A DNA stretch of 51,716 nt from Parabacteroides sp. (GTDB lineage: Bacteria > Bacteroidota > Bacteroidia > Bacteroidales > Tannerellaceae), in assembly GCA_022775005.1 (NCBI GenBank), contig JALFJR010000068.1, forward strand, positions 1 to 51,716, in the 5' to 3' direction. The position numbers and the translations under genes were made by a program. Within the stretch, counting starts at the first letter, position 1. Every line of letters begins with the position of its first letter. The notes beneath the pieces are model-generated. The model did not search any database and had not been told where the DNA came from. It worked only from the letters and a program-made list of their open reading frames with translations. Shown in pieces: positions 1 to 51,716 of the stretch.

Positions 1-138
1 ATAGGGATCTTCTTGCCGCAAGACGGTTGTCTTCCACCAACGATTCAGGTCGTGCGAGAGGGTCCCTGTCCCAACAAGACCCAGTTTATAGAGTTTTCCT
101 ACATGATCGAATTGGATGGCTGTAGTGCTCATATTCAT
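1..138 (-). CDS. Polysaccharide ABC exporter ATPase, Wzt-type (N-terminus only)
   Basis: Only the first 46 codons lie in the window; the gene continues beyond position 1. The reading starts MNMSTTAIQFDHVGKLYKL and goes on with GTGTLSHDLNRWW. This is the typical start of Bacteroidetes O-antigen/teichoic-acid export ATPases, which energise a two-subunit ABC-2 exporter. The Walker motifs would lie outside the window. Two in-frame ATGs, at 138 and 132, are possible starts; GAAGGAAAT just upstream favours 138. It sits 38 nt behind the permease gene in the same direction, the usual wzm-wzt order. The family call rests on a short stretch plus this context. Confidence 0.75.
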   Translation of the reverse strand, partial: MNMSTTAIQFDHVGKLYKLGLVGTGTLSHDLNRWWKTTVLRQEDPY

Positions 139-176
139 TGAATTTCCTTCTTTAACATTTGCATATTCCTTATCCT

Positions 177-1022
177 TTATACCGTATCCATAAAGTTTCG
201 CTCCACACGGCTGAAGATGACAACCGCGCAGAAGAGGGTGACGAGCATGAACAAGGTGCTATATAGCAGACCGCCCCAATCTAACATGCCACACCCCATG
301 CAACTGTATTTAAAGGTCTCGAAGATGGGGGTGAGCGGATTCAAGGCGATGATATCTCGGTACTTCTCGGGTGCCGCACTCAGCGGGTAGATGACCGGAG
401 TGGCATACATGAAAAGTTGCAAGCCGAAAGCGACCAGTTGGGTGAGGTCGCGATACTTGGTGGTCAAGGCCGACACGATGAGTCCCCACGACATCGCATG
501 GAAGGCGATGAGGAATATCAGGAAGGGGAACAGCAGCAACGCCATATTAACATGCAGAGATACTCCACTGATAGAGTAATAGAGATACATGGCTATAAAC
601 AGCACCAATTGTATGCCAAACTTGATCAGGTTTGAGGTGATACCCGACAACGGCACGACCAAGCGGGGGAAATAGACCTTGCCGAACACACTCGCATTGG
701 CAGTAAAGACATTGGAGGATACATTGAACGCGGAGCTGAAATAGTTCCACAACATGATGCCCGCCATATAGAACAGGGGTTGAGGCGCGCCATCCGTTGA
801 GATGCCCGCCAAACCTCCAAAGACGAACATATACATCACGGTGGTGAAGATGGGCTGAATCAGGAACCAAAGAGGCCCCAAAATGGTCTGCTTATACACG
901 GTGACGATGTCGCGCTTCACATACATATAGTAGAGATCACGATACCGCCATATTCCTTTCAGATCTATATCCAGCCACTTTTTCTTGGGCTTTATCTCTA
1001 TAGTCCAGTTTTCTGTTGTCAT
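177..1022 (-). CDS. Polysaccharide ABC exporter permease, Wzm-type (ABC-2 family)
   Basis: The 281-aa product is the inner-membrane permease of an ABC-2 exporter that moves a lipid-linked polysaccharide to the periplasm. The N-terminus has the family feature WRYRDLYYMYVKRDIVTVYKQTILGPLWF split by the first hydrophobic segment; about six hydrophobic segments follow, and NPLTPIFETF near the end is also typical. I start it at the ATG at 1022 (MTTENWTIEI), 19 nt after the stop of the upstream gene. An upstream in-frame start at 1070 would add 16 unlikely residues and overlap that gene. It is paired with the Wzt ATPase behind it. Its presence makes this an ABC-transporter-dependent polysaccharide locus, even though Wza- and Wzc-type genes precede it. 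Confidence 0.85.
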   Translation of the reverse strand: MTTENWTIEIKPKKKWLDIDLKGIWRYRDLYYMYVKRDIVTVYKQTILGPLWFLIQPIFTTVMYMFVFGGLAGISTDGAPQPLFYMAGIMLWNYFSSAFNVSSNVFTANASVFGKVYFPRLVVPLSGITSNLIKFGIQLVLFIAMYLYYSISGVSLHVNMALLLFPFLIFLIAFHAMSWGLIVSALTTKYRDLTQLVAFGLQLFMYATPVIYPLSAAPEKYRDIIALNPLTPIFETFKYSCMGCGMLDWGGLLYSTLFMLVTLFCAVVIFSRVERNFMDTV

Positions 1023-1041
1023 GCTTGCAATGAACGTTATT

Positions 1042-2046
1042 TCAAGAGCGACTATCCCAGCTGAGCACACAATGCTGCAACTTATGGTCGCTCCAAGGAT
1101 TAGAAATCAATTGGTAACGGTTTACCCGAAACAGCGGCGAGCTGAGCACATAATCTATCCGAAGCCAGTTGCCCCAACGCTGGTAACTGCCCTTCCAGGT
1201 CTTACCTGCCCGCAGATAACCATCTTGTAGCTGACGACTGACTCTGCGATAAGCATACGAGGCCGGTGTATCGTTAAAATCGCCACACACGATGACCGGA
1301 TAGGGGCTCTCGGCAATGGCTTTTGCCAAGAGATCTGCCTGACGGTTCCGTTGGATGGCATGGCGACGCATGGCTTGCAGGCTTTTCTTTCCTATCGTCG
1401 CGCCATTCATGCCGGTCGTTTGCAAATGGACATTAAACAGCCGGACGATTTGCTCCCCCATCCGGAGATCCACTTGCAGTATCTTGTTAAAACTATCCGG
1501 GAAGTAGGATTCTTGCACCTGCTCGATCGGCCAACGACTGAAAAGAGCCAGGTTGAGCACCTCATCTTCACGGGAGTTGGTGACCCGGTAGGGATAAGCG
1601 GGAAAGGCTGCCTGAAGGGTGTCCCACGCCAACAGATTGGTATGAGGACGCTCTTGCAAACAGATGAGATCCGGTTGATGGGCCTGTATGGCCTGAGCGG
1701 CTTTCGCTAACGTATCTTTATTCAGTTGGAATCCCTCCGTGTTCCAACAGATCAACGCCAAGCGATTAGCCATGGGATGCTCGGCCTGCCCCAAACGATG
1801 AAACGGGCAGTAACCAGACAATACAGGCAGACTACCCAGCAGCAAGAGTAGGTATAGCACGCCACAACGCTTGCGCTTCCAAAGGGAAATGACCAACGCG
1901 ATTCCATCCGCCAGAAGGATAGGGATCGCCAACAGGCTGATGAAGATCAAATTCCCCGCCCTTTCGGGTGTGAGATAGGGTAGCAGAATCAACGATAAGG
2001 TCAACCCGCTCAGGATGATCGCGGAGAGATAGTTAAATACGCGCAT
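1042..2046 (-). CDS. Endonuclease/exonuclease/phosphatase-fold membrane protein
   Basis: The 334-aa product has an N-terminal membrane part (about residues 5-85, two or three helices) and a C-terminal DNase I/EEP-type domain. The EEP motifs are visible in order: ICWNTEGF, CLQE (metal-binding Glu), FNVHLQTT, VCGDFNDTPAS, RIDYVL and SDH (catalytic His). Family members cleave phosphodiesters or phosphate monoesters; the domain should face the periplasm or act at the membrane. Its start overlaps the end of the PHP phosphatase gene by 14 nt, so the two are probably co-translated. The substrate is unknown. A nucleic acid is unlikely in this locus; a sugar- or lipid-linked phosphodiester is possible but is inference. 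Confidence 0.85.
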   Translation of the reverse strand: MRVFNYLSAIILSGLTLSLILLPYLTPERAGNLIFISLLAIPILLADGIALVISLWKRKRCGVLYLLLLLGSLPVLSGYCPFHRLGQAEHPMANRLALICWNTEGFQLNKDTLAKAAQAIQAHQPDLICLQERPHTNLLAWDTLQAAFPAYPYRVTNSREDEVLNLALFSRWPIEQVQESYFPDSFNKILQVDLRMGEQIVRLFNVHLQTTGMNGATIGKKSLQAMRRHAIQRNRQADLLAKAIAESPYPVIVCGDFNDTPASYAYRRVSRQLQDGYLRAGKTWKGSYQRWGNWLRIDYVLSSPLFRVNRYQLISNPWSDHKLQHCVLSWDSRS

Positions 2047-2752
2047 TATTCGCTATCAGCTCACCCAACGCATCGAGCTGCTTCCGGGTCAGCTTCAATT
2101 TATCCAACAGGGGTTGGTAACGTGCCAGATGGTGCAGATCCGTACCTACAAAATCATACATCTCCTGCTTGAGCAGCTTCTCGCTAACGGCTTTGGGAAA
2201 GGGGCCATAGTAACCGCTCAGCGACATCAAATTGAGCTGGAAGCTATATCCCCGTTCTTTCAACTGGCCATAATCTTTCTCGTCCATATACAAGTAACGC
2301 TCCGGATGAGCAATGACCGGCAGGTAACCGGCATTCCATACTTGCATAAGGATCTCCTGCAAACCAACGGGAGGAGACATATAGGAGGTCTCGACCAGCA
2401 GATGGTTCTTGCCCAAAGGCAATAACTCTCCCTTTAGCTTACCCGTGAAGGCCGCGTCCATCATGTACTCAGAGGAGAGGGATAGGCTCAACGGGCCGGA
2501 GTAGGCCGCCCGCAACGCCTCGAAACGCTGTTGCAGTTTCTGGTTGAGCGAGGGATAATCCTCCATGATATGGGGAGTGAGCCAAACCTCTCGCAACCCT
2601 AAGGATTCCATATACCGCAGCAGGGAGAGGCTGGTCTCTATATCCGGCGAACCGTCATCCACCCCCGGAAGCACATGGGAGTGGATATCGGTCATTCCTT
2701 TCAATATGCCCGACTCAACGAGCTTATATTTGGACTTGAAAATACCAAACAT
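2033..2752 (-). CDS. PHP-type tyrosine phosphatase, CpsB/YwqE-like
   Basis: The 239-aa product is a metal-dependent PHP-fold phosphatase. Visible motifs are TDIHSHVLPGVDDGS near residue 21, LTPHIMEDYP, VIAHPERY and GTDLHH, which supply the His/Asp metal ligands. In other bacteria this family removes phosphate from the tyrosine tail of the capsule kinase. Here it directly follows the Wzc-type kinase gene (14 nt gap), whose C-terminus carries a tyrosine repeat, so a kinase/phosphatase pair controlling chain length or export is likely. The gene overlaps the next one by 14 nt. Family assignment is firm; the phosphotyrosine role is inferred from family and neighbour. Confidence 0.9.
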   Translation of the reverse strand: MFGIFKSKYKLVESGILKGMTDIHSHVLPGVDDGSPDIETSLSLLRYMESLGLREVWLTPHIMEDYPSLNQKLQQRFEALRAAYSGPLSLSLSSEYMMDAAFTGKLKGELLPLGKNHLLVETSYMSPPVGLQEILMQVWNAGYLPVIAHPERYLYMDEKDYGQLKERGYSFQLNLMSLSGYYGPFPKAVSEKLLKQEMYDFVGTDLHHLARYQPLLDKLKLTRKQLDALGELIANNARI

Positions 2753-2766
2753 CTTTCACTTTCTTT

Positions 2767-5181
2767 TTACGATTTCTTTTGGAACAGTCGTTTCCAACGG
2801 GATTCCGAGCCATCCACATAGCCGTAGCCATAGCCGTAGCCATAGCCGTAACCATAACCATACCTACTTGTCTTGATGATCGCGCCATTAAGCACTAACG
2901 ACATGTTCTTCAGTTGGTCACTCCGGTAGATCTTCTCCAACTCTGGCAACATCCGGCGATCCAGCTTGCCTACACGCACCACGAAGATCGTCAAATCGGC
3001 GATGCGATTGGTGATCGCGGCATCGGCAACGACTCCCACAGGCACATTGTCCACAAAGATATAGTCGTAACGCTTGCGCAATTCGGCAATCATAGCTTCC
3101 AATTGCTCGCTGAGCAACAGCTCGGATGGATTAGGCGCGATTGGCCCGGCCGAGATGAAATCCAGATTCTCACAGATCTCATTGTGTTTGATGATCTCGT
3201 CAATCGTCGCTTTACCGGCCAGGAAAGAGGTCACACCCTTCTCCGTCGAATGGAGATGGGTATGCGAGGTCAATGTTCCCTTTCGGATATCCATGTCAAT
3301 CAATATCACCCGCTTATCGGTTTGCGCGAAGCTGGCCGCCAAGTTGCTGGATACATAGGTCTTACCGGCTCCCGGTCCGAAGGAGCTGAAAGTAACCACC
3401 TGCATGTTCTTCGCCTTGACACGCATGAAGTCCATATTGGTACGGATGATACGGAATGCCTCCGAAACCACATCACGCCCTTGCGCGCGAACAGCAATGC
3501 CATGCGCCGAATCCTTATCTCCCTTCTTGCCTTTGGATGAATCTTTCGGGATCTCACCCAAGAAAGGCACGCTCACGGCATCCTCAATGTCTTTACGGTT
3601 GCGGATACGCGTATCAAAGAACAGGAACAGCAGCAGGATGACTGCCGGAAGGGTGAATCCTTTCATGACACCCGCCATGATCATGTTGCGTCCGTTGGGC
3701 GAGATCGGAGAGTCTCCTCCTCCCGCGGGATCCAGCACACGGGCATCGGTCTCGGTAGTGGCCTGGCTCAACGCATTCTCCTCTCGTTTGTTCAACAGGT
3801 AGAGGTAAAGCTCCTCCTTGATGCGCTGCTGGCGCTCGATGGAAAGCATTTGCTGCTGTTGCTTGGGGATATTGGCCACTCGCCACTGGGCCTCTCCCGC
3901 CCGATTGCGAGCCTCATTCAGTTTCACGTCGATACTGACGATCAGGTTGTCAATCGCCCGGATAATGTTCTGTCGCATGGCATTCAGGTTCTTGTTCAGC
4001 TCCTGAACGATGGGGTTCTTATCGCTACTTCCCTCGATCAACTTATCTCGTTTCAACTTATTGGCATTATAGGCCGCTATCTGTGTCTCGATATTGATGT
4101 CGGCAATACCGGTATTGGAGGGGATCAAATCAGTCTCTTTCGACGGATCCACCAGATAACTCTTGATGTAACGTGCCATGCGCGCCTGCAACTCCAGCTC
4201 CTGCGTCGTTGAGCTATACTGACGTTTGTCTGACATCGACATAGACGCGGCCGAGCCGATATCAATGATGTCATTTTCTTGCTTGTACGACTGCAGCTCG
4301 CTCTCGACACCTCCCAGCTCCTTCTCGATAATCACCAGACGCTCATTGATGAAATTAGAGGTATTGATCGCGATCTGGTTCTTGTCCTTGACAGTCTCCT
4401 CGTTATACACCGTGATCAGCGTATTCAGCACATCCTCCGCACGGGCGGTGGAGTAATCCCGCAACGACAAATAGAGGATGGAAGCGTCATTCTCCGCCTG
4501 GCTGATGTTCAAGTTGCTTCTGAACAGGCTGGCCATCGTGTCCGTGCTTTGCCGGCGCACCTCTATCGGTGTGTTAAACCACTTCTCCGAGAAGTACAAT
4601 GTTGGGGTAATGACCAACTTTCCGATCGGCGATTGGATGGTGTCGCCCACATTGGCGGTCAGCGAGATTCCTGTCGCGTCATTCGAGAAATCAGACAACC
4701 TGACCTTCTCCTTGCTCAGGATCCGGACAGTCAAGCTGAAGGTGAAATGGTCCTCCTCCTCGGGGAACGATACCTTGACAGGAGCTTGCGTGTAAAGCTC
4801 CTCCTCGCGCAACTCATTCATGATGATGTAGCAGACATTGGCATGAAGACGGTTCACCACGTCGCGCATCAACTTGTGCGACTGAAATTGCAAGATCTCA
4901 TTCGATACATTCGTATACGTATAGGTATTGAAACGATCCAACCCACGACCGATATTGTTGGAATGGGCATCTTTGATCATCACAGTAGCCGATCGAGAAT
5001 AGACAAATGGTGTCTTGGCATATTGATACCAAGCATATCCGCCAAACAGACCGACCGATAAGACAAACCAATACCACTTGGACAACAGGTACAAGAGGAT
5101 GTCTATCGGATTGATATTGAATCCTCCACCACTGATGGCCTTATCGCCTGACAGATCTTTCTGTTCGCTCATCTTTATCAT
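2767..5181 (-). CDS. Wzc-like polysaccharide chain-length regulator and BY-kinase
   Basis: The product (804 aa from the chosen start) is an inner-membrane polysaccharide co-polymerase with a cytoplasmic tyrosine kinase. After a short cytoplasmic N-terminus comes a first membrane helix (about 35-55) and a Wzz-type domain. A long coiled-coil-prone periplasmic region follows, then a second helix (about 510-530). The kinase domain has Walker A GPGAGKT near residue 605, Walker A' ILIDMDIRKG and Walker B YIFVDNVPVG. The C-terminus ends in eight tyrosines alternating with glycine, the autophosphorylation cluster. I start at the ATG at 5181 (MIKMSEQKDL), preceded by GGAACAAC; an in-frame codon at 5208 would overlap the wza gene. 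It lies between wza and its presumed phosphatase. Confidence 0.92.
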   Translation of the reverse strand: MIKMSEQKDLSGDKAISGGGFNINPIDILLYLLSKWYWFVLSVGLFGGYAWYQYAKTPFVYSRSATVMIKDAHSNNIGRGLDRFNTYTYTNVSNEILQFQSHKLMRDVVNRLHANVCYIIMNELREEELYTQAPVKVSFPEEEDHFTFSLTVRILSKEKVRLSDFSNDATGISLTANVGDTIQSPIGKLVITPTLYFSEKWFNTPIEVRRQSTDTMASLFRSNLNISQAENDASILYLSLRDYSTARAEDVLNTLITVYNEETVKDKNQIAINTSNFINERLVIIEKELGGVESELQSYKQENDIIDIGSAASMSMSDKRQYSSTTQELELQARMARYIKSYLVDPSKETDLIPSNTGIADINIETQIAAYNANKLKRDKLIEGSSDKNPIVQELNKNLNAMRQNIIRAIDNLIVSIDVKLNEARNRAGEAQWRVANIPKQQQQMLSIERQQRIKEELYLYLLNKREENALSQATTETDARVLDPAGGGDSPISPNGRNMIMAGVMKGFTLPAVILLLFLFFDTRIRNRKDIEDAVSVPFLGEIPKDSSKGKKGDKDSAHGIAVRAQGRDVVSEAFRIIRTNMDFMRVKAKNMQVVTFSSFGPGAGKTYVSSNLAASFAQTDKRVILIDMDIRKGTLTSHTHLHSTEKGVTSFLAGKATIDEIIKHNEICENLDFISAGPIAPNPSELLLSEQLEAMIAELRKRYDYIFVDNVPVGVVADAAITNRIADLTIFVVRVGKLDRRMLPELEKIYRSDQLKNMSLVLNGAIIKTSRYGYGYGYGYGYGYGYVDGSESRWKRLFQKKS
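2818..2862 (-). repeat. In-frame Tyr-Gly minisatellite in the kinase tail
   Basis: Fifteen codons read as eight Tyr separated by seven Gly. On the plus strand a 12-nt unit (ATAGCCGTAGCC) recurs nearly perfectly about three times, alternating the two Tyr codons. Copy-number change in 6- or 12-nt steps would keep the frame and alter the number of phosphorylatable tyrosines. Confidence 0.85.
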
Positions 5182-5194
5182 GTTGTTCCGTTTT

Positions 5195-6004
5195 TTAGTT
5201 GACAGCAAGCAATATTAAAGAGGTGACGGTCGTGATGAATGACAAGACCATGCTCCATGCGCTCAGCCGCTGCTGAGTCTGCTCGGTAGCCTTCATGCTG
5301 GTAGGCTCCACATAGACAATGTCATTCTGTTGCAGATAATAGTAAGGAGACATGAAGATGTCTTTACTGCGGATGTCGTGGAACAGGATCCGACGTTTAT
5401 TTCCATATTCCCGGATCACTGCGATACGATCCAAACGGGAACGAGGGGTCAGGTCGCCCGCCATAGCCAAAGCCTCCAACAGGGTGATACGGTCGCCTTT
5501 CACGTCGAAGGTACCTACATGTCCGACCTCTCCCAAGACGGAAAACTTGAAGTTCAAGAAGTTCACGGTAACGATAGGATCCTTGAGCAATTCCTCATTG
5601 ACCAGTCTTTTCTTGATCAACTCCGTCAATTGACGACGAGTAAGCCCCTCGACATGCAGCTCGCCCAAGACCGGAAAATCGATATTACCATTGATATCCA
5701 CCAAATAGCCCTTTTCCTTATCATCACTGATGATTCCTACCTCATTGTTCGAGATGGTTCCATCCACACCCACCGAATAGCTTCGGCTTCCAGACACGTT
5801 GAAGGGCAGAGACAGCTCCGGATTCTTACTGTTCACGATAATACTCAGTCGGTCATCTCGATGGATGATCGCCTCGTATTTCTGGATCATAGGATACTCC
5901 TGTAGTTCGTCCATATCCTGTAAATAGACAAAATCTTTACGCGTAGCGCAAGAACTCAAAATGACCACGGCCAACAGAAAGGCCCATTTAATCGTTTTAT
6001 TCAT
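5195..6004 (-). CDS. Wza-like polysaccharide export lipoprotein
   Basis: The 269-aa product is an outer-membrane polysaccharide export protein. It has a lipoprotein signal (MNKTIKWAFLLAVVILSSC, lipidated Cys at residue 19). A poly-export domain follows (about 45-125, containing IHRDDRLSIIVNSKN), then an SLBB-type domain (about 130-225, FSVLGEVGHVGTFDV). The C-terminus is hydrophobic (AWSMVLSFITTVTSLIL), fitting the membrane helix of the family. It would form the outer-membrane channel working with the Wzc-like protein encoded next. It sits directly behind the peptide-cassette ABC transporter (21 nt gap), with no visible terminator or new promoter between them. Confidence 0.9.
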   Translation of the reverse strand: MNKTIKWAFLLAVVILSSCATRKDFVYLQDMDELQEYPMIQKYEAIIHRDDRLSIIVNSKNPELSLPFNVSGSRSYSVGVDGTISNNEVGIISDDKEKGYLVDINGNIDFPVLGELHVEGLTRRQLTELIKKRLVNEELLKDPIVTVNFLNFKFSVLGEVGHVGTFDVKGDRITLLEALAMAGDLTPRSRLDRIAVIREYGNKRRILFHDIRSKDIFMSPYYYLQQNDIVYVEPTSMKATEQTQQRLSAWSMVLSFITTVTSLILLAVN

Positions 6005-6025
6005 CGTTTGATAATTTAATATTTT

Positions 6026-7714
6026 CTATTTCTTTATATGAATGACTTGATCACATCGCTCCATCAACCGAGGATCGTGTGTCACAAAGATCAACGTATT
6101 GTCTTTACCCCACAGCAACAGATTATCCATCAATCGTTTGGTGGTTTCCGTATCCAAGGCCGACGAGGCCTCGTCAAACAGCCAGATCCGTCCGGGGCGC
6201 AGCAACGCCCGTGCGATCGCGATCCGTTGGGCCTGCCCCTCGGATAGGCCATACCCATGCTCTCCAACCTTGGTATCCAACCCTTCCGGCAGCTCAAACA
6301 CGAACTCGGCGCAAGCCAACTGGATGACCTGACGCAACAGCGCATCGTCTGCCCTTGGTTTACCCAACCACAAATTCTCCCGGATCGTACCGCTCAGCAA
6401 GGTGTTTCCTTGTGGTACATAGACGAAATTGATCCGGACATCGGGGGTCACCACGTAGGTCTGTCCCTCATCTGTCGTCAGTTCCATATAGCCCGCTTCG
6501 GGATAAACCAACGCCAGCATCAAGCGGATAAGGGTGGTCTTTCCCGTTCCGGTAGGACCGGCTATCGCGGTTGCGCTTCCCGGATGAAAAGTGGCGGTAA
6601 AACGCTCAATGACAGGTTGCCCCTCCTCATAGCCAAAAGAGACCTCATGAAAATCCAAGGTCAACGGACGGTCGATATAGAGCGGATGCTCATCCGGCTC
6701 CACATCCTCGAAGAGCGCCATCAGACGCTCCACGGAGGTCCATCCACGCACCAAGCCGGGCGGGATAGCGATCAATCCCAAGAATGGGCCTTGCACCTGC
6801 CCTACCAATTGCAGGAAGGCCGTCATGGTGCCGAACGTGATCTCGTGATTATGTAGCTGGAAGATACCCCATAGGAACGCACATAGATACCCGCCACCAA
6901 ACGTAAAACCCATGACTCCTTGCGTGAAGGTGGAGAATTTAATCTGTTCCATACCTAATTTGAACAGCTTCTCTTGCGTGTCGTGCAGTTTCTGCTTCCG
7001 ATAGTCGGTGGCACCCAGCGAACGGACAAGCATACGCTTCGACAGATTCTCCTGCATGACTGTGCCCATCTCGCTGTTCATCGCCTTTTGCGCACGACTA
7101 AGCTCCCTGACCTTCCTAAAATAGATCTTGGATAATAAAACAAGTGGAGTGGCTCCCAAGATAAACCATGCCAAGCGGGCATCGAGAATCCATAAATAGA
7201 TGAACGAGCCTATTAGCTGCAAACTGGTAACTAACAGGTTAGGAATGATACTCATTCCCATGCCCAACACTTCGGAGGCATCGCTGCTGATACGGGTCAG
7301 CAGATCGCCGGTGTGCCACTTCCCAGCCCCTTTCCACGAGCACATCATCAACGCGTCAGACAATGAATTCTGCATCCGGATGCCGATGCGCATATTGATC
7401 TTGCCAAAGATCCAGGGAGAGATCAGCTTTATTCCCATGCCTACCAAGAAGGAGGCGACAACGATCGCGGCAACTAAATAGATATTCCCCTCTTGCGCAC
7501 CTGTGGCCACATCAATGATCCATTTCGACATCGCCACATTCACCAACGACATGATCACCCCGAAAATGCCGGAGAAGATCGAGAAGGTGATGAGCCAATG
7601 ATACCCTTCCGTGACCTGCATGACCCAACGGAAGGCCTTCCGCCCCAACTGATAGGTGTGACGCATATTCTCCCGCGTGAGTCTTTTCGAAATCTTTTGC
7701 AGCAGCTCGTTCAT
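6026..7714 (-). CDS. ABC exporter, fused membrane and ATPase domains
   Basis: The product (562 aa from the chosen start) is a half-size type I ABC exporter. The membrane domain covers about residues 35-310. The ATPase domain follows with Walker A GPTGTGKTT, signature LSEGQAQR (a variant of LSGGQ), Walker B IWLFDEASSALD and the H-loop FVTHD. There is no N-terminal C39 peptidase domain, so it cannot trim a double-glycine leader itself. I start at the ATG at 7714, which overlaps the upstream stop as ATGA and follows AGGAAGGA; the ATG at 7729 is the alternative. Its place at the end of the cassette suggests it exports the modified peptide. Export of a lipid or glycan precursor cannot be excluded. 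Confidence 0.88.
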   Translation of the reverse strand: MNELLQKISKRLTRENMRHTYQLGRKAFRWVMQVTEGYHWLITFSIFSGIFGVIMSLVNVAMSKWIIDVATGAQEGNIYLVAAIVVASFLVGMGIKLISPWIFGKINMRIGIRMQNSLSDALMMCSWKGAGKWHTGDLLTRISSDASEVLGMGMSIIPNLLVTSLQLIGSFIYLWILDARLAWFILGATPLVLLSKIYFRKVRELSRAQKAMNSEMGTVMQENLSKRMLVRSLGATDYRKQKLHDTQEKLFKLGMEQIKFSTFTQGVMGFTFGGGYLCAFLWGIFQLHNHEITFGTMTAFLQLVGQVQGPFLGLIAIPPGLVRGWTSVERLMALFEDVEPDEHPLYIDRPLTLDFHEVSFGYEEGQPVIERFTATFHPGSATAIAGPTGTGKTTLIRLMLALVYPEAGYMELTTDEGQTYVVTPDVRINFVYVPQGNTLLSGTIRENLWLGKPRADDALLRQVIQLACAEFVFELPEGLDTKVGEHGYGLSEGQAQRIAIARALLRPGRIWLFDEASSALDTETTKRLMDNLLLWGKDNTLIFVTHDPRLMERCDQVIHIKK

Positions 7715-8793
7715 TTCCTTCCTATCCATTCTTTAAACCGCACGAAGGTTAATCCGGCCAACCACCAGAAGGTCTCATCGAAGGCATACCCCAGCGACAG
7801 GTGTATCTTGTGCATCACCCGCCGCAACGTATAGCGTTTGTTCGCCCATTTCCCGGAGGGACGCTCACCATAACGCGCGTCTCCATGCCCGAAATTACCA
7901 CTTTCCAGCACCTCTCGCAGCAACGGTTCCGGACAACCTTTCACAGGGAAGGGCACCTCGTCTGCCGGCAATCCCAAATAGTTCACCAACAAGGCATATA
8001 ACAATCTGTTCCATCGATAAATATGCCATTGGCGGCAAAGACGCTCCAGCGTCTGAATGTCGGTAACGGCATGTAGGGCATGGAAAGTCATCGCCACGTC
8101 GCACAATTGCCTTAACCCGATCCCCTCATTGATGAAATGTTTCAGGATATGGGTGGAAAGCAACAAGTGATTCGCCTCCACGGGGAGTCGTTCCTCTCCC
8201 TTCGCGAAAACCGTCGCTTCCCATTGGCGTATCTGCTGCTGAAGGAAAGGATTATGCAGCTCTATCAATCGGCTGTGATGCTCAATCAAGATGTTATTGA
8301 TCACACAGGATGCCTCTCCTTGTTTGCCTCGCTGCACGGGCAATCCCATCTGCTCCATCCGTTGGTTGGCCTGTTCGGTTTGCGCCTCATTGCCGAACCA
8401 CAAGTCAATATCGCCCGCCAGGCGATGCTCCGGATGCGGATAGAAATCGGCCACCCCTATTCCCTTCAGCACCAAGAAAGGGATGGAGGGAGCTTGCGCA
8501 TAGACCTGTCGCAACCCGTTGAGCAGGGAACGATGTTGCCGGTTCACCCGCTCCAACGTATCCACCTCCACGGTCCAGCTGAGCAACTGCCGCCGAGGCG
8601 GCATACAGGCGGCGGGCAAGAGGCAGACACCATCATAGACAATGCCCTGCACGGTCTGTTTCCTGGCCAGGCTATGGATCTCTTCCCATTCCTGCTCATT
8701 CAACGGGAAACAGGCGGAGCAATCTTCCTGACGGTTCCACAATCCTTGCCTGAGCAAGAGCATAAAGGCCTTCTGTAAAGAGGGGGATATCAT
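7711..8793 (-). CDS. Nucleotidyltransferase-family protein (NTP_transf_5-like)
   Basis: The 360-aa product has the core of a small nucleotidyltransferase fold: FLVLKGIGVADFYP followed by RLAGDIDLWF, where the two Asp of GDIDL would bind metal (about residues 107-132). His-rich segments (LIEHHSRLIELHNPF, LLLSTHILKHF) follow, as in the uncharacterised NTP_transf_5 group. From memory, relatives occur beside PqqD-like, HPr-kinase-like and ABC exporter genes, including lasso-peptide clusters. It could add a nucleotide to the peptide or a carrier; this is inference. It overlaps the exporter gene by 4 nt and is 9 nt behind a pqqD-like gene, so it is tightly coupled to the cassette. Confidence 0.75.
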   Translation of the reverse strand: MISPSLQKAFMLLLRQGLWNRQEDCSACFPLNEQEWEEIHSLARKQTVQGIVYDGVCLLPAACMPPRRQLLSWTVEVDTLERVNRQHRSLLNGLRQVYAQAPSIPFLVLKGIGVADFYPHPEHRLAGDIDLWFGNEAQTEQANQRMEQMGLPVQRGKQGEASCVINNILIEHHSRLIELHNPFLQQQIRQWEATVFAKGEERLPVEANHLLLSTHILKHFINEGIGLRQLCDVAMTFHALHAVTDIQTLERLCRQWHIYRWNRLLYALLVNYLGLPADEVPFPVKGCPEPLLREVLESGNFGHGDARYGERPSGKWANKRYTLRRVMHKIHLSLGYAFDETFWWLAGLTFVRFKEWIGRK

Positions 8794-8802
8794 CTCTCGA
8801 AG

Positions 8803-9072
8803 CTATTCAACGGCTAAACCGGCCTCCAACCATTGCTGGCACAACTCACTCGCGTCACTCTGGGCTGTCTCTGGAGTCACCTCGTAGGCGTCGCACAGCA
8901 ACGCACTGACCTCTTCAACCGTAAATTCTTTGTTTTCCAACTGCTTCCATAGCCAGGCGGCAGAGTCATTCAAGGAATAGACCTGCGCCATGTCGATGGT
9001 GTCGGAAAAGGGATTGACAATCATATATTCTTTGCCGATTTGGCGGAGTATCAAATTTGAATTGAGTTTCAT
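8803..9072 (-). CDS. PqqD-like peptide-binding protein 1
   Basis: The 89-aa product fits the PqqD/RRE fold: an N-terminal beta part (LILRQIGKEYMIVNP), the core MAQVYSLNDSAAWLWKQL, and a C-terminal helical part with EVSALLCDAYEV. PqqD-like proteins bind the leader of a peptide substrate and present it to a radical SAM enzyme. It sits between the second pqqD-like gene (47 nt gap) and the nucleotidyltransferase gene. The two PqqD-like proteins differ clearly in sequence, so they may serve different enzymes or steps. Confidence 0.8.
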   Translation of the reverse strand: MKLNSNLILRQIGKEYMIVNPFSDTIDMAQVYSLNDSAAWLWKQLENKEFTVEEVSALLCDAYEVTPETAQSDASELCQQWLEAGLAVE

Positions 9073-9119
9073 CGCTCTGTATGCTTATCTATTTGTTCGA
9101 CATTTTAGTGAGTGGCCGA

Positions 9120-9401
9120 CTACCAGCTTGGGCCTGTCGGTCGGATCATACCGGCTTGCAACAGCTGCATGATAAACGCGGAGGCATCTTGCGAGGCGGT
9201 ATCCTTATCCACATCATATTCATCCAAGATCAACTGTATCAGGTGATGGAAATCTTTCGTCTCTTCGATATGCTCCCAGATAAATTCACCCGTTCCGGTC
9301 AAGGTGACCATCCCGTTGAACTCCTGGGCGGTTTCTCCGGAAGGGACCAATACGATCTCTCCGGCAATGTTTCGCTTGATAAATTCTTTTGTCCTTTTCA
9401 T
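9120..9401 (-). CDS. PqqD-like peptide-binding protein 2
   Basis: The 93-aa product has the same layout as its neighbour: FIKRNIAGEIVLVPSG, then the core VTLTGTGEFIWEHIEE and the helical part LIQLILDEYDVDKDTASQD. It is a likely RiPP recognition element presenting a leader peptide to a radical SAM enzyme. Its start overlaps the end of the S24/S26 peptidase gene by 4 nt, indicating translational coupling. With two radical SAM enzymes and two PqqD-like proteins in one cassette, a one-to-one pairing is plausible. Confidence 0.85.
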   Translation of the reverse strand: MKRTKEFIKRNIAGEIVLVPSGETAQEFNGMVTLTGTGEFIWEHIEETKDFHHLIQLILDEYDVDKDTASQDASAFIMQLLQAGMIRPTGPSW

Positions 9402-9841
9402 CGCAGGAAAAAACGGTAAATAGAAATAATAGCTCTACGTAAGGGAATGATGTTCGGCCACACGCGCGCGAAAAACTCCCACCAGAAATCTCCCGGGGCA
9501 ATCGTCTGCCCTTTCCGTAGCGCCTGCGTGACCAAGGCGAAGATCTGTTCTCTCCGGATCGGACCCTCCACAACGGTTTGCGCGTCGCCGATCAGATAAT
9601 AGGCATCCTGCTCCACACGACAGATGCGGTGCATGACATACTCGCCCGTGTCGCGCTGATAAAACACCATGTCTCCCTTGCGCAATGCCCTCGCAGGCTT
9701 CGAGAAGGTGATACTGTCTCTCGCATGAATCAGGAAGGGCGACATGCTACTGCCCGAGATCATCAAGCGAACCTGTTTACCCTCCTCCACCCACTCACGT
9801 GCATGAGACAGGAATGTCTTCGTATCCAACGGTTTCAACAT
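9398..9841 (-). CDS. S24/S26-family peptidase, Sec11-like
   Basis: The 147-aa product resembles a small signal-peptidase-like enzyme. The motif ISGSSMSPFL places the nucleophile at Ser32; KGDMVFYQ follows at 55-62, then YVMHRI with His71 and LIGDAQ with Asp86. Ser/His/Asp at these places is the pattern of Sec11/archaeal-type signal peptidases rather than the Ser/Lys dyad of bacterial LepB. There is no N-terminal membrane anchor; a weak hydrophobic stretch lies near the C-terminus. As the exporter lacks a peptidase domain, this enzyme is the best candidate for leader removal. That role is inferred. Confidence 0.8.
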   Translation of the reverse strand: MLKPLDTKTFLSHAREWVEEGKQVRLMISGSSMSPFLIHARDSITFSKPARALRKGDMVFYQRDTGEYVMHRICRVEQDAYYLIGDAQTVVEGPIRREQIFALVTQALRKGQTIAPGDFWWEFFARVWPNIIPLRRAIISIYRFFLR

Positions 9842-9846
9842 TGGCT

Positions 9847-10725
9847 CTATCCTCCTATTACCCTGTTTGCGGTCAGATACTCACGTAACAGATGGGCCGC
9901 CTCAGGCTCCATATTGCAGGCATAGGTACTGAGGCTGACCTGTTCGGTCATCACCAACAGATCGTCGAGTGCCTTGCGTGTGAACCGAGGGTTCCACCAG
10001 TTGATCGTGACTTGCGAGCTGAGTGCCTTGAAATGTTTCATCACCGTTTGAGGGCGGATCGCATTGTCAGCAGCCTGCTCCATGAAGACAATGGCTGCCA
10101 ACGGTCGAGACTGGTTGTGGCAGATGCCACTGGAGCCACAGACGGGCCACCCTTGCGCCTCATAGCCCCCCTCCGGAGAGGGGCAAAGCAAGGCGCGGTC
10201 GCCATTCAACACCGCTGAGCCGGGGATATGCTTACACCACAAGTTCGCATGCGTAGACTTCCCGATGCCACTTGGCCCACTGAACAGGATCGCTTTCCCG
10301 TGATAATCCAAATAGGCACAATGCAGCACGTAACAACCTTTTTGCGAGAGGGATCGTTCCAAGCATAGGCAGGAGATAAACAGCGTATCAATCGTCAGCT
10401 CCTGCTTTAGTGGCCGCAGAAAATAGACATCCACCTCCCGCTCGTTACGCTCCTGATAGAGGGCGTAACTGGCTTGCAATTGGCCAACAGCCAACAAGCG
10501 GGCCTCTAACTCCCCCTGCTGAAAGACGACAATATCCTTTCGTCGAAACACGACCTGCCAATCGGCAGTCGGCAACGGCAGACGATCGACAAAATGAAAG
10601 GCATAGTGCCGATCCACCTCCTCGGAGGCATTCTCCCGATCGATAAACAGACAGCTGTTGACCGGAATCTCCTGCTCCGTCACGCCCGAAAGCGCCAATC
10701 TCAACGGACCTATATGCAGTTTCAT
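9847..10725 (-). CDS. HPr kinase-related P-loop protein
   Basis: The product (292 aa from the chosen start) is related to HPr kinase/phosphorylase and small-molecule kinases built on that fold. The P-loop FSGPSGIGKST lies near residue 150, followed by LNGDRALLC and the loop GWPVCGSSGI. It lacks the N-terminal domain of true HPr kinase, and no HPr gene is nearby. HPrK-like proteins in peptide clusters have been linked to phosphorylation of the peptide, for example in some lasso systems; that is family knowledge, not proof. I start at the ATG at 10725, 1 nt after the upstream stop; a GTG at 10737 would overlap the radical SAM gene by 11 nt. Confidence 0.8.
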   Translation of the reverse strand: MKLHIGPLRLALSGVTEQEIPVNSCLFIDRENASEEVDRHYAFHFVDRLPLPTADWQVVFRRKDIVVFQQGELEARLLAVGQLQASYALYQERNEREVDVYFLRPLKQELTIDTLFISCLCLERSLSQKGCYVLHCAYLDYHGKAILFSGPSGIGKSTHANLWCKHIPGSAVLNGDRALLCPSPEGGYEAQGWPVCGSSGICHNQSRPLAAIVFMEQAADNAIRPQTVMKHFKALSSQVTINWWNPRFTRKALDDLLVMTEQVSLSTYACNMEPEAAHLLREYLTANRVIGG

Positions 10726-10726
10726 C

Positions 10727-11851
10727 TTATCGCTCACGGTTTAAGTCAAGTGCTCCGGAGGGGAAATCCAGGATAATCTGTCTCTTCGCCTCGGCCATTT
10801 GGCAAAGGTAATCCATGGTGCCGGTGGTCTCCTTCTCGCAACGGGCAGCTGCGTAACAGACATCGCACACGGGTCGCAAACGGCAACCCTCGCATTCACT
10901 GTGGGGAGGCAATGCCTCAGCCGCTTGCGTAAGCTGCCGCCAAGCGGCGGCCATCTCCGTCTGGCGCAAGTCGATGGCCGGACGATCCATCAGCACACAA
11001 GGCGTGAGGATGCCTTGCCAATTGATCCAACAAGAGCTCTTGGCAGCCCTGCATTCCAACGCACAGGCTTGTGCGCCCTCCACCTGGGCAAGCGTAAAGT
11101 TCAAGTCGCGCATGTATCGGGCCATCTCGTTCCCCTTTTTATAAGCCATATAGCGAAGCTCAATACGAGCGGCCTCAGCGGCGTCCAGCCGTTCAGCCGG
11201 GATGTCGCGTTGGCTCCCACATTCAGGGCGTGTGAGCGGGAACATGTAAGCGTTCACCTCAGCCGGAATATCCAATTCCTGTGCGAGACGGATAATCTCA
11301 TCATAATCCTCCACATTCTTGCGGACAATACTCACGTTCAGTTTCACGTCGATATCCGCCTTTTTCAGTCGCCTCAAAGCAGCCAGGCAAAGCGCATAAC
11401 CCTGCGGATTATGACACAGGCGGTCATAGGTCGCCGTGCTGCCACCATACAAGGTAATGTTCACCCGACGCGGCTTATAGGTTCGCAAGACGCTCACCAT
11501 CTCATCGTCTATCAATGTCCCGTTGGTATTGAGCGTCAAGATGAAGCCCATCTCACGCAACCGGACATACAATTCCTTGAAATAGGGATAGCGCATCGGC
11601 TCCCCGCCTGTCAGGAGGATGAAGAGCGTGCCCATCTCCTTCAGCTGTTCCGCCCATGCCACCCACTGCTCCAGAGGCAGCAGGCCTCCCTGCCGTTCCA
11701 CCACGCCCTGCTCGGCACGGATGAAACACATGTCGCATTTAAGCGTGCAAACGGGTGTCAACTCGAAGTTGGCGGTGATGGGTATCCGTCCGCGATTGGC
11801 TTTCTCCACCAATCGCCTCTCCAAGGGGTTGGCATCCTGTAGCTGATCCAT
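10727..11851 (-). CDS. Radical SAM/SPASM peptide-modifying enzyme 1
   Basis: The 374-aa product has the radical SAM cluster motif ELTPVCTLKCDMC, with Cys35, Cys39 and Cys42 binding the SAM-cleaving 4Fe-4S cluster. The SAM-binding segment LLTGGEPMRYP follows. The C-terminal SPASM domain has many Cys, including CRAAKSSCWINWQG, TPCVLMD, ECEGCRLRPVCDVC and DYLC, which would hold auxiliary clusters. Such enzymes install thioether, C-C or other bonds in ribosomal peptides. It is a tandem paralogue of the next gene upstream (22 nt gap), with near-identical layout from residue 8 onward. It carries extra Cys at the start of the SPASM part (CALEC, SSC) that the paralogue lacks. Confidence 0.92.
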   Translation of the reverse strand: MDQLQDANPLERRLVEKANRGRIPITANFELTPVCTLKCDMCFIRAEQGVVERQGGLLPLEQWVAWAEQLKEMGTLFILLTGGEPMRYPYFKELYVRLREMGFILTLNTNGTLIDDEMVSVLRTYKPRRVNITLYGGSTATYDRLCHNPQGYALCLAALRRLKKADIDVKLNVSIVRKNVEDYDEIIRLAQELDIPAEVNAYMFPLTRPECGSQRDIPAERLDAAEAARIELRYMAYKKGNEMARYMRDLNFTLAQVEGAQACALECRAAKSSCWINWQGILTPCVLMDRPAIDLRQTEMAAAWRQLTQAAEALPPHSECEGCRLRPVCDVCYAAARCEKETTGTMDYLCQMAEAKRQIILDFPSGALDLNRER

Positions 11852-11873
11852 AACTCTTTCCGATGATTAGTGT

Positions 11874-12974
11874 TTACGTCTTCAACAAAATTTCCGCTTT
11901 CTTCGACTTGGCGATCTGGCAAAGATAGGAAAGGTCGCCACATCGGCTCCGCTCGTTGGTGGCATTGGCGTAGCAGACATCGCAAAGCGGTCGTAGCGAG
12001 CAACCGGCGCACTCATGGTGGAGAGGCAACGCCTCGCAATCGGCCACGATACGTGCCCAGGCATCCGCCACCGCGGTGGAACGCAAGGAGACAGCCGGCA
12101 CGTCCATGTCCACACAAGGTGTCATCAACCCCTGCCAATTGATCCACACCGAGCTTTTACCCGCACGGCAAGTCAAGCCAACGCCCTCCGCTGCCGGCGA
12201 TTCAGGTTGCTCCAATTGTCGAAGCAGTTGATCAACATAGGCGGCATACGCCCGGCCATATTTGTGGCGCAATGCGTCCACCTCTGCCCGTGCCACCTCC
12301 GAGGGGATCGGTCGGCAAGCCTCCGGTGCCACCTTGGCACTCCGATCGGCCCGACTATATACCGACAGATAGCTGTTGGTCAGCGCCGGCATCTCCAGCT
12401 CATCCGCCAACGCCAGCATTTGCCGATGCTCTTTGATGTTTTGGCGTGTTAAGGTGAGGTTTAGTTTGGTGTCAATGCCGTAGGCCTTCAAGCGTCTCAA
12501 CCCCTCCATGCAACGGTCAAAACCTTGAGGCACATGGCAAAGCGCTTGATACGTCTCATTGCTCACGCCATAGAGCGAGACATTGACCCTCCGCGGCTTC
12601 AACCGCTGGAACAGACGAGCCATCTCGTCGTCGATCAAGGTCGCGTTTGTGTTGATCGTGAGGATGAATCCCCTCTCTTTCAGGCGGACATACAGCTCCT
12701 TGAAATCGGGATAGAGCAACGGTTCACCTCCCGTGAGCAGGATGAACAGCGTGCCCATCCGCTGCAACGCGTCGGCCACACGCAGCCACTCCCTCAACGA
12801 ACAAACGCCTCCCGCTGCGGCAACCCGCGATTGCTCCATCCGGACGTAACACATGTCACATCGGAGGTTGCAGACGGGAGTCAGCTCAAAGGAGGCATTA
12901 ATAGGCACTCGGTTAGCGGTCGCTTTGTCCACCAAGGCCCGTTCTATCGGATTAATACCTTGCAAGAAATGCAT
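11874..12974 (-). CDS. Radical SAM/SPASM peptide-modifying enzyme 2
   Basis: The 366-aa product has ELTPVCNLRCDMC with Cys35/39/42, then LLTGGEPLLYP and a SPASM domain with TCRAGKSSVWINWQG, TPCVDMD, ECAGCSLRPLCDVC and SYLC. It is the first enzyme gene after the candidate precursor and probably arose with enzyme 1 by tandem duplication. Divergence between the two is spread along their length, which suggests different target positions or reactions rather than redundancy. The 261-nt gap to the precursor gene holds three hairpins. Family call is firm; substrate is inferred. Confidence 0.92.
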   Translation of the reverse strand: MHFLQGINPIERALVDKATANRVPINASFELTPVCNLRCDMCYVRMEQSRVAAAGGVCSLREWLRVADALQRMGTLFILLTGGEPLLYPDFKELYVRLKERGFILTINTNATLIDDEMARLFQRLKPRRVNVSLYGVSNETYQALCHVPQGFDRCMEGLRRLKAYGIDTKLNLTLTRQNIKEHRQMLALADELEMPALTNSYLSVYSRADRSAKVAPEACRPIPSEVARAEVDALRHKYGRAYAAYVDQLLRQLEQPESPAAEGVGLTCRAGKSSVWINWQGLMTPCVDMDVPAVSLRSTAVADAWARIVADCEALPLHHECAGCSLRPLCDVCYANATNERSRCGDLSYLCQIAKSKKAEILLKT

Positions 12975-13033
12975 TTTGTTTTCGCAAACATCTCATGCGT
13001 TTCAATTTTCGTAACGTAACATGATTGTTTCGT

Positions 13034-13051
13034 GACGCAACACGTTGCGTC
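13034..13051. repeat. Palindrome of REP-like type
   Basis: GACGCAAC and GTTGCGTC form a perfect 8-bp inverted repeat around AC. From memory, palindromes of this kind recur as intergenic elements in Bacteroidetes and cyanobacteria. Confidence 0.6.
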
Positions 13052-13065
13052 CCCACAAATGATGG

Positions 13066-13094
13066 GTAGAGACGTCACAGTGTGGCGTCTCTAC
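13066..13094. repeat. Hairpin element with GTAGAGACG arms
   Basis: The arms GTAGAGACG and CGTCTCTAC are perfect and the pairing continues inward (CACA/TGTG) with one wobble, giving about 14 bp with almost no loop. It lies 14 nt from the previous palindrome and shares the GACG core, so the two look like one compound REP-like element. Confidence 0.65.
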
Positions 13095-13126
13095 TCTCAA
13101 TTATTTTAGAAATGTCTTTTATGAAT

Positions 13127-13162
13127 AGGGAGGGAGTGCCCTGTTGAGGCGGCTCCTTCCCT
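13127..13162. repeat. Hairpin between precursor and enzyme genes
   Basis: AGGGAGGGAG (13127-13136) pairs with CTCCTTCCCT (13153-13162) with one wobble, and the inner bases extend the stem to about 14 bp. The T-run (TTTTT) follows on the plus strand only, so for minus-strand transcription it lacks the U-tract of a full terminator. It could act as a partial attenuator or RNA-end stabiliser after the precursor gene. Confidence 0.5.
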
Positions 13163-13184
13163 TTTTACCTAAAGACGATATTTA

Positions 13185-13205
13185 AAATAATTGATTTATT
13201 GCGAT
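13185..13205. repeat. Direct repeat, copy A, flanking the precursor gene
   Basis: This 21-bp sequence (core AATAATTGATTTATTGCG) is identical to 13722-13742 in the same orientation. Together the copies bracket the candidate precursor gene and one palindrome, 537 bp apart. Confidence 0.85.
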
Positions 13206-13235
13206 CGATACTTATTGATAATCAAAGATACTTAA

Positions 13236-13619
13236 TTATGAAACATTTTTTTCCCACGTATCTCGATTTAGATTTTCCGTAGCATGAATATTTCCATCAC
13301 CTGTCCAAATAATTACAGGTATAGGAGTATAACCTTCTACCTTATCATTTCCTCCATTAGCGTAAAAATAACCTTTTTCAAATTCATCTGTTGTAGGAGC
13401 TTGATGGGCTTTATTACAAGCATGATAATAGCGAGATTTTCCCCATGTCAAATTCCATCCATTCTCAAGGAATATATCACCCTTCTGTCCTCTTCCTGCA
13501 TCACACACGAATTTATATAAGCCCGCTCCACTCTCGGAATGTTCACACGCAGCTACATACTCATTCGGCACGAATTCCTCTGTTGTCAGCATCGGCTTCT
13601 CATACACTTTCTTTTTCAT
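13236..13619 (-). CDS. Candidate RiPP precursor protein
   Basis: The 127-aa product begins MKKKVYEKPMLTTEEF and continues VPNEYVAAC. It has no hydrophobic signal peptide, so VAAC is not a working lipobox; it may mark a leader/core boundary. Three Cys lie at 25, 39 and 68, and the rest is rich in Gly, Asn, Tyr and Trp (NGWNLTWGKSRYYHAC). I recall many small Bacteroidales proteins with similar N-termini but cannot check that here. It is the first gene of the cassette, just upstream of two radical SAM genes. Hand-counted GC is about 37% against about 63% in a sample of the neighbouring enzyme gene, which suggests a different origin. It could instead be an unrelated small protein; the ORF is probable, the role inferred. 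Confidence 0.7.
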   Translation of the reverse strand: MKKKVYEKPMLTTEEFVPNEYVAACEHSESGAGLYKFVCDAGRGQKGDIFLENGWNLTWGKSRYYHACNKAHQAPTTDEFEKGYFYANGGNDKVEGYTPIPVIIWTGDGNIHATENLNRDTWEKNVS

Positions 13620-13683
13620 TTTCTTTCTTTTTTGATTCCATCCCGAAGGAAGGGATCAGCAAAGAGCTTGAGCGAAGCGTGAT

Positions 13684-13704
13684 CAGCGTCCCTACGGGAC
13701 GCTG
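13684..13704. repeat. Perfect palindrome upstream of the precursor gene
   Basis: Arms CAGCGTCCC and GGGACGCTG form a perfect 9-bp stem around TAC. A related, shorter element with the same CC-TAC-GG centre is at 13820-13834. Confidence 0.75.
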
Positions 13705-13721
13705 GGATAAAAGAATTATTG

Positions 13722-13742
13722 AAATAATTGATTTATTGCGAT
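13722..13742. repeat. Direct repeat, copy B, flanking the precursor gene
   Basis: Identical over 21 bp to 13185-13205, same orientation. It lies 103 bp upstream of the precursor start. The 239-nt gap 13620-13858 holds this copy and two palindromes; I see no gene in it. Confidence 0.85.
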
Positions 13743-13819
13743 TTGCTTACTGCAAAAAGCTGATAGCATTCTTCTTCTCAGCACGCTAATTCATTGTCGC
13801 TCAAGCAACCTGCTGACAC

Positions 13820-13834
13820 AGTTCCTACGGAACT
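13820..13834. repeat. Short palindrome related to 13684-13704
   Basis: AGTTCC and GGAACT pair around TAC, the same loop as in the longer palindrome. It lies 25 nt past the aminotransferase stop and could help end or stabilise that part of the transcript; no U-tract follows. Confidence 0.5.
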
Positions 13835-13858
13835 CTGTCCGTTGTTAAGTAAATTTAT

Positions 13859-15004
13859 CTATCTCATACCCCGAATGACCGCAACCACTCGCTCCACATC
13901 CTCGTCGCTCACCATCGGTCCTGAGGGGAGGCAAAGGCCACAGTTGAACTGCGCCTCAGCCACACCATTGACATAGGCGGGAGAGGAGGCGAAGACCGGT
14001 TGCAGGTGCAACGGTTTCCAAAGCGGGCGCGACTCGACGTCGGCTTGCGCCAACCGCTCGCCAAGGCTCGCGGGCGTGAAGCCGGCCTCTTCGCGATCCA
14101 CTTTGATCGTAGTCAGCCAATAGTTGGGCAGGAAAGGGGTCTCGCCCCTCGGTTCCGTCACCGTGATTCCCGGCAGGTCGGCCAGCCGCTCCACATAGAG
14201 CCGGTGGATGGCCTGACGGCGCGCGATGTGGCTATCCACCACCCGCATCTGCCCTCGCCCAATGCCTGCCGACACATTGCTAAGCCGGTAATTATAGCCG
14301 ATCCGCTCATGCTGATACCAGGGGAAAGGCTCGCGCGCCTGGGTGGCATAGAACTTCACTTGCCGTGCCTCCTCCTCCGTCGCGCACAACAAGGCACCCC
14401 CACCGCTGGTGGTGATCATCTTGTTGCCATTGAAGGAGAGGATGCCATATTGGCCTATCGTACCACAATAGCGTCCGTCGTAAACGGATCCCATTGCCTC
14501 AGCCGCGTCTTCCACCACGGGGATACCGTAGCGGGCGGCTACCTCGCCAATTTCATTCATGCGGGCGGGTGTGCCGTAGAGATGCACCGGGATGATGGCC
14601 TTGGGCTTACGCCCCGTCTGCCTCAGGCGATCCTGTATGGCCGCCTCCAGCAGGTCAGGATCCATGTTCCAGGTGTCCGGCTCACTGTCCACGAAAACGG
14701 GGGTAGCCCCTTGATAGCGAATCGGGTTGGCGGAGGCGGTGAAGGTGAAGCTCTGACAGATCACCTCATCGCCCGCTTCCACGCCCAGCATCACCAAGGC
14801 CAGGTGGATGGCCGCGGTGCCCGAAGAGAGAGCCACCGCGTGCACCTCACGGTTGGCGCGCTCGGAGAGCCACGCCGACAGCTCCCGCTCGAAGCCATCC
14901 ACGTTAGGCCCCAAGGGAACTACCCAGTTGGTATCAAAAGCCTCACGCACGAAGTCTTGCTCGGCTCCGCCCATGTGCGCCAAAGATAACCAAATCTTAC
15001 TCAT
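13859..15004 (-). CDS. DegT/DnrJ/EryC1/StrS-family aminotransferase
   Basis: The 381-aa product is a PLP-dependent sugar aminotransferase that adds an amino group to a nucleotide-linked keto-sugar. Visible features are ALSSGTAAIHLAL (cofactor phosphate binding), VVEDAAEAMGS with the PLP-binding Asp, and FNGNKMITTSGGG with the internal-aldimine Lys near residue 190. It lies 26 nt behind the OmpA-like genes. The membrane dehydratase encoded upstream in the operon could supply its 4-keto-sugar, as in WbpM/PglF plus PglE-type pairs. The last capsule-type gene before the peptide cassette, it would supply an amino sugar for the polysaccharide. The exact sugar cannot be read from sequence. Confidence 0.9.
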   Translation of the reverse strand: MSKIWLSLAHMGGAEQDFVREAFDTNWVVPLGPNVDGFERELSAWLSERANREVHAVALSSGTAAIHLALVMLGVEAGDEVICQSFTFTASANPIRYQGATPVFVDSEPDTWNMDPDLLEAAIQDRLRQTGRKPKAIIPVHLYGTPARMNEIGEVAARYGIPVVEDAAEAMGSVYDGRYCGTIGQYGILSFNGNKMITTSGGGALLCATEEEARQVKFYATQAREPFPWYQHERIGYNYRLSNVSAGIGRGQMRVVDSHIARRQAIHRLYVERLADLPGITVTEPRGETPFLPNYWLTTIKVDREEAGFTPASLGERLAQADVESRPLWKPLHLQPVFASSPAYVNGVAEAQFNCGLCLPSGPMVSDEDVERVVAVIRGMR

Positions 15005-15030
15005 TTTCCGTTATGAACAAAAAAGATGTA

Positions 15031-16293
15031 TTAGGGGTTGCGTGCCTCCGTGATGAACACTACGACACGGTTCCACTCGTTCTTCAACTGATAAGGCTGC
15101 AAGCTGTCGCCCTTGTAATCCACGCGGATACGGCTCGGATCGACACCAAACTCCTTCACCATCATGTTGCTGACAGCCTCAGCACGCTTCTGGCTCAGCT
15201 TCAAGTTGTAAGCGGGGCTACCCGTCTGCACGTCGGCATAACCGGTTACGATCAAGTTCACCTCCGGATGCTCCTCCAGATACTTGGCAGCCTCTGCCAC
15301 GTTCTTCTTCTGGATGTCGGTGATGTTATACTTGTCGATCTTGAAGGATACGGTCATACCCAGCAGCTCGTTCTTCACCACCTCTTTCTTCACCTCGGTG
15401 ATCACCGGAGCCGGCACGACAACGGTCTTCTCACGCTCCTCGTTGATCTTGCGGTTCAGCTCGTCCACCATAGCCTGGTCGGTCACCTTCGTATAGCGGA
15501 AACGACGGTCGCCATACTGATCCTTGAAGTGGTAGGTCAAGCCCAACATGACGTTCGCATAGGAATCCCACTTGCGATCGTAGCGCACGCCATTCAAACC
15601 ATCGTCGGTCGCGTTGAAGGTCGCCTCCAAGTTGAGGTCGAGCGTGTTGCTCAAGATGTAGTTGAACTGCAAACCGGCACGCAGGGCGAAGAGCGCCTTG
15701 CTGTCAGTGCATACCTCATAAGGTGTCTTTCTATCCACATCGTTGTTGCCCCACGCAGGGCTGTTGGCCCCCCACTCCTTCACCTTGTCGTCGAAACCGA
15801 AGGTGGTGTTGACACCCATACCTAAGATACCGACCACGTTGAAGCGGCAATCCTCGTCATACTGGCCAAAGATGTTATTCAGGTTGAACAAACCATCCAA
15901 ATAGCCGCTGAACATGTTGAAACCATAGTTTCCGTTGCCGAACACCTGGGGATAGGCCTCGATCACCTCGCTGTTGGCGCGTGACATCTGTTTCAGATAG
16001 GCGAATTGCAGACGCGCGCCCACGGCCGGCGCGAAATACTTACCGACCGAGATGGCTACACTCGGCTTGGTCATCGCGCCGAAGGAGCCGAAACGGGCAT
16101 TGTCGGACAGGGAGTGGTTCGCTCCGGCTTGAATGCCGATGAACCAGTTGTCTTTAGCCTTATATTGCCTCAACGCCTGAACGGTATCGGCTTTTAATTT
16201 CCAGGCCGCCTCCTCCTCGATCGTCTGTGCCCACAGCGACGCAGAACAGCAGATGGCAGCCAATAGTAAAGCTATTCTTTTCATGCTAAACAT
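15031..16293 (-). CDS. OmpA-family outer membrane protein
   Basis: The 420-aa product has a signal peptide (ALLLAAICCSASLWAQ). An N-terminal beta-barrel-like domain follows to about residue 265, rich in alternating aromatic strands, then a short coiled linker (ELNRKINEEREKTV). The C-terminal OmpA domain has VTGYADVQTGSPAYNLKLS and QKRAEAV, matching the peptidoglycan-binding Asp and Arg positions. It should tie the outer membrane to murein. It is preceded 15 nt upstream by a second OmpA-like gene in the capsule operon. The pair may position or stabilise the polysaccharide export machinery; that is inference. Confidence 0.88.
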   Translation of the reverse strand: MFSMKRIALLLAAICCSASLWAQTIEEEAAWKLKADTVQALRQYKAKDNWFIGIQAGANHSLSDNARFGSFGAMTKPSVAISVGKYFAPAVGARLQFAYLKQMSRANSEVIEAYPQVFGNGNYGFNMFSGYLDGLFNLNNIFGQYDEDCRFNVVGILGMGVNTTFGFDDKVKEWGANSPAWGNNDVDRKTPYEVCTDSKALFALRAGLQFNYILSNTLDLNLEATFNATDDGLNGVRYDRKWDSYANVMLGLTYHFKDQYGDRRFRYTKVTDQAMVDELNRKINEEREKTVVVPAPVITEVKKEVVKNELLGMTVSFKIDKYNITDIQKKNVAEAAKYLEEHPEVNLIVTGYADVQTGSPAYNLKLSQKRAEAVSNMMVKEFGVDPSRIRVDYKGDSLQPYQLKNEWNRVVVFITEARNP

Positions 16294-16308
16294 TCTTTTT
16301 TGGTGTTG

Positions 16309-17493
16309 TTATTCGTTGATATACACAATGACGCAACTGGTTTGCGGATCGAGTGAGTTGATGACAGCCGGGTTCTTCTCGATGAAGATGCGTCCGGCGG
16401 GGATGTCATAGGTATTCACCAGCACGTTGCGGATGGATTGTGCGCGCGCCATGAACAACTCCGCATCCTTCACCTCCTTGGTCGAAGAGATGTAGAGGTC
16501 GCCCTCGGCCAGCTTCTTCAGGTTCTCAGCCGCTGTGTACACGTTCACCTCCTGCAACTTGTTGATCTCGGCAGAAGCATTGTCGAACGAGATGAACGAA
16601 CGGACATGGTTGCTCTCCACCACCTCTGTCTCCACCTTGGTGACCGGAGCGGGCGCTACCTTCTTCTGCTCGCGCAAGCGGTTGATCTCGGCGTTCGCCT
16701 CGTCGAACTTCGAGAGGTCGCGACGCGCGTAGGTGAACTGGTGCGAACCGTCGTGGTTCTTGAAGCGATAGGTCACGCCTACCATCAGGTTGACATGGCC
16801 ATCCCAGCGGTCGTTAGAGCCTTTGCCATCCCAACCGTCGAAGGAGTCGTCGAGCACGCTGTTGATCACCTCGACGTTCAAATCCCAAGCCTTGCTGAGG
16901 CGGAAGTTCGCCATCAAGCCGAGGCGGATAGCCAGCAGGTTTTGCGACTTCGTGCTGAAATACGACTCCTGTGTCTCCGTATTCCACGACTTGTCGCTGA
17001 AGTCCATCGTATGCTCGAAGCCGGCACCCAAGATACCGATCAAGTTGAACACACGATCCTCCTCATAGCCGCAGCAGATGTTGGTGAAGTTGAACAAACC
17101 GTCCAACGCAAGACCTGCCGCGTCCCAATGGTAGAGACCTCCGTTGCTCGCGTAGCCGGAGTTAATCCCATAAGAACCCTGGAGGCGCAAACCTCCCGCC
17201 GGAGCGATCCACTTACCTACGGACAGGGCCGCAGCCGGGCGAACCTGGTTGAAGAAACTGGAGTTAGAGATGTTGGTACCCCATGAGTAGAGGCCACCAG
17301 CCTGTAAGCTCACAAACCAGTTATCTCCAAACTTTGACTTGTTTAAGAGCCGTTTACCACCGTTCGTAGGATCTGTCCAATAAGGCGTGTCGCTGACCTC
17401 CTGCTGTACAGGAGCCACTTCCGCTTTCTCTTGAGCATATCCCACGGATAGGGTCAACAATGGCATCATAAACGCAATGAAATACTTTTTCAT
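16309..17493 (-). CDS. OmpA-like outer membrane protein, divergent C-terminus
   Basis: The product (394 aa) has a signal peptide (MKKYFIAFMMPLLTLSVGYA) and the same plan as the following gene: barrel-like domain, linker (EANAEINRLREQKKV) and a C-terminal OmpA-type fold. In the C-terminal part the usual Asp-containing segment is replaced by LYISSTKEVKDAELFM, while ARAQSIRNVL keeps the Arg region. Peptidoglycan binding may be lost or changed. I start at the ATG at 17493, preceded by GGATCGCAAA; an ATG at 17505 is possible. The two genes look like an old duplication kept as a pair. Confidence 0.85.
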   Translation of the reverse strand: MKKYFIAFMMPLLTLSVGYAQEKAEVAPVQQEVSDTPYWTDPTNGGKRLLNKSKFGDNWFVSLQAGGLYSWGTNISNSSFFNQVRPAAALSVGKWIAPAGGLRLQGSYGINSGYASNGGLYHWDAAGLALDGLFNFTNICCGYEEDRVFNLIGILGAGFEHTMDFSDKSWNTETQESYFSTKSQNLLAIRLGLMANFRLSKAWDLNVEVINSVLDDSFDGWDGKGSNDRWDGHVNLMVGVTYRFKNHDGSHQFTYARRDLSKFDEANAEINRLREQKKVAPAPVTKVETEVVESNHVRSFISFDNASAEINKLQEVNVYTAAENLKKLAEGDLYISSTKEVKDAELFMARAQSIRNVLVNTYDIPAGRIFIEKNPAVINSLDPQTSCVIVYINE

Positions 17494-17526
17494 TTTGCGA
17501 TCCATTTTAATTAAACATTATATTAG

Positions 17527-19440
17527 TTATTCATTCTTCGCTGTTTCGTTGGCTTTGTCGAGCGCCTCATACACCGAGTTGACGCTCTTGAACTCCGGCA
17601 CGATCTGTTTCAGCAGGGCGACGGTCTCCTCCTTGTTGTCGGTATGCGCCACCTCGACCAGTCGTCGCAAGGCCGACTCCACCTTCGCGTAATCCCGCTC
17701 GATGCTGATGCCCCGGAAGATCTTCGGGTTTGCGGTAGGTGTCGCGTTCTCCTTATTATAGAGCAGCTCCTCATACAGCTTCTCGCCGGGACGCAAACCG
17801 ATATAGGCAATCTGTATATCCTTGTCGGGTTGCAAGCCGGCGAGCTTGATCATGCGCCTTGCCATGTCGGCAATCTTCACCGGTTTACCCATGTCGAAGA
17901 TAAAGATCTCGTTGCCTTGCCCCATGAAGGCCGCCTCCAGCACCAGGCGACAGGCCTCGGGGATCGTCATGAAATAGCGGATGATGTCCGGATGGGTAAC
18001 CGTGACCGGACCTCCCTCCATGATCTGCTGCCGGAAGAGGGGGATGACACTGCCGTTGCTGCCCAACACATTGCCGAAGCGGGTGGTGACGAAAGCGGTC
18101 TTTCCCGGCAGGATGCCCTCCTTGATCGCGCTCCCGAGGCTCTGCACATACATCTCCGCCAACCGCTTGGTAGCCCCCATCACGCTGCTGGGGTGCACCG
18201 CCTTGTCGGTAGAGATCATGATGAACTTCTTCACGTCATATTTCAGGGCCATATCCGCCACGATGCGGGTTCCCAACACATTGGTACGCACCGCCTCGCA
18301 GGGGAATTTCTCCATCATGGGCACATGCTTGTAGGCGGCCGCATGGAAGATGATGTCGGGGCGATAGCACTTGATCTGCGATTCCACCCGGTCGCGGTTA
18401 CGCACGTCGCCAATGACGGGCACGACGTTGCAACCGGGGAACTTCTTCCGCAGCTCCATGTCGATCGCATAGGTGGCCGTCTCCGAGAAATCGAAGAGGA
18501 CGAGCTGCTTCAGCTCGAACCGACAGAGCTGACGGCATAATTCGCTGCCGATGCTCCCGGCGGCTCCCGTCACCAAGATCACCTTCCCCGCCAGCTCGTG
18601 GCGGATATTCTCCAGGTCGATGTTGATCTCCTCGCGGCTCAACAGGTCTTCGATCTGTATGTTTCGCAACTGGATGTCCGTCCATTGCTCCTGTCCCGTC
18701 AGGAAGGGCAGCACGCGCAAGTTGATGTTGTGCTCCAAGCCATATTGCACGATCTCCTCGTCGCCATGCAGATCGGTCGTGCTCAAGAAAAGCACGCAAT
18801 CCACCTTCAAGGTGCTGAACAATTTCTGCAAGCCGCCTTTCTCGTCGATCAGGTAGATCGTATAGCCGGCCACACGCAATTTCTTGTTCTCGGCCTGGCG
18901 CGTGACGAAACCGATCACGTCATACGACCCGTTGCCATTGCGCAGGTGGTTCGCCAAGTTGATCGCGCCCTCGGTCACGCCATAAATCAACGTCACCTGC
19001 TTAGGCTTCTTCAGCAACCAGAGCAGGTGATAATAGAAATTGACAATAAACACCCGAACGCTCATCAAGAGGAACACGGAGCCGATAAAGTCTGTGATAA
19101 TGACAGAATAGGCAAAAAGCCCGACATAATCCAGCACTATATAGGCAGCCACCGTGAAGGTGAGGGCTTTCAGCATCATGGCATAGATGACGCGTGTAAG
19201 CTCCACCATCGTCGAATAGCGTATGATTCCCCGGAAGGTCTTGCAAACCCCTGTCCACACAAAACTGGAGATGAACGCCACCCACAGGAAGTGATGCAGC
19301 AGCTCAACATCCACACTGACATTGATCAGGTAATGATAGAACAGGAAACTGAGCAGGGAGCAGAGGAGCGACAAAATACAATCCGCCCCCCAGATGATGT
19401 AGGGATTGAGATAGCTCATCCGTAAAAAGTTCTTCCGCAT
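17527..19440 (-). CDS. Membrane NDP-sugar 4,6-dehydratase/epimerase (CapD/WbpM/FlaA1 family)
   Basis: The 637-aa product has four N-terminal membrane helices (about 15-130), a CoA-binding-like domain (about 140-260), and a Rossmann SDR domain starting with VTGAAGSIGSELCRQL near residue 290. The catalytic region reads MISTDKAVHPSSVMGATKR, the Thr/Asp/Lys form found in this family in place of SxxxYxxxK. It makes a 4-keto-6-deoxy sugar from UDP-GlcNAc or a similar nucleotide sugar, the usual first step to 2,4-diamino or N-acetylfucosamine-type sugars. It is the second gene of the operon (42 nt after upxY), and the DegT aminotransferase could use its product. Confidence 0.92.
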   Translation of the reverse strand: MRKNFLRMSYLNPYIIWGADCILSLLCSLLSFLFYHYLINVSVDVELLHHFLWVAFISSFVWTGVCKTFRGIIRYSTMVELTRVIYAMMLKALTFTVAAYIVLDYVGLFAYSVIITDFIGSVFLLMSVRVFIVNFYYHLLWLLKKPKQVTLIYGVTEGAINLANHLRNGNGSYDVIGFVTRQAENKKLRVAGYTIYLIDEKGGLQKLFSTLKVDCVLFLSTTDLHGDEEIVQYGLEHNINLRVLPFLTGQEQWTDIQLRNIQIEDLLSREEINIDLENIRHELAGKVILVTGAAGSIGSELCRQLCRFELKQLVLFDFSETATYAIDMELRKKFPGCNVVPVIGDVRNRDRVESQIKCYRPDIIFHAAAYKHVPMMEKFPCEAVRTNVLGTRIVADMALKYDVKKFIMISTDKAVHPSSVMGATKRLAEMYVQSLGSAIKEGILPGKTAFVTTRFGNVLGSNGSVIPLFRQQIMEGGPVTVTHPDIIRYFMTIPEACRLVLEAAFMGQGNEIFIFDMGKPVKIADMARRMIKLAGLQPDKDIQIAYIGLRPGEKLYEELLYNKENATPTANPKIFRGISIERDYAKVESALRRLVEVAHTDNKEETVALLKQIVPEFKSVNSVYEALDKANETAKNE

Positions 19441-19482
19441 GTTCTTTTCAATAGTAACAGTAAGTTAATGACGGGAACTCCG

Positions 19483-20028
19483 TTAAGGAATCCGCTCCAA
19501 GAAGGCTTGCGGGATATAGGAGGTGGCCACGGCACAGATCCCGTGGATCGTCACGATCAGCCGATGGTTCTTCTTGATGCGGCAGATATAGCCCTCCGCC
19601 CCCTTGAATACGCCATCGATCACCCGCACGTGATCGCCTTGATAAAATTTCGGGTTTTCCGTTTCGAAATATTCCAGCCCCTTCTCGCCCGCGGAGGTGA
19701 CGAGCATGAAGATGTTCATCTCCTTCTCCGGAATGGCCAACGGCTCTCTCTGATAGCCCACCCGTCGGGTGTAGAGAATCGCCTTGCCCTGCAAAGCCTC
19801 TTGGATGGCCCTCGCCACCGAGGTCTCGGCATAGAAAAAAAGCAACGAATTGATCACCGGCTTGCGCACGGTTTTCTTTGTTCCGTCACTCTTGACCACC
19901 TTCACTGTCTCGCATGGGAGATAGCATGCAATGCCCCGCTTCAACAAGGCATCTTCTATGGCGAAGACCCTGTTGTAGAATACCTTCAATGCGAACCAAT
20001 GTTTTTTTAGATGATCAGGTGAGGTCAT
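19483..20028 (-). CDS. UpxY-family transcription antiterminator (NusG-like)
   Basis: The 181-aa product has a NusG N-terminal domain (HWFALKVFYNRVFAIEDAL, then CYLPCETVKV) and a C-terminal KOW-like segment (YQGDHVRVIDGVFKGAEGYI). UpxY proteins are the first genes of Bacteroides capsule operons and let RNA polymerase read through the leader of their own operon. It is the first gene here, about 210 nt downstream of the best promoter. No UpxZ-type inhibitor gene follows it; the next gene is the dehydratase. No invertase gene or long inverted repeats of a switching promoter are seen beside it. Confidence 0.9.
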   Translation of the reverse strand: MTSPDHLKKHWFALKVFYNRVFAIEDALLKRGIACYLPCETVKVVKSDGTKKTVRKPVINSLLFFYAETSVARAIQEALQGKAILYTRRVGYQREPLAIPEKEMNIFMLVTSAGEKGLEYFETENPKFYQGDHVRVIDGVFKGAEGYICRIKKNHRLIVTIHGICAVATSYIPQAFLERIP

Positions 20029-20059
20029 TTTTCACCGTTAATAAATTCAAAAAAGTGCA

Positions 20060-20102
20060 CTTCTCTTATTCCCGCATATTATATAATATACAGCAAGAGA
20101 AG
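20060..20102 (-). promoter_or_regulatory. Hairpin in the upxY leader
   Basis: CTTCTCTT (20060-20067) pairs perfectly with AAGAGAAG (20095-20102). The 27-nt loop contains a 14-bp AT palindrome (20076-20089, ATATTATATAATAT). It lies in the transcribed leader 32 nt before the upxY start and is a candidate pause, attenuation or UpxY-loading site. The rest of 20103-20248 shows no gene. Confidence 0.45.
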
Positions 20103-20248
20103 TTAGGCCAGCTTTTTTCATATCCATGAATCTCCAGCACACAGCGTTCCTCCTGATCCAAGAGGGACATCTGCAACTTCAAATCCTATAATTCTCCACT
20201 TATCTTATAAGTAATTCAAGCTTATCAGAGAAGACTATGAATTCACCG

Positions 20249-20278
20249 CAAAAGTACGGATTATTTTTCTTCTACAAA
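20249..20278 (-). promoter_or_regulatory. Putative capsule operon promoter
   Basis: On the minus strand, TTTG (20278-20275) is followed after 18 nt by TACTTTTG (20256-20249), close to the Bacteroidetes -33/-7 consensus. An overlapping alternative -7, TATATTTG, is at 20282-20275 and another, TATTTTTG, at 20430-20423. Start of transcription would be near 20242. Confidence 0.5.
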
Positions 20279-20415
20279 TATAATTAAGGGTTATTTTACC
20301 CTCCTCCACTCAAAAAATATCAAAATTGTTAAAAGTTATTTAACAAAGAAAGGCATTCACTGCTTGATTCTTGCGATTCGACCACAAAAAAACGAGAAAA
20401 ACTACAAAAGAAAGA

Positions 20416-20473
20416 GCGATTGCAAAAATACGAATAACCACATCTTATGCTATTTTCATATTTTCACAATCGC
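20416..20473. repeat. Imperfect long inverted repeat past the nucleotidyltransferase gene
   Basis: The arms start and end with GCGATTG and CAATCGC and continue inward over about 21-23 bp with a few mismatches (20416-20436 and 20451-20473), with a 14-nt loop. It lies 38 nt after the stop of the nucleotidyltransferase gene and may end its transcript. The remaining sequence 20283-20415 is AT-rich with no gene. Confidence 0.5.
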
Positions 20474-20510
20474 CATTTCCTCCGCTTCTCCGTGCGGTAT
20501 CACCGATGGA

Positions 20511-21416
20511 TCAGAATAGCTTTGCGGGATACTCACCGGCATCTACCAACGCCTGGATCTTATCTACCACACCTTGACGATCGGCGGCATACGTAACGCC
20601 AAACCATTTGGCAGTCGTGTCGAGCACACGCACCGTGGCCGTGCCCTCCGTGATCAGCTTGTTGACCATCAAGGGGATGAAATACTCCGCCTTGAGATTG
20701 GCGGCATTCGCCCGCAGGAACTCCTTGAAATAGGCTTCCGAATGGGCGAAATAGTCGGGCGTAAAGCCCCACATGTTCATGGAGACGGGGGTGTTCTCCT
20801 CCAAGACCACCTTCTGCCCCTGCTCGTCGATAAACTGGATGTCGCCCTCGATACGCTCGATCGCCGTGCGCTCCACAACACCGGTCAGATAGCCCTCGGC
20901 GGAGGTCTCGCAAACGCCGCGTGCCACAGATCCGCTCTCGCTCAAGGTATTGCCTACCCGATAACCCACCATGCAGTATTGGTTGCATGCGTCGTCTTTC
21001 AACGCAGAGAGCCATTTACCGATCACTGCGAAGCTGTCGCGACCATAGAAGTCGTCGGCATTGATAACGGCGAAGGGCTCGCGGATCACCTCCTTACCCA
21101 TCAAGACCGCATGATTCGTTCCCCAAGGCTTCTGACGTCCCTCGGGGCAGGTGAAGCCCTCCGGCAGGTCGTTCAGGTCCTGGAACACCAGCTCCACAGG
21201 GATATGATGCTCATATTTGGAAAGGATCTTCTCGCGGAAATCCTGCTCAAACGACTTGCGGATCACAAAGACCAACTTACCGAATCCGCCGCGAATCGCG
21301 TCGAAGATCGAGTAATCCATGATGGTCTCGCCATTCGGTCCCAAACCATCCAACTGTTTCAAGCCACCATAGCGGCTGCCCATTCCGGCCGCCAATACAA
21401 ATAATGTTGGTTTCAT
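20511..21416 (-). CDS. Sugar-phosphate nucleotidyltransferase-like protein
   Basis: The 301-aa product has the nucleotidyltransferase start FVLAAGMGSRYGGLKQLDGL, in which GxGxR contacts the NTP phosphates, then KPWGTNHAVL and INADDFYGRDSF, whose Asp would bind metal. The C-terminal part lacks a clear left-handed helix domain. Family members activate a sugar phosphate to an NDP-sugar or related product. It is transcribed away from the inositol-phosphate synthase gene 253 bp upstream. A CTP:inositol-1-phosphate role is an attractive guess from that neighbour, but a general sugar-nucleotide role is equally possible. Confidence 0.8.
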   Translation of the reverse strand: MKPTLFVLAAGMGSRYGGLKQLDGLGPNGETIMDYSIFDAIRGGFGKLVFVIRKSFEQDFREKILSKYEHHIPVELVFQDLNDLPEGFTCPEGRQKPWGTNHAVLMGKEVIREPFAVINADDFYGRDSFAVIGKWLSALKDDACNQYCMVGYRVGNTLSESGSVARGVCETSAEGYLTGVVERTAIERIEGDIQFIDEQGQKVVLEENTPVSMNMWGFTPDYFAHSEAYFKEFLRANAANLKAEYFIPLMVNKLITEGTATVRVLDTTAKWFGVTYAADRQGVVDKIQALVDAGEYPAKLF

Positions 21417-21456
21417 TCCTTTTCTTAATTAATTATCGTAACTCTATTTATGTGGA

Positions 21457-21464
21457 CAAAGGTA
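21457..21464 (-). promoter_or_regulatory. Putative -7 element for the nucleotidyltransferase gene
   Basis: The minus strand reads TACCTTTG, an exact TAnnTTTG match, 40 nt before the start codon. No good TTTG is seen at the expected distance upstream. Confidence 0.4.
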
Positions 21465-21669
21465 AGGATTTCTATCAAACAATCGCAGGAAAGCCTTTTA
21501 TTTCTAATCGGAGGCCAAAAAACAGCGACTTGGAACATCTTTCGCGCATTTTTCACAAACCTTTTCGATTATATTCGCCATACTTTCCAAATATTTTCCC
21601 GTAATTCGCCCCGTCAAACGAAAGCGAACAAAAGACATAAAGCTATTATTTATATTAAATGAGTTAGAC

Positions 21670-22977
21670 ATGGAAAAAGCAATTGTAAAACCGGCAGACG
21701 GTAAATTGGGTGTGCTTTGTGTGGGATTAGGTGCCGTAGCAACAACGTTTATTACAGGTGTGCTCATGGCACGCAAGGGGTTAGCCAAGCCTGTTGGATC
21801 AATGACACAATACGACAAGATTCGCATAGGCAGGGGAAAGGATAAACAGTATAAGCATTATGGAGAAATCGTTCCATTAGCTAATCTCGACGACTTGGTA
21901 TTTGGTGCATGGGATGTTTACAGCGCAAACGCCTATGAGTCAGCGATCAACTGCGAGGTTCTGAAAGAGAAGGATATCAACCCCGTGAAAGAGGAGCTGG
22001 AACGTATCGTGCCGATGAAGGCTGCCTTCGACCACAACTACGCAAAACGTCTGGATGGTGAAAACGTGAAGGAGTGCCGCGATCGCTGGGACATGATGGA
22101 GCAAATCCGTGCGGACATCCGTCGTTTCAAGGAGGAGAATGGTTGCGCACGTATCGTCGTTATCTGGGCAGCCTCCACAGAGATCTATGTACCCGTTGAT
22201 GAGCAGGTTCATGGTTCTTTAGCCGCCTTAGAGAAGGCCATGAAGGCTGATGACAAGGCGCATATCGCCCCCTCTATGTGCTATGCGTATGCCGCATTGA
22301 AAGAGGGCGCACCGTTCATCATGGGCGCACCGAACACGACCGTTGATATTCCTGCTATGTGGGAGTTGGCGGAAGAGACAAAGATGCCGATCGCTGGCAA
22401 AGACTTCAAGACCGGTCAGACATTGGTAAAATCCGGTTTCGCTCCGATCATTGGCACACGTTGCTTAGGTCTCTCTGGCTGGTTCTCTACCAATATTTTG
22501 GGTAATCGTGATGGTTTGGTACTCGACGAGCCGGCCAACTTCCACACGAAAGAGGTAAGTAAGCTCTCTACGCTGGAGTCTATCCTCGTGCCCGAAGAGC
22601 AACCGGATCTCTACACGGACTATTATCACAAGGTACGTATCAACTATTATCCGCCTCGCAACGACAACAAGGAGGGTTGGGATAATATCGATATCTTCGG
22701 CTGGATGGGCTATCCGATGCAAATTAAGATCAACTTCCTCTGCCGCGACTCTATCTTGGCCGCTCCCTTGGTGCTCGATTTAGTGCTGCTGAGCGACTTG
22801 GCCGCACGCGCAGGTCGTTGGGGCACACAACGTTTCTTGAGCTTCTTCTTGAAGAGTCCGATGCACGACTACACACAGGGCGAGGTGCCTATCAACCACC
22901 TCTTCCAACAGTATGTGATGCTGAAGAACGCCCTCCGCGAGATGGGTGGCTACGAGGCAGACGAGGAGATTGACTAA
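21670..22977 (+). CDS. myo-Inositol-1-phosphate synthase
   Basis: The 435-aa product converts glucose 6-phosphate to 1D-myo-inositol 3-phosphate with NAD. The Rossmann motif GVLCVGLGAVATTFITGV is at residues 14-31. Later family segments include GAPNTTVDIPAMWELAEE, IAGKDFKTGQTLVKSG and GLSGWFSTNILGNRDG, which line the active site. In Bacteroidetes this enzyme feeds inositol phospholipid and sphingolipid synthesis. No PI-phosphate synthase gene lies in the window; the divergent neighbour is a nucleotidyltransferase. A strong terminator follows 44 nt after the stop, so it is transcribed alone. Confidence 0.92.
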   Translation: MEKAIVKPADGKLGVLCVGLGAVATTFITGVLMARKGLAKPVGSMTQYDKIRIGRGKDKQYKHYGEIVPLANLDDLVFGAWDVYSANAYESAINCEVLKEKDINPVKEELERIVPMKAAFDHNYAKRLDGENVKECRDRWDMMEQIRADIRRFKEENGCARIVVIWAASTEIYVPVDEQVHGSLAALEKAMKADDKAHIAPSMCYAYAALKEGAPFIMGAPNTTVDIPAMWELAEETKMPIAGKDFKTGQTLVKSGFAPIIGTRCLGLSGWFSTNILGNRDGLVLDEPANFHTKEVSKLSTLESILVPEEQPDLYTDYYHKVRINYYPPRNDNKEGWDNIDIFGWMGYPMQIKINFLCRDSILAAPLVLDLVLLSDLAARAGRWGTQRFLSFFLKSPMHDYTQGEVPINHLFQQYVMLKNALREMGGYEADEEID

Positions 22978-23021
22978 TCAGGTTTCACGTCGGCCTCTCC
23001 GTCAAAAGGAGAAGAGCTATT

Positions 23022-23077
23022 GGAGGTATGTCAAAACTGGGCTTGTCGCAAGCCCGGTTTAACATATCTCCTTTTTT
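23022..23077 (+). terminator. Intrinsic terminator after inositol-phosphate synthase
   Basis: A long hairpin closes GGAG at 23022 with CTCC at 23071. Its top stem is GGGCTTG/CAAGCCC around TCG, and TTTTTT follows directly. Confidence 0.9.
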
Positions 23078-23122
23078 ATTCGCAATGTATTGTTTATTTC
23101 ATAACCAAGAGGGATTACGAGA

Positions 23123-23214
23123 CATTACCTATCATCAATGGGAGAGATTAGTAATCATGAGGGCCAAAGATTGGTAATCCTAACGGAGGAAGATTAGCGT
23201 ATAAAGATAGATAA
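23123..23214. repeat. Degenerate 23-bp tandem repeat between convergent genes
   Basis: Units start at 23123, 23146, 23169 and 23192. Two of them begin with the dyads GATTAGTAATC and GATTGGTAATC, the last begins GATTAG, and the first is more diverged (CATTACCTATC). The array sits between two facing terminators in the 302-bp gap 22978-23279, which holds no gene. Confidence 0.6.
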
Positions 23215-23249
23215 AAAAAGGAGCTCCCAGGGAGAATCCCTGGAGCCCC
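23213..23249 (-). terminator. Intrinsic terminator of rpsP
   Basis: On the minus strand GGGGCTCCAGGG and CCCTGGGAGCTCC form a stem with one bulge around ATTCT, followed by TTTTTTT. Confidence 0.9.
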
Positions 23250-23279
23250 TTATGTCCCAAAGCGACAGAAAGCCTGAAA

Positions 23280-23825
23280 TTACTCAGCGCTCTCAGCGGC
23301 CGGAGCCTCAGCCTCAGCGGCTGCTGCAGCTTCCTCAGCCTTCTTAGCGGCCTCAGCGGCTGCCAATTCAGCTTTCTTCTTCGCTACGATCTCTGCCTTT
23401 GCCTTGTTCACCTCTTTCTCAGCCTCCAAACGAGCGGCAGCTACGGCCTTAGCTTTCTCGCTGTTCTTCGCCTTTGCAGCCTCGACAGAAGCTTGCTTTT
23501 GTTGCTTCCAAGCCTCGAATTTCTCCTCAGCCTTAGCCTCGTCAAAAGCACCCTTCTTCACGCCCTCCAGCAAGTGCTTCTTCAAGAGAACGCCCTCACG
23601 TGAAAGGATGTTACGAGTGGTGTCAGTAGGTTGCGCACCTACCTGCAGCCAATACAAAGCTCTTTCGAAGTTCAAATCTACTGTAGCAGGATTAGTGTTC
23701 GGATTATATGAACCTACCCTCTCAATAAACTTTCCATCACGTGGAGCCCTGCTGTCTGCGACTACGATCTGATAGAAGGCATAACCCTTACGACCGCGTC
23801 TTTGCAATCTGATTTTTGTTGCCAT
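23280..23825 (-). CDS. rpsP: 30S ribosomal protein S16
   Basis: The 181-aa product begins with the S16 core ([20 protein letters not shown], then [22 protein letters not shown] and [14 protein letters not shown]), which helps assemble the small ribosomal subunit. From about residue 105 it has a long tail of Ala, Lys and Glu, predicted helical. The core alone is usual in most bacteria; extensions of this kind are normal in Bacteroidetes. It stands alone between a terminator and the divergent ABC-F gene. Confidence 0.97.
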
Positions 23826-23925
23826 TTGAATAATTTGAATTAATAATTAAATGAAGCTATTTGTATTAGCGACCGCGAAGATAGGCATTCTTATTGATTC
23901 AGCAAGCATTCTCGATTGTTTTTCC

Positions 23926-23933
23926 TACCTTTG
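23926..23933 (+). promoter_or_regulatory. Putative -7 element of the ABC-F gene
   Basis: TACCTTTG, exact TAnnTTTG, lies 32 nt before the ABC-F start codon. No clear TTTG stands at the proper distance upstream. Confidence 0.45.
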
Positions 23934-23965
23934 CAACCAATTTTTAAGGATTTAGCAAGAGAAGC

Positions 23966-25615
23966 ATGATTTCAGTAGATGGATTGACAGTTGAGTTTGG
24001 GGGTAGCGCCCTGTTTTCGGACATTTCGTTTGTGATTAATGAAGGCGATCGCATTGCCTTGATGGGCAAGAATGGAGCGGGTAAATCAACCTTGTTAAAA
24101 ATCTTGGCCGGAGAGAGAGAGGCCACCCGGGGAAAGGTTGCCGCTCCGAAAGAGACGGTGATCGCCTACCTGCCGCAACATTTGATGACCGCTGATGGAC
24201 GAACCGTTCGAGAGGAGGCCGCACAAGCCTTTGCCCGACTGCATGAAATGGAGGCTGAGATCAACGCCTTGAACAAGGAGCTGGAGGAGCGAACAGACTA
24301 TGAGTCGGACAGCTACATGGAGCTAATCGAACGGGTGGCTACGCTGAGCGAGAAATTCTATTCCATTGAGGAACTGAACTACGAAGCCGACATCGAGAAG
24401 ACCCTGTTGGGATTGGGCTTCCAACGAACGGACTTAGATCGACCGACGAGCGAGTTCAGTGGAGGCTGGCGTATGCGCATCGAACTGGCGAAACTGTTAC
24501 TCAAGAAACCTGATGTGCTCCTGCTCGACGAGCCGACGAACCACCTCGACATCGAGTCGATCCAATGGTTGGAGGACTTTCTGATCGAACGGGGACAAAC
24601 GGTGGTTGTAATCAGCCACGACCGTGCCTTCGTGGACCATATCACGACCCGCACAATCGAAGTGACTATGGGGCGTATCTATGATTATAAAGTCAACTAC
24701 AGCCAATACCTCCAGCTACGGCAGGAGCGTAGGGAGCAACAGCAGAAGGCTTTCGACGAGCAGCAGAAGATGATCGCCGAGACCAAAGCCTTTATCGAAC
24801 GCTTCAAAGGTACTTACTCGAAGACTTTGCAGGTGCAAAGCCGAGTGAAGATGTTAGAGAAACTGACCCTCTTGGAAGTGGATGAGGAGGATACCTCGGC
24901 CTTGCGCTTGAAATTCCCGCCCTCTCCCCGATCGGGCAGCTATCCGGTGATCATCGATAGGGTCAGCAAAGCGTATGAGGGACATACGGTCTTTCGCAAC
25001 GCCAACTTGACCATCGAGCGAGGAGACAAAATTGCTTTCGTAGGGAAAAATGGTGAGGGAAAATCGACCTTGGTGAAGTGCATCATGGGCGAGATCCCTT
25101 TTGAAGGCAACTTGCAATTAGGGCATAATGTGCAAATCGGCTATTTCGCCCAGAATCAAGCCTCGCTGTTGGACGAGAACCTAACCGTCTTCCAAACCAT
25201 CGACGACGTGGCCAAAGGCGATATTCGCAATAAGATCAAAGACCTGTTAGGAGCCTTCATGTTTGGTGGAGAGAACTCCACTAAAAAAGTAAAGGTACTC
25301 TCAGGTGGTGAGCGCACTCGTCTGGCCATGATCAAACTCTTGTTAGAGCCCGTGAACCTGCTGATCCTCGATGAGCCCACCAACCATTTGGACCTCAAGA
25401 CCAAGGACATCCTGAAGCAGGCTTTGCTGGACTTTGACGGCACGCTGATTGTCGTCTCTCACGACCGAGACTTCTTAGATGGCCTCGTATCCAAAGTCTA
25501 TGAGTTCGGCCACCAGCGGGTCGTGGAGCACCTCGAAGGCATTTACGACTTCATGCGCCGGAAGAAGCTGGAGAACCTGCGAGAGATTGAGCGGGAGCTA
25601 AATGCGCCAACCTAA
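23966..25615 (+). CDS. ABC-F family ATPase (ribosome-associated type)
   Basis: The 549-aa product has two ATPase domains and no membrane part. Domain 1 has Walker A GKNGAGKST, signature FSGGWRMR and Walker B LLLDEPTNHLD. Domain 2 has GKNGEGKST, LSGGERTR and LILDEPTNHLD. Between them is the charged linker (about 245-300, QERREQQQKAFDEQQKM). ABC-F proteins act on the ribosome, relieving stalls or, in some branches, protecting against antibiotics. There is no long extra C-terminal coiled coil as in Uup. Its last 18 nt overlap tail-to-tail with the DUF3943 gene. Confidence 0.93.
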   Translation: MISVDGLTVEFGGSALFSDISFVINEGDRIALMGKNGAGKSTLLKILAGEREATRGKVAAPKETVIAYLPQHLMTADGRTVREEAAQAFARLHEMEAEINALNKELEERTDYESDSYMELIERVATLSEKFYSIEELNYEADIEKTLLGLGFQRTDLDRPTSEFSGGWRMRIELAKLLLKKPDVLLLDEPTNHLDIESIQWLEDFLIERGQTVVVISHDRAFVDHITTRTIEVTMGRIYDYKVNYSQYLQLRQERREQQQKAFDEQQKMIAETKAFIERFKGTYSKTLQVQSRVKMLEKLTLLEVDEEDTSALRLKFPPSPRSGSYPVIIDRVSKAYEGHTVFRNANLTIERGDKIAFVGKNGEGKSTLVKCIMGEIPFEGNLQLGHNVQIGYFAQNQASLLDENLTVFQTIDDVAKGDIRNKIKDLLGAFMFGGENSTKKVKVLSGGERTRLAMIKLLLEPVNLLILDEPTNHLDLKTKDILKQALLDFDGTLIVVSHDRDFLDGLVSKVYEFGHQRVVEHLEGIYDFMRRKKLENLREIERELNAPT

Positions 25616-27082
25616 CGAGAGGGTGACATCGTAGGTGGAATAGTCTATATCCGGATAGTATTTATAATGCGTACGTCGAGCGAAGTAGCGGTTGCGCAAG
25701 ACCAACTGCCACCTATGCTTGGAGAGATAAGCCAATGAGGTGGAGAAGACGGTGAGCCGGGCATTCCCGGCATCACCCTGCACATTGAGATTAGCCAAGT
25801 CCGCTGTGGCCCAATCCAAATCAGGGGCATAGCCTTTCCAAGTAAACAAGTGGTAATTCTCCAAATTGAGCAAGAAAGCCCAACGCTTGTCGTAGGCCAA
25901 TCCGGAGAACGCCTTGAAACTGTATCCACTACCTAAGTTATAATCCCGCTCCTCCAATTTCAGGTAATCGGAGATACTGGCCCCTAACGCCACGCCTGTG
26001 CCATACAGCTCGGCATAGACATCCACCTTATCACCCGGCAGCGCCTTCTTATAATAGATCAATCCTCCACCCACGGCTGCGGCCTCAGAAATACGATAAG
26101 GTGCGATCTCCTGTGCGCTATTCGAGCGCAATTCAGAATCGTAGTAATCGAAATGCTGAAACACACCGGCCGCCAAACTGCGGGGGCCCTTGCTCCAAAC
26201 CCGTTTTCCCCACAGGGCACCCACGGCGCTCACCTGGCTAATCAACGGCTGGGCAGAGAAGAAATCCATCCCCATGCGGAACTGGAACCACTCGTAAGGG
26301 GCATAATACTCATCCTCGAAGGGATCGCCATAATCGAGCCGCAGCCCCACCTGCATACTGGTCGTACCATGCCGGGAACCCTCCTGCTCCGCCAAGAAAC
26401 GAGGCCCCACGCTGACAATGAAATTAACCGGTACCGACTTATAGGTACGACCTTTGGAAGAGGAATGTCGCCATGCCTCGCCCGTCAACAGACGATTGAC
26501 CGCACGCATCGGCGAGATGACACCCGCCAAGATCTCACGCCCCACACGCTCCGCGCCCCGGCTCCGGTTGTCGATAAAGAGGTCGGACAGCCGGTAGGTG
26601 ATCTCTCCCAATTCGATACCACCCAACGTGGTAGCCAACATATCGTTGATCGAGGGGGGCTCCGTCTCCATAAAAAACTCCCACATCAAACTACCTCCGG
26701 CCGCAAAGGGTATGGATTGCCAGAAATTCAACCCGTTGCTGCGAGCCGCATTGAAATAAAGCGACCCATGATAGGGATGCGCCACCAAGTTGGTGGAGAA
26801 CTTATCCGTATCCCAAACCGGGCCAGTCTTGAAATTCTGCTTGATGGTATGCCCATTGATCCGTGCGAAGTCCTCATTCATGATGAACCGATCAAAACTC
26901 CAAACAAACAGATTCATACCCACCGTCTCTCCCGCCGCTAACCAAGGACGCTTCGGGATAAACAGAGCCGAATCGCTCACATAATGCCTCGGATCCACCT
27001 GCGGGAAATGCTGAGCCCGCACACCAATCGCCATGAATAAAGCTAAAAAAACTATACCTATTTTCTTTTTCCTAACCCTCAT
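25598..27082 (-). CDS. DUF3943-family outer-membrane-type protein
   Basis: The 494-aa product starts with a signal peptide (KIGIVFLALFMAIGVRAQ). A domain follows with NLVAHPYHGSLYFNAARSNG, then SLMWEFFMETEPPSINDMLA, then TTLGGIELGEITYRLSDL, the pattern I know as DUF3943. The C-terminal half is rich in alternating aromatic/polar strands and ends in a Bacteroidetes barrel-like end (YDVTLSLGWRI). It is probably an outer membrane protein of unknown function. It converges on the ABC-F gene with an 18-nt overlap of coding ends. Confidence 0.8.
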   Translation of the reverse strand: MRVRKKKIGIVFLALFMAIGVRAQHFPQVDPRHYVSDSALFIPKRPWLAAGETVGMNLFVWSFDRFIMNEDFARINGHTIKQNFKTGPVWDTDKFSTNLVAHPYHGSLYFNAARSNGLNFWQSIPFAAGGSLMWEFFMETEPPSINDMLATTLGGIELGEITYRLSDLFIDNRSRGAERVGREILAGVISPMRAVNRLLTGEAWRHSSSKGRTYKSVPVNFIVSVGPRFLAEQEGSRHGTTSMQVGLRLDYGDPFEDEYYAPYEWFQFRMGMDFFSAQPLISQVSAVGALWGKRVWSKGPRSLAAGVFQHFDYYDSELRSNSAQEIAPYRISEAAAVGGGLIYYKKALPGDKVDVYAELYGTGVALGASISDYLKLEERDYNLGSGYSFKAFSGLAYDKRWAFLLNLENYHLFTWKGYAPDLDWATADLANLNVQGDAGNARLTVFSTSLAYLSKHRWQLVLRNRYFARRTHYKYYPDIDYSTYDVTLSLGWRI

Positions 27083-27130
27083 ATCACTTTTACTCTACAA
27101 TCAAGCCTTTGAAACAACGACTTGACAACG

Positions 27131-27138
27131 CAAACTTA
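27131..27138 (-). promoter_or_regulatory. Putative -7 element of the DUF3943 gene
   Basis: The minus strand reads TAAGTTTG, matching TAnnTTTG, 49 nt before the start codon; a TTTC stands 17 nt upstream at the -33 place. Confidence 0.35.
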
Positions 27139-27244
27139 TAAAAATAAACAAGTGCGAAATGGTTTGGTTTAAATTATTATTCGCTATTCTCGTTAGAAAA
27201 GATGATAATTGCGAACTATTCCGTATTTTCGCGGGAAAAACAAA

Positions 27245-27883
27245 ATGATAGATTTTATCACCTTTTGTGATTATACGGGAACCTTCGCATTTGCGATTAG
27301 TGGTATCCGATTGGCCTCAGCGAAGCAATTTGATTGGTTTGGAGCCTATGTCGTAGGTGTGGTAACGGCCGTTGGAGGAGGCACATTGCGTGACGTATTG
27401 CTAACAGCCACCCCATTCTGGATGACACAAGCCTCTTACTTGATCATCTCCGCATTAGCTTTACTCTTTGTCATCGCCTTCCGTCGTTACGTGATCCGGT
27501 TGAACAATACCTTTTTCCTTTTCGATGCTATCGGATTGGGACTGTTTATGGTGGTCGGCTTCGCTAAGACGCTTGACTTCGGGTTTCCGGTCTGGACAGC
27601 AATAGTCATGGGCACCGTGACTGGCTCGTTCGGTGGTATGTTGCGTGACATATTAATTAATGAGGTACCTCTGATTTTCCGCAAGGATATCTATGCCTTG
27701 GCGTGTGTCTTCGGAGGAATAGTCTATTATTTATGTATGCAAACCGCACTCAGCGTCCCCATGACGCAATTTATCGCCGCGTTGAGCGTTTTCCTCATGC
27801 GCATTATCTCTGTGAAATATCATATCAGTGTCCCCGTACTAAAGGGAGACAGCCATTATATTGACAAAAAAAGCATCTTATAA
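27245..27883 (+). CDS. TRIC-type membrane protein (YicG/UPF0126 family)
   Basis: The product (212 aa) is a small inner-membrane protein with about seven hydrophobic segments and two internally repeated Gly-rich motifs: VGVVTAVGGGTLRDVLL and MGTVTGSFGGMLRDIL. This repeat is the mark of the bacterial TRIC/YicG group, reported as trimeric cation channels. I start at the ATG at 27245 (MIDFITFCDYTG); a TTG at 27209 would add 12 unlikely residues. The asparaginase gene starts 2 nt after its stop, so the two form an operon. Confidence 0.88.
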   Translation: MIDFITFCDYTGTFAFAISGIRLASAKQFDWFGAYVVGVVTAVGGGTLRDVLLTATPFWMTQASYLIISALALLFVIAFRRYVIRLNNTFFLFDAIGLGLFMVVGFAKTLDFGFPVWTAIVMGTVTGSFGGMLRDILINEVPLIFRKDIYALACVFGGIVYYLCMQTALSVPMTQFIAALSVFLMRIISVKYHISVPVLKGDSHYIDKKSIL

Positions 27884-27885
27884 TT

Positions 27886-28944
27886 ATGAATATACAAGAA
27901 GAGAAAGCCTCGATATTAATGATTTACACAGGAGGAACGATCGGCATGATCGAGAATCCTGAAACAGGTGTATTGGAATCGTTCAACTTCGAGCACCTGC
28001 AGGAGAACATGCCCGAGTTGAAGAAGTTGGGCTATTCTGTCTCTACAATACAGTTCGATCCCCCAATGGATTCCTCCGAGATGGGACCGGACTCTTGGAT
28101 GAAAATCGTGAAGATCATCGCTGAGAACTACGCACACTATGATGGATTCGTCGTGCTGCATGGCACTGACACCATGTCATATACCGCCTCTGCATTAAGT
28201 TTCATGCTGGAGAACCTGAGCAAACCGGTTATCCTGACCGGCTCACAGCTCCCGATCGGCATGTTGCGCACCGACGGCAAGGAGAATCTGATCACGGCAA
28301 TTGAGATCGCTGCTGCCAAAGAGAATGGTCTGCCCGTCGTACCTGAGGTGTGTGTCTTTTTCGAGAATGACCTGTTGAGAGGCAACCGAACCAGCAAAAT
28401 CAACGCTGATAATTTCAATGCGTTCCGTTCCTACAACTATCCGGCCTTGGCTCATGCGGGCATCTATATTAAATATGATCAGACACAGGTTTATCACCCC
28501 GTCTCTCGTAAACCGTTGAAACCGCATTACCTACTGGATCGCAACATCGCTATCTTGAAACTCTTCCCCGGCATCTCTCCGCAAGTGGTGGAGAGCATCT
28601 TGAATATCCCCGGGTTGAAAGGAGTCGTCATGGAAACCTTCGGTAGCGGTAATGCCCCGTGCGAGGATTGGTTCCTCCATATGCTGAAAGAGGCCGTTGA
28701 ACGAGGTATCGTCATCGTAAATGTCACCCAATGCCGGGCAGGAAGCGTGGAGATGCATCGCTACGAAACCGGACATAAGCTTTTGGAAGCCGGTGTGACC
28801 AGCGGCTTCGACAGCACAACAGAAAGCGCTGTCACAAAGCTAATGTTCCTCTTTGGTCATGGACTAACCCCAGATGAGGTGAAAGAGCACATGAATTGCT
28901 CCCTCATTGGAGAGGTGACTATCCCGGACAATTTCCGTCCGTGA
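27886..28944 (+). CDS. ansA: Type I (cytoplasmic) L-asparaginase
   Basis: The 352-aa product hydrolyses asparagine to aspartate and ammonia. Both catalytic threonine motifs are present: ILMIYTGGTIGM near residue 14 and VVLHGTDTMSYTASAL near residue 90. There is no signal peptide, fitting the cytoplasmic low-affinity type I enzyme. The gene follows the TRIC-type channel by 2 nt and precedes an MBL hydrolase gene by 66 nt in the same direction. Confidence 0.93.
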   Translation: MNIQEEKASILMIYTGGTIGMIENPETGVLESFNFEHLQENMPELKKLGYSVSTIQFDPPMDSSEMGPDSWMKIVKIIAENYAHYDGFVVLHGTDTMSYTASALSFMLENLSKPVILTGSQLPIGMLRTDGKENLITAIEIAAAKENGLPVVPEVCVFFENDLLRGNRTSKINADNFNAFRSYNYPALAHAGIYIKYDQTQVYHPVSRKPLKPHYLLDRNIAILKLFPGISPQVVESILNIPGLKGVVMETFGSGNAPCEDWFLHMLKEAVERGIVIVNVTQCRAGSVEMHRYETGHKLLEAGVTSGFDSTTESAVTKLMFLFGHGLTPDEVKEHMNCSLIGEVTIPDNFRP

Positions 28945-29010
28945 ACCGACCTTTTTGCGGGAAAATGAATAGCATGTAGCAAAACAAAAATTAGATAGAA
29001 ACAAGACAGC

Positions 29011-29814
29011 ATGAAATTATCTTTTTTGAGTTTAGCCAGCGGAAGCAGCGGCAACTGTTACTATTTGGGAACACCGGAGTACGGCATATTGATTGATGCC
29101 GGCATCGGTATCCGCACCATCAAGAAAGTATTAAAGGACCATGATTTAGATTTTAATAAAATCGTGGCAGTGCTGGTCACACATGACCACGCTGACCATA
29201 TCAAGACTGTCGGTTACTTGGGAGAGAAGATAGGTATCCCCATCTATTCCACCGAAGGAGTGCATCGCGGTATCCAAAAAAGCCGTTATGTAGAGGAGTG
29301 TATCACCACCTCCAAACGGATCATCGAAAAAGAAGTTCCATTCATGATTCGTGATTTCCAAATCACGGCTTTTGAGGTTCCTCATGACAGCACAGACAGT
29401 GTAGGCTACTTCATCGAGTATGGAGCGCATCGATTCACCTTCGCCACCGATGTGGGGCATATCACCGATACAGTGGGCAGATATATCTGTCAGGCAAACC
29501 ACCTTATCTTAGAGGCTAACTACGACGAGGAAATGCTGCGCTTTGGCTCCTACCCACCTTTCCTGAAAGAGCGAGTAGCCAGTTCCACCGGTCACTTAAG
29601 CAATCGAGAAGCAGCGGAATTTATCGCTACACACTACACGCCCGACTTGAAAGATATCTGGCTTTGCCACCTCAGCAGAGATAACAATCACCCTGAGCTG
29701 GCCTATAAGACTTTAGATATTCGTTTTTTTGAGGAGGGAATCAGAGTAGGTAAAGACGTAAATCTCACGCCTTTAAAGCGCACTACACCTTCTGACCTAT
29801 ATGAGTTCGAATAA
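29011..29814 (+). CDS. MBL-fold hydrolase, WalJ/YycJ-like
   Basis: The 267-aa product starts FLSLASGSSGNCYYLG and has the metal motif LVTHDHADHIKTVGYLG (HxHxDH near residue 55). The later ligands are in FATDVGHITDTVGRY and DIWLCHLSRDNNHPE. This is the WalJ/YycJ-type single-domain metallo-beta-lactamase fold, with proposed roles in DNA or cell-wall homeostasis. It is probably cytoplasmic, as no signal peptide is seen. It may be read with ansA. Confidence 0.9.
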   Translation: MKLSFLSLASGSSGNCYYLGTPEYGILIDAGIGIRTIKKVLKDHDLDFNKIVAVLVTHDHADHIKTVGYLGEKIGIPIYSTEGVHRGIQKSRYVEECITTSKRIIEKEVPFMIRDFQITAFEVPHDSTDSVGYFIEYGAHRFTFATDVGHITDTVGRYICQANHLILEANYDEEMLRFGSYPPFLKERVASSTGHLSNREAAEFIATHYTPDLKDIWLCHLSRDNNHPELAYKTLDIRFFEEGIRVGKDVNLTPLKRTTPSDLYEFE

Positions 29815-29841
29815 TTTTTTCAAAAAATAATTGCTCAAAAG

Positions 29842-29872
29842 TTTGTCAGGTTAAAAATAAAGCCTACCTTTG
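29842..29872 (+). promoter_or_regulatory. Promoter of the tRNA cluster
   Basis: TTTG (29842-29845), then 19 nt, then TACCTTTG (29865-29872): a full match to the Bacteroidetes housekeeping promoter, 59 nt before the first tRNA. Confidence 0.8.
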
Positions 29873-29931
29873 CAACCGCAATCGAGAAACAAACGGTGGT
29901 TTGATAGCAAAAACTCGATAGCTGAGAAGAT

Positions 29932-30004
29932 GACTTGGTAGCTCAGTTGGTAGAGCAAATGACTCTTAATCATTGGGTCGAGGGTTCGAGCCCCTCCCAG
30001 GTCA
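29932..30004 (+). tRNA. tRNA-Lys (CTT)
   Basis: All arms fold: acceptor GACTTGG/CCAGGTC, D stem GCTC/GAGC, anticodon stem AATGA/TCATT with loop CTCTTAA (anticodon CTT), and T stem GAGGG/CCCTC. Discriminator base A; CCA is not encoded. Confidence 0.97.
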
Positions 30005-30034
30005 CTCAATCGTAGTGGAAATTTTGTGAACAAT

Positions 30035-30107
30035 GACTTGGTAGCTCAGTTGGTAGAGCAAATGACTCTTAATCATTGGGTCGAGGGTTCGAGCCCCTCC
30101 CAGGTCA
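30035..30107 (+). tRNA. tRNA-Lys (CTT), second copy
   Basis: Identical in sequence to the copy 30 nt upstream, with all arms intact. CCA is not encoded. Confidence 0.97.
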
Positions 30108-30113
30108 CACCAA

Positions 30114-30198
30114 GGAAAGGTGGTAGAGTGGTCGATTACAGCGGTCTTGAAAACCGCCGTACCGAGAGGTACCGGGGGTTCGAATCCCTCCCTTTCCG
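30114..30198 (+). tRNA. tRNA-Ser (TGA)
   Basis: Acceptor GGAAAGG/CCTTTCC, anticodon stem GCGGT/ACCGC with loop CTTGAAA (anticodon TGA), long variable arm GTACC/GGTAC and T stem GGGGG/CCCTC fit a class II serine tRNA of 85 nt. It begins 6 nt after the second tRNA-Lys. Confidence 0.96.
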
Positions 30199-30204
30199 CA
30201 TAGC

Positions 30205-30240
30205 AAAGGAGGTTCTTCGAAAGAGGATCCTCCTTTTTTT
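30205..30240 (+). terminator. Terminator of the tRNA cluster
   Basis: AAAGGAGG and CCTCCTTT close a hairpin whose tract continues as a run of seven T ending at 30240. Confidence 0.85.
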
Positions 30241-30326
30241 GTTATATATATCTCCCAAAATACCATCCAGAAACTAAGGGGCAAAAATTATAGCAAGAAA
30301 GGCTATAGAGTTTGAAAAATGTATTC

Positions 30327-30334
30327 TACCTTTG
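30327..30334 (+). promoter_or_regulatory. Putative -7 element of the murein-peptide operon
   Basis: TACCTTTG, exact TAnnTTTG, lies 34 nt before the NlpC/P60 start. The nearest TTTG (30311-30314) is only 12 nt upstream, too close for a standard -33. Confidence 0.45.
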
Positions 30335-30368
30335 TTTTATTAAAATAGCGAATTAAAACAGTTTGTAC

Positions 30369-31580
30369 ATGAAACGCATGTTCATCTTTTTGACTTTCTT
30401 TTGGGGAGTTTTTGGGATAAATACTACCGCAGAGGTGAAACACCAAGCAGTCCCCAACGAGATTGTCCAGCTAACTGACAGTTTGAGAAAGCTCTACGCT
30501 CCAGACCAACGATTGGAACTGTTTGAGACAGACTATACCTGTGAAGATCAACACGTCATGCTACGTGGGGTCACCACCTCTCCTACCGCAAAAAAGGCGC
30601 TATTGGAGGGGCTGGCAGAACAACATTACGACGTGATGGATTGCATGAGAGTTCTACCTGATGAGAAGACCTTGGGTGAACAGATTTATGGCATTGTCAA
30701 TCTATCGGTTTGCAACCTGCGCTCAACGAATGATTTCTCCTCCGAAATGGTTACCCAAGCGTTATTAGGTATGCCCGTCCGTCTATTGCGAAAAGAGGGG
30801 TGGTATCAGATACAAACGCCTGATCGTTACATCGCCTGGGTACATCAAGTAGGCATACATCCTGTGACTCATGCGGAGTTAGTTACATGGAATCAAGCAG
30901 AGAAATTGGTCATTACCGCCCACTATGGATTTGTATTCAGCGAACCTAACGACAATGCGCAAACGGTCTCAGATTGCGTAGCAGGCAATCGTTTCAAACT
31001 GTTGGGTAAAAAAGGACGCTATTATAAGGTAGGCTACCCTGACGGACGAGGGGGATATGTAGCGAAAGCAATCGCACTACCTGAAAAACAATGGAGAGCA
31101 CAGCTGAAGCAAGATCCGGAGAGTATCTTGCAGACAGCCAAAAGTCTCATGGGCATTCCTTATCTTTGGGCTGGAACCTCCTCAAAAGGAGTGGATTGCA
31201 GTGGATTGGTACGTACGACCCTCTTCATGCACGATATACTGATTCCTCGCGACGCCTCGCAACAAGCTACTCAAGGGGAGCGCATTGAGATCGCTCCTGA
31301 TTTCAGCAATCTGCAACCGGGTGACCTGCTCTTCTTCGGACGGAAAGCTACCGCAGAACAAAAAGAGCGGGTGATACATGTGGCTTTCTATTTGGGCGAC
31401 AAACGATTCATCCACTCGCAAGGAGACGTGCGTATCAACAGCTTTGATCCCGCCGATTCCCTTTTCGATGCATATAATTTAGGACGCCTGCTATTTGCCG
31501 CCCGGCTACTGCCCTACATCGACAAACAGCCAGCGCTCAATACCACCCTCACAAATTCATTTTACCATGCTGAACCGTAG
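30369..31580 (+). CDS. NlpC/P60 cysteine peptidase with SH3-like domains
   Basis: The product (403 aa) is a secreted murein peptidase, typically cutting gamma-D-Glu-diamino-acid bonds. It has a signal peptide (MKRMFIFLTFFWGVFG) and two SH3-like domains (about 105-165 and 175-235; NLSVCNLRST and GYPDGRGGYVAKA). The NlpC/P60 domain has the catalytic Cys in GVDCSGLVRT and His in VIHVAFYLG. A TTG at 30363 is in frame but the ATG at 30369 fits the signal peptide. It heads a four-gene operon and its 3' end overlaps the epimerase start by 14 nt. Confidence 0.93.
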   Translation: MKRMFIFLTFFWGVFGINTTAEVKHQAVPNEIVQLTDSLRKLYAPDQRLELFETDYTCEDQHVMLRGVTTSPTAKKALLEGLAEQHYDVMDCMRVLPDEKTLGEQIYGIVNLSVCNLRSTNDFSSEMVTQALLGMPVRLLRKEGWYQIQTPDRYIAWVHQVGIHPVTHAELVTWNQAEKLVITAHYGFVFSEPNDNAQTVSDCVAGNRFKLLGKKGRYYKVGYPDGRGGYVAKAIALPEKQWRAQLKQDPESILQTAKSLMGIPYLWAGTSSKGVDCSGLVRTTLFMHDILIPRDASQQATQGERIEIAPDFSNLQPGDLLFFGRKATAEQKERVIHVAFYLGDKRFIHSQGDVRINSFDPADSLFDAYNLGRLLFAARLLPYIDKQPALNTTLTNSFYHAEP

Positions 31581-32739
31581 AGATTTCTTAAAGACAGCGG
31601 CCTTCGCCACTGTAAGCAGCGGATTGCTCACGCAGGAGGTATCCGCCTATACCCCTCATCCGTTCCATATCAATCGGTTGGCAGGGGCCCATCCACGCAT
31701 GTCCTTACGCTTCTTCCCCTACGAACTGAAGTTGCGCCATGTGTTTACGGTAGCCACCTACTCCCGCTCCACAACGCCCGACGTACAAGTGGAGATTGAC
31801 TATGATGGCATTACCGGTTACGGAGAGGCCTCTATGCCTCCCTACCTGCAACAAGAATTGGGCTCGTTAGAAAGCGTGCAAGCCTTCTTAGCCCAAGTGC
31901 AACACATCATCGGAGACTTTCCCGATCCCTTCCAGATGGAGGAGATCCTTAACCGTGTCGATGCTTTATCGACAGGCAATACCGCTGCCAAAGCAGCGGT
32001 GGACATCGCCCTGCATGACTTAGTAGGCAAACTTTTAGGCGCTCCTTGGTATCGCATTTGGGGACTTGACAAGGAGAAAACGCCCTCTACCACCTTCACG
32101 ATCGGCATCGACACGCCCGACGTGGTGAGGCAAAAGACCCGTGAATGTGCCGAACGATTCAATATCCTCAAGGTGAAGTTAGGACGAGACAACGACAGAG
32201 AGATGATCGAGACCATCCGTGCTGTCACCAACCTGCCCATCGCTATTGACGCCAACCAAGGCTGGAAAGACAAGCAACAAGCACTCGACATGATCTGCTG
32301 GCTCAAAGAACGGGGAATCGTCATGGTGGAGCAACCCATGCCCAAAGAACAACTCGACGAGATCGCCTGGATCACCGAGCACAGCCCACTCCCCATCTTT
32401 GCCGACGAATCGATTCAGCGGCTCAAAGACGTAGCTGCTTTGAAAGGAGTATTTAGCGGCATCAATATCAAACTGATGAAATGCACCGGTATGCGTGAGG
32501 CTTGGAAGATGCTGACGCTCGCCCGTGCCCTGGACATGAAAGTGATGATAGGCTGCATGACTGAAACCTCTTGTGCCTGTTCTGCAGCCGCCCAACTCTC
32601 TCCAGCTGTCGATTTTGCCGATCTGGATGGCAATCTCTTGATCGCCAACGATCGCTTCAGGGGCATGGAAGTAATCAAAGGTAAGATTACGCTACCCGAT
32701 CGCCCCGGTATCGGCGTAGAACCGATAGCTCAACAATAA
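31567..32739 (+). CDS. L-Ala-D/L-Glu (dipeptide) epimerase
   Basis: The product (390 aa) belongs to the enolase superfamily, muconate-cycloisomerase branch. The catalytic set is visible: ILKVKLG (Lys of KxK), AIDANQGW (Asp), MVEQPMP (Glu), FADESIQ (Asp) and INIKLMKC (second Lys). It converts murein-derived L-Ala-D-Glu to L-Ala-L-Glu so that it can be digested. A twin-arginine-like signal (MLNRRDFLKTAAFATV) suggests export of the folded enzyme, which is unusual beside the cytoplasmic E. coli YcjG. I start at the ATG at 31567 because an upstream in-frame ATG would bury this signal. Confidence 0.92.
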   Translation: MLNRRDFLKTAAFATVSSGLLTQEVSAYTPHPFHINRLAGAHPRMSLRFFPYELKLRHVFTVATYSRSTTPDVQVEIDYDGITGYGEASMPPYLQQELGSLESVQAFLAQVQHIIGDFPDPFQMEEILNRVDALSTGNTAAKAAVDIALHDLVGKLLGAPWYRIWGLDKEKTPSTTFTIGIDTPDVVRQKTRECAERFNILKVKLGRDNDREMIETIRAVTNLPIAIDANQGWKDKQQALDMICWLKERGIVMVEQPMPKEQLDEIAWITEHSPLPIFADESIQRLKDVAALKGVFSGINIKLMKCTGMREAWKMLTLARALDMKVMIGCMTETSCACSAAAQLSPAVDFADLDGNLLIANDRFRGMEVIKGKITLPDRPGIGVEPIAQQ

Positions 32740-32770
32740 ACACAATCTAAATAGCATAAAAGGAATCGCA

Positions 32771-34105
32771 ATGAAACACCTGATTTACTTGGCAGCCCTT
32801 GCCAGTCTGTTAATGGCCTGCCAAGGTAAAAAGCAAACAGAAGCCTATGCGCGGGAAACCGACCTACAGGAACGGTTGCGCATAGATTTCTGCCGGACAG
32901 AGCAAGAGGTACGCAACTATATCCAAACCTACATCCCCAATGTAACAGATGAGCAGCTGAGAGACTGGGAAGCACGCAACGTGTTGGAATGGAAAATGAT
33001 CGATGGAGAGAAACGTTATTTCCGCAACGCTGGCCCAAACCTCTTCCGCGTGGATTCCGCATGTCATGCCATCAAAGTAGCCAAGGAGGGTGCGCCACTC
33101 AGCGACAGCGAATTGGTGAATCAAGCCCATCTGCCCAAAGTAATCGAAGCGGTTCACCAAACACATACCACGATTGTCGAACCGAAACGGATGCGCATCA
33201 CCTATACCCTCACGGTGAAGCCCGATGCTGTGCCCGCCGGTGAAGTCATCCGCTGTTGGCTTCCCTATCCCCGCACGGACGTAGCTCGTCAAAGCGAGGT
33301 TAAGCTGCTTGCTACCAGTGAGCCAACCTACCAGCTCGCTCCCACCTCTTGTGCCCATAGCACGCTTTATATGGAGAAAACAGCCCAAAAGGGAGAACCA
33401 ACCCGCTTCTCCGAGACGTTTGAGCTCACCAGCTCCGCCGAATGGCATGACCTGCACCCGGAAGATATACAGCCGTATGACACAACGACTACCCTCTATC
33501 GCACCTATACGGCAGAGCGAGAAGCACATATTCGCTTCTCACCTCGCCTGCGTGCCTTGGCCAAGCAACTCACAGCGGGAGAAACCAATCCCCTGCTGCA
33601 AGCCCGTCGTCTTTTCCGCTGGGTAAACGATCAATTCCCTTGGGCCTCCGCTCGCGAGTATTCCACGATAGACAACATTCCTGAGTATGTACTCGACAAC
33701 GGACATGGCGACTGCGGGCAGGTGACCCTGCTCTTCCTCACGCTTTGTCGGATTTGCGGCATCCCCGCCCATTTTCAGAGCGGCTTCATGCTCCATCCCG
33801 GTGCCTGGAACCTGCACGACTGGGGTGAGATCTATTTTGAGGGTGTGGGATGGGTGCCCGTAGATCAATCGTTTGGCATTTCCACCTTCGCTCGCGATGA
33901 GACTGAGACTTGGTTCTTCTTAGGCGGAATCGACTCCTGGCGCATGGTAGTCAACAACGACTATGGACAGCCTCTCATACCCAAGAAGCAATACCCTCGC
34001 AGCGAAACCGTTGACTTTCAACGAGGCGAAGTAGAGTGGAACGGAGGCAATCTCTATTTCAATCAGTGGGATTACACGATGGAGATCACCTACGAGCATC
34101 CATAA
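32771..34105 (+). CDS. Transglutaminase-like lipoprotein
   Basis: The 444-aa product has a lipoprotein signal (MKHLIYLAALASLLMAC) and a transglutaminase-like core: Cys in NGHGDCGQVTLLFLTLCR, His in NLHDWGEIYF and Asp in WVPVDQSFG. In bacteria such domains are usually cysteine peptidases or amide hydrolases rather than cross-linkers. It is probably anchored in the periplasm or at the outer membrane. It lies 31 nt after the epimerase gene, inside the murein-peptide operon, so a role in peptide breakdown is likely; the substrate is not known. Confidence 0.88.
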   Translation: MKHLIYLAALASLLMACQGKKQTEAYARETDLQERLRIDFCRTEQEVRNYIQTYIPNVTDEQLRDWEARNVLEWKMIDGEKRYFRNAGPNLFRVDSACHAIKVAKEGAPLSDSELVNQAHLPKVIEAVHQTHTTIVEPKRMRITYTLTVKPDAVPAGEVIRCWLPYPRTDVARQSEVKLLATSEPTYQLAPTSCAHSTLYMEKTAQKGEPTRFSETFELTSSAEWHDLHPEDIQPYDTTTTLYRTYTAEREAHIRFSPRLRALAKQLTAGETNPLLQARRLFRWVNDQFPWASAREYSTIDNIPEYVLDNGHGDCGQVTLLFLTLCRICGIPAHFQSGFMLHPGAWNLHDWGEIYFEGVGWVPVDQSFGISTFARDETETWFFLGGIDSWRMVVNNDYGQPLIPKKQYPRSETVDFQRGEVEWNGGNLYFNQWDYTMEITYEHP

Positions 34106-34170
34106 AGATGAGGCAGAACCGTCATTCACAAACCAGCAGTAAATATATGTATTACGATAAAATGATAGAC

Positions 34171-36615
34171 ATGAAAAAGAAAGTACTCACTGCGTTAGCA
34201 CTCAGTGTGGGTGTCTGGGCAAGTGCCGAGACATTACCCGTAAACACATTCCAGTATGCTGGGCCCTTCACGCTCAAGCAACCCTTCATGCTCGACAGCG
34301 TAGATGTGAACGCCAAGCCCTTTGCGGCGGAGCGTTTCCTCGACACCCCGCTCTCGTTCGATGCCTTGGGAAATGCCGAACATGTCGCCACATTGCCTAC
34401 GGCCGCTGAGGAATGTGCCCTCCATTTAGCCGCTTTCCAACTGGAAAATAGCGCCTATGCCGAGGCCACAATCAAGGTGGAAGGACTAAAGCATTATCAA
34501 CTCTATGTAGATGGCGAAAAAAAGGAGAAAGGATCCCTCAAATTAGAGCCAGCCAGCCATGAGATCGTGATCAAATACCTCACTCAGGCCGGTGAGTCCG
34601 CCACACCTCAGGTGAGTGTAGAGAGCGAAAAGAGCTCATCCATTACCCTGCGCGACAGCGGGAAACGGATGTACACCCTCAACGATGTACTGCACGGCAT
34701 ACGCATGGCTGGAGCCTCGATCTCAGCGGATGGCAAATACCTCATCACCAGCTACCGTACCAACAAGGTCGGCGGCCAATCGGAAAGCATCACCAAGGTG
34801 ACCGAGGCCACTACCGGAAAAGTAGTAGCCGAACGCACGGAGAACCTCCGCTGGATGCCCAAGAGCACGGCTTATTACTACACACGCAACGGCGTGGACG
34901 GCAAACAGTTGATCACTGTCGATCCAGCTACGGGCGCTGAGAAAATCATCGCAGATCGCCTGCCCGAGGGGCGCTTCCAATGGGCACCGACTGAGGATTA
35001 CCTGCTCTTTACGTTGACGCAAGAGGGACCGGCTGAACGGAAAGATGTGTATGAGGTCATCGTCCCCGACGACCGTCAACCCGGATGGCGCACCCGTTCC
35101 TACTTAGCGAAATATGACTTGCGAAACGGACTGATGCAGCCGCTGACTTTCGGCTTCCACAACGTATGGGCTAACGACATATCAAGCGACGGCCGCTACA
35201 TCTTGATGGCCACCCAAGAGGATAGGCTAACCGCTCGTCCAACTACCTTGACCTCCATCTACCGGCTGGATGTGGAGACGCTGCAAGCTGAGCTGCTGGT
35301 CGAGAAAGACGGTTTTATCAGTCGAGGCATCTTCTCGCCCGACGGGCAGCAAGTGCTCTTCACCGGATCGCCCGAGTGCTTAGGAGGCATCGGTAAGCAG
35401 GTCAAGGAGGGCCAGACACCCAGCATGTACGACCATCAGCTCTACGTGATGCGCCTCGCCGACAAGCAGATCACGCCTGTCACACGCAACTTCAATCCCA
35501 ACGTCACCCAGACTGTGTGGAACAAAGCGGATGGAAACATCTATTTCACCGCTGAGAATCGAGACTGCGTCAGCCTCTACCGCATGGACGGCAAGAGCTT
35601 CCGCATCGAACCGATCTCCATCGGCGAGGACATCGTGAAGTCTTTCTCGCTGGCCGCAGCCGCTCCTGTGATGATCTGCTATGGCGAGAGTGCCGCCAAC
35701 GCCGAGCGCCTCTACACCCTCAATACCAAGACGAAGAAAACCAGCCTCGTGCGCGACCTGTATGCCGAGCAAATGGCCGATATCGCTTTTGGAGAGACAG
35801 GAGCTTGGGATTTCGTAAACTCCCGTGGCGACACGATTTGCGGCCGCTACTACCTCCCGCCCCATTTCGATCCGAATAAGAAATACCCGATGATTGTCAA
35901 TTATTATGGCGGTTGCTCGCCTACGAGCCGAAATTTCGAGGGACGCTATCCGCACCATGCTTACGCTGCCTTAGGCTACGTGGTTTACGTGGTTGAGCCA
36001 AGTGGCGCAACCGGTTTCGGGCAGGAATTCTCCGCTCGCCACGTCAACACCGCCGGCGATTACGTAGCGGATGACATCATCGAGGGCACCCGCCGCTTCT
36101 GCGAAGAGCATCCCTTCGTCAACACCAAGAAGATCGGATGTATCGGTGCCTCCTACGGTGGATTCATGACACAATACCTGCAAACCAAGACAGACCTCTT
36201 CGCTGCGGCTATCTCTCACGCCGGCATCAGCGATCACACCAGCTACTGGGGTGAGGGCTATTGGGGCTATTCATACAGCGAGGTATCGATGGCGAACAGC
36301 TATCCTTGGAAAGACAAGGCGCTCTATGTCGATCACAGTCCGCTCTACAATGCCGACAAGATCCATACACCGCTGCTCTTCGTCCATGGCGATGCCGACC
36401 ACAACGTACCTGTTGGCGAGAGCATCCAGATGTTCACCGCCTTGAAGCTCTTAGGTCGTGAGACGGCGATGGTGTTGGTCAACAACCAAGATCACCACAT
36501 CCTCGACTACGGCAAGCGCATCCGCTGGCAAGCCACGATCTTCGCTTGGTTCGCTAAATGGCTGCAAGACGATCCCACATGGTGGAACGCCATGTATGCG
36601 CCGAAAGCGTTATAA
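34171..36615 (+). CDS. S9-family prolyl oligopeptidase (dipeptidyl peptidase type)
   Basis: The product (814 aa) is a secreted serine peptidase. It has a signal peptide (MKKKVLTALALSVGVWASA), a WD40/beta-propeller-like domain (about 170-560), and an alpha/beta-hydrolase domain. The nucleophile is in GCIGASYGGFMTQY, the Asp in HGDADHNVPVGE and the His in NNQDHHILDYG. It should take dipeptides off peptide N-termini. I start at the ATG at 34171; upstream in-frame ATGs (34147, 34162) would precede the signal peptide. It ends the operon, followed by a perfect 15-bp terminator stem. Confidence 0.92.
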   Translation: MKKKVLTALALSVGVWASAETLPVNTFQYAGPFTLKQPFMLDSVDVNAKPFAAERFLDTPLSFDALGNAEHVATLPTAAEECALHLAAFQLENSAYAEATIKVEGLKHYQLYVDGEKKEKGSLKLEPASHEIVIKYLTQAGESATPQVSVESEKSSSITLRDSGKRMYTLNDVLHGIRMAGASISADGKYLITSYRTNKVGGQSESITKVTEATTGKVVAERTENLRWMPKSTAYYYTRNGVDGKQLITVDPATGAEKIIADRLPEGRFQWAPTEDYLLFTLTQEGPAERKDVYEVIVPDDRQPGWRTRSYLAKYDLRNGLMQPLTFGFHNVWANDISSDGRYILMATQEDRLTARPTTLTSIYRLDVETLQAELLVEKDGFISRGIFSPDGQQVLFTGSPECLGGIGKQVKEGQTPSMYDHQLYVMRLADKQITPVTRNFNPNVTQTVWNKADGNIYFTAENRDCVSLYRMDGKSFRIEPISIGEDIVKSFSLAAAAPVMICYGESAANAERLYTLNTKTKKTSLVRDLYAEQMADIAFGETGAWDFVNSRGDTICGRYYLPPHFDPNKKYPMIVNYYGGCSPTSRNFEGRYPHHAYAALGYVVYVVEPSGATGFGQEFSARHVNTAGDYVADDIIEGTRRFCEEHPFVNTKKIGCIGASYGGFMTQYLQTKTDLFAAAISHAGISDHTSYWGEGYWGYSYSEVSMANSYPWKDKALYVDHSPLYNADKIHTPLLFVHGDADHNVPVGESIQMFTALKLLGRETAMVLVNNQDHHILDYGKRIRWQATIFAWFAKWLQDDPTWWNAMYAPKAL

Positions 36616-36634
36616 ATGATTGCATAACGATGAT

Positions 36635-36673
36635 AGGGGGTGTATCAAATCTATTCATTTTGATACACCCCCT
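36635..36673 (+). terminator. Strong hairpin terminating the murein-peptide operon
   Basis: Fifteen base pairs match perfectly (AGGGGGTGTATCAAA with its complement) around a 9-nt loop, 20 nt after the S9 stop. The T-run afterwards is weak (TTGTATTT). Confidence 0.85.
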
Positions 36674-36770
36674 TGTATTTCGGTGCCCAATCCTTTGCCC
36701 AACGAACTATAATTCTTCCGGCAACGAACAGTGACACATCCGGAAGGTATTTTTCTCCAGTTAGGGAAAA

Positions 36771-38153
36771 ATGATGCAATTGCTGGGCGACACGACGTTG
36801 CTCCTACAATGCCGTTCGTACCAAGTATGGCGTGTCCCCCTCAACCAAGCGACAGACAGCATCCCCGTAGGAGAGAGCAAGACCTTTTACTGTGGCACAC
36901 GCGATGAGGGCCTTCTGGTTCTGAAACCGGAGAGCCAACAGGTTTGGCAATTTAAACATAAACCGGGTGAGGGACAGTTTACCATACCCGGCAACTTAGT
37001 GAACGAGCTTTATTGCGATAAATTCGGCAACGTGATGATGGGCATTGTCGATCATGGCTTGGTATCGCTCGACGAGGTATTCATGCGTACTTATACCCAA
37101 CAGGGCGCTGGCTTTGGCAAAGGGCCTATCGGAGGCTCTATCATGAGCCTTTGCGCAGAGGGCGACCACATTTGGATCGGCACCTATTATGGTCTGTTCT
37201 CTTACGATCCAGCCGCCAACCAGTTTATCGCCTATAACCAGCAAGACGGAGCACTCCCCAATGAATACATCCGCACCTCCTCGCTACTCACCGATAAGCA
37301 TCTCTATATGGGTGGTGTGAAAGGGATGGTGCAAATCGCATATAACCATGCCGTCCCGGAAAAAGATGCGCCCTCTTTTGATATAGCTGAGTGTACTCTT
37401 GACGGACAGATAGTAGGTAATCCCTTCTATCACGCAAAGAAAGAATTGGTGCTTCCTTACGAAAATAACTTTTTCCTGCGCGTTATGACCACGGAGAAAA
37501 GCCGCTTCCGCATCCGGGAAATTACCCTCTTGACCCTCTTGATCGTTGGAGGCATTGTGTCGTTTGTCTTCTACCAAAAGCAGCAACGGCTGAAACAGGA
37601 GCTGGCCCAAAACAGGCGGCGCATCAACGAGGAGAAGATTGATTTCTTGGTGAATGTGAGTCATGAGTTGCGTACGCCATTGACCCTGATTTACGCACCT
37701 TTGAACCGTATGTTGCAACGGACGAAACCCGACGCCTGGAACTACCGCATGCTACTCACGGCCTGTCGGCAGTCTGCCCACATAATGCCTTGAAGCATAG
37801 CCCTGAGCATACAACGATCACCGTCAAAACCGAACTGGATACAGACCTCAAACTTCTTCTTCACCCTGCCTTTGCGGCAAGCAGCTGTCAAAGAAGAAGC
37901 AGCAGAGCCTATTCTGTCACGGCCCACAGCGCAGCCCTCCCTTCCCGAGACAGCGGAGGTTGCCGCAGAAGAGCAGACGGGAACAACGGCCAATCGTTCC
38001 ACATCGCTCCTGCCCTATACCCTCCTGGAAGGCGAGATGGGCATGAGTCGCGCATCACTGTTCAACAAGATGAAAGCAATCACCGGCATGGGCTGCAACG
38101 AATATATCATCAAGATTCGTATGGAAAAGGCTATCCTAATGAAAAACATATAG
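36771..38153 (+). pseudogene. Collapsed hybrid two-component sensor/regulator
   Basis: Pieces of one HTCS appear in the right order but with parts missing. First is a propeller region (HIWIGTYYGLFSYDP), then the start of Y_Y_Y (ENNFFLRVMTTEKSRFR) joined at once to the membrane helix (LLIVGGIVSFVFYQK). The kinase H-box (FLVNVSHELRTPLTL) follows. At about 37790 the frame shifts to a kinase N-box reading NALKHSPEHTTITV. Soon after, it jumps to the end of the ATPase domain (FTLPLRQAAVKEEA). The linker then runs straight into an AraC-type helix-turn-helix (GEMGMSRASLFNKMKAITG) with no receiver domain, and stops after RMEKA. The N-terminus is also missing. Intact relatives sense glycans and are about 1300 aa. 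I see no way this could work as a regulator. Confidence 0.85.
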
Positions 38154-38273
38154 GCAAATCTGACAGCACTGAGCACCCATTTTGATGCATCTTTGCACTG
38201 TGAACGATACGAAACGATTTCGTGATTGAACACAGAATCAAATAAAAAAACAAACATTTAAAACATACAGATC

Positions 38274-38441
38274 ATGGGTGCAGCAGTTTTATTTACATTG
38301 ATTATTTTACCGATTCTTTTCAGCGTGGTATTCGTAATGGTATTAGTTATGGGTCGTATGAATCTCGCTGCATCTGAGCCTGTATCTGAGTATGCGGTTG
38401 AAGAGATCTATGTCTCCACCGCTATCTTAGCTTTTGAATAA
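38274..38441 (+). CDS. Small single-helix membrane protein, unknown function
   Basis: The 55-aa reading frame starts at the ATG at 38274 and ends TAA at 38441. Residues 3-26 are one hydrophobic helix (VLFTLIILPILFSVVFVMVL). It is followed by MGRMNL and an acidic tail (SEPVSEYAVEEIYVSTA). The AT-rich leader before the ATG is typical of Bacteroidetes starts. It lies between the HTCS remnant and a terminator, so it has its own unit. No family recognised. Confidence 0.6.
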   Translation: MGAAVLFTLIILPILFSVVFVMVLVMGRMNLAASEPVSEYAVEEIYVSTAILAFE

Positions 38442-38529
38442 TCTATAGGAGATTACATGACATAAATAATTATTGCCAAAATCGTTTACACATCTATCAC
38501 AACTACTTAAATTTCATTTAGTAGAAATA

Positions 38530-38564
38530 GAAAGGAGGCCTGTCGAGAGACGAAGCCTCCTTTC
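38530..38564. terminator. Bidirectional hairpin between convergent genes
   Basis: GAAAGGAGGC (38530-38539) pairs perfectly with GCCTCCTTTC (38555-38564). It separates the small membrane protein gene from the convergent rhamnosidase gene. No long T-run on either side, so efficiency is uncertain. Confidence 0.6.
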
Positions 38565-38588
38565 AATGTATAGGAATGCTATTTCAAG

Positions 38589-41006
38589 CTATTTTAACTC
38601 CACCTCCTGCTCGCCTGCATGCAGCGGATAAGACTGACCTTTCCAGACAAACGTACCAGTCGTTCCCTCAGGAAGCGTCAAGCATGCTTTTCCTTGCCCT
38701 TTCTTATTGAGCTGATAGGCCGCACGAATCTCTCCATTGGGATGAGGCATACTGCCGGAAACCTCGCGCAACTCACCCAAAGAGGGGGCGATGCGCACAT
38801 GAGAGAAGCCTGGAGCGTCGCTGTCGATGCCCAAGACAATCCGATAGAGCTCAATGTTTGGGCTGGCTCCCCAAGCATGGCAATCAGAACGTGATGGTTC
38901 GGGCATCTCCGCCCATGTAGTCAGCCCTAATGCCATCTGATCACGCCAGATTTGCAGATTGTCAAGATACAAATCACCCAATCCAGCCACCTTCATGGCC
39001 TGATTCAGGTAATAACGGAAATAGATCGTGCACTGCGTCAAGGTACTGTCTTGCAAAGTACGTAGCATGACCGCACGAGCCTCCTCTCCCTCCGTCAGCC
39101 CAGCGATGATAGCCAACGCATTCGCATGTTGGGAGAAGTTCCGATGATCATGGGTATCCGCAAAAAGTCCTCGACTCGCATCCCAATACTTCGCCCGGAA
39201 CCCTTCTCGGATAGCTTGCGCCAGGGCGGTATAATGGTCAGCCATTTCCGATAATCCCATCGCCCGCTCCATCTCAGAGGCTCGCTCAAGCGCAAGGAGA
39301 TAGAGCAAATCTTGCAAAGCAGAGTTGCCCTGTGGCTCCCGGATAGGCTCTCCACTCTCCAGTCCGGCACTCCAATCGAGAAAGAACCAATGTGGGATGT
39401 AATCCAAGCTATGATCCGGTTTCAGCCAACGCTCATACCAAGCTAACACCTGCCGATAAGCCGGCAATAGCTGCTTCATAAAAGGCTCATCTCCTCGATA
39501 CATCCAATAATCATGCCCCATGCAAATCCACCACAACGAGAAAGAAGGAATGAATTGATGCAAGCTGGATGGATAACGACTCATCGTGATGCCATCCATC
39601 ACCATCGACTGCCTTCCCTGCTCAAGGGCATTTTTCACCATATAGTGATCGGCAGTATTATACAATGAGATCATGGCTTGGATGCGGGTATCCCCGAAAT
39701 ATTGCAATTGCTCATAGTAAGGACAATCCATATAGGTCTCGTTCGCACAAAGACGGGCGGTGCGCCACCCGATCTGCAACATCCGATTCAACTCCTCATG
39801 ACCAGGCGCACTGAAAGTGGTCTCATTGGTAAATGGATAGGCAGTAAAGGTGCCATACAAGTCCTCCAGCACCAACGGTTCATCAGCCGTCTTGACGCAT
39901 AACTCCACATAGCGCCACGTACGCCACCAAAGCGAGGTGAAGGAACGCCCCTTTCCCCCATCGGCAATGAGTTTATCCGCATAGCCAATAAACTCTTTAT
40001 GAGTGATCTCATTACGGTCTCCCTTGGCATTGAGTTGATAGGATTTCACCGTCTGCTCCGGATCACCTTGGTAGAGTGCTTCCGCATAGGCAATACGCAA
40101 CTCCGCCGCCTTACCTCCGCTGAAAGCCACGGTGAAATAGCCCGTCGTCAAAGAGTCATTGTCCAACAACAATCGAGCCTCCGTATGCGCAGGGATCGTC
40201 AACGCCTTGCGCAGCTTTGGAAAACCTTCTGGACTCCGCACACCTTCAGCTGCTCGTACACGGCTTAAACGCTCTAAGCGCAACTCCATCGGGGGAATGG
40301 GTCTGGGCACCAAGAGTCTTCCCGGATAGTCCCGGGTACCTTTCATCGCCGCACGCAGTCCCACTACTGCCGGTTGCCAACTTCGATCATCATAATCGGG
40401 CTGTTCCCATCCCCATGGATAACGAGAAGCATCCAACAGCTCACCGGGGCCAGCTACATAATAACCCAACACCTGCCACTCGTTCCAGGGCGAGTAGGCC
40501 TCATTTCGCCAACAACGCCAGGAGGCATCCGTATTGACCTCTGCCTCAGCCTCTGTATTTCCCTGCACCAAGAAGCCCGTTTGATTGAAGCTGATTTGTG
40601 CCACAGGACGCTGCTCCGCATAATTCCAAACAACAGCAGCCAAGGTGTTTTTCCCTTCATGCAAATAGGGTGCGAGATCAACCGTCTCAAAATTCCAATT
40701 ATAAATATCACAACGAGCCGGTCCCAAAGAAACAAGCTGCCCATTGACATACAATTTATAGCGATTATCGGCAGATACATGCACCACGTAATGAGCAGGT
40801 TGCTCCTTCAACACGATCTGTTTCCGAAAATGGTACACCCCATATTCATTCGGAGCAGTATTCGGACAGGCAATCCAATGTGCCGACCAATACCCCGAAC
40901 GTAAAGCGGGATTCAAGCATGCCTCTTGATACCCCGATAAACTAATTTGCGCTGAAAGCACAAAAGCTTGCAGCGCAAAGAATAAACTAAATAAGCAATT
41001 TCGCAT
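38589..41006 (-). CDS. Alpha-L-rhamnosidase-like glycoside hydrolase (GH78 type)
   Basis: The product (805 aa) has a signal peptide (MRNCLFSLFFALQAFVLSAQ) and N-terminal beta domains with YRYKLYVNG-like bodies (DNRYKLYVNGQLVSLGP). The (alpha/alpha)6 domain carries the GH78 hallmarks YMDCPYYEQLQYFGDTR (catalytic acids) and SDCHAWGASPNIEL. The enzyme removes terminal L-rhamnose from glycans or plant glycosides. I start at the ATG at 41006; a GTG at 41015 is in frame. It is the last gene of the glpK-glpF-C39-like operon rather than part of a SusC/D locus, which is unusual for such an enzyme. Confidence 0.9.
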   Translation of the reverse strand: MRNCLFSLFFALQAFVLSAQISLSGYQEACLNPALRSGYWSAHWIACPNTAPNEYGVYHFRKQIVLKEQPAHYVVHVSADNRYKLYVNGQLVSLGPARCDIYNWNFETVDLAPYLHEGKNTLAAVVWNYAEQRPVAQISFNQTGFLVQGNTEAEAEVNTDASWRCWRNEAYSPWNEWQVLGYYVAGPGELLDASRYPWGWEQPDYDDRSWQPAVVGLRAAMKGTRDYPGRLLVPRPIPPMELRLERLSRVRAAEGVRSPEGFPKLRKALTIPAHTEARLLLDNDSLTTGYFTVAFSGGKAAELRIAYAEALYQGDPEQTVKSYQLNAKGDRNEITHKEFIGYADKLIADGGKGRSFTSLWWRTWRYVELCVKTADEPLVLEDLYGTFTAYPFTNETTFSAPGHEELNRMLQIGWRTARLCANETYMDCPYYEQLQYFGDTRIQAMISLYNTADHYMVKNALEQGRQSMVMDGITMSRYPSSLHQFIPSFSLWWICMGHDYWMYRGDEPFMKQLLPAYRQVLAWYERWLKPDHSLDYIPHWFFLDWSAGLESGEPIREPQGNSALQDLLYLLALERASEMERAMGLSEMADHYTALAQAIREGFRAKYWDASRGLFADTHDHRNFSQHANALAIIAGLTEGEEARAVMLRTLQDSTLTQCTIYFRYYLNQAMKVAGLGDLYLDNLQIWRDQMALGLTTWAEMPEPSRSDCHAWGASPNIELYRIVLGIDSDAPGFSHVRIAPSLGELREVSGSMPHPNGEIRAAYQLNKKGQGKACLTLPEGTTGTFVWKGQSYPLHAGEQEVELK

Positions 41007-41029
41007 GTTATACACTGTTTATAATTTGA

Positions 41030-41935
41030 CTACTTCTCCATCCAACAACGCTCCACCACGATGAAAGGTTGTAATTGATAAGGTTTAGGAGCGATGGCCC
41101 GATCTTTCCAAAGGTAGAAGAAACGATCGATCGGGACAGCCGTATAGCCATCTTGCCAATGATCCATCGTGTCATAAGGATCGGCAAGGATCAACACATC
41201 ATCCCCTCGAAAGTCAGGCGTACCATTGTTATCCAATCCGATCAAACAGACCCAATGGCCATCCCAGTCGCTCCATTCCGCGATGACCGGTCGTCCTGCC
41301 CGCAAATGTGTTTCCAACCAAGCGGCAAATTGCTCTACGGAGTGAAACTTAGGGAACAGATTACCTCGATCACAAGCGGGGAAAGGATCCCCCTCCTTGA
41401 TAATCTCCTCTTTGCGGTATCGTCCTCGAAAGCTGGTCTCCACCACACAGACCCCTTTTAACTGATCGAAATAATGAAACATATTCTCCAACTTCGTACC
41501 GTAATCCAGATACCGCATAGCCGATCCGGGGCAAGCTCTCTCCTTAGTCCGATCGACATGCGATCCCATTGCTACCGCTAAACTATACTCGGTCGCTTCC
41601 GGATCTACTCCTAAATAGCGCATCGTGAGCAAAACAGTCACACATCCGCAAGACCATTCCGTTGTCTGTTGCATCGTAGGGAAATGAGGCAGGATCAACA
41701 AGGTATCGTTCGATTTCAAACGGTAATAATCCAAATGGTGAAAATAGGGAGAATCGGCGTTATTGCCTTTTCCACGATACGCATCTGCTCCACCCACAGG
41801 ATCCAAGTCTTCACCCTCATACAGATCCACGCCGACCACCGTTCTTTCAGGCATCGGCCCCTCTGAAGCTGATTGGCAACTGAATGCCAACCAGCCACAC
41901 AACAACAGTATGCATAAATGAATGATCTTACGCAT
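41030..41935 (-). CDS. C39-like papain-fold lipoprotein
   Basis: The 301-aa product has a lipoprotein signal (LCILLLCGWLAFSC, Cys near residue 20) and a C39/papain-like core: Cys in QQTTEWSCGCVTVLLTM, His in WDGHWVCLIGLD and Asp/Asn region in LILADPYDTMDHW. The Gln-x-Cys spacing (Q at the oxyanion position) fits a functional peptidase. It is anchored on the periplasmic or surface side. It is 14 nt before the rhamnosidase gene and 12 nt after glpF, so it is co-transcribed with both. The substrate is unknown. Confidence 0.8.
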   Translation of the reverse strand: MRKIIHLCILLLCGWLAFSCQSASEGPMPERTVVGVDLYEGEDLDPVGGADAYRGKGNNADSPYFHHLDYYRLKSNDTLLILPHFPTMQQTTEWSCGCVTVLLTMRYLGVDPEATEYSLAVAMGSHVDRTKERACPGSAMRYLDYGTKLENMFHYFDQLKGVCVVETSFRGRYRKEEIIKEGDPFPACDRGNLFPKFHSVEQFAAWLETHLRAGRPVIAEWSDWDGHWVCLIGLDNNGTPDFRGDDVLILADPYDTMDHWQDGYTAVPIDRFFYLWKDRAIAPKPYQLQPFIVVERCWMEK

Positions 41936-41947
41936 ATAAGGAATTAA

Positions 41948-42688
41948 TTATCCATGCAAGATATCATATAATAAGCCGGCCAATGCCGCACCTACCAACG
42001 GGCCAACCACCGGGATCCAAGCATAATCCCAATGACTGCTACCTTTTCCCTTGATAGGCAACAAGGTATGGACGAGACGAGGTGCAAAATCTCGAGCTGG
42101 ATTGATGGCATAGCCCGTAGTACCACCTAAGGCCAAGCCAATCACCCACACCGTAAAGGAGACAGGGATCGCCCCCACAGAGCCTAACCCGATAGGAATC
42201 GTACTGTTGCTGCCATAGGTCAACTCACCATCGGTGATATAAAAGACCACGAACATCAACGCAAAGGTTCCCACCACCTCACTTAAGAAGTTCAAGCCTT
42301 TGTTGGCAATGGCTGGTCCTGTACAAAATACGCCTAACTTGGTATCTGGGTCGTCCGTCGCATCAAAATGGTCTTTATACACTAACCAAACCAATGTCGC
42401 TCCCAACGCTGCTCCCAACAACTGCGCTACAATATACGGTAACATTTGATCCACTGGAAAAGAACCACCAATAGCCAAACCAATGGTCACCGCAGGATTA
42501 AGATGCGCCCCACTATAAGGCCCGGCCACCACCACACCGATAAATACACCCAAAGCCCATGCAGTCGTGATGGCCATCCAACCGGCTCCGTTTCCTTTCG
42601 TTTTAGCCAAACAGACGTTGGCCACTACTCCGGCTCCCATCAAGATAAGGAGCATCGTGCCTAAAAATTCCGCAATAAATGGAGTCAT
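41948..42688 (-). CDS. glpF: Glycerol facilitator (MIP family)
   Basis: The 246-aa product has six membrane helices and the two pore motifs: AHLNPAVTIG (first NPA) and AINPARDFAPR (second). The Asp after NPAR (NPARDF) is the mark of the glyceroporin branch. It lets glycerol cross the inner membrane. It follows glpK by 17 nt, so kinase and channel are made together and trap glycerol as glycerol 3-phosphate. Confidence 0.95.
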   Translation of the reverse strand: MTPFIAEFLGTMLLILMGAGVVANVCLAKTKGNGAGWMAITTAWALGVFIGVVVAGPYSGAHLNPAVTIGLAIGGSFPVDQMLPYIVAQLLGAALGATLVWLVYKDHFDATDDPDTKLGVFCTGPAIANKGLNFLSEVVGTFALMFVVFYITDGELTYGSNSTIPIGLGSVGAIPVSFTVWVIGLALGGTTGYAINPARDFAPRLVHTLLPIKGKGSSHWDYAWIPVVGPLVGAALAGLLYDILHG

Positions 42689-42705
42689 AACTTATCCTGT
42701 TTTGT

Positions 42706-44205
42706 TTATTCTGCCCAACCTTGCGCACGACCTACGGCCTTACGCCATCCTGCCAACAAATGAGCGGCCTCGTCCTCGGCCATTTCCGGCTTAAAGATGC
42801 GATCAAGGCTCCATTGTTGTTTCAATTCATCAATATCCTCCCAATAACCGACCGCCAAGCCAGCCAAGTAAGCCACACCCAAAGCAGTGGTTTCCAACAC
42901 CTTCGGACGAATCACCGGACTATGGCAAATATCCGACTGGAATTGCATCAAGAAATTATTTGCGATCGCTCCTCCATCTACCCGGATTTCCTTGGCATGG
43001 AAATGCACATCGTTCTCCATAGCCTCCAACACATCATGCACTTGATAACAAATACCTTCCAAAGCGGCACGCGTCAAATGTTGCGCTGTCGTGCCACGGG
43101 TAATGCCCACAATAGCCCCTCGCGCATATTGATCCCAGTAAGGAGCTCCTAATCCAGTCAAAGCCGGGACAAAATAGACACCGCCATTATCGGGCACTGC
43201 CTGCGCCATCTGTTCCGTTATCGCCGCACTGGGCACCAAGTTAATACCATCGCGGAGCCATTGCACCACAGCTCCACCCACGAAGACACTGCCTTCCAAC
43301 GCATAGGTCAACTGATCGCCCAATTTCCAAGCGATGGTTGTCAACAAATTATTCTGAGAATGCACGGGTTCTGCTCCCGTATTGAGAATCATAAAACAGC
43401 CTGTGCCATAGGTCGTCTTAATCATACCCCGATCCACACAAAGCTGACCAAAGAGCGCTGCTTGCTGATCACCCGCCATACCAGCCACCTTGACTCCTCG
43501 TTTGAAAATGGGGGAAGAGGTCTCGCAATAGATCTCACTGCAACTCTTCACTTCCGGCAACATCGAAGCAGGAATAGTAAATAGGTCTAACAGTTCCTGA
43601 TCCCATTGCAATGTCTTGATATTGAAAAGCATTGTGCGTGACGCATTAGTCACATCCGTAATATGGCAGGTGCCTCGGGTCAATTTCCAAACCAACCATG
43701 AATCTACTGTGCCGAAACAAAGTTCTCCTCGTTCTGCCCGCTCCCGAATTCCTTTCACATGGTCAAGAATCCATTTGATTTTAGTAGCGGAGAAGTAAGC
43801 GTCTATCACCAAGCCCGTCTTCTCATGGATGCGCTCAGCCCAACCCTCTGCCTTCAATTGCTCACAATAGTCGGCCGTACGTCGATCCTGCCACACAATC
43901 GCATTGTAAACCGGGAAACCAGTCTCACGATCCCAAATGATGGTGGTCTCTCGCTGATTAGCAATACCTATAGCCGCTAAATGCTCCTCGGTAAGATCTG
44001 CCTTTTCCATCACCTCCTTAATGACGGAGGATTGGGTGTACCATATCTCGTTTGGATCATGTTCTACCCATCCCGGTTTCGGGAAATACTGTTGAAACGG
44101 CTTTTGAGCCACTGTAATAATCGACCCCTGATGATTAAATAAAATCGCACGAGAACTGGTCGTGCCTTGGTCGATAGCCAATACGTACTGATTATTCGGA
44201 TTCAT
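42706..44205 (-). CDS. glpK: Glycerol kinase
   Basis: The product (499 aa) phosphorylates glycerol with ATP. Family motifs are [18 protein letters not shown] at the N-terminus, [14 protein letters not shown], the FGGY-like [10 protein letters not shown], and [15 protein letters not shown]. The length is that of the usual GlpK. I start at the ATG at 44205; a TTG at 44214 is in frame. It is the first gene of an operon that continues into glpF, the C39-like lipoprotein and the rhamnosidase-like enzyme. Confidence 0.96.
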
Positions 44206-44257
44206 GTCTTTCAATCTATTAGATTCAACAATAAAAAATCAAATAGTTTTAAGACCC

Positions 44258-44265
44258 CAAATATA
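44258..44265 (-). promoter_or_regulatory. Putative -7 element of the glpK operon
   Basis: The minus strand reads TATATTTG, matching TAnnTTTG, 52 nt before the start codon. No clear -33 is seen; the sequence upstream is the end of the PBP1A gene. Confidence 0.35.
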
Positions 44266-44291
44266 TGAAATAAATTTAAGAAATTAAGATT

Positions 44292-46643
44292 TTACTCGAA
44301 CATTTTATCAATTCCACCCGTATCAGGCGTATTTGAGGGCATTTCCTTACCCTCTTCCTCCTCTGTTCCACAAGGATCGAGATAGCGTTCAGGAATATCA
44401 AAGCTCTCTGCCTCCGAATAGCCTAAAGATTTGTCGGCATAGACCTTCTGCATATAAAGCGCATAGATCGGCAACGCCATGCTGGCGCCCTGCCCTTCTG
44501 CCAAACGGTCGAAGTGAATGGAACGATCCTCACCGCCTACCCAACAGCCCGAAACCAAACTCGGCGTGAAGCCCATAAACCAGCCATCCGAGTTGTTCTG
44601 TGTCGTACCGGTCTTGCCACCCATCTCCGCCTTGATGCCATAACGGAAACGGACACGCCCACCGGTTCCGCCGTCGATAACACTACGCAACATGTGCAGC
44701 ATCTTATAGGCGGCCTCCTCGGTCAAGACCTCGCTCATCTGCGGGGTGAAGTTGGCGATCGTATTGCCAAATGAGTCCTCAATGCGGGTGACATACTGCG
44801 GCTCTACCCGGATACCGTGATTAGCGAAAACCGTATAAGCACCGACCATCTCACCAACGGAAACGTCCGGCGTACCCAAACAAACCGAGATCACCGGATC
44901 AATTTGGTTTTTCAAACCGAAAGAATGAAGCAGGCGCACAAAAGTATAGGGAGAAAGCTGGCTCATCAAGTAAGCCGTCACCCAGTTATCGGAATTTTGC
45001 AAGCCCCACTTGATCGTGACCATCTCGCCCACACGTTTGGCGCTCGCATTGCGAGGTACCCACAAACGACCATTCTCATCCATCAACTGTTGCTGCACGT
45101 GCAACATCTGGTCGCAAGGACTGATGCCCTCAATCATCGCCAACGAATAAAGGAAAGGCTTCATGGTAGAGCCCACCTGCCGACGACCACCATTCACCAT
45201 ATCGTATTGGAAATCGTTGTAGTCAATGCCACCCACATAGGCTTTCACATGTCCGGTACGTGCCTCCATCGACATGAAAGCAGTACGCAGGAAACTCTTA
45301 TGATAGCGAATCGAGTCCATCGGCGAGAGTAATGTGTCAATCGGGCCGTTCCAACTGAACACCCGCATATCCACTGGTGTGTCGAACACCTTGCGCATTT
45401 CCTTCTCGCTCATGCCCTCCTTCTTCATGGCCCGATAGCGATCCGTCTGGTGCATGGCCCGCATCAGCATCGTATCAATCTGACCAGCACTCACGTCCTT
45501 GGAGAAAGGCGCATAGCTCCGATCTTTTTTCTCCTTGAAGAAAGCCGGTTGCAAATCCTTGCTCATGTGCTCACGCACAGACTCCTCCGCATAACGCTGC
45601 ATACGCGAGTCAATTGTGGTGTAAATCTTCAAGCCATCCGTATAGAGATTGTAGAACTCCCCATCCGCTTTCTTGTTCTTATTACACCAGCCATAGAGCG
45701 GATTGGTCTCCCAAGAGAGGGAATCCTCGCTGAACTTTTGCGATTGCCAAGAGGCATAGTCCTTTCTATTAGGTTTCTTAGCCGTCATCGTTAAACGCAG
45801 ATACTCGCGGAAATAGGGGGCCAAACCATCCTTATGATCCATGCGGGTGAAATGCAACGTCAAAGGCAAGGCACAAAGCGAGTCACAATCCGCCTTACTC
45901 AAATAACCTGCCTTCTCCATCTGGCGCAAGACCGTGTTACGGCGACCCAGCGTCCGCTCGTTATGACGTACCGGATTGAAATAAGAGGGGTTCTTACACA
46001 TACCCACCAATGTAGCGGCCTCCTCAATAGAGAGTGTCTTCGGGGTCTTACCGAAATAAACCCGGGCAGCCGACTGAATACCGACCGCATTATAGAGGAA
46101 GTCAAACTTATTGAAATACATATTGATAATCTCCTCCTTCGTATAATAACGCTCTAACTGCACGGCGATTACCCACTCAATTGGCTTCTGGAAGAGTCGC
46201 TCCATCATGTTGTCAACGCTGGGTGAGAAGAGCAACTTCGCCAACTGCTGCGTAATGGTACTACCACCGCCGCCACTCTTCTGCATCAAGATGCCTCGCT
46301 TCACCACCGCACGGAATAGGCCTTGCGCGTCAATACCGCTATGCTCCGCAAAGCGGACATCCTCCGTAGCGATCAACGCCCGCACCAAATCCGGCGAGAG
46401 ATCCTCATAATTCACATAGATACGATTGTCTTTGCTGTGCGCATAGCTACCCAAAGCTTTTCCATCCGCAGAAATCACCTGCGAGGCGTATTTGTCGATG
46501 GGATTCTCCAACTGCTCCACCGGGGGCATATAACCGATTGAACCATTGGCAATAGACACAAACAACATGAAGGCTACACCAACTATCGCTACATACAACA
46601 CCCAACTAAGGGCGATAAAACCTTTCGTTATCTTCGAAGCCAT
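44292..46643 (-). CDS. Class A penicillin-binding protein (PBP1A type)
   Basis: The 783-aa product is a bifunctional murein polymerase. A short cytoplasmic tail and one membrane helix (about 10-30) lead to the GT51 transglycosylase domain with TEDVRFAEHSGIDAQG (catalytic Glu) and GGGGSTITQQLAKLL. The transpeptidase has SxxK as STMK near residue 490, SDN near 550 and KTGTT near 680. It makes and cross-links peptidoglycan in the periplasm. It stands alone between the glpK promoter region and a divergent small gene. Confidence 0.95.
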   Translation of the reverse strand: MASKITKGFIALSWVLYVAIVGVAFMLFVSIANGSIGYMPPVEQLENPIDKYASQVISADGKALGSYAHSKDNRIYVNYEDLSPDLVRALIATEDVRFAEHSGIDAQGLFRAVVKRGILMQKSGGGGSTITQQLAKLLFSPSVDNMMERLFQKPIEWVIAVQLERYYTKEEIINMYFNKFDFLYNAVGIQSAARVYFGKTPKTLSIEEAATLVGMCKNPSYFNPVRHNERTLGRRNTVLRQMEKAGYLSKADCDSLCALPLTLHFTRMDHKDGLAPYFREYLRLTMTAKKPNRKDYASWQSQKFSEDSLSWETNPLYGWCNKNKKADGEFYNLYTDGLKIYTTIDSRMQRYAEESVREHMSKDLQPAFFKEKKDRSYAPFSKDVSAGQIDTMLMRAMHQTDRYRAMKKEGMSEKEMRKVFDTPVDMRVFSWNGPIDTLLSPMDSIRYHKSFLRTAFMSMEARTGHVKAYVGGIDYNDFQYDMVNGGRRQVGSTMKPFLYSLAMIEGISPCDQMLHVQQQLMDENGRLWVPRNASAKRVGEMVTIKWGLQNSDNWVTAYLMSQLSPYTFVRLLHSFGLKNQIDPVISVCLGTPDVSVGEMVGAYTVFANHGIRVEPQYVTRIEDSFGNTIANFTPQMSEVLTEEAAYKMLHMLRSVIDGGTGGRVRFRYGIKAEMGGKTGTTQNNSDGWFMGFTPSLVSGCWVGGEDRSIHFDRLAEGQGASMALPIYALYMQKVYADKSLGYSEAESFDIPERYLDPCGTEEEEGKEMPSNTPDTGGIDKMFE

Positions 46644-46669
46644 TACAAAATTCTAAATCAAAGTCGGCG

Positions 46670-46677
46670 CAAATATA
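46670..46677 (-). promoter_or_regulatory. Putative -7 element of the PBP1A gene
   Basis: The minus strand reads TATATTTG, matching TAnnTTTG, 26 nt before the start codon. No good -33 is found. Confidence 0.35.
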
Positions 46678-46861
46678 AGGATTATATAGGAAACGGCCTT
46701 TTACATAGTATTATTTAACATTTCATAATGGGCGAATTTTCAAAGGGTTAGACTACGAATACAAGCATATAGCACTGTTTATAAGGGTTACAAGTTGTCG
46801 TTTTTCTCACTAATTTAGCTGCAACATAAAGCATTTATTTATCATAAACAACCTAATTATC

Positions 46862-47173
46862 ATGTCGAAGACGTATTTGAACCAAGTAGAGAAGACCAAA
46901 ATGTTGGTCAATGGATTATCGGACAACCAAACTCTTGTGCGCAACGTAGGCATCAGCGACGAGCAAGTGGCCGAATTAAGCCAAATCGCCGCTGAAGCAG
47001 AGGTGCTAAACAAAGCGGTCGATGACCTGCGAGCTGCTTTAAGCGTGAAAACGCGAGAGGCTAATCGGAAATTAGTTGAATTACGCGAAAAGACGCTGGC
47101 CGCCAAACGGGTGATCAAACGCTGTTATGAGCCGGAGCGCTGGCAAAATTTCGGCATCTTGGACAAGCGGTGA
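46862..47173 (+). CDS. Small coiled-coil protein, unknown function
   Basis: The 103-aa product is soluble and mainly helical, with a likely coiled coil over about residues 40-85 (AEAEVLNKAVDDLRAALSVK, then REANRKLVELREKTLAAKR). It ends in ERWQNFGILDKR. I do not recognise a named family with certainty, though similar small proteins are common in Bacteroidales. It is transcribed alone; the start is clear (ATG after an AT-rich leader). A repeat array follows its terminator. Confidence 0.75.
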   Translation: MSKTYLNQVEKTKMLVNGLSDNQTLVRNVGISDEQVAELSQIAAEAEVLNKAVDDLRAALSVKTREANRKLVELREKTLAAKRVIKRCYEPERWQNFGILDKR

Positions 47174-47195
47174 CTCGTTGCCGAACGGTGCACAA

Positions 47196-47237
47196 AAAAC
47201 GATGGGCAAAGAATGAAAATCCGTTGCCCATCGTTTT
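47196..47237 (+). terminator. Terminator of the coiled-coil gene
   Basis: AAAACGATGGGCAA pairs perfectly over 14 bp with TTGCCCATCGTTTT around a 14-nt loop. The second arm is also the first unit of the 22-bp repeat array. Confidence 0.75.
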
Positions 47238-47308
47238 AAAATTTGTTGCCCGTAGTTTTGAAATCCGTTGCCCATGGAATTTCATTTCGTTGCCCGTGGT
47301 TTTCGGAA
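47221..47308. repeat. 22-bp tandem repeat array with GTTGCCC core
   Basis: Four units of exactly 22 bp start at 47221, 47243, 47265 and 47287. Each has GTTGCCC(A/G)T at positions 3-11 and, in most, GTTTT(A/G)AAAT after it. Inverted copies of the core (GGGCAA) stand on both sides at 47204-47209 and 47314-47319. No gene lies in the gap 47174-47369. Confidence 0.8.
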
Positions 47309-47327
47309 ACAATGGGCAATGTTTTTT
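47290..47327 (+). terminator. Second hairpin with T-run at the end of the repeat array
   Basis: TTGCCC at 47290 pairs with GGGCAA at 47314-47319, and GTTT with AAAC inside, around TCGG, with one mismatch. TGTTTTTT follows, so it can act as a backup terminator. Confidence 0.55.
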
Positions 47328-47369
47328 GAGTCCTTCAGCAACGCTGTAAAACGACCGTTTGCCAATAGC

Positions 47370-48323
47370 TTATTTACCGATCTCCGTCAGATAACGCTCC
47401 GCCTCGATAGCGGCCTTGCAACCACTTCCCGCCGCCGTAATGGCTTGACGGTAATGCGGATCCGCTACGTCACCTGCCGCAAAGACACCGGGAATACCCG
47501 TGCGGGGTGTGCCGTCGATCGTCATGATATAGCCTACCTCGTCGGTCTTCACCCAAGGTTTGAATACATCCGAATTGGGTTTATGGCCGATTGCCAAGAA
47601 GAATCCATCGATCGCAATATCCACCATCTCCTCATCGGGCTCTCCCTTACGCTTCACCAAGTGGGCACCCTCTACCCCATTCTCTCCAAACAGACCGATC
47701 GTGTTGTGCTCGAAAAGCACGGTGATCTTGGGATTGTTCAACACCCGCTCCTGCATCACCTTGGAAGCACGCAGATAGGGCTTGCGCACAATCAGATAGA
47801 CCTGCTTCGCCAAGCCAGCTAAATAGATAGCCTCCTCGCAAGCGGTGTCGCCACCACCCACCACGGCTACCGTTTTCTTCCGATAGAAGAAGCCGTCGCA
47901 AGTGGCACAAGCAGAAACACCCATACCGGCATATTTCTGTTCATCTTCCAAGCCTAAATATTTTGCTGACGCACCTGTCGCAATGATCAAGGTCTCTGTC
48001 TCGATGGTCTTCTCATTGTCAATCATTACCTTATAAGGAGCCTTGGAGAGGTCGGTAGCCGTAACGATGCCATAACGCATATCCGTACCGAAACGCTCTG
48101 CCTGCTTCTTCAAATCTTCCATCATCTGCGGGCCTGAGATACCCTCCGGATAACCGGGAAAGTTCTCTACCTCCGTCGTGGTAGTCAACTGACCACCCGG
48201 TTGCAAACCCTCGTACAACACAGGTTGCAGATTAGCCCGAGAGGCATAGATCGCTGCTGTATAACCTGCCGGACCTGATCCTACGATCAGGCAGCGCACT
48301 TTTTCATTATTCGTTTCACACAT
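47370..48323 (-). CDS. trxB: Thioredoxin reductase
   Basis: The 317-aa product has the FAD-binding start LIVGSGPAGYTAAIYASR, the redox-active pair in SACATCDGFF, the NADPH-binding AVVGGGDTACEEAIYL and the C-terminal FAD motif GVFAAGDVADPHYRQ. It reduces thioredoxin with NADPH in the cytoplasm. It lies 57 nt after lolA in the ftsK-lolA-trxB gene order. Confidence 0.96.
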   Translation of the reverse strand: MCETNNEKVRCLIVGSGPAGYTAAIYASRANLQPVLYEGLQPGGQLTTTTEVENFPGYPEGISGPQMMEDLKKQAERFGTDMRYGIVTATDLSKAPYKVMIDNEKTIETETLIIATGASAKYLGLEDEQKYAGMGVSACATCDGFFYRKKTVAVVGGGDTACEEAIYLAGLAKQVYLIVRKPYLRASKVMQERVLNNPKITVLFEHNTIGLFGENGVEGAHLVKRKGEPDEEMVDIAIDGFFLAIGHKPNSDVFKPWVKTDEVGYIMTIDGTPRTGIPGVFAAGDVADPHYRQAITAAGSGCKAAIEAERYLTEIGK

Positions 48324-48380
48324 GTTTCCTTACTTATTCTATAAATTACTGATTACGCTACTTCCACTGCCGGACCTCAC

Positions 48381-49049
48381 TCAACGCAAGTCCACCACTT
48401 CCGCATCCGGATAATCCGCCTCATTAAAAACAAAGAAACGATCCGGTTGGTTCTGATTGGTTTGCAACTGACTGATCTGCACAGTGCTGTTGGTGCCATT
48501 CTTAGCACTGACCACCATGCGAGTAGGCAAACCGCTGTTTTTCTCTAACTGCAAGACCACCTTCGTCAAGTCACTTTTTTTCTTTGGAGTCAACTCTATA
48601 TCATAGGCCATCTTACCATTGGCCGCAGTGCTCTCTCCTTTATAAACCGCAGTGAAGCCCTTCTTATAGGTGCGCAGCAACAGCGCCGGATTGGTAAAAG
48701 GTAACTCCTCCGCTGTGGGTGTCGTCACATTCACCTCCTCATTATGCTCCACATAGCTCCACTGCGTTTGCCCGTCAAACCAGGTGATCGTACCCGGCAA
48801 ATCCAAACGGAACTTATCGTCGCGCATCTGGATCGTGCCCTCCATACGATCTCCTCCCCCAGCACCGGAAGTCTGCAAGGTGAAAACCGCCTTGATCCCA
48901 TTGGATTGTGTATATTGAGCCGCGGCCTTATCCAACAACGTAGCCGCATTTTGCGCATCCGCACCCAACGAGAAGCCAAGCAACAGCGCCAAGATCAGCC
49001 CAAGGGTAGTCAGGCAACGACACATTTCGATTTGATTCACTTTCTTCAT
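48381..49049 (-). CDS. LolA-family lipoprotein carrier
   Basis: The 222-aa product has a signal peptide (GLILALLLGFSLGADA) and the LolA-like shell: FTLQTSGAGGGDRMEGTI, DLPGTITWFDGQTQWSYV, NPALLLRTYKKGF and the late strand segment VVLQLEKNSGLPTRMVV. It would carry lipoproteins through the periplasm to the outer membrane. Its start is 4 nt behind ftsK, so the two are translationally close. Confidence 0.9.
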   Translation of the reverse strand: MKKVNQIEMCRCLTTLGLILALLLGFSLGADAQNAATLLDKAAAQYTQSNGIKAVFTLQTSGAGGGDRMEGTIQMRDDKFRLDLPGTITWFDGQTQWSYVEHNEEVNVTTPTAEELPFTNPALLLRTYKKGFTAVYKGESTAANGKMAYDIELTPKKKSDLTKVVLQLEKNSGLPTRMVVSAKNGTNSTVQISQLQTNQNQPDRFFVFNEADYPDAEVVDLR

Positions 49050-49053
49050 GCTT

Positions 49054-51561
49054 CTATTTTAATGCGTTTAACAGCTGCTCCAACGAATACTCATCTTGAA
49101 TCAGGACCTGACGCGCCTTGCTACCCTCGAAAGGCCCGACAATGCCGGCCGCCTCCAACTGATCCATCAAACGGCCCGCACGGTTGTAACCGATCGCGAA
49201 CTTGCGTTGGATTAACGAGGTAGAGCCCTGCTGCTGGATGACGATCAAGCGGGCAGCCTCCTCAAAGAGGGGATCACGATCAGAGAGATCCACATTGCCA
49301 CTGCCCTTCTCCTCGGCACCTTCGCCTACATATTCAGGCAAGAGGAAGGCCGTCGGATAACCAGCTTGCTCACTGATGAAGTTGACAATACGCTCCACTT
49401 CAGGCGTATCCACGAAAGCACACTGCACACGGGTGGTCTCTCCGCCTTGTGAGAAGAGCAGGTCGCCTCGACCGATCAACTGGTTCGCACCCGGTGCATC
49501 GAGAATGGTACGCGAATCGACCATCTGCATCACGCGGAATGCCATACGGGCCGGGAAGTTCGCCTTAATAATACCCGTGATGATATTGGTAGAGGGACGT
49601 TGGGTAGCGATAATCATGTGAATACCCACAGCACGCGCCTTTTGGGCGATACGGGCGATCGGCGTCTCGATCTCCTTGCCCGCCTGCATGATCAAATCGC
49701 CAAACTCATCAATGATCACCACGATAAACGGCATGAACTTATGTCCCTTCTCCGGATTCAAATGGCGAGAGATGAACTTGGCATTGTATTCCTTGATATT
49801 GCGCACATGCGCTTTCATCAACAGCTCATAGCGATCATCCATCTCCTTGCAGACAGAGTTAAGCGTCATGATCACCTTCGTACAATCGGTAATCACCGCC
49901 TTGTCCGCATCAGGCAACTTCGCTAAATAGTGACGCTCCAACTCCGCATAGATACCAAACTCCACCATCTTCGGATCGACCAAGACAAACTTCAATTCCG
50001 ACGGATGTTTCCGATAAAGAAGGGAAGTGATGATGGCATTCAAGCCGACTGACTTACCCTGGCCTGTCGCACCGGCCACCAAGAGGTGGGGCATCTTGCA
50101 GAGATCGAACATGAAAATGTCATTCGTAATGGTCTTACCCAACACCACGGGCAGATCATATTTAGACTCTTGGAACTTACGAGTAGCCACCACCGACTGC
50201 ATGGAGACAATCTGCGGATCCTTGTTGGGCACCTCAATACCGATCGTTCCCTTTCCCGGCATCGGGGCAATGATACGAATGCCTAACGCCGAAAGGCTCA
50301 AGGCTATATCATCCTCCAAATTCTTAATCTTGGCGATACGCACACCGGTGTCGGGCACTACCTCATAGAGCGTGATGGTCGGACCTACAGTCGCTTTGAT
50401 AGTCGCTATACTGATACCAAAGCTCTCCAAAGTCTGGCGAATGCGTTGCTGGTTAGCCTCTTGCTCATCCATATCCACCTGACGATCGGTTACGTCATAT
50501 TTCTTCAACAGGTCGAGCGTCGGATTGCGGAAGGTAGAGAGATCCAGCTTCGGATCGTAATCGCCTTGTCCCGAAGCGTCATACTCCTCGTCGCCTTGCG
50601 GCACCTCCACCGTGAAATCCGTTTGCGGTGTCGAGTCAGGTTCCTCTTTAGGATCCTCCTCCACGAAATCGGGCTCTTTAGCAATCGTCACCTCAAAATC
50701 GGTCGACCGTTTTCGTTCCGCCTCTTCGCGCTGTTCGTCCTGCTTACGCAGCTCAGCCTCAGTATCAAACAACGGTTCCTCTTCCGGTCCCTCAGCTATC
50801 GACCCATCGGTAGGCTCTTCCTCCACCTGAGAAAAAGGTTCAGCAACGACCGGCTGTTTCTCCTCTTCTTCCATCCCCGTTGACGCAGGATTAACAACCG
50901 TTTTCTCATGCGTTAACCGCCGTTTTGCCCAGCCAAAAGAGAAGACTTGCTGCAAGAAAGGTATCGTTTGCTTGCTGGTGAACACCGCGATAATCAGCAA
51001 GGTGCCCAACAGAAGCAAGATCGTTCCCGGAATACCGATGTTCGTAATCAGAATCTCGGAGATATAATAACCATGCTGACCTCCTAAATAAATAAAGGTA
51101 TCCTCATAGCCACTGATGAACACAAAGGCAAAAAAGATGGAGCCCCAAATCAGGGTAGCCGCACTAAACAAGAAGCGACGCAGCAGAGAAACCTGTGTCA
51201 AGTTCATGAGCTTGGCCCCCAATGAACCCAAGAAAAAAAGAATCATGAAAGAGGAGATGCCGAACCAACGGTTCATCAACAGGTCGGAGAGGTAAGCACC
51301 ACGCACACCGGTCCAGTTCTCCACCGTTCCTCGGTTGGCTACTAAGTCACTAACGGGAATATTCTCGATTTTGCTTTGATCCGCCGCTCCCGTGAAGAAG
51401 AAGGAAATCAATGAAAGCCCCACGTAGATCGTCAAAAAGGAGAGAATCAACCCTGTAATAAAGCGGGTACGCTCATTCGTGAAAAAGGCCTTGAGGCTGG
51501 CGAACCACCCCGTACCGGTGGTGGTTCGCTGCTTATTGGAAGTTGTCGTTTTCTTTGCCAT
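49054..51561 (-). CDS. ftsK: DNA translocase FtsK/SpoIIIE family
   Basis: The product (835 aa) has four N-terminal membrane helices (about 30-210) and an acidic, Glu-rich linker (about 225-340). The motor domain has Walker A GATGQGKSVGLNA near residue 500 and Walker B FIVVIIDEFGDLI. The C-terminal gamma winged helix (STSLIQRKFAIGYNRAGRL) reads oriented DNA sequences. It moves chromosome ends through the closing septum. I start at the ATG at 51561 (MAKKTTTSNKQ); a TTG at 51594 is in frame but would add 11 unlikely residues. Confidence 0.95.
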   Translation of the reverse strand: MAKKTTTSNKQRTTTGTGWFASLKAFFTNERTRFITGLILSFLTIYVGLSLISFFFTGAADQSKIENIPVSDLVANRGTVENWTGVRGAYLSDLLMNRWFGISSFMILFFLGSLGAKLMNLTQVSLLRRFLFSAATLIWGSIFFAFVFISGYEDTFIYLGGQHGYYISEILITNIGIPGTILLLLGTLLIIAVFTSKQTIPFLQQVFSFGWAKRRLTHEKTVVNPASTGMEEEEKQPVVAEPFSQVEEEPTDGSIAEGPEEEPLFDTEAELRKQDEQREEAERKRSTDFEVTIAKEPDFVEEDPKEEPDSTPQTDFTVEVPQGDEEYDASGQGDYDPKLDLSTFRNPTLDLLKKYDVTDRQVDMDEQEANQQRIRQTLESFGISIATIKATVGPTITLYEVVPDTGVRIAKIKNLEDDIALSLSALGIRIIAPMPGKGTIGIEVPNKDPQIVSMQSVVATRKFQESKYDLPVVLGKTITNDIFMFDLCKMPHLLVAGATGQGKSVGLNAIITSLLYRKHPSELKFVLVDPKMVEFGIYAELERHYLAKLPDADKAVITDCTKVIMTLNSVCKEMDDRYELLMKAHVRNIKEYNAKFISRHLNPEKGHKFMPFIVVIIDEFGDLIMQAGKEIETPIARIAQKARAVGIHMIIATQRPSTNIITGIIKANFPARMAFRVMQMVDSRTILDAPGANQLIGRGDLLFSQGGETTRVQCAFVDTPEVERIVNFISEQAGYPTAFLLPEYVGEGAEEKGSGNVDLSDRDPLFEEAARLIVIQQQGSTSLIQRKFAIGYNRAGRLMDQLEAAGIVGPFEGSKARQVLIQDEYSLEQLLNALK

Positions 51562-51591
51562 TGCTGCTTTAGTCTGTTTCGTAAATGCCCG

Positions 51592-51599
51592 CAAATGTA
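51592..51599 (-). promoter_or_regulatory. Putative -7 element of the ftsK operon
   Basis: The minus strand reads TACATTTG, matching TAnnTTTG, 30 nt before the ftsK start and just behind the stop of the upstream gene. Confidence 0.35.
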
Positions 51600-51605
51600 C
51601 AAAAA

Positions 51606-51716
51606 TTAAATGGTTCGGTGAACCTCATGTCCCTGTACATAGATCGCGCTGTGCGGACGGGCCGGGCAAAGGTGCTCGCAAGCGCCACAGCCAATGCAGG
51701 TCTCCACGTTGACCAC
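51606..51716 (-). CDS. 4Fe-4S ferredoxin-type protein (C-terminus only)
   Basis: The last 36 codons of a gene entering from the right edge read VETCIGCGACEHLCPARP and then HSAIYVQGHEVHRTI before TAA. The CxxCxxCxxxCP pattern binds a 4Fe-4S cluster. What precedes it is outside the window; in Bacteroidetes this ending is found in multi-cluster membrane ferredoxin proteins. Its stop lies 44 nt before the ftsK start. Confidence 0.8.
   Translation of the reverse strand: MVNVETCIGCGACEHLCPARPHSAIYVQGHEVHRTI

Follow-up and report, generated by a model that had tools for sequence, protein, structure and literature searches.

The window, by which we mean the whole stretch of 51,716 nucleotides from Parabacteroides sp. 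analysed here, harbors an UpxY-type capsule locus. Its UpxY and its nearest named relatives, which belong to Phocaeicola, point to Bacteroidales. In the capsule locus a sugar aminotransferase gene and wza flank a nine-gene cassette. All nine open reading frames are found on the minus strand at the positions given in an earlier note on this DNA. The genes of the cassette and of the surrounding capsule locus are:

2033..2752, minus strand: CpsB_CapC gene (CpsB_CapC family)
2767..5208, minus strand: Wzc-type ATPase gene (GNVR domain)
5195..6004, minus strand: Wza-like Poly_export gene (wza), downstream flank (Poly_export match)
6026..7729, minus strand: MsbA-like ABC exporter (ABC_membrane/ABC_tran)
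7711..8793, minus strand: NTP_transf_5 nucleotidyltransferase-fold protein, proposed to add a sugar to Ser-phosphate (NTP_transf_5 match)
8803..9072, minus strand: PqqD-like RRE 2 (PqqD2), proposed NTP_transf_5 partner (PqqD match)
9120..9401, minus strand: PqqD-like RRE 1 (PqqD1), proposed S26 peptidase partner (PqqD match)
9398..9841, minus strand: S26 (SipW/archaeal-type) peptidase, proposed leader peptidase (Ser32-His71)
9847..10737, minus strand: HprK-like kinase (invariant residues, modelled fold)
10727..11851, minus strand: radical SAM/SPASM enzyme 2, rSAM2 (Radical_SAM match, identity to rSAM1)
11874..12974, minus strand: radical SAM/SPASM enzyme 1, rSAM1 (CxxxCxxC and conserved Cys, Radical_SAM match)
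13236..13619, minus strand: precursor protein, 127 aa (leader YxxP...ExFxxNxYVAAC at residues 6-25, conserved core, C-terminal Ser127)
13859..15004, minus strand: sugar aminotransferase, upstream flank (DegT family; LegC-like below cut-off)
15031..16293, minus strand: OmpA protein (OmpA match)
16309..17505, minus strand: OmpA-like paralogue (assigned as OmpA-like without a Pfam match at 1e-5)
17527..19440, minus strand: CapD-like gene (Polysacc_synt_2)
19483..20028, minus strand: UpxY (NusG domain)

The two radical SAM proteins match the Radical_SAM model of Pfam at 1.7e-29 and 1.3e-24, and rSAM2 is 51-52% identical to rSAM1. The CxxxCxxC motif of rSAM1 consists of Cys35, Cys39 and Cys42, which are invariant in 21 sequences together with eight further Cys. 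The match of rSAM1 to the Pfam SPASM model is below the model cut-off. The CxxxCxxC motif, the SPASM-type cysteines and the nearby precursor and RRE are the features expected of radical SAM/SPASM maturases. The two PqqD-like proteins match PqqD at 1.6e-16 and 8.1e-16, and the best NCBIfam match of PqqD1 is a lasso RRE model, below its cut-off. The nucleotidyltransferase matches NTP_transf_5 at 6.9e-35. Residues K110 G111, D128, D130, E171 and H173 are invariant in seven sequences, and in two related loci (L010 and L015) its N-terminal extension looks PqqD-like. Pfam and NCBIfam searches found no peptidase domain in the MsbA-like exporter.

Pfam gave no match for the HprK-like or the S26-like protein, and their NCBIfam matches are all below cut-off (ScmC at 3.9e-9 and signal peptidase at 2e-5, respectively). 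In the kinase, His139, the P-loop residues S156 and GKST159-162, and NGD178-180 are invariant. A structure model (mean pLDDT 92.9) confirms the predicted HprK-type fold, with PEPCK or HprK/P in 50 of 50 among the PDB matches listed. The putative S26 assignment rests on the conservation of Ser32-His71, a pair found in 9/9 sequences, with the same spacing of 39 residues as S29-H68 of LppS (PMC13381572).

Three features lie in the gaps on either side of the precursor gene:

13064..13096: dispersed palindrome, 15-pair hairpin, in the gap between precursor and rSAM1, T-rich tail on the plus strand
13182..13205: 24-nt direct repeat, copy 1, in the gap between precursor and rSAM1 (repeat search)
13719..13742: 24-nt direct repeat, copy 2, upstream of the precursor (repeat search)

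It had been noted earlier that the cassette has no clear internal terminator. The 15-pair hairpin does not fit this wording, but the palindrome is dispersed, with 10 genomic sites when up to 2 mismatches are allowed, and the T-rich tail is on the plus strand; terminator-like sites are overall not in excess (14 observed vs 13.9 in shuffles). The 21-nt core of the direct repeat has two genome copies only, at up to 2 mismatches. The Bacteroidetes -7 consensus is TAnnTTTG. It is found upstream of UpxY at 20249-20256 and again at 13223-13230, in the gap between precursor and rSAM1. A single promoter for the whole operon is plausible from these sites; we put it no higher because the window has 31 TAnnTTTG matches vs 21.7 expected.

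The precursor profile matches this one protein alone in its own genome, even at E<=10. A leader-only profile, run against 8,391 frames from the window plus 25 loci, found 26 precursor frames; 15 of the 26 had seeded the profile. Ser is the final residue in 26/26, compared with 51/619 of the other closed stop-to-stop frames of at least 150 aa. The linear polyphosphorylated peptides (LPP) of Bacilli, published in May 2026, are also encoded in capsule loci, and in their precursors, which carry the motif YxxPxVLxHQxIxFETxxS, core position 3 is a phospho-Ser (Popov et al. 2026, PMC13381572). Judged by spacing from the YxxP Tyr, all 26 precursors have Cys at this place, 19-20 residues after the Tyr vs 18 for the LPP phospho-Ser, and core positions 1-12 contain no fixed Ser. 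The C-terminal Ser is therefore the only Ser that is invariant across all classes. From this conservation we infer that it is the probable target of the kinase, although the conservation could have another cause.

The earlier note had proposed a modified peptide as the product. The RiPP-type character stands. The core is modelled as folded in blocks (pLDDT 70-91, residues 31-127), and in this model the product looks more like a folded domain of ~100 residues than like a short peptide.

RiPP-type cassettes with kinase and nucleotidyltransferase genes are kept together in other genomes and in capsule loci, as had been predicted. Counting the window, we found 15 related loci, in Bacteroidota and Bacillota. 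Polysaccharide genes clearly adjoin 11 of these. None were seen at L009 and L017, and L007 and L014 are ambiguous. The Wzc-like and CpsB_CapC genes are also kept in loci L005 and L006. A precursor was detected in 14/15 loci, often in multiple copies (four in L005, five in L007), and precursor lengths, classes and copy numbers vary among loci. In the stretches examined, some of which end at contig ends, the HprK match is missing in 4 of the 15 loci, S26 in 6 and NTP_transf_5 in 8; with these gaps the loci do not prove that any of the three is obligatory. Of the seven NTP_transf_5 matches, those in L011 and L017 are only 25% identical. Among 118 related genomes, NTP_transf_5 is present in 10, and in 7 of these it lies within 10 kb of wza.

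The further expectation that the cassette always lies in UpxY loci did not hold. The genomes of L010 and L015 carry the cassette on another contig, and the site in the UpxY locus is empty. The L007 genome gave no match to the UpxY of the window at 1e-5, and several Bacillota copies adjoin CpsB/Wzc-like genes. Linkage to UpxY is not obligatory. As the same capsule locus is found with an empty site in two genomes, the cassette is a movable module.

The setting of the cassette suggests that the peptide and the sugar coat may be made together, and most relatives also adjoin surface-sugar genes. With moderate confidence, we favour a modular RiPP-type pathway residing in capsule loci, in which a protein is modified by radical SAM enzymes, phosphorylated on its C-terminal Ser, probably capped with a sugar and exported with the capsule. 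From the gene set, its conservation, the C-terminal Ser, the capsule linkage and the modelled kinase fold, all of which come from sequence, we infer the following chemical steps and their order. In brief, the YxxP leader would be bound by a PqqD-like RRE, and either or both of the radical SAM/SPASM enzymes would modify the ~100-residue core; conserved Cys or Trp/His residues are the likeliest sites. The HprK-like kinase would then place a phosphate on the invariant C-terminal Ser, by analogy with paeninodin. NTP_transf_5, guided by the second RRE, may transfer a sugar onto the Ser-phosphate, by analogy with pseudomycoidin, and the sugar could plausibly come from the CapD/aminotransferase pathway encoded in the same operon. 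Cleavage of the leader by the S26 peptidase would fall near VAA/C. The MsbA-like exporter would carry the product into the periplasm, to join or accompany the capsule there. In a more speculative version, which we regard as unlikely, the C-terminal Ser-phosphate of the modified domain is a covalent phosphodiester link to a capsule sugar supplied by the flanking CapD/aminotransferase genes, so that a ribosomal peptide is built into or caps the capsule.

Alternatively, the cassette may make a secreted RiPP for antagonism or signalling, chemically unlinked to the glycan, whose genes share an insertion hot spot with the capsule genes and which perhaps uses their export route. We consider this rather unlikely, but it has several observations behind it. 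The two genomes that have the same capsule locus without the cassette, and the cassette on another contig, indicate that the capsule does not need the cassette, and the multiple precursors of some loci resemble conflict systems. Transfer is indicated by the patchy distribution and by the rSAM tree, in which a Bacteroidota pair falls inside a Bacillota clade. Against it, the relocated L010 copy is still found among glycan genes, related modules without rSAM are likewise capsule-linked, and profile searches recognised no immunity gene among the cassette proteins tested.

It is improbable that the cassette is an LPP family member as published, with the kinase acting near the core start and the radical SAM genes as an add-on. 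The five core functions, the YxxP leader and the capsule setting are shared (PMC13381572), but by spacing Cys stands at the phospho-Ser place in every precursor and the remaining LPP motif is absent. In addition, the main text of PMC13381572 contains none of the words radical, rSAM, SPASM or Bacteroid-. We give the least weight to a role in capsule structure or assembly, in which the modified domain would stay with the Wza/Wzc machinery as a component or cofactor and not be released. This is very improbable: the modelled fold of the core and the position directly upstream of wza would fit, but precursors differ between loci in length, class and copy number, and no precursor match was found at other wza loci.

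Given the rule that the LPP site is Cys and the final residue is Ser, a single residue would directly test what the kinase and NTP_transf_5 do in these systems. Should the product be joined to the capsule, some capsules would be partly peptide-bearing, which bears on host and phage recognition. The phosphodiester link, if true, would suggest the missing partner of the LPP NTP transferase.

The cassette resembles three known systems. The SynChlorMet cassette has two radical SAM/SPASM enzymes and PqqD-like and HprK-like proteins as well (NCBIfam models ScmC-ScmF). We rejected membership, as scores are far below the NCBIfam cut-offs for ScmC (36.3 vs 125 bits) and ScmD (24.1 vs 100 bits), and reach at most 76.2 vs 400 bits for ScmE and 79.7 vs 400 bits for ScmF. 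We know of no capsule link for the SynChlorMet cassette, and found no paper describing it in the open-licence literature.

Paeninodin/pseudomycoidin-type lasso clusters have an RRE, an HprK homologue acting on a C-terminal Ser, a nucleotidyltransferase and an ABC exporter. In paeninodin-like lasso peptides HprK homologues phosphorylate the C-terminal Ser, and in pseudomycoidin a nucleotidyltransferase puts hexoses on Ser-phosphate (PMC8498205). Polysaccharide genes are nearby in some; Butyrivibrio lasso clusters encode HprK, a nucleotidyltransferase, a glycosyltransferase and EpsH (PMC7533575). The cassette shares the combination of C-terminal Ser and HprK-like kinase, with phosphorylation as a prediction. 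In contrast to lasso clusters, the cassette has an S26 peptidase and radical SAM enzymes; Pfam and NCBIfam searches found neither an asparagine-synthetase-like macrolactam cyclase nor a B2 cysteine peptidase among its nine proteins.

The LPP system is similar in its SipW-like Ser/His peptidase, discrete RRE, HprK-like kinase, NTP transferase and MsbA-like exporter, and in its YxxP leader, capsular polysaccharide loci and patchy distribution (PMC13381572). The cassette contains this core gene set, with S26 identified only by its catalytic residues and a weak profile match. Of the LPP precursor motif it has the aromatic-xxP; Cys replaces the phospho-Ser at the corresponding place, and the remainder differs. 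The LPP kinase is the sole primary modifying enzyme, whereas the cassette adds two radical SAM/SPASM enzymes and a conserved core of ~100 residues, ends its precursors in an invariant Ser, has Cys in place of phospho-Ser (by spacing), and is of a type that occurs in Bacteroidota. For the LPP homologue LppN no effect was detected (PMC13381572). The earlier note had called the cassette undescribed-looking. That no longer applies to the S26/RRE/HprK/NTP-transferase/MsbA-like core, which is published for Bacilli, also as part of capsule loci (PMC13381572). It stands for the radical SAM branch, its occurrence in Bacteroidota and the C-terminal-Ser precursors: we found no description in the open-licence literature, and the main text of PMC10352776, on RiPP mining in Bacteroidales, contains neither capsul- nor nucleotidyltransferase. 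We suggest that the cassette represents a radical SAM RiPP pathway tied to capsule synthesis in Bacteroidota, and that it extends a newly described phosphopeptide module beyond Bacillota.

The cassette is real, conserved and mostly capsule-linked, and it belongs to the phosphopeptide RiPP superfamily as a radical SAM branch; no description of this branch was found in the literature searched. As the earlier note proposed, nine contiguous genes (6026..13619, minus strand) are flanked by the aminotransferase gene (13859-15004) on one side and wza (5195-6004) on the other. Pfam scores are good for the two radical SAM enzymes, the two PqqD-like proteins, the NTP_transf_5 protein and the ABC exporter of the window, and Pfam also recognizes the surrounding capsule genes (Poly_export, Wzc-type, CpsB_CapC, Polysacc_synt_2, DegT aminotransferase and OmpA). 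The kinase and S26 peptidase score under the library cut-offs. For the kinase model (mean pLDDT 92.9), 49 PDB matches reached E 0.001 or below, and among the matches listed 50 of 50 were PEPCK or HprK/P; the HprK/PEPCK fold is thus confirmed for the predicted structure. In the S26 protein, Ser32 and His71 are kept in all nine sequences and are 39 residues apart, just like the catalytic S29 and H68 reported for LppS, the SipW-like peptidase of the linear polyphosphorylated peptides (LPP) of Bacilli (PMC13381572).

Searching the species genome collection for the first radical SAM enzyme (rSAM1) returned 15 loci, 14 at 37-59% identity; L019 (23%) was dropped. L008 was merged with L006, and the window and a second species of its genus (L003/L034) completed a 15-locus set, seven from Bacillota and eight from Bacteroidota, with L009 and L010 from one genome. 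The expectation that the genes stay together elsewhere held: within the stretches examined, several of which end inside the cassette, each locus has one to three radical SAM genes and 14 have a precursor. HprK-like genes occur in 11/15, S26 in 9/15 and NTP_transf_5 in 7/15 (the L011 and L017 matches at 25% identity). The L008 contig, labelled Candidatus Cryptobacteroides gallistercoris, has match values identical to those of the Phocaeicola contig L006, either a binning error or a very recent transfer.

The cassette is rare. In the family, two of 123 genomes have a match to the precursor profile, each at the cassette, and the window's own genome has a single match even when E values up to 10 are allowed. 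Among 393 genomes of the order, the S26 profile found one very strong match, the window itself, besides seven weaker ones. At E 1e-60 the radical SAM profile matched three of 395 phylum genomes, namely the window's own and two with distant SynChlorMet-like cassettes (L035, L036). These two carry several radical SAM genes and an S26-like gene, L036 additionally HprK-like and ABC genes; they resemble SynChlorMet, yet L036 falls under its cut-offs. In a tree of 21 radical SAM sequences, Bacillota and Bacteroidota are apart, save that the pair L010:14586/L015:9974 groups with Bacillota, and transfer between phyla is therefore likely.

Polysaccharide genes, named by BLAST to the window's genes with chosen ones checked by Pfam, share the stretch with the cassette in 11 of 15 loci (window, L005, L006, L010, L011, L012, L013, L015, L016, L018 and L034). 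The setting is ambiguous in L007 (aminotransferase and OmpA-like only) and L014 (CapD-like only), and no polysaccharide genes were seen in the stretches examined of L009 and L017. Pfam confirmed PglD-like, UDP-galactopyranose mutase, glycosyltransferase and initiating sugar transferase genes in L010, by sequence the same as in L015, and CpsB_CapC in L012. NTP_transf_5 of the cassette type occurs in 10 of 118 genomes of the family; in seven of these a strong wza match is no more than 10 kb away, against 0.06 expected at random placement. The P value for this is overstated because the limit was chosen after the positions were seen and the genomes are related. In one of the other three the two genes are on different contigs; the remaining two gave no match to wza at 1e-60.

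Five of 18 wza neighbourhoods besides the window (L050, L051, L052, L059, L065) contain parts of the module, with no match to the radical SAM genes in the stretch examined. L050 is from a species whose radical SAM cassette sits on another contig, which the L050 contig may adjoin. HprK/S26/PqqD/NTP_transf_5/ABC modules or parts of them, again with no radical SAM match, are also seen in L038, L039, L041 and L042. Several such modules adjoin wza, and their genomes belong to the window's family and order; LPP are described as restricted to Bacillota (PMC13381572). The Wzc proteins of the window (2767-5208), L059 and L065 carry a simple Gly-Tyr repeat at the C-terminus, whose length could vary and so change the number of tyrosines. 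Beyond the CpsB_CapC gene of the window lie:

1042-2046, Exo_endo_phos protein, downstream of the CpsB_CapC gene
177-1070, ABC-2 exporter permease, past the Exo_endo_phos gene, after which the contig ends

The order UpxY-CapD-OmpA-OmpA-aminotransferase is common to the window, L068 (overlapping L005) and L069 (genome of L006), whose contig goes no further than the aminotransferase gene. L034 differs: there the aminotransferase gene is found upstream of UpxY, with the precursor after the OmpA-like genes. UpxY is present in four of five genomes tested. To the earlier note's question whether the cassette always lies in UpxY loci, the answer is no: L070 and L071 are the same capsule locus without it, wza following the aminotransferase gene after 115-117 bp, and their genomes have the cassette on another contig. 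This arrangement therefore indicates a movable module that prefers capsule loci and is no fixed part of them. Around the precursor gene we found:

13182-13205 and 13719-13742, two 24-nt direct repeats flanking the precursor gene
13064-13096, palindrome, a REP-like element with 10 genome sites at up to two mismatches

With up to two mismatches allowed, the genome has no further copy of the 21-nt core of the direct repeats, and the repeats are as expected if precursor units were gained and lost. GC is 42% in 13001-14000 and 51-57% across 6001-13000. Among the precursors of L007, a small gene pair (7474-8006) resembles, by eye, a toxin-antitoxin pair of the RelE/YafQ type.

The window and 25 loci together gave 8,391 stop-to-stop frames, and these were searched with a leader-only profile built from 15 precursors. 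It picked out 26 frames, spread over 14 loci; the nine loci L035-L043, which are without this radical SAM type, yielded none. Every one of the 26 has Ser as its last residue, whereas this holds for 51 of 619 other closed frames of 150 aa or longer. Fifteen of the 26 are profile seeds that had been collected by their likeness to the window precursor over its full length, so that a similar C-terminus may have been favoured; the remaining 11, matching chiefly in the leader, end in Ser too. All 26 have aromatic-x-x-P (Y 21, W 3, F 2), with Cys 19 (25 frames) or 20 (one frame) residues past the aromatic. LPP precursors have YxxP, and the Ser phosphorylated by their kinase LppK is placed 18 residues past the Tyr (PMC13381572); four small frames picked near related modules without radical SAM genes have Ser at 19 (L050, L059, L065) or 20 (L042). 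On this spacing, which is no alignment of proven homologues, Cys takes the place of the LPP phospho-Ser in the radical SAM branch, and an invariant Ser stands at the very end instead. In the main class (15 sequences) Cys39, Cys68, His72, Trp105 and His112 of the core are kept. The predicted structure of the core is a beta-rich domain (mean pLDDT 76.4; blocks of ten residues at 70-91 over residues 31-127) that matched no recognized fold.

Homologues suggest how the product might be made. RRE binding to YxxP is known from LPP (PMC13381572) and lasso systems, and in LPP a SipW-like peptidase is reported to cleave the leader with the help of the RRE (PMC13381572). The HprK homologue phosphorylates core Ser3 in LPP (PMC13381572) and the C-terminal Ser in paeninodin-like lasso peptides (PMC8498205). 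Here the kinase would target Ser127, and the radical SAM enzymes would act on the core. For the lasso peptide pseudomycoidin, a nucleotidyltransferase is reported to put a hexose on the Ser-phosphate (PMC8498205); in our case the CapD/aminotransferase sugar might be used, and the product may end in or on the capsule. NTP_transf_5 has an N-terminal extension, PqqD-like by eye, in L010 (15694-17064) and L015 (11070-12443), hinting that NTP_transf_5 is the protein served by the window's second PqqD. Deletion of the LPP NTP transferase gene is reported to have shown no effect in a B. subtilis strain equipped with the core genes; the authors speculate that a partner is encoded outside the core, e.g. 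a maker of a rare substrate (PMC13381572). We infer that a capsule-borne sugar nucleotide would fit as such a substrate.
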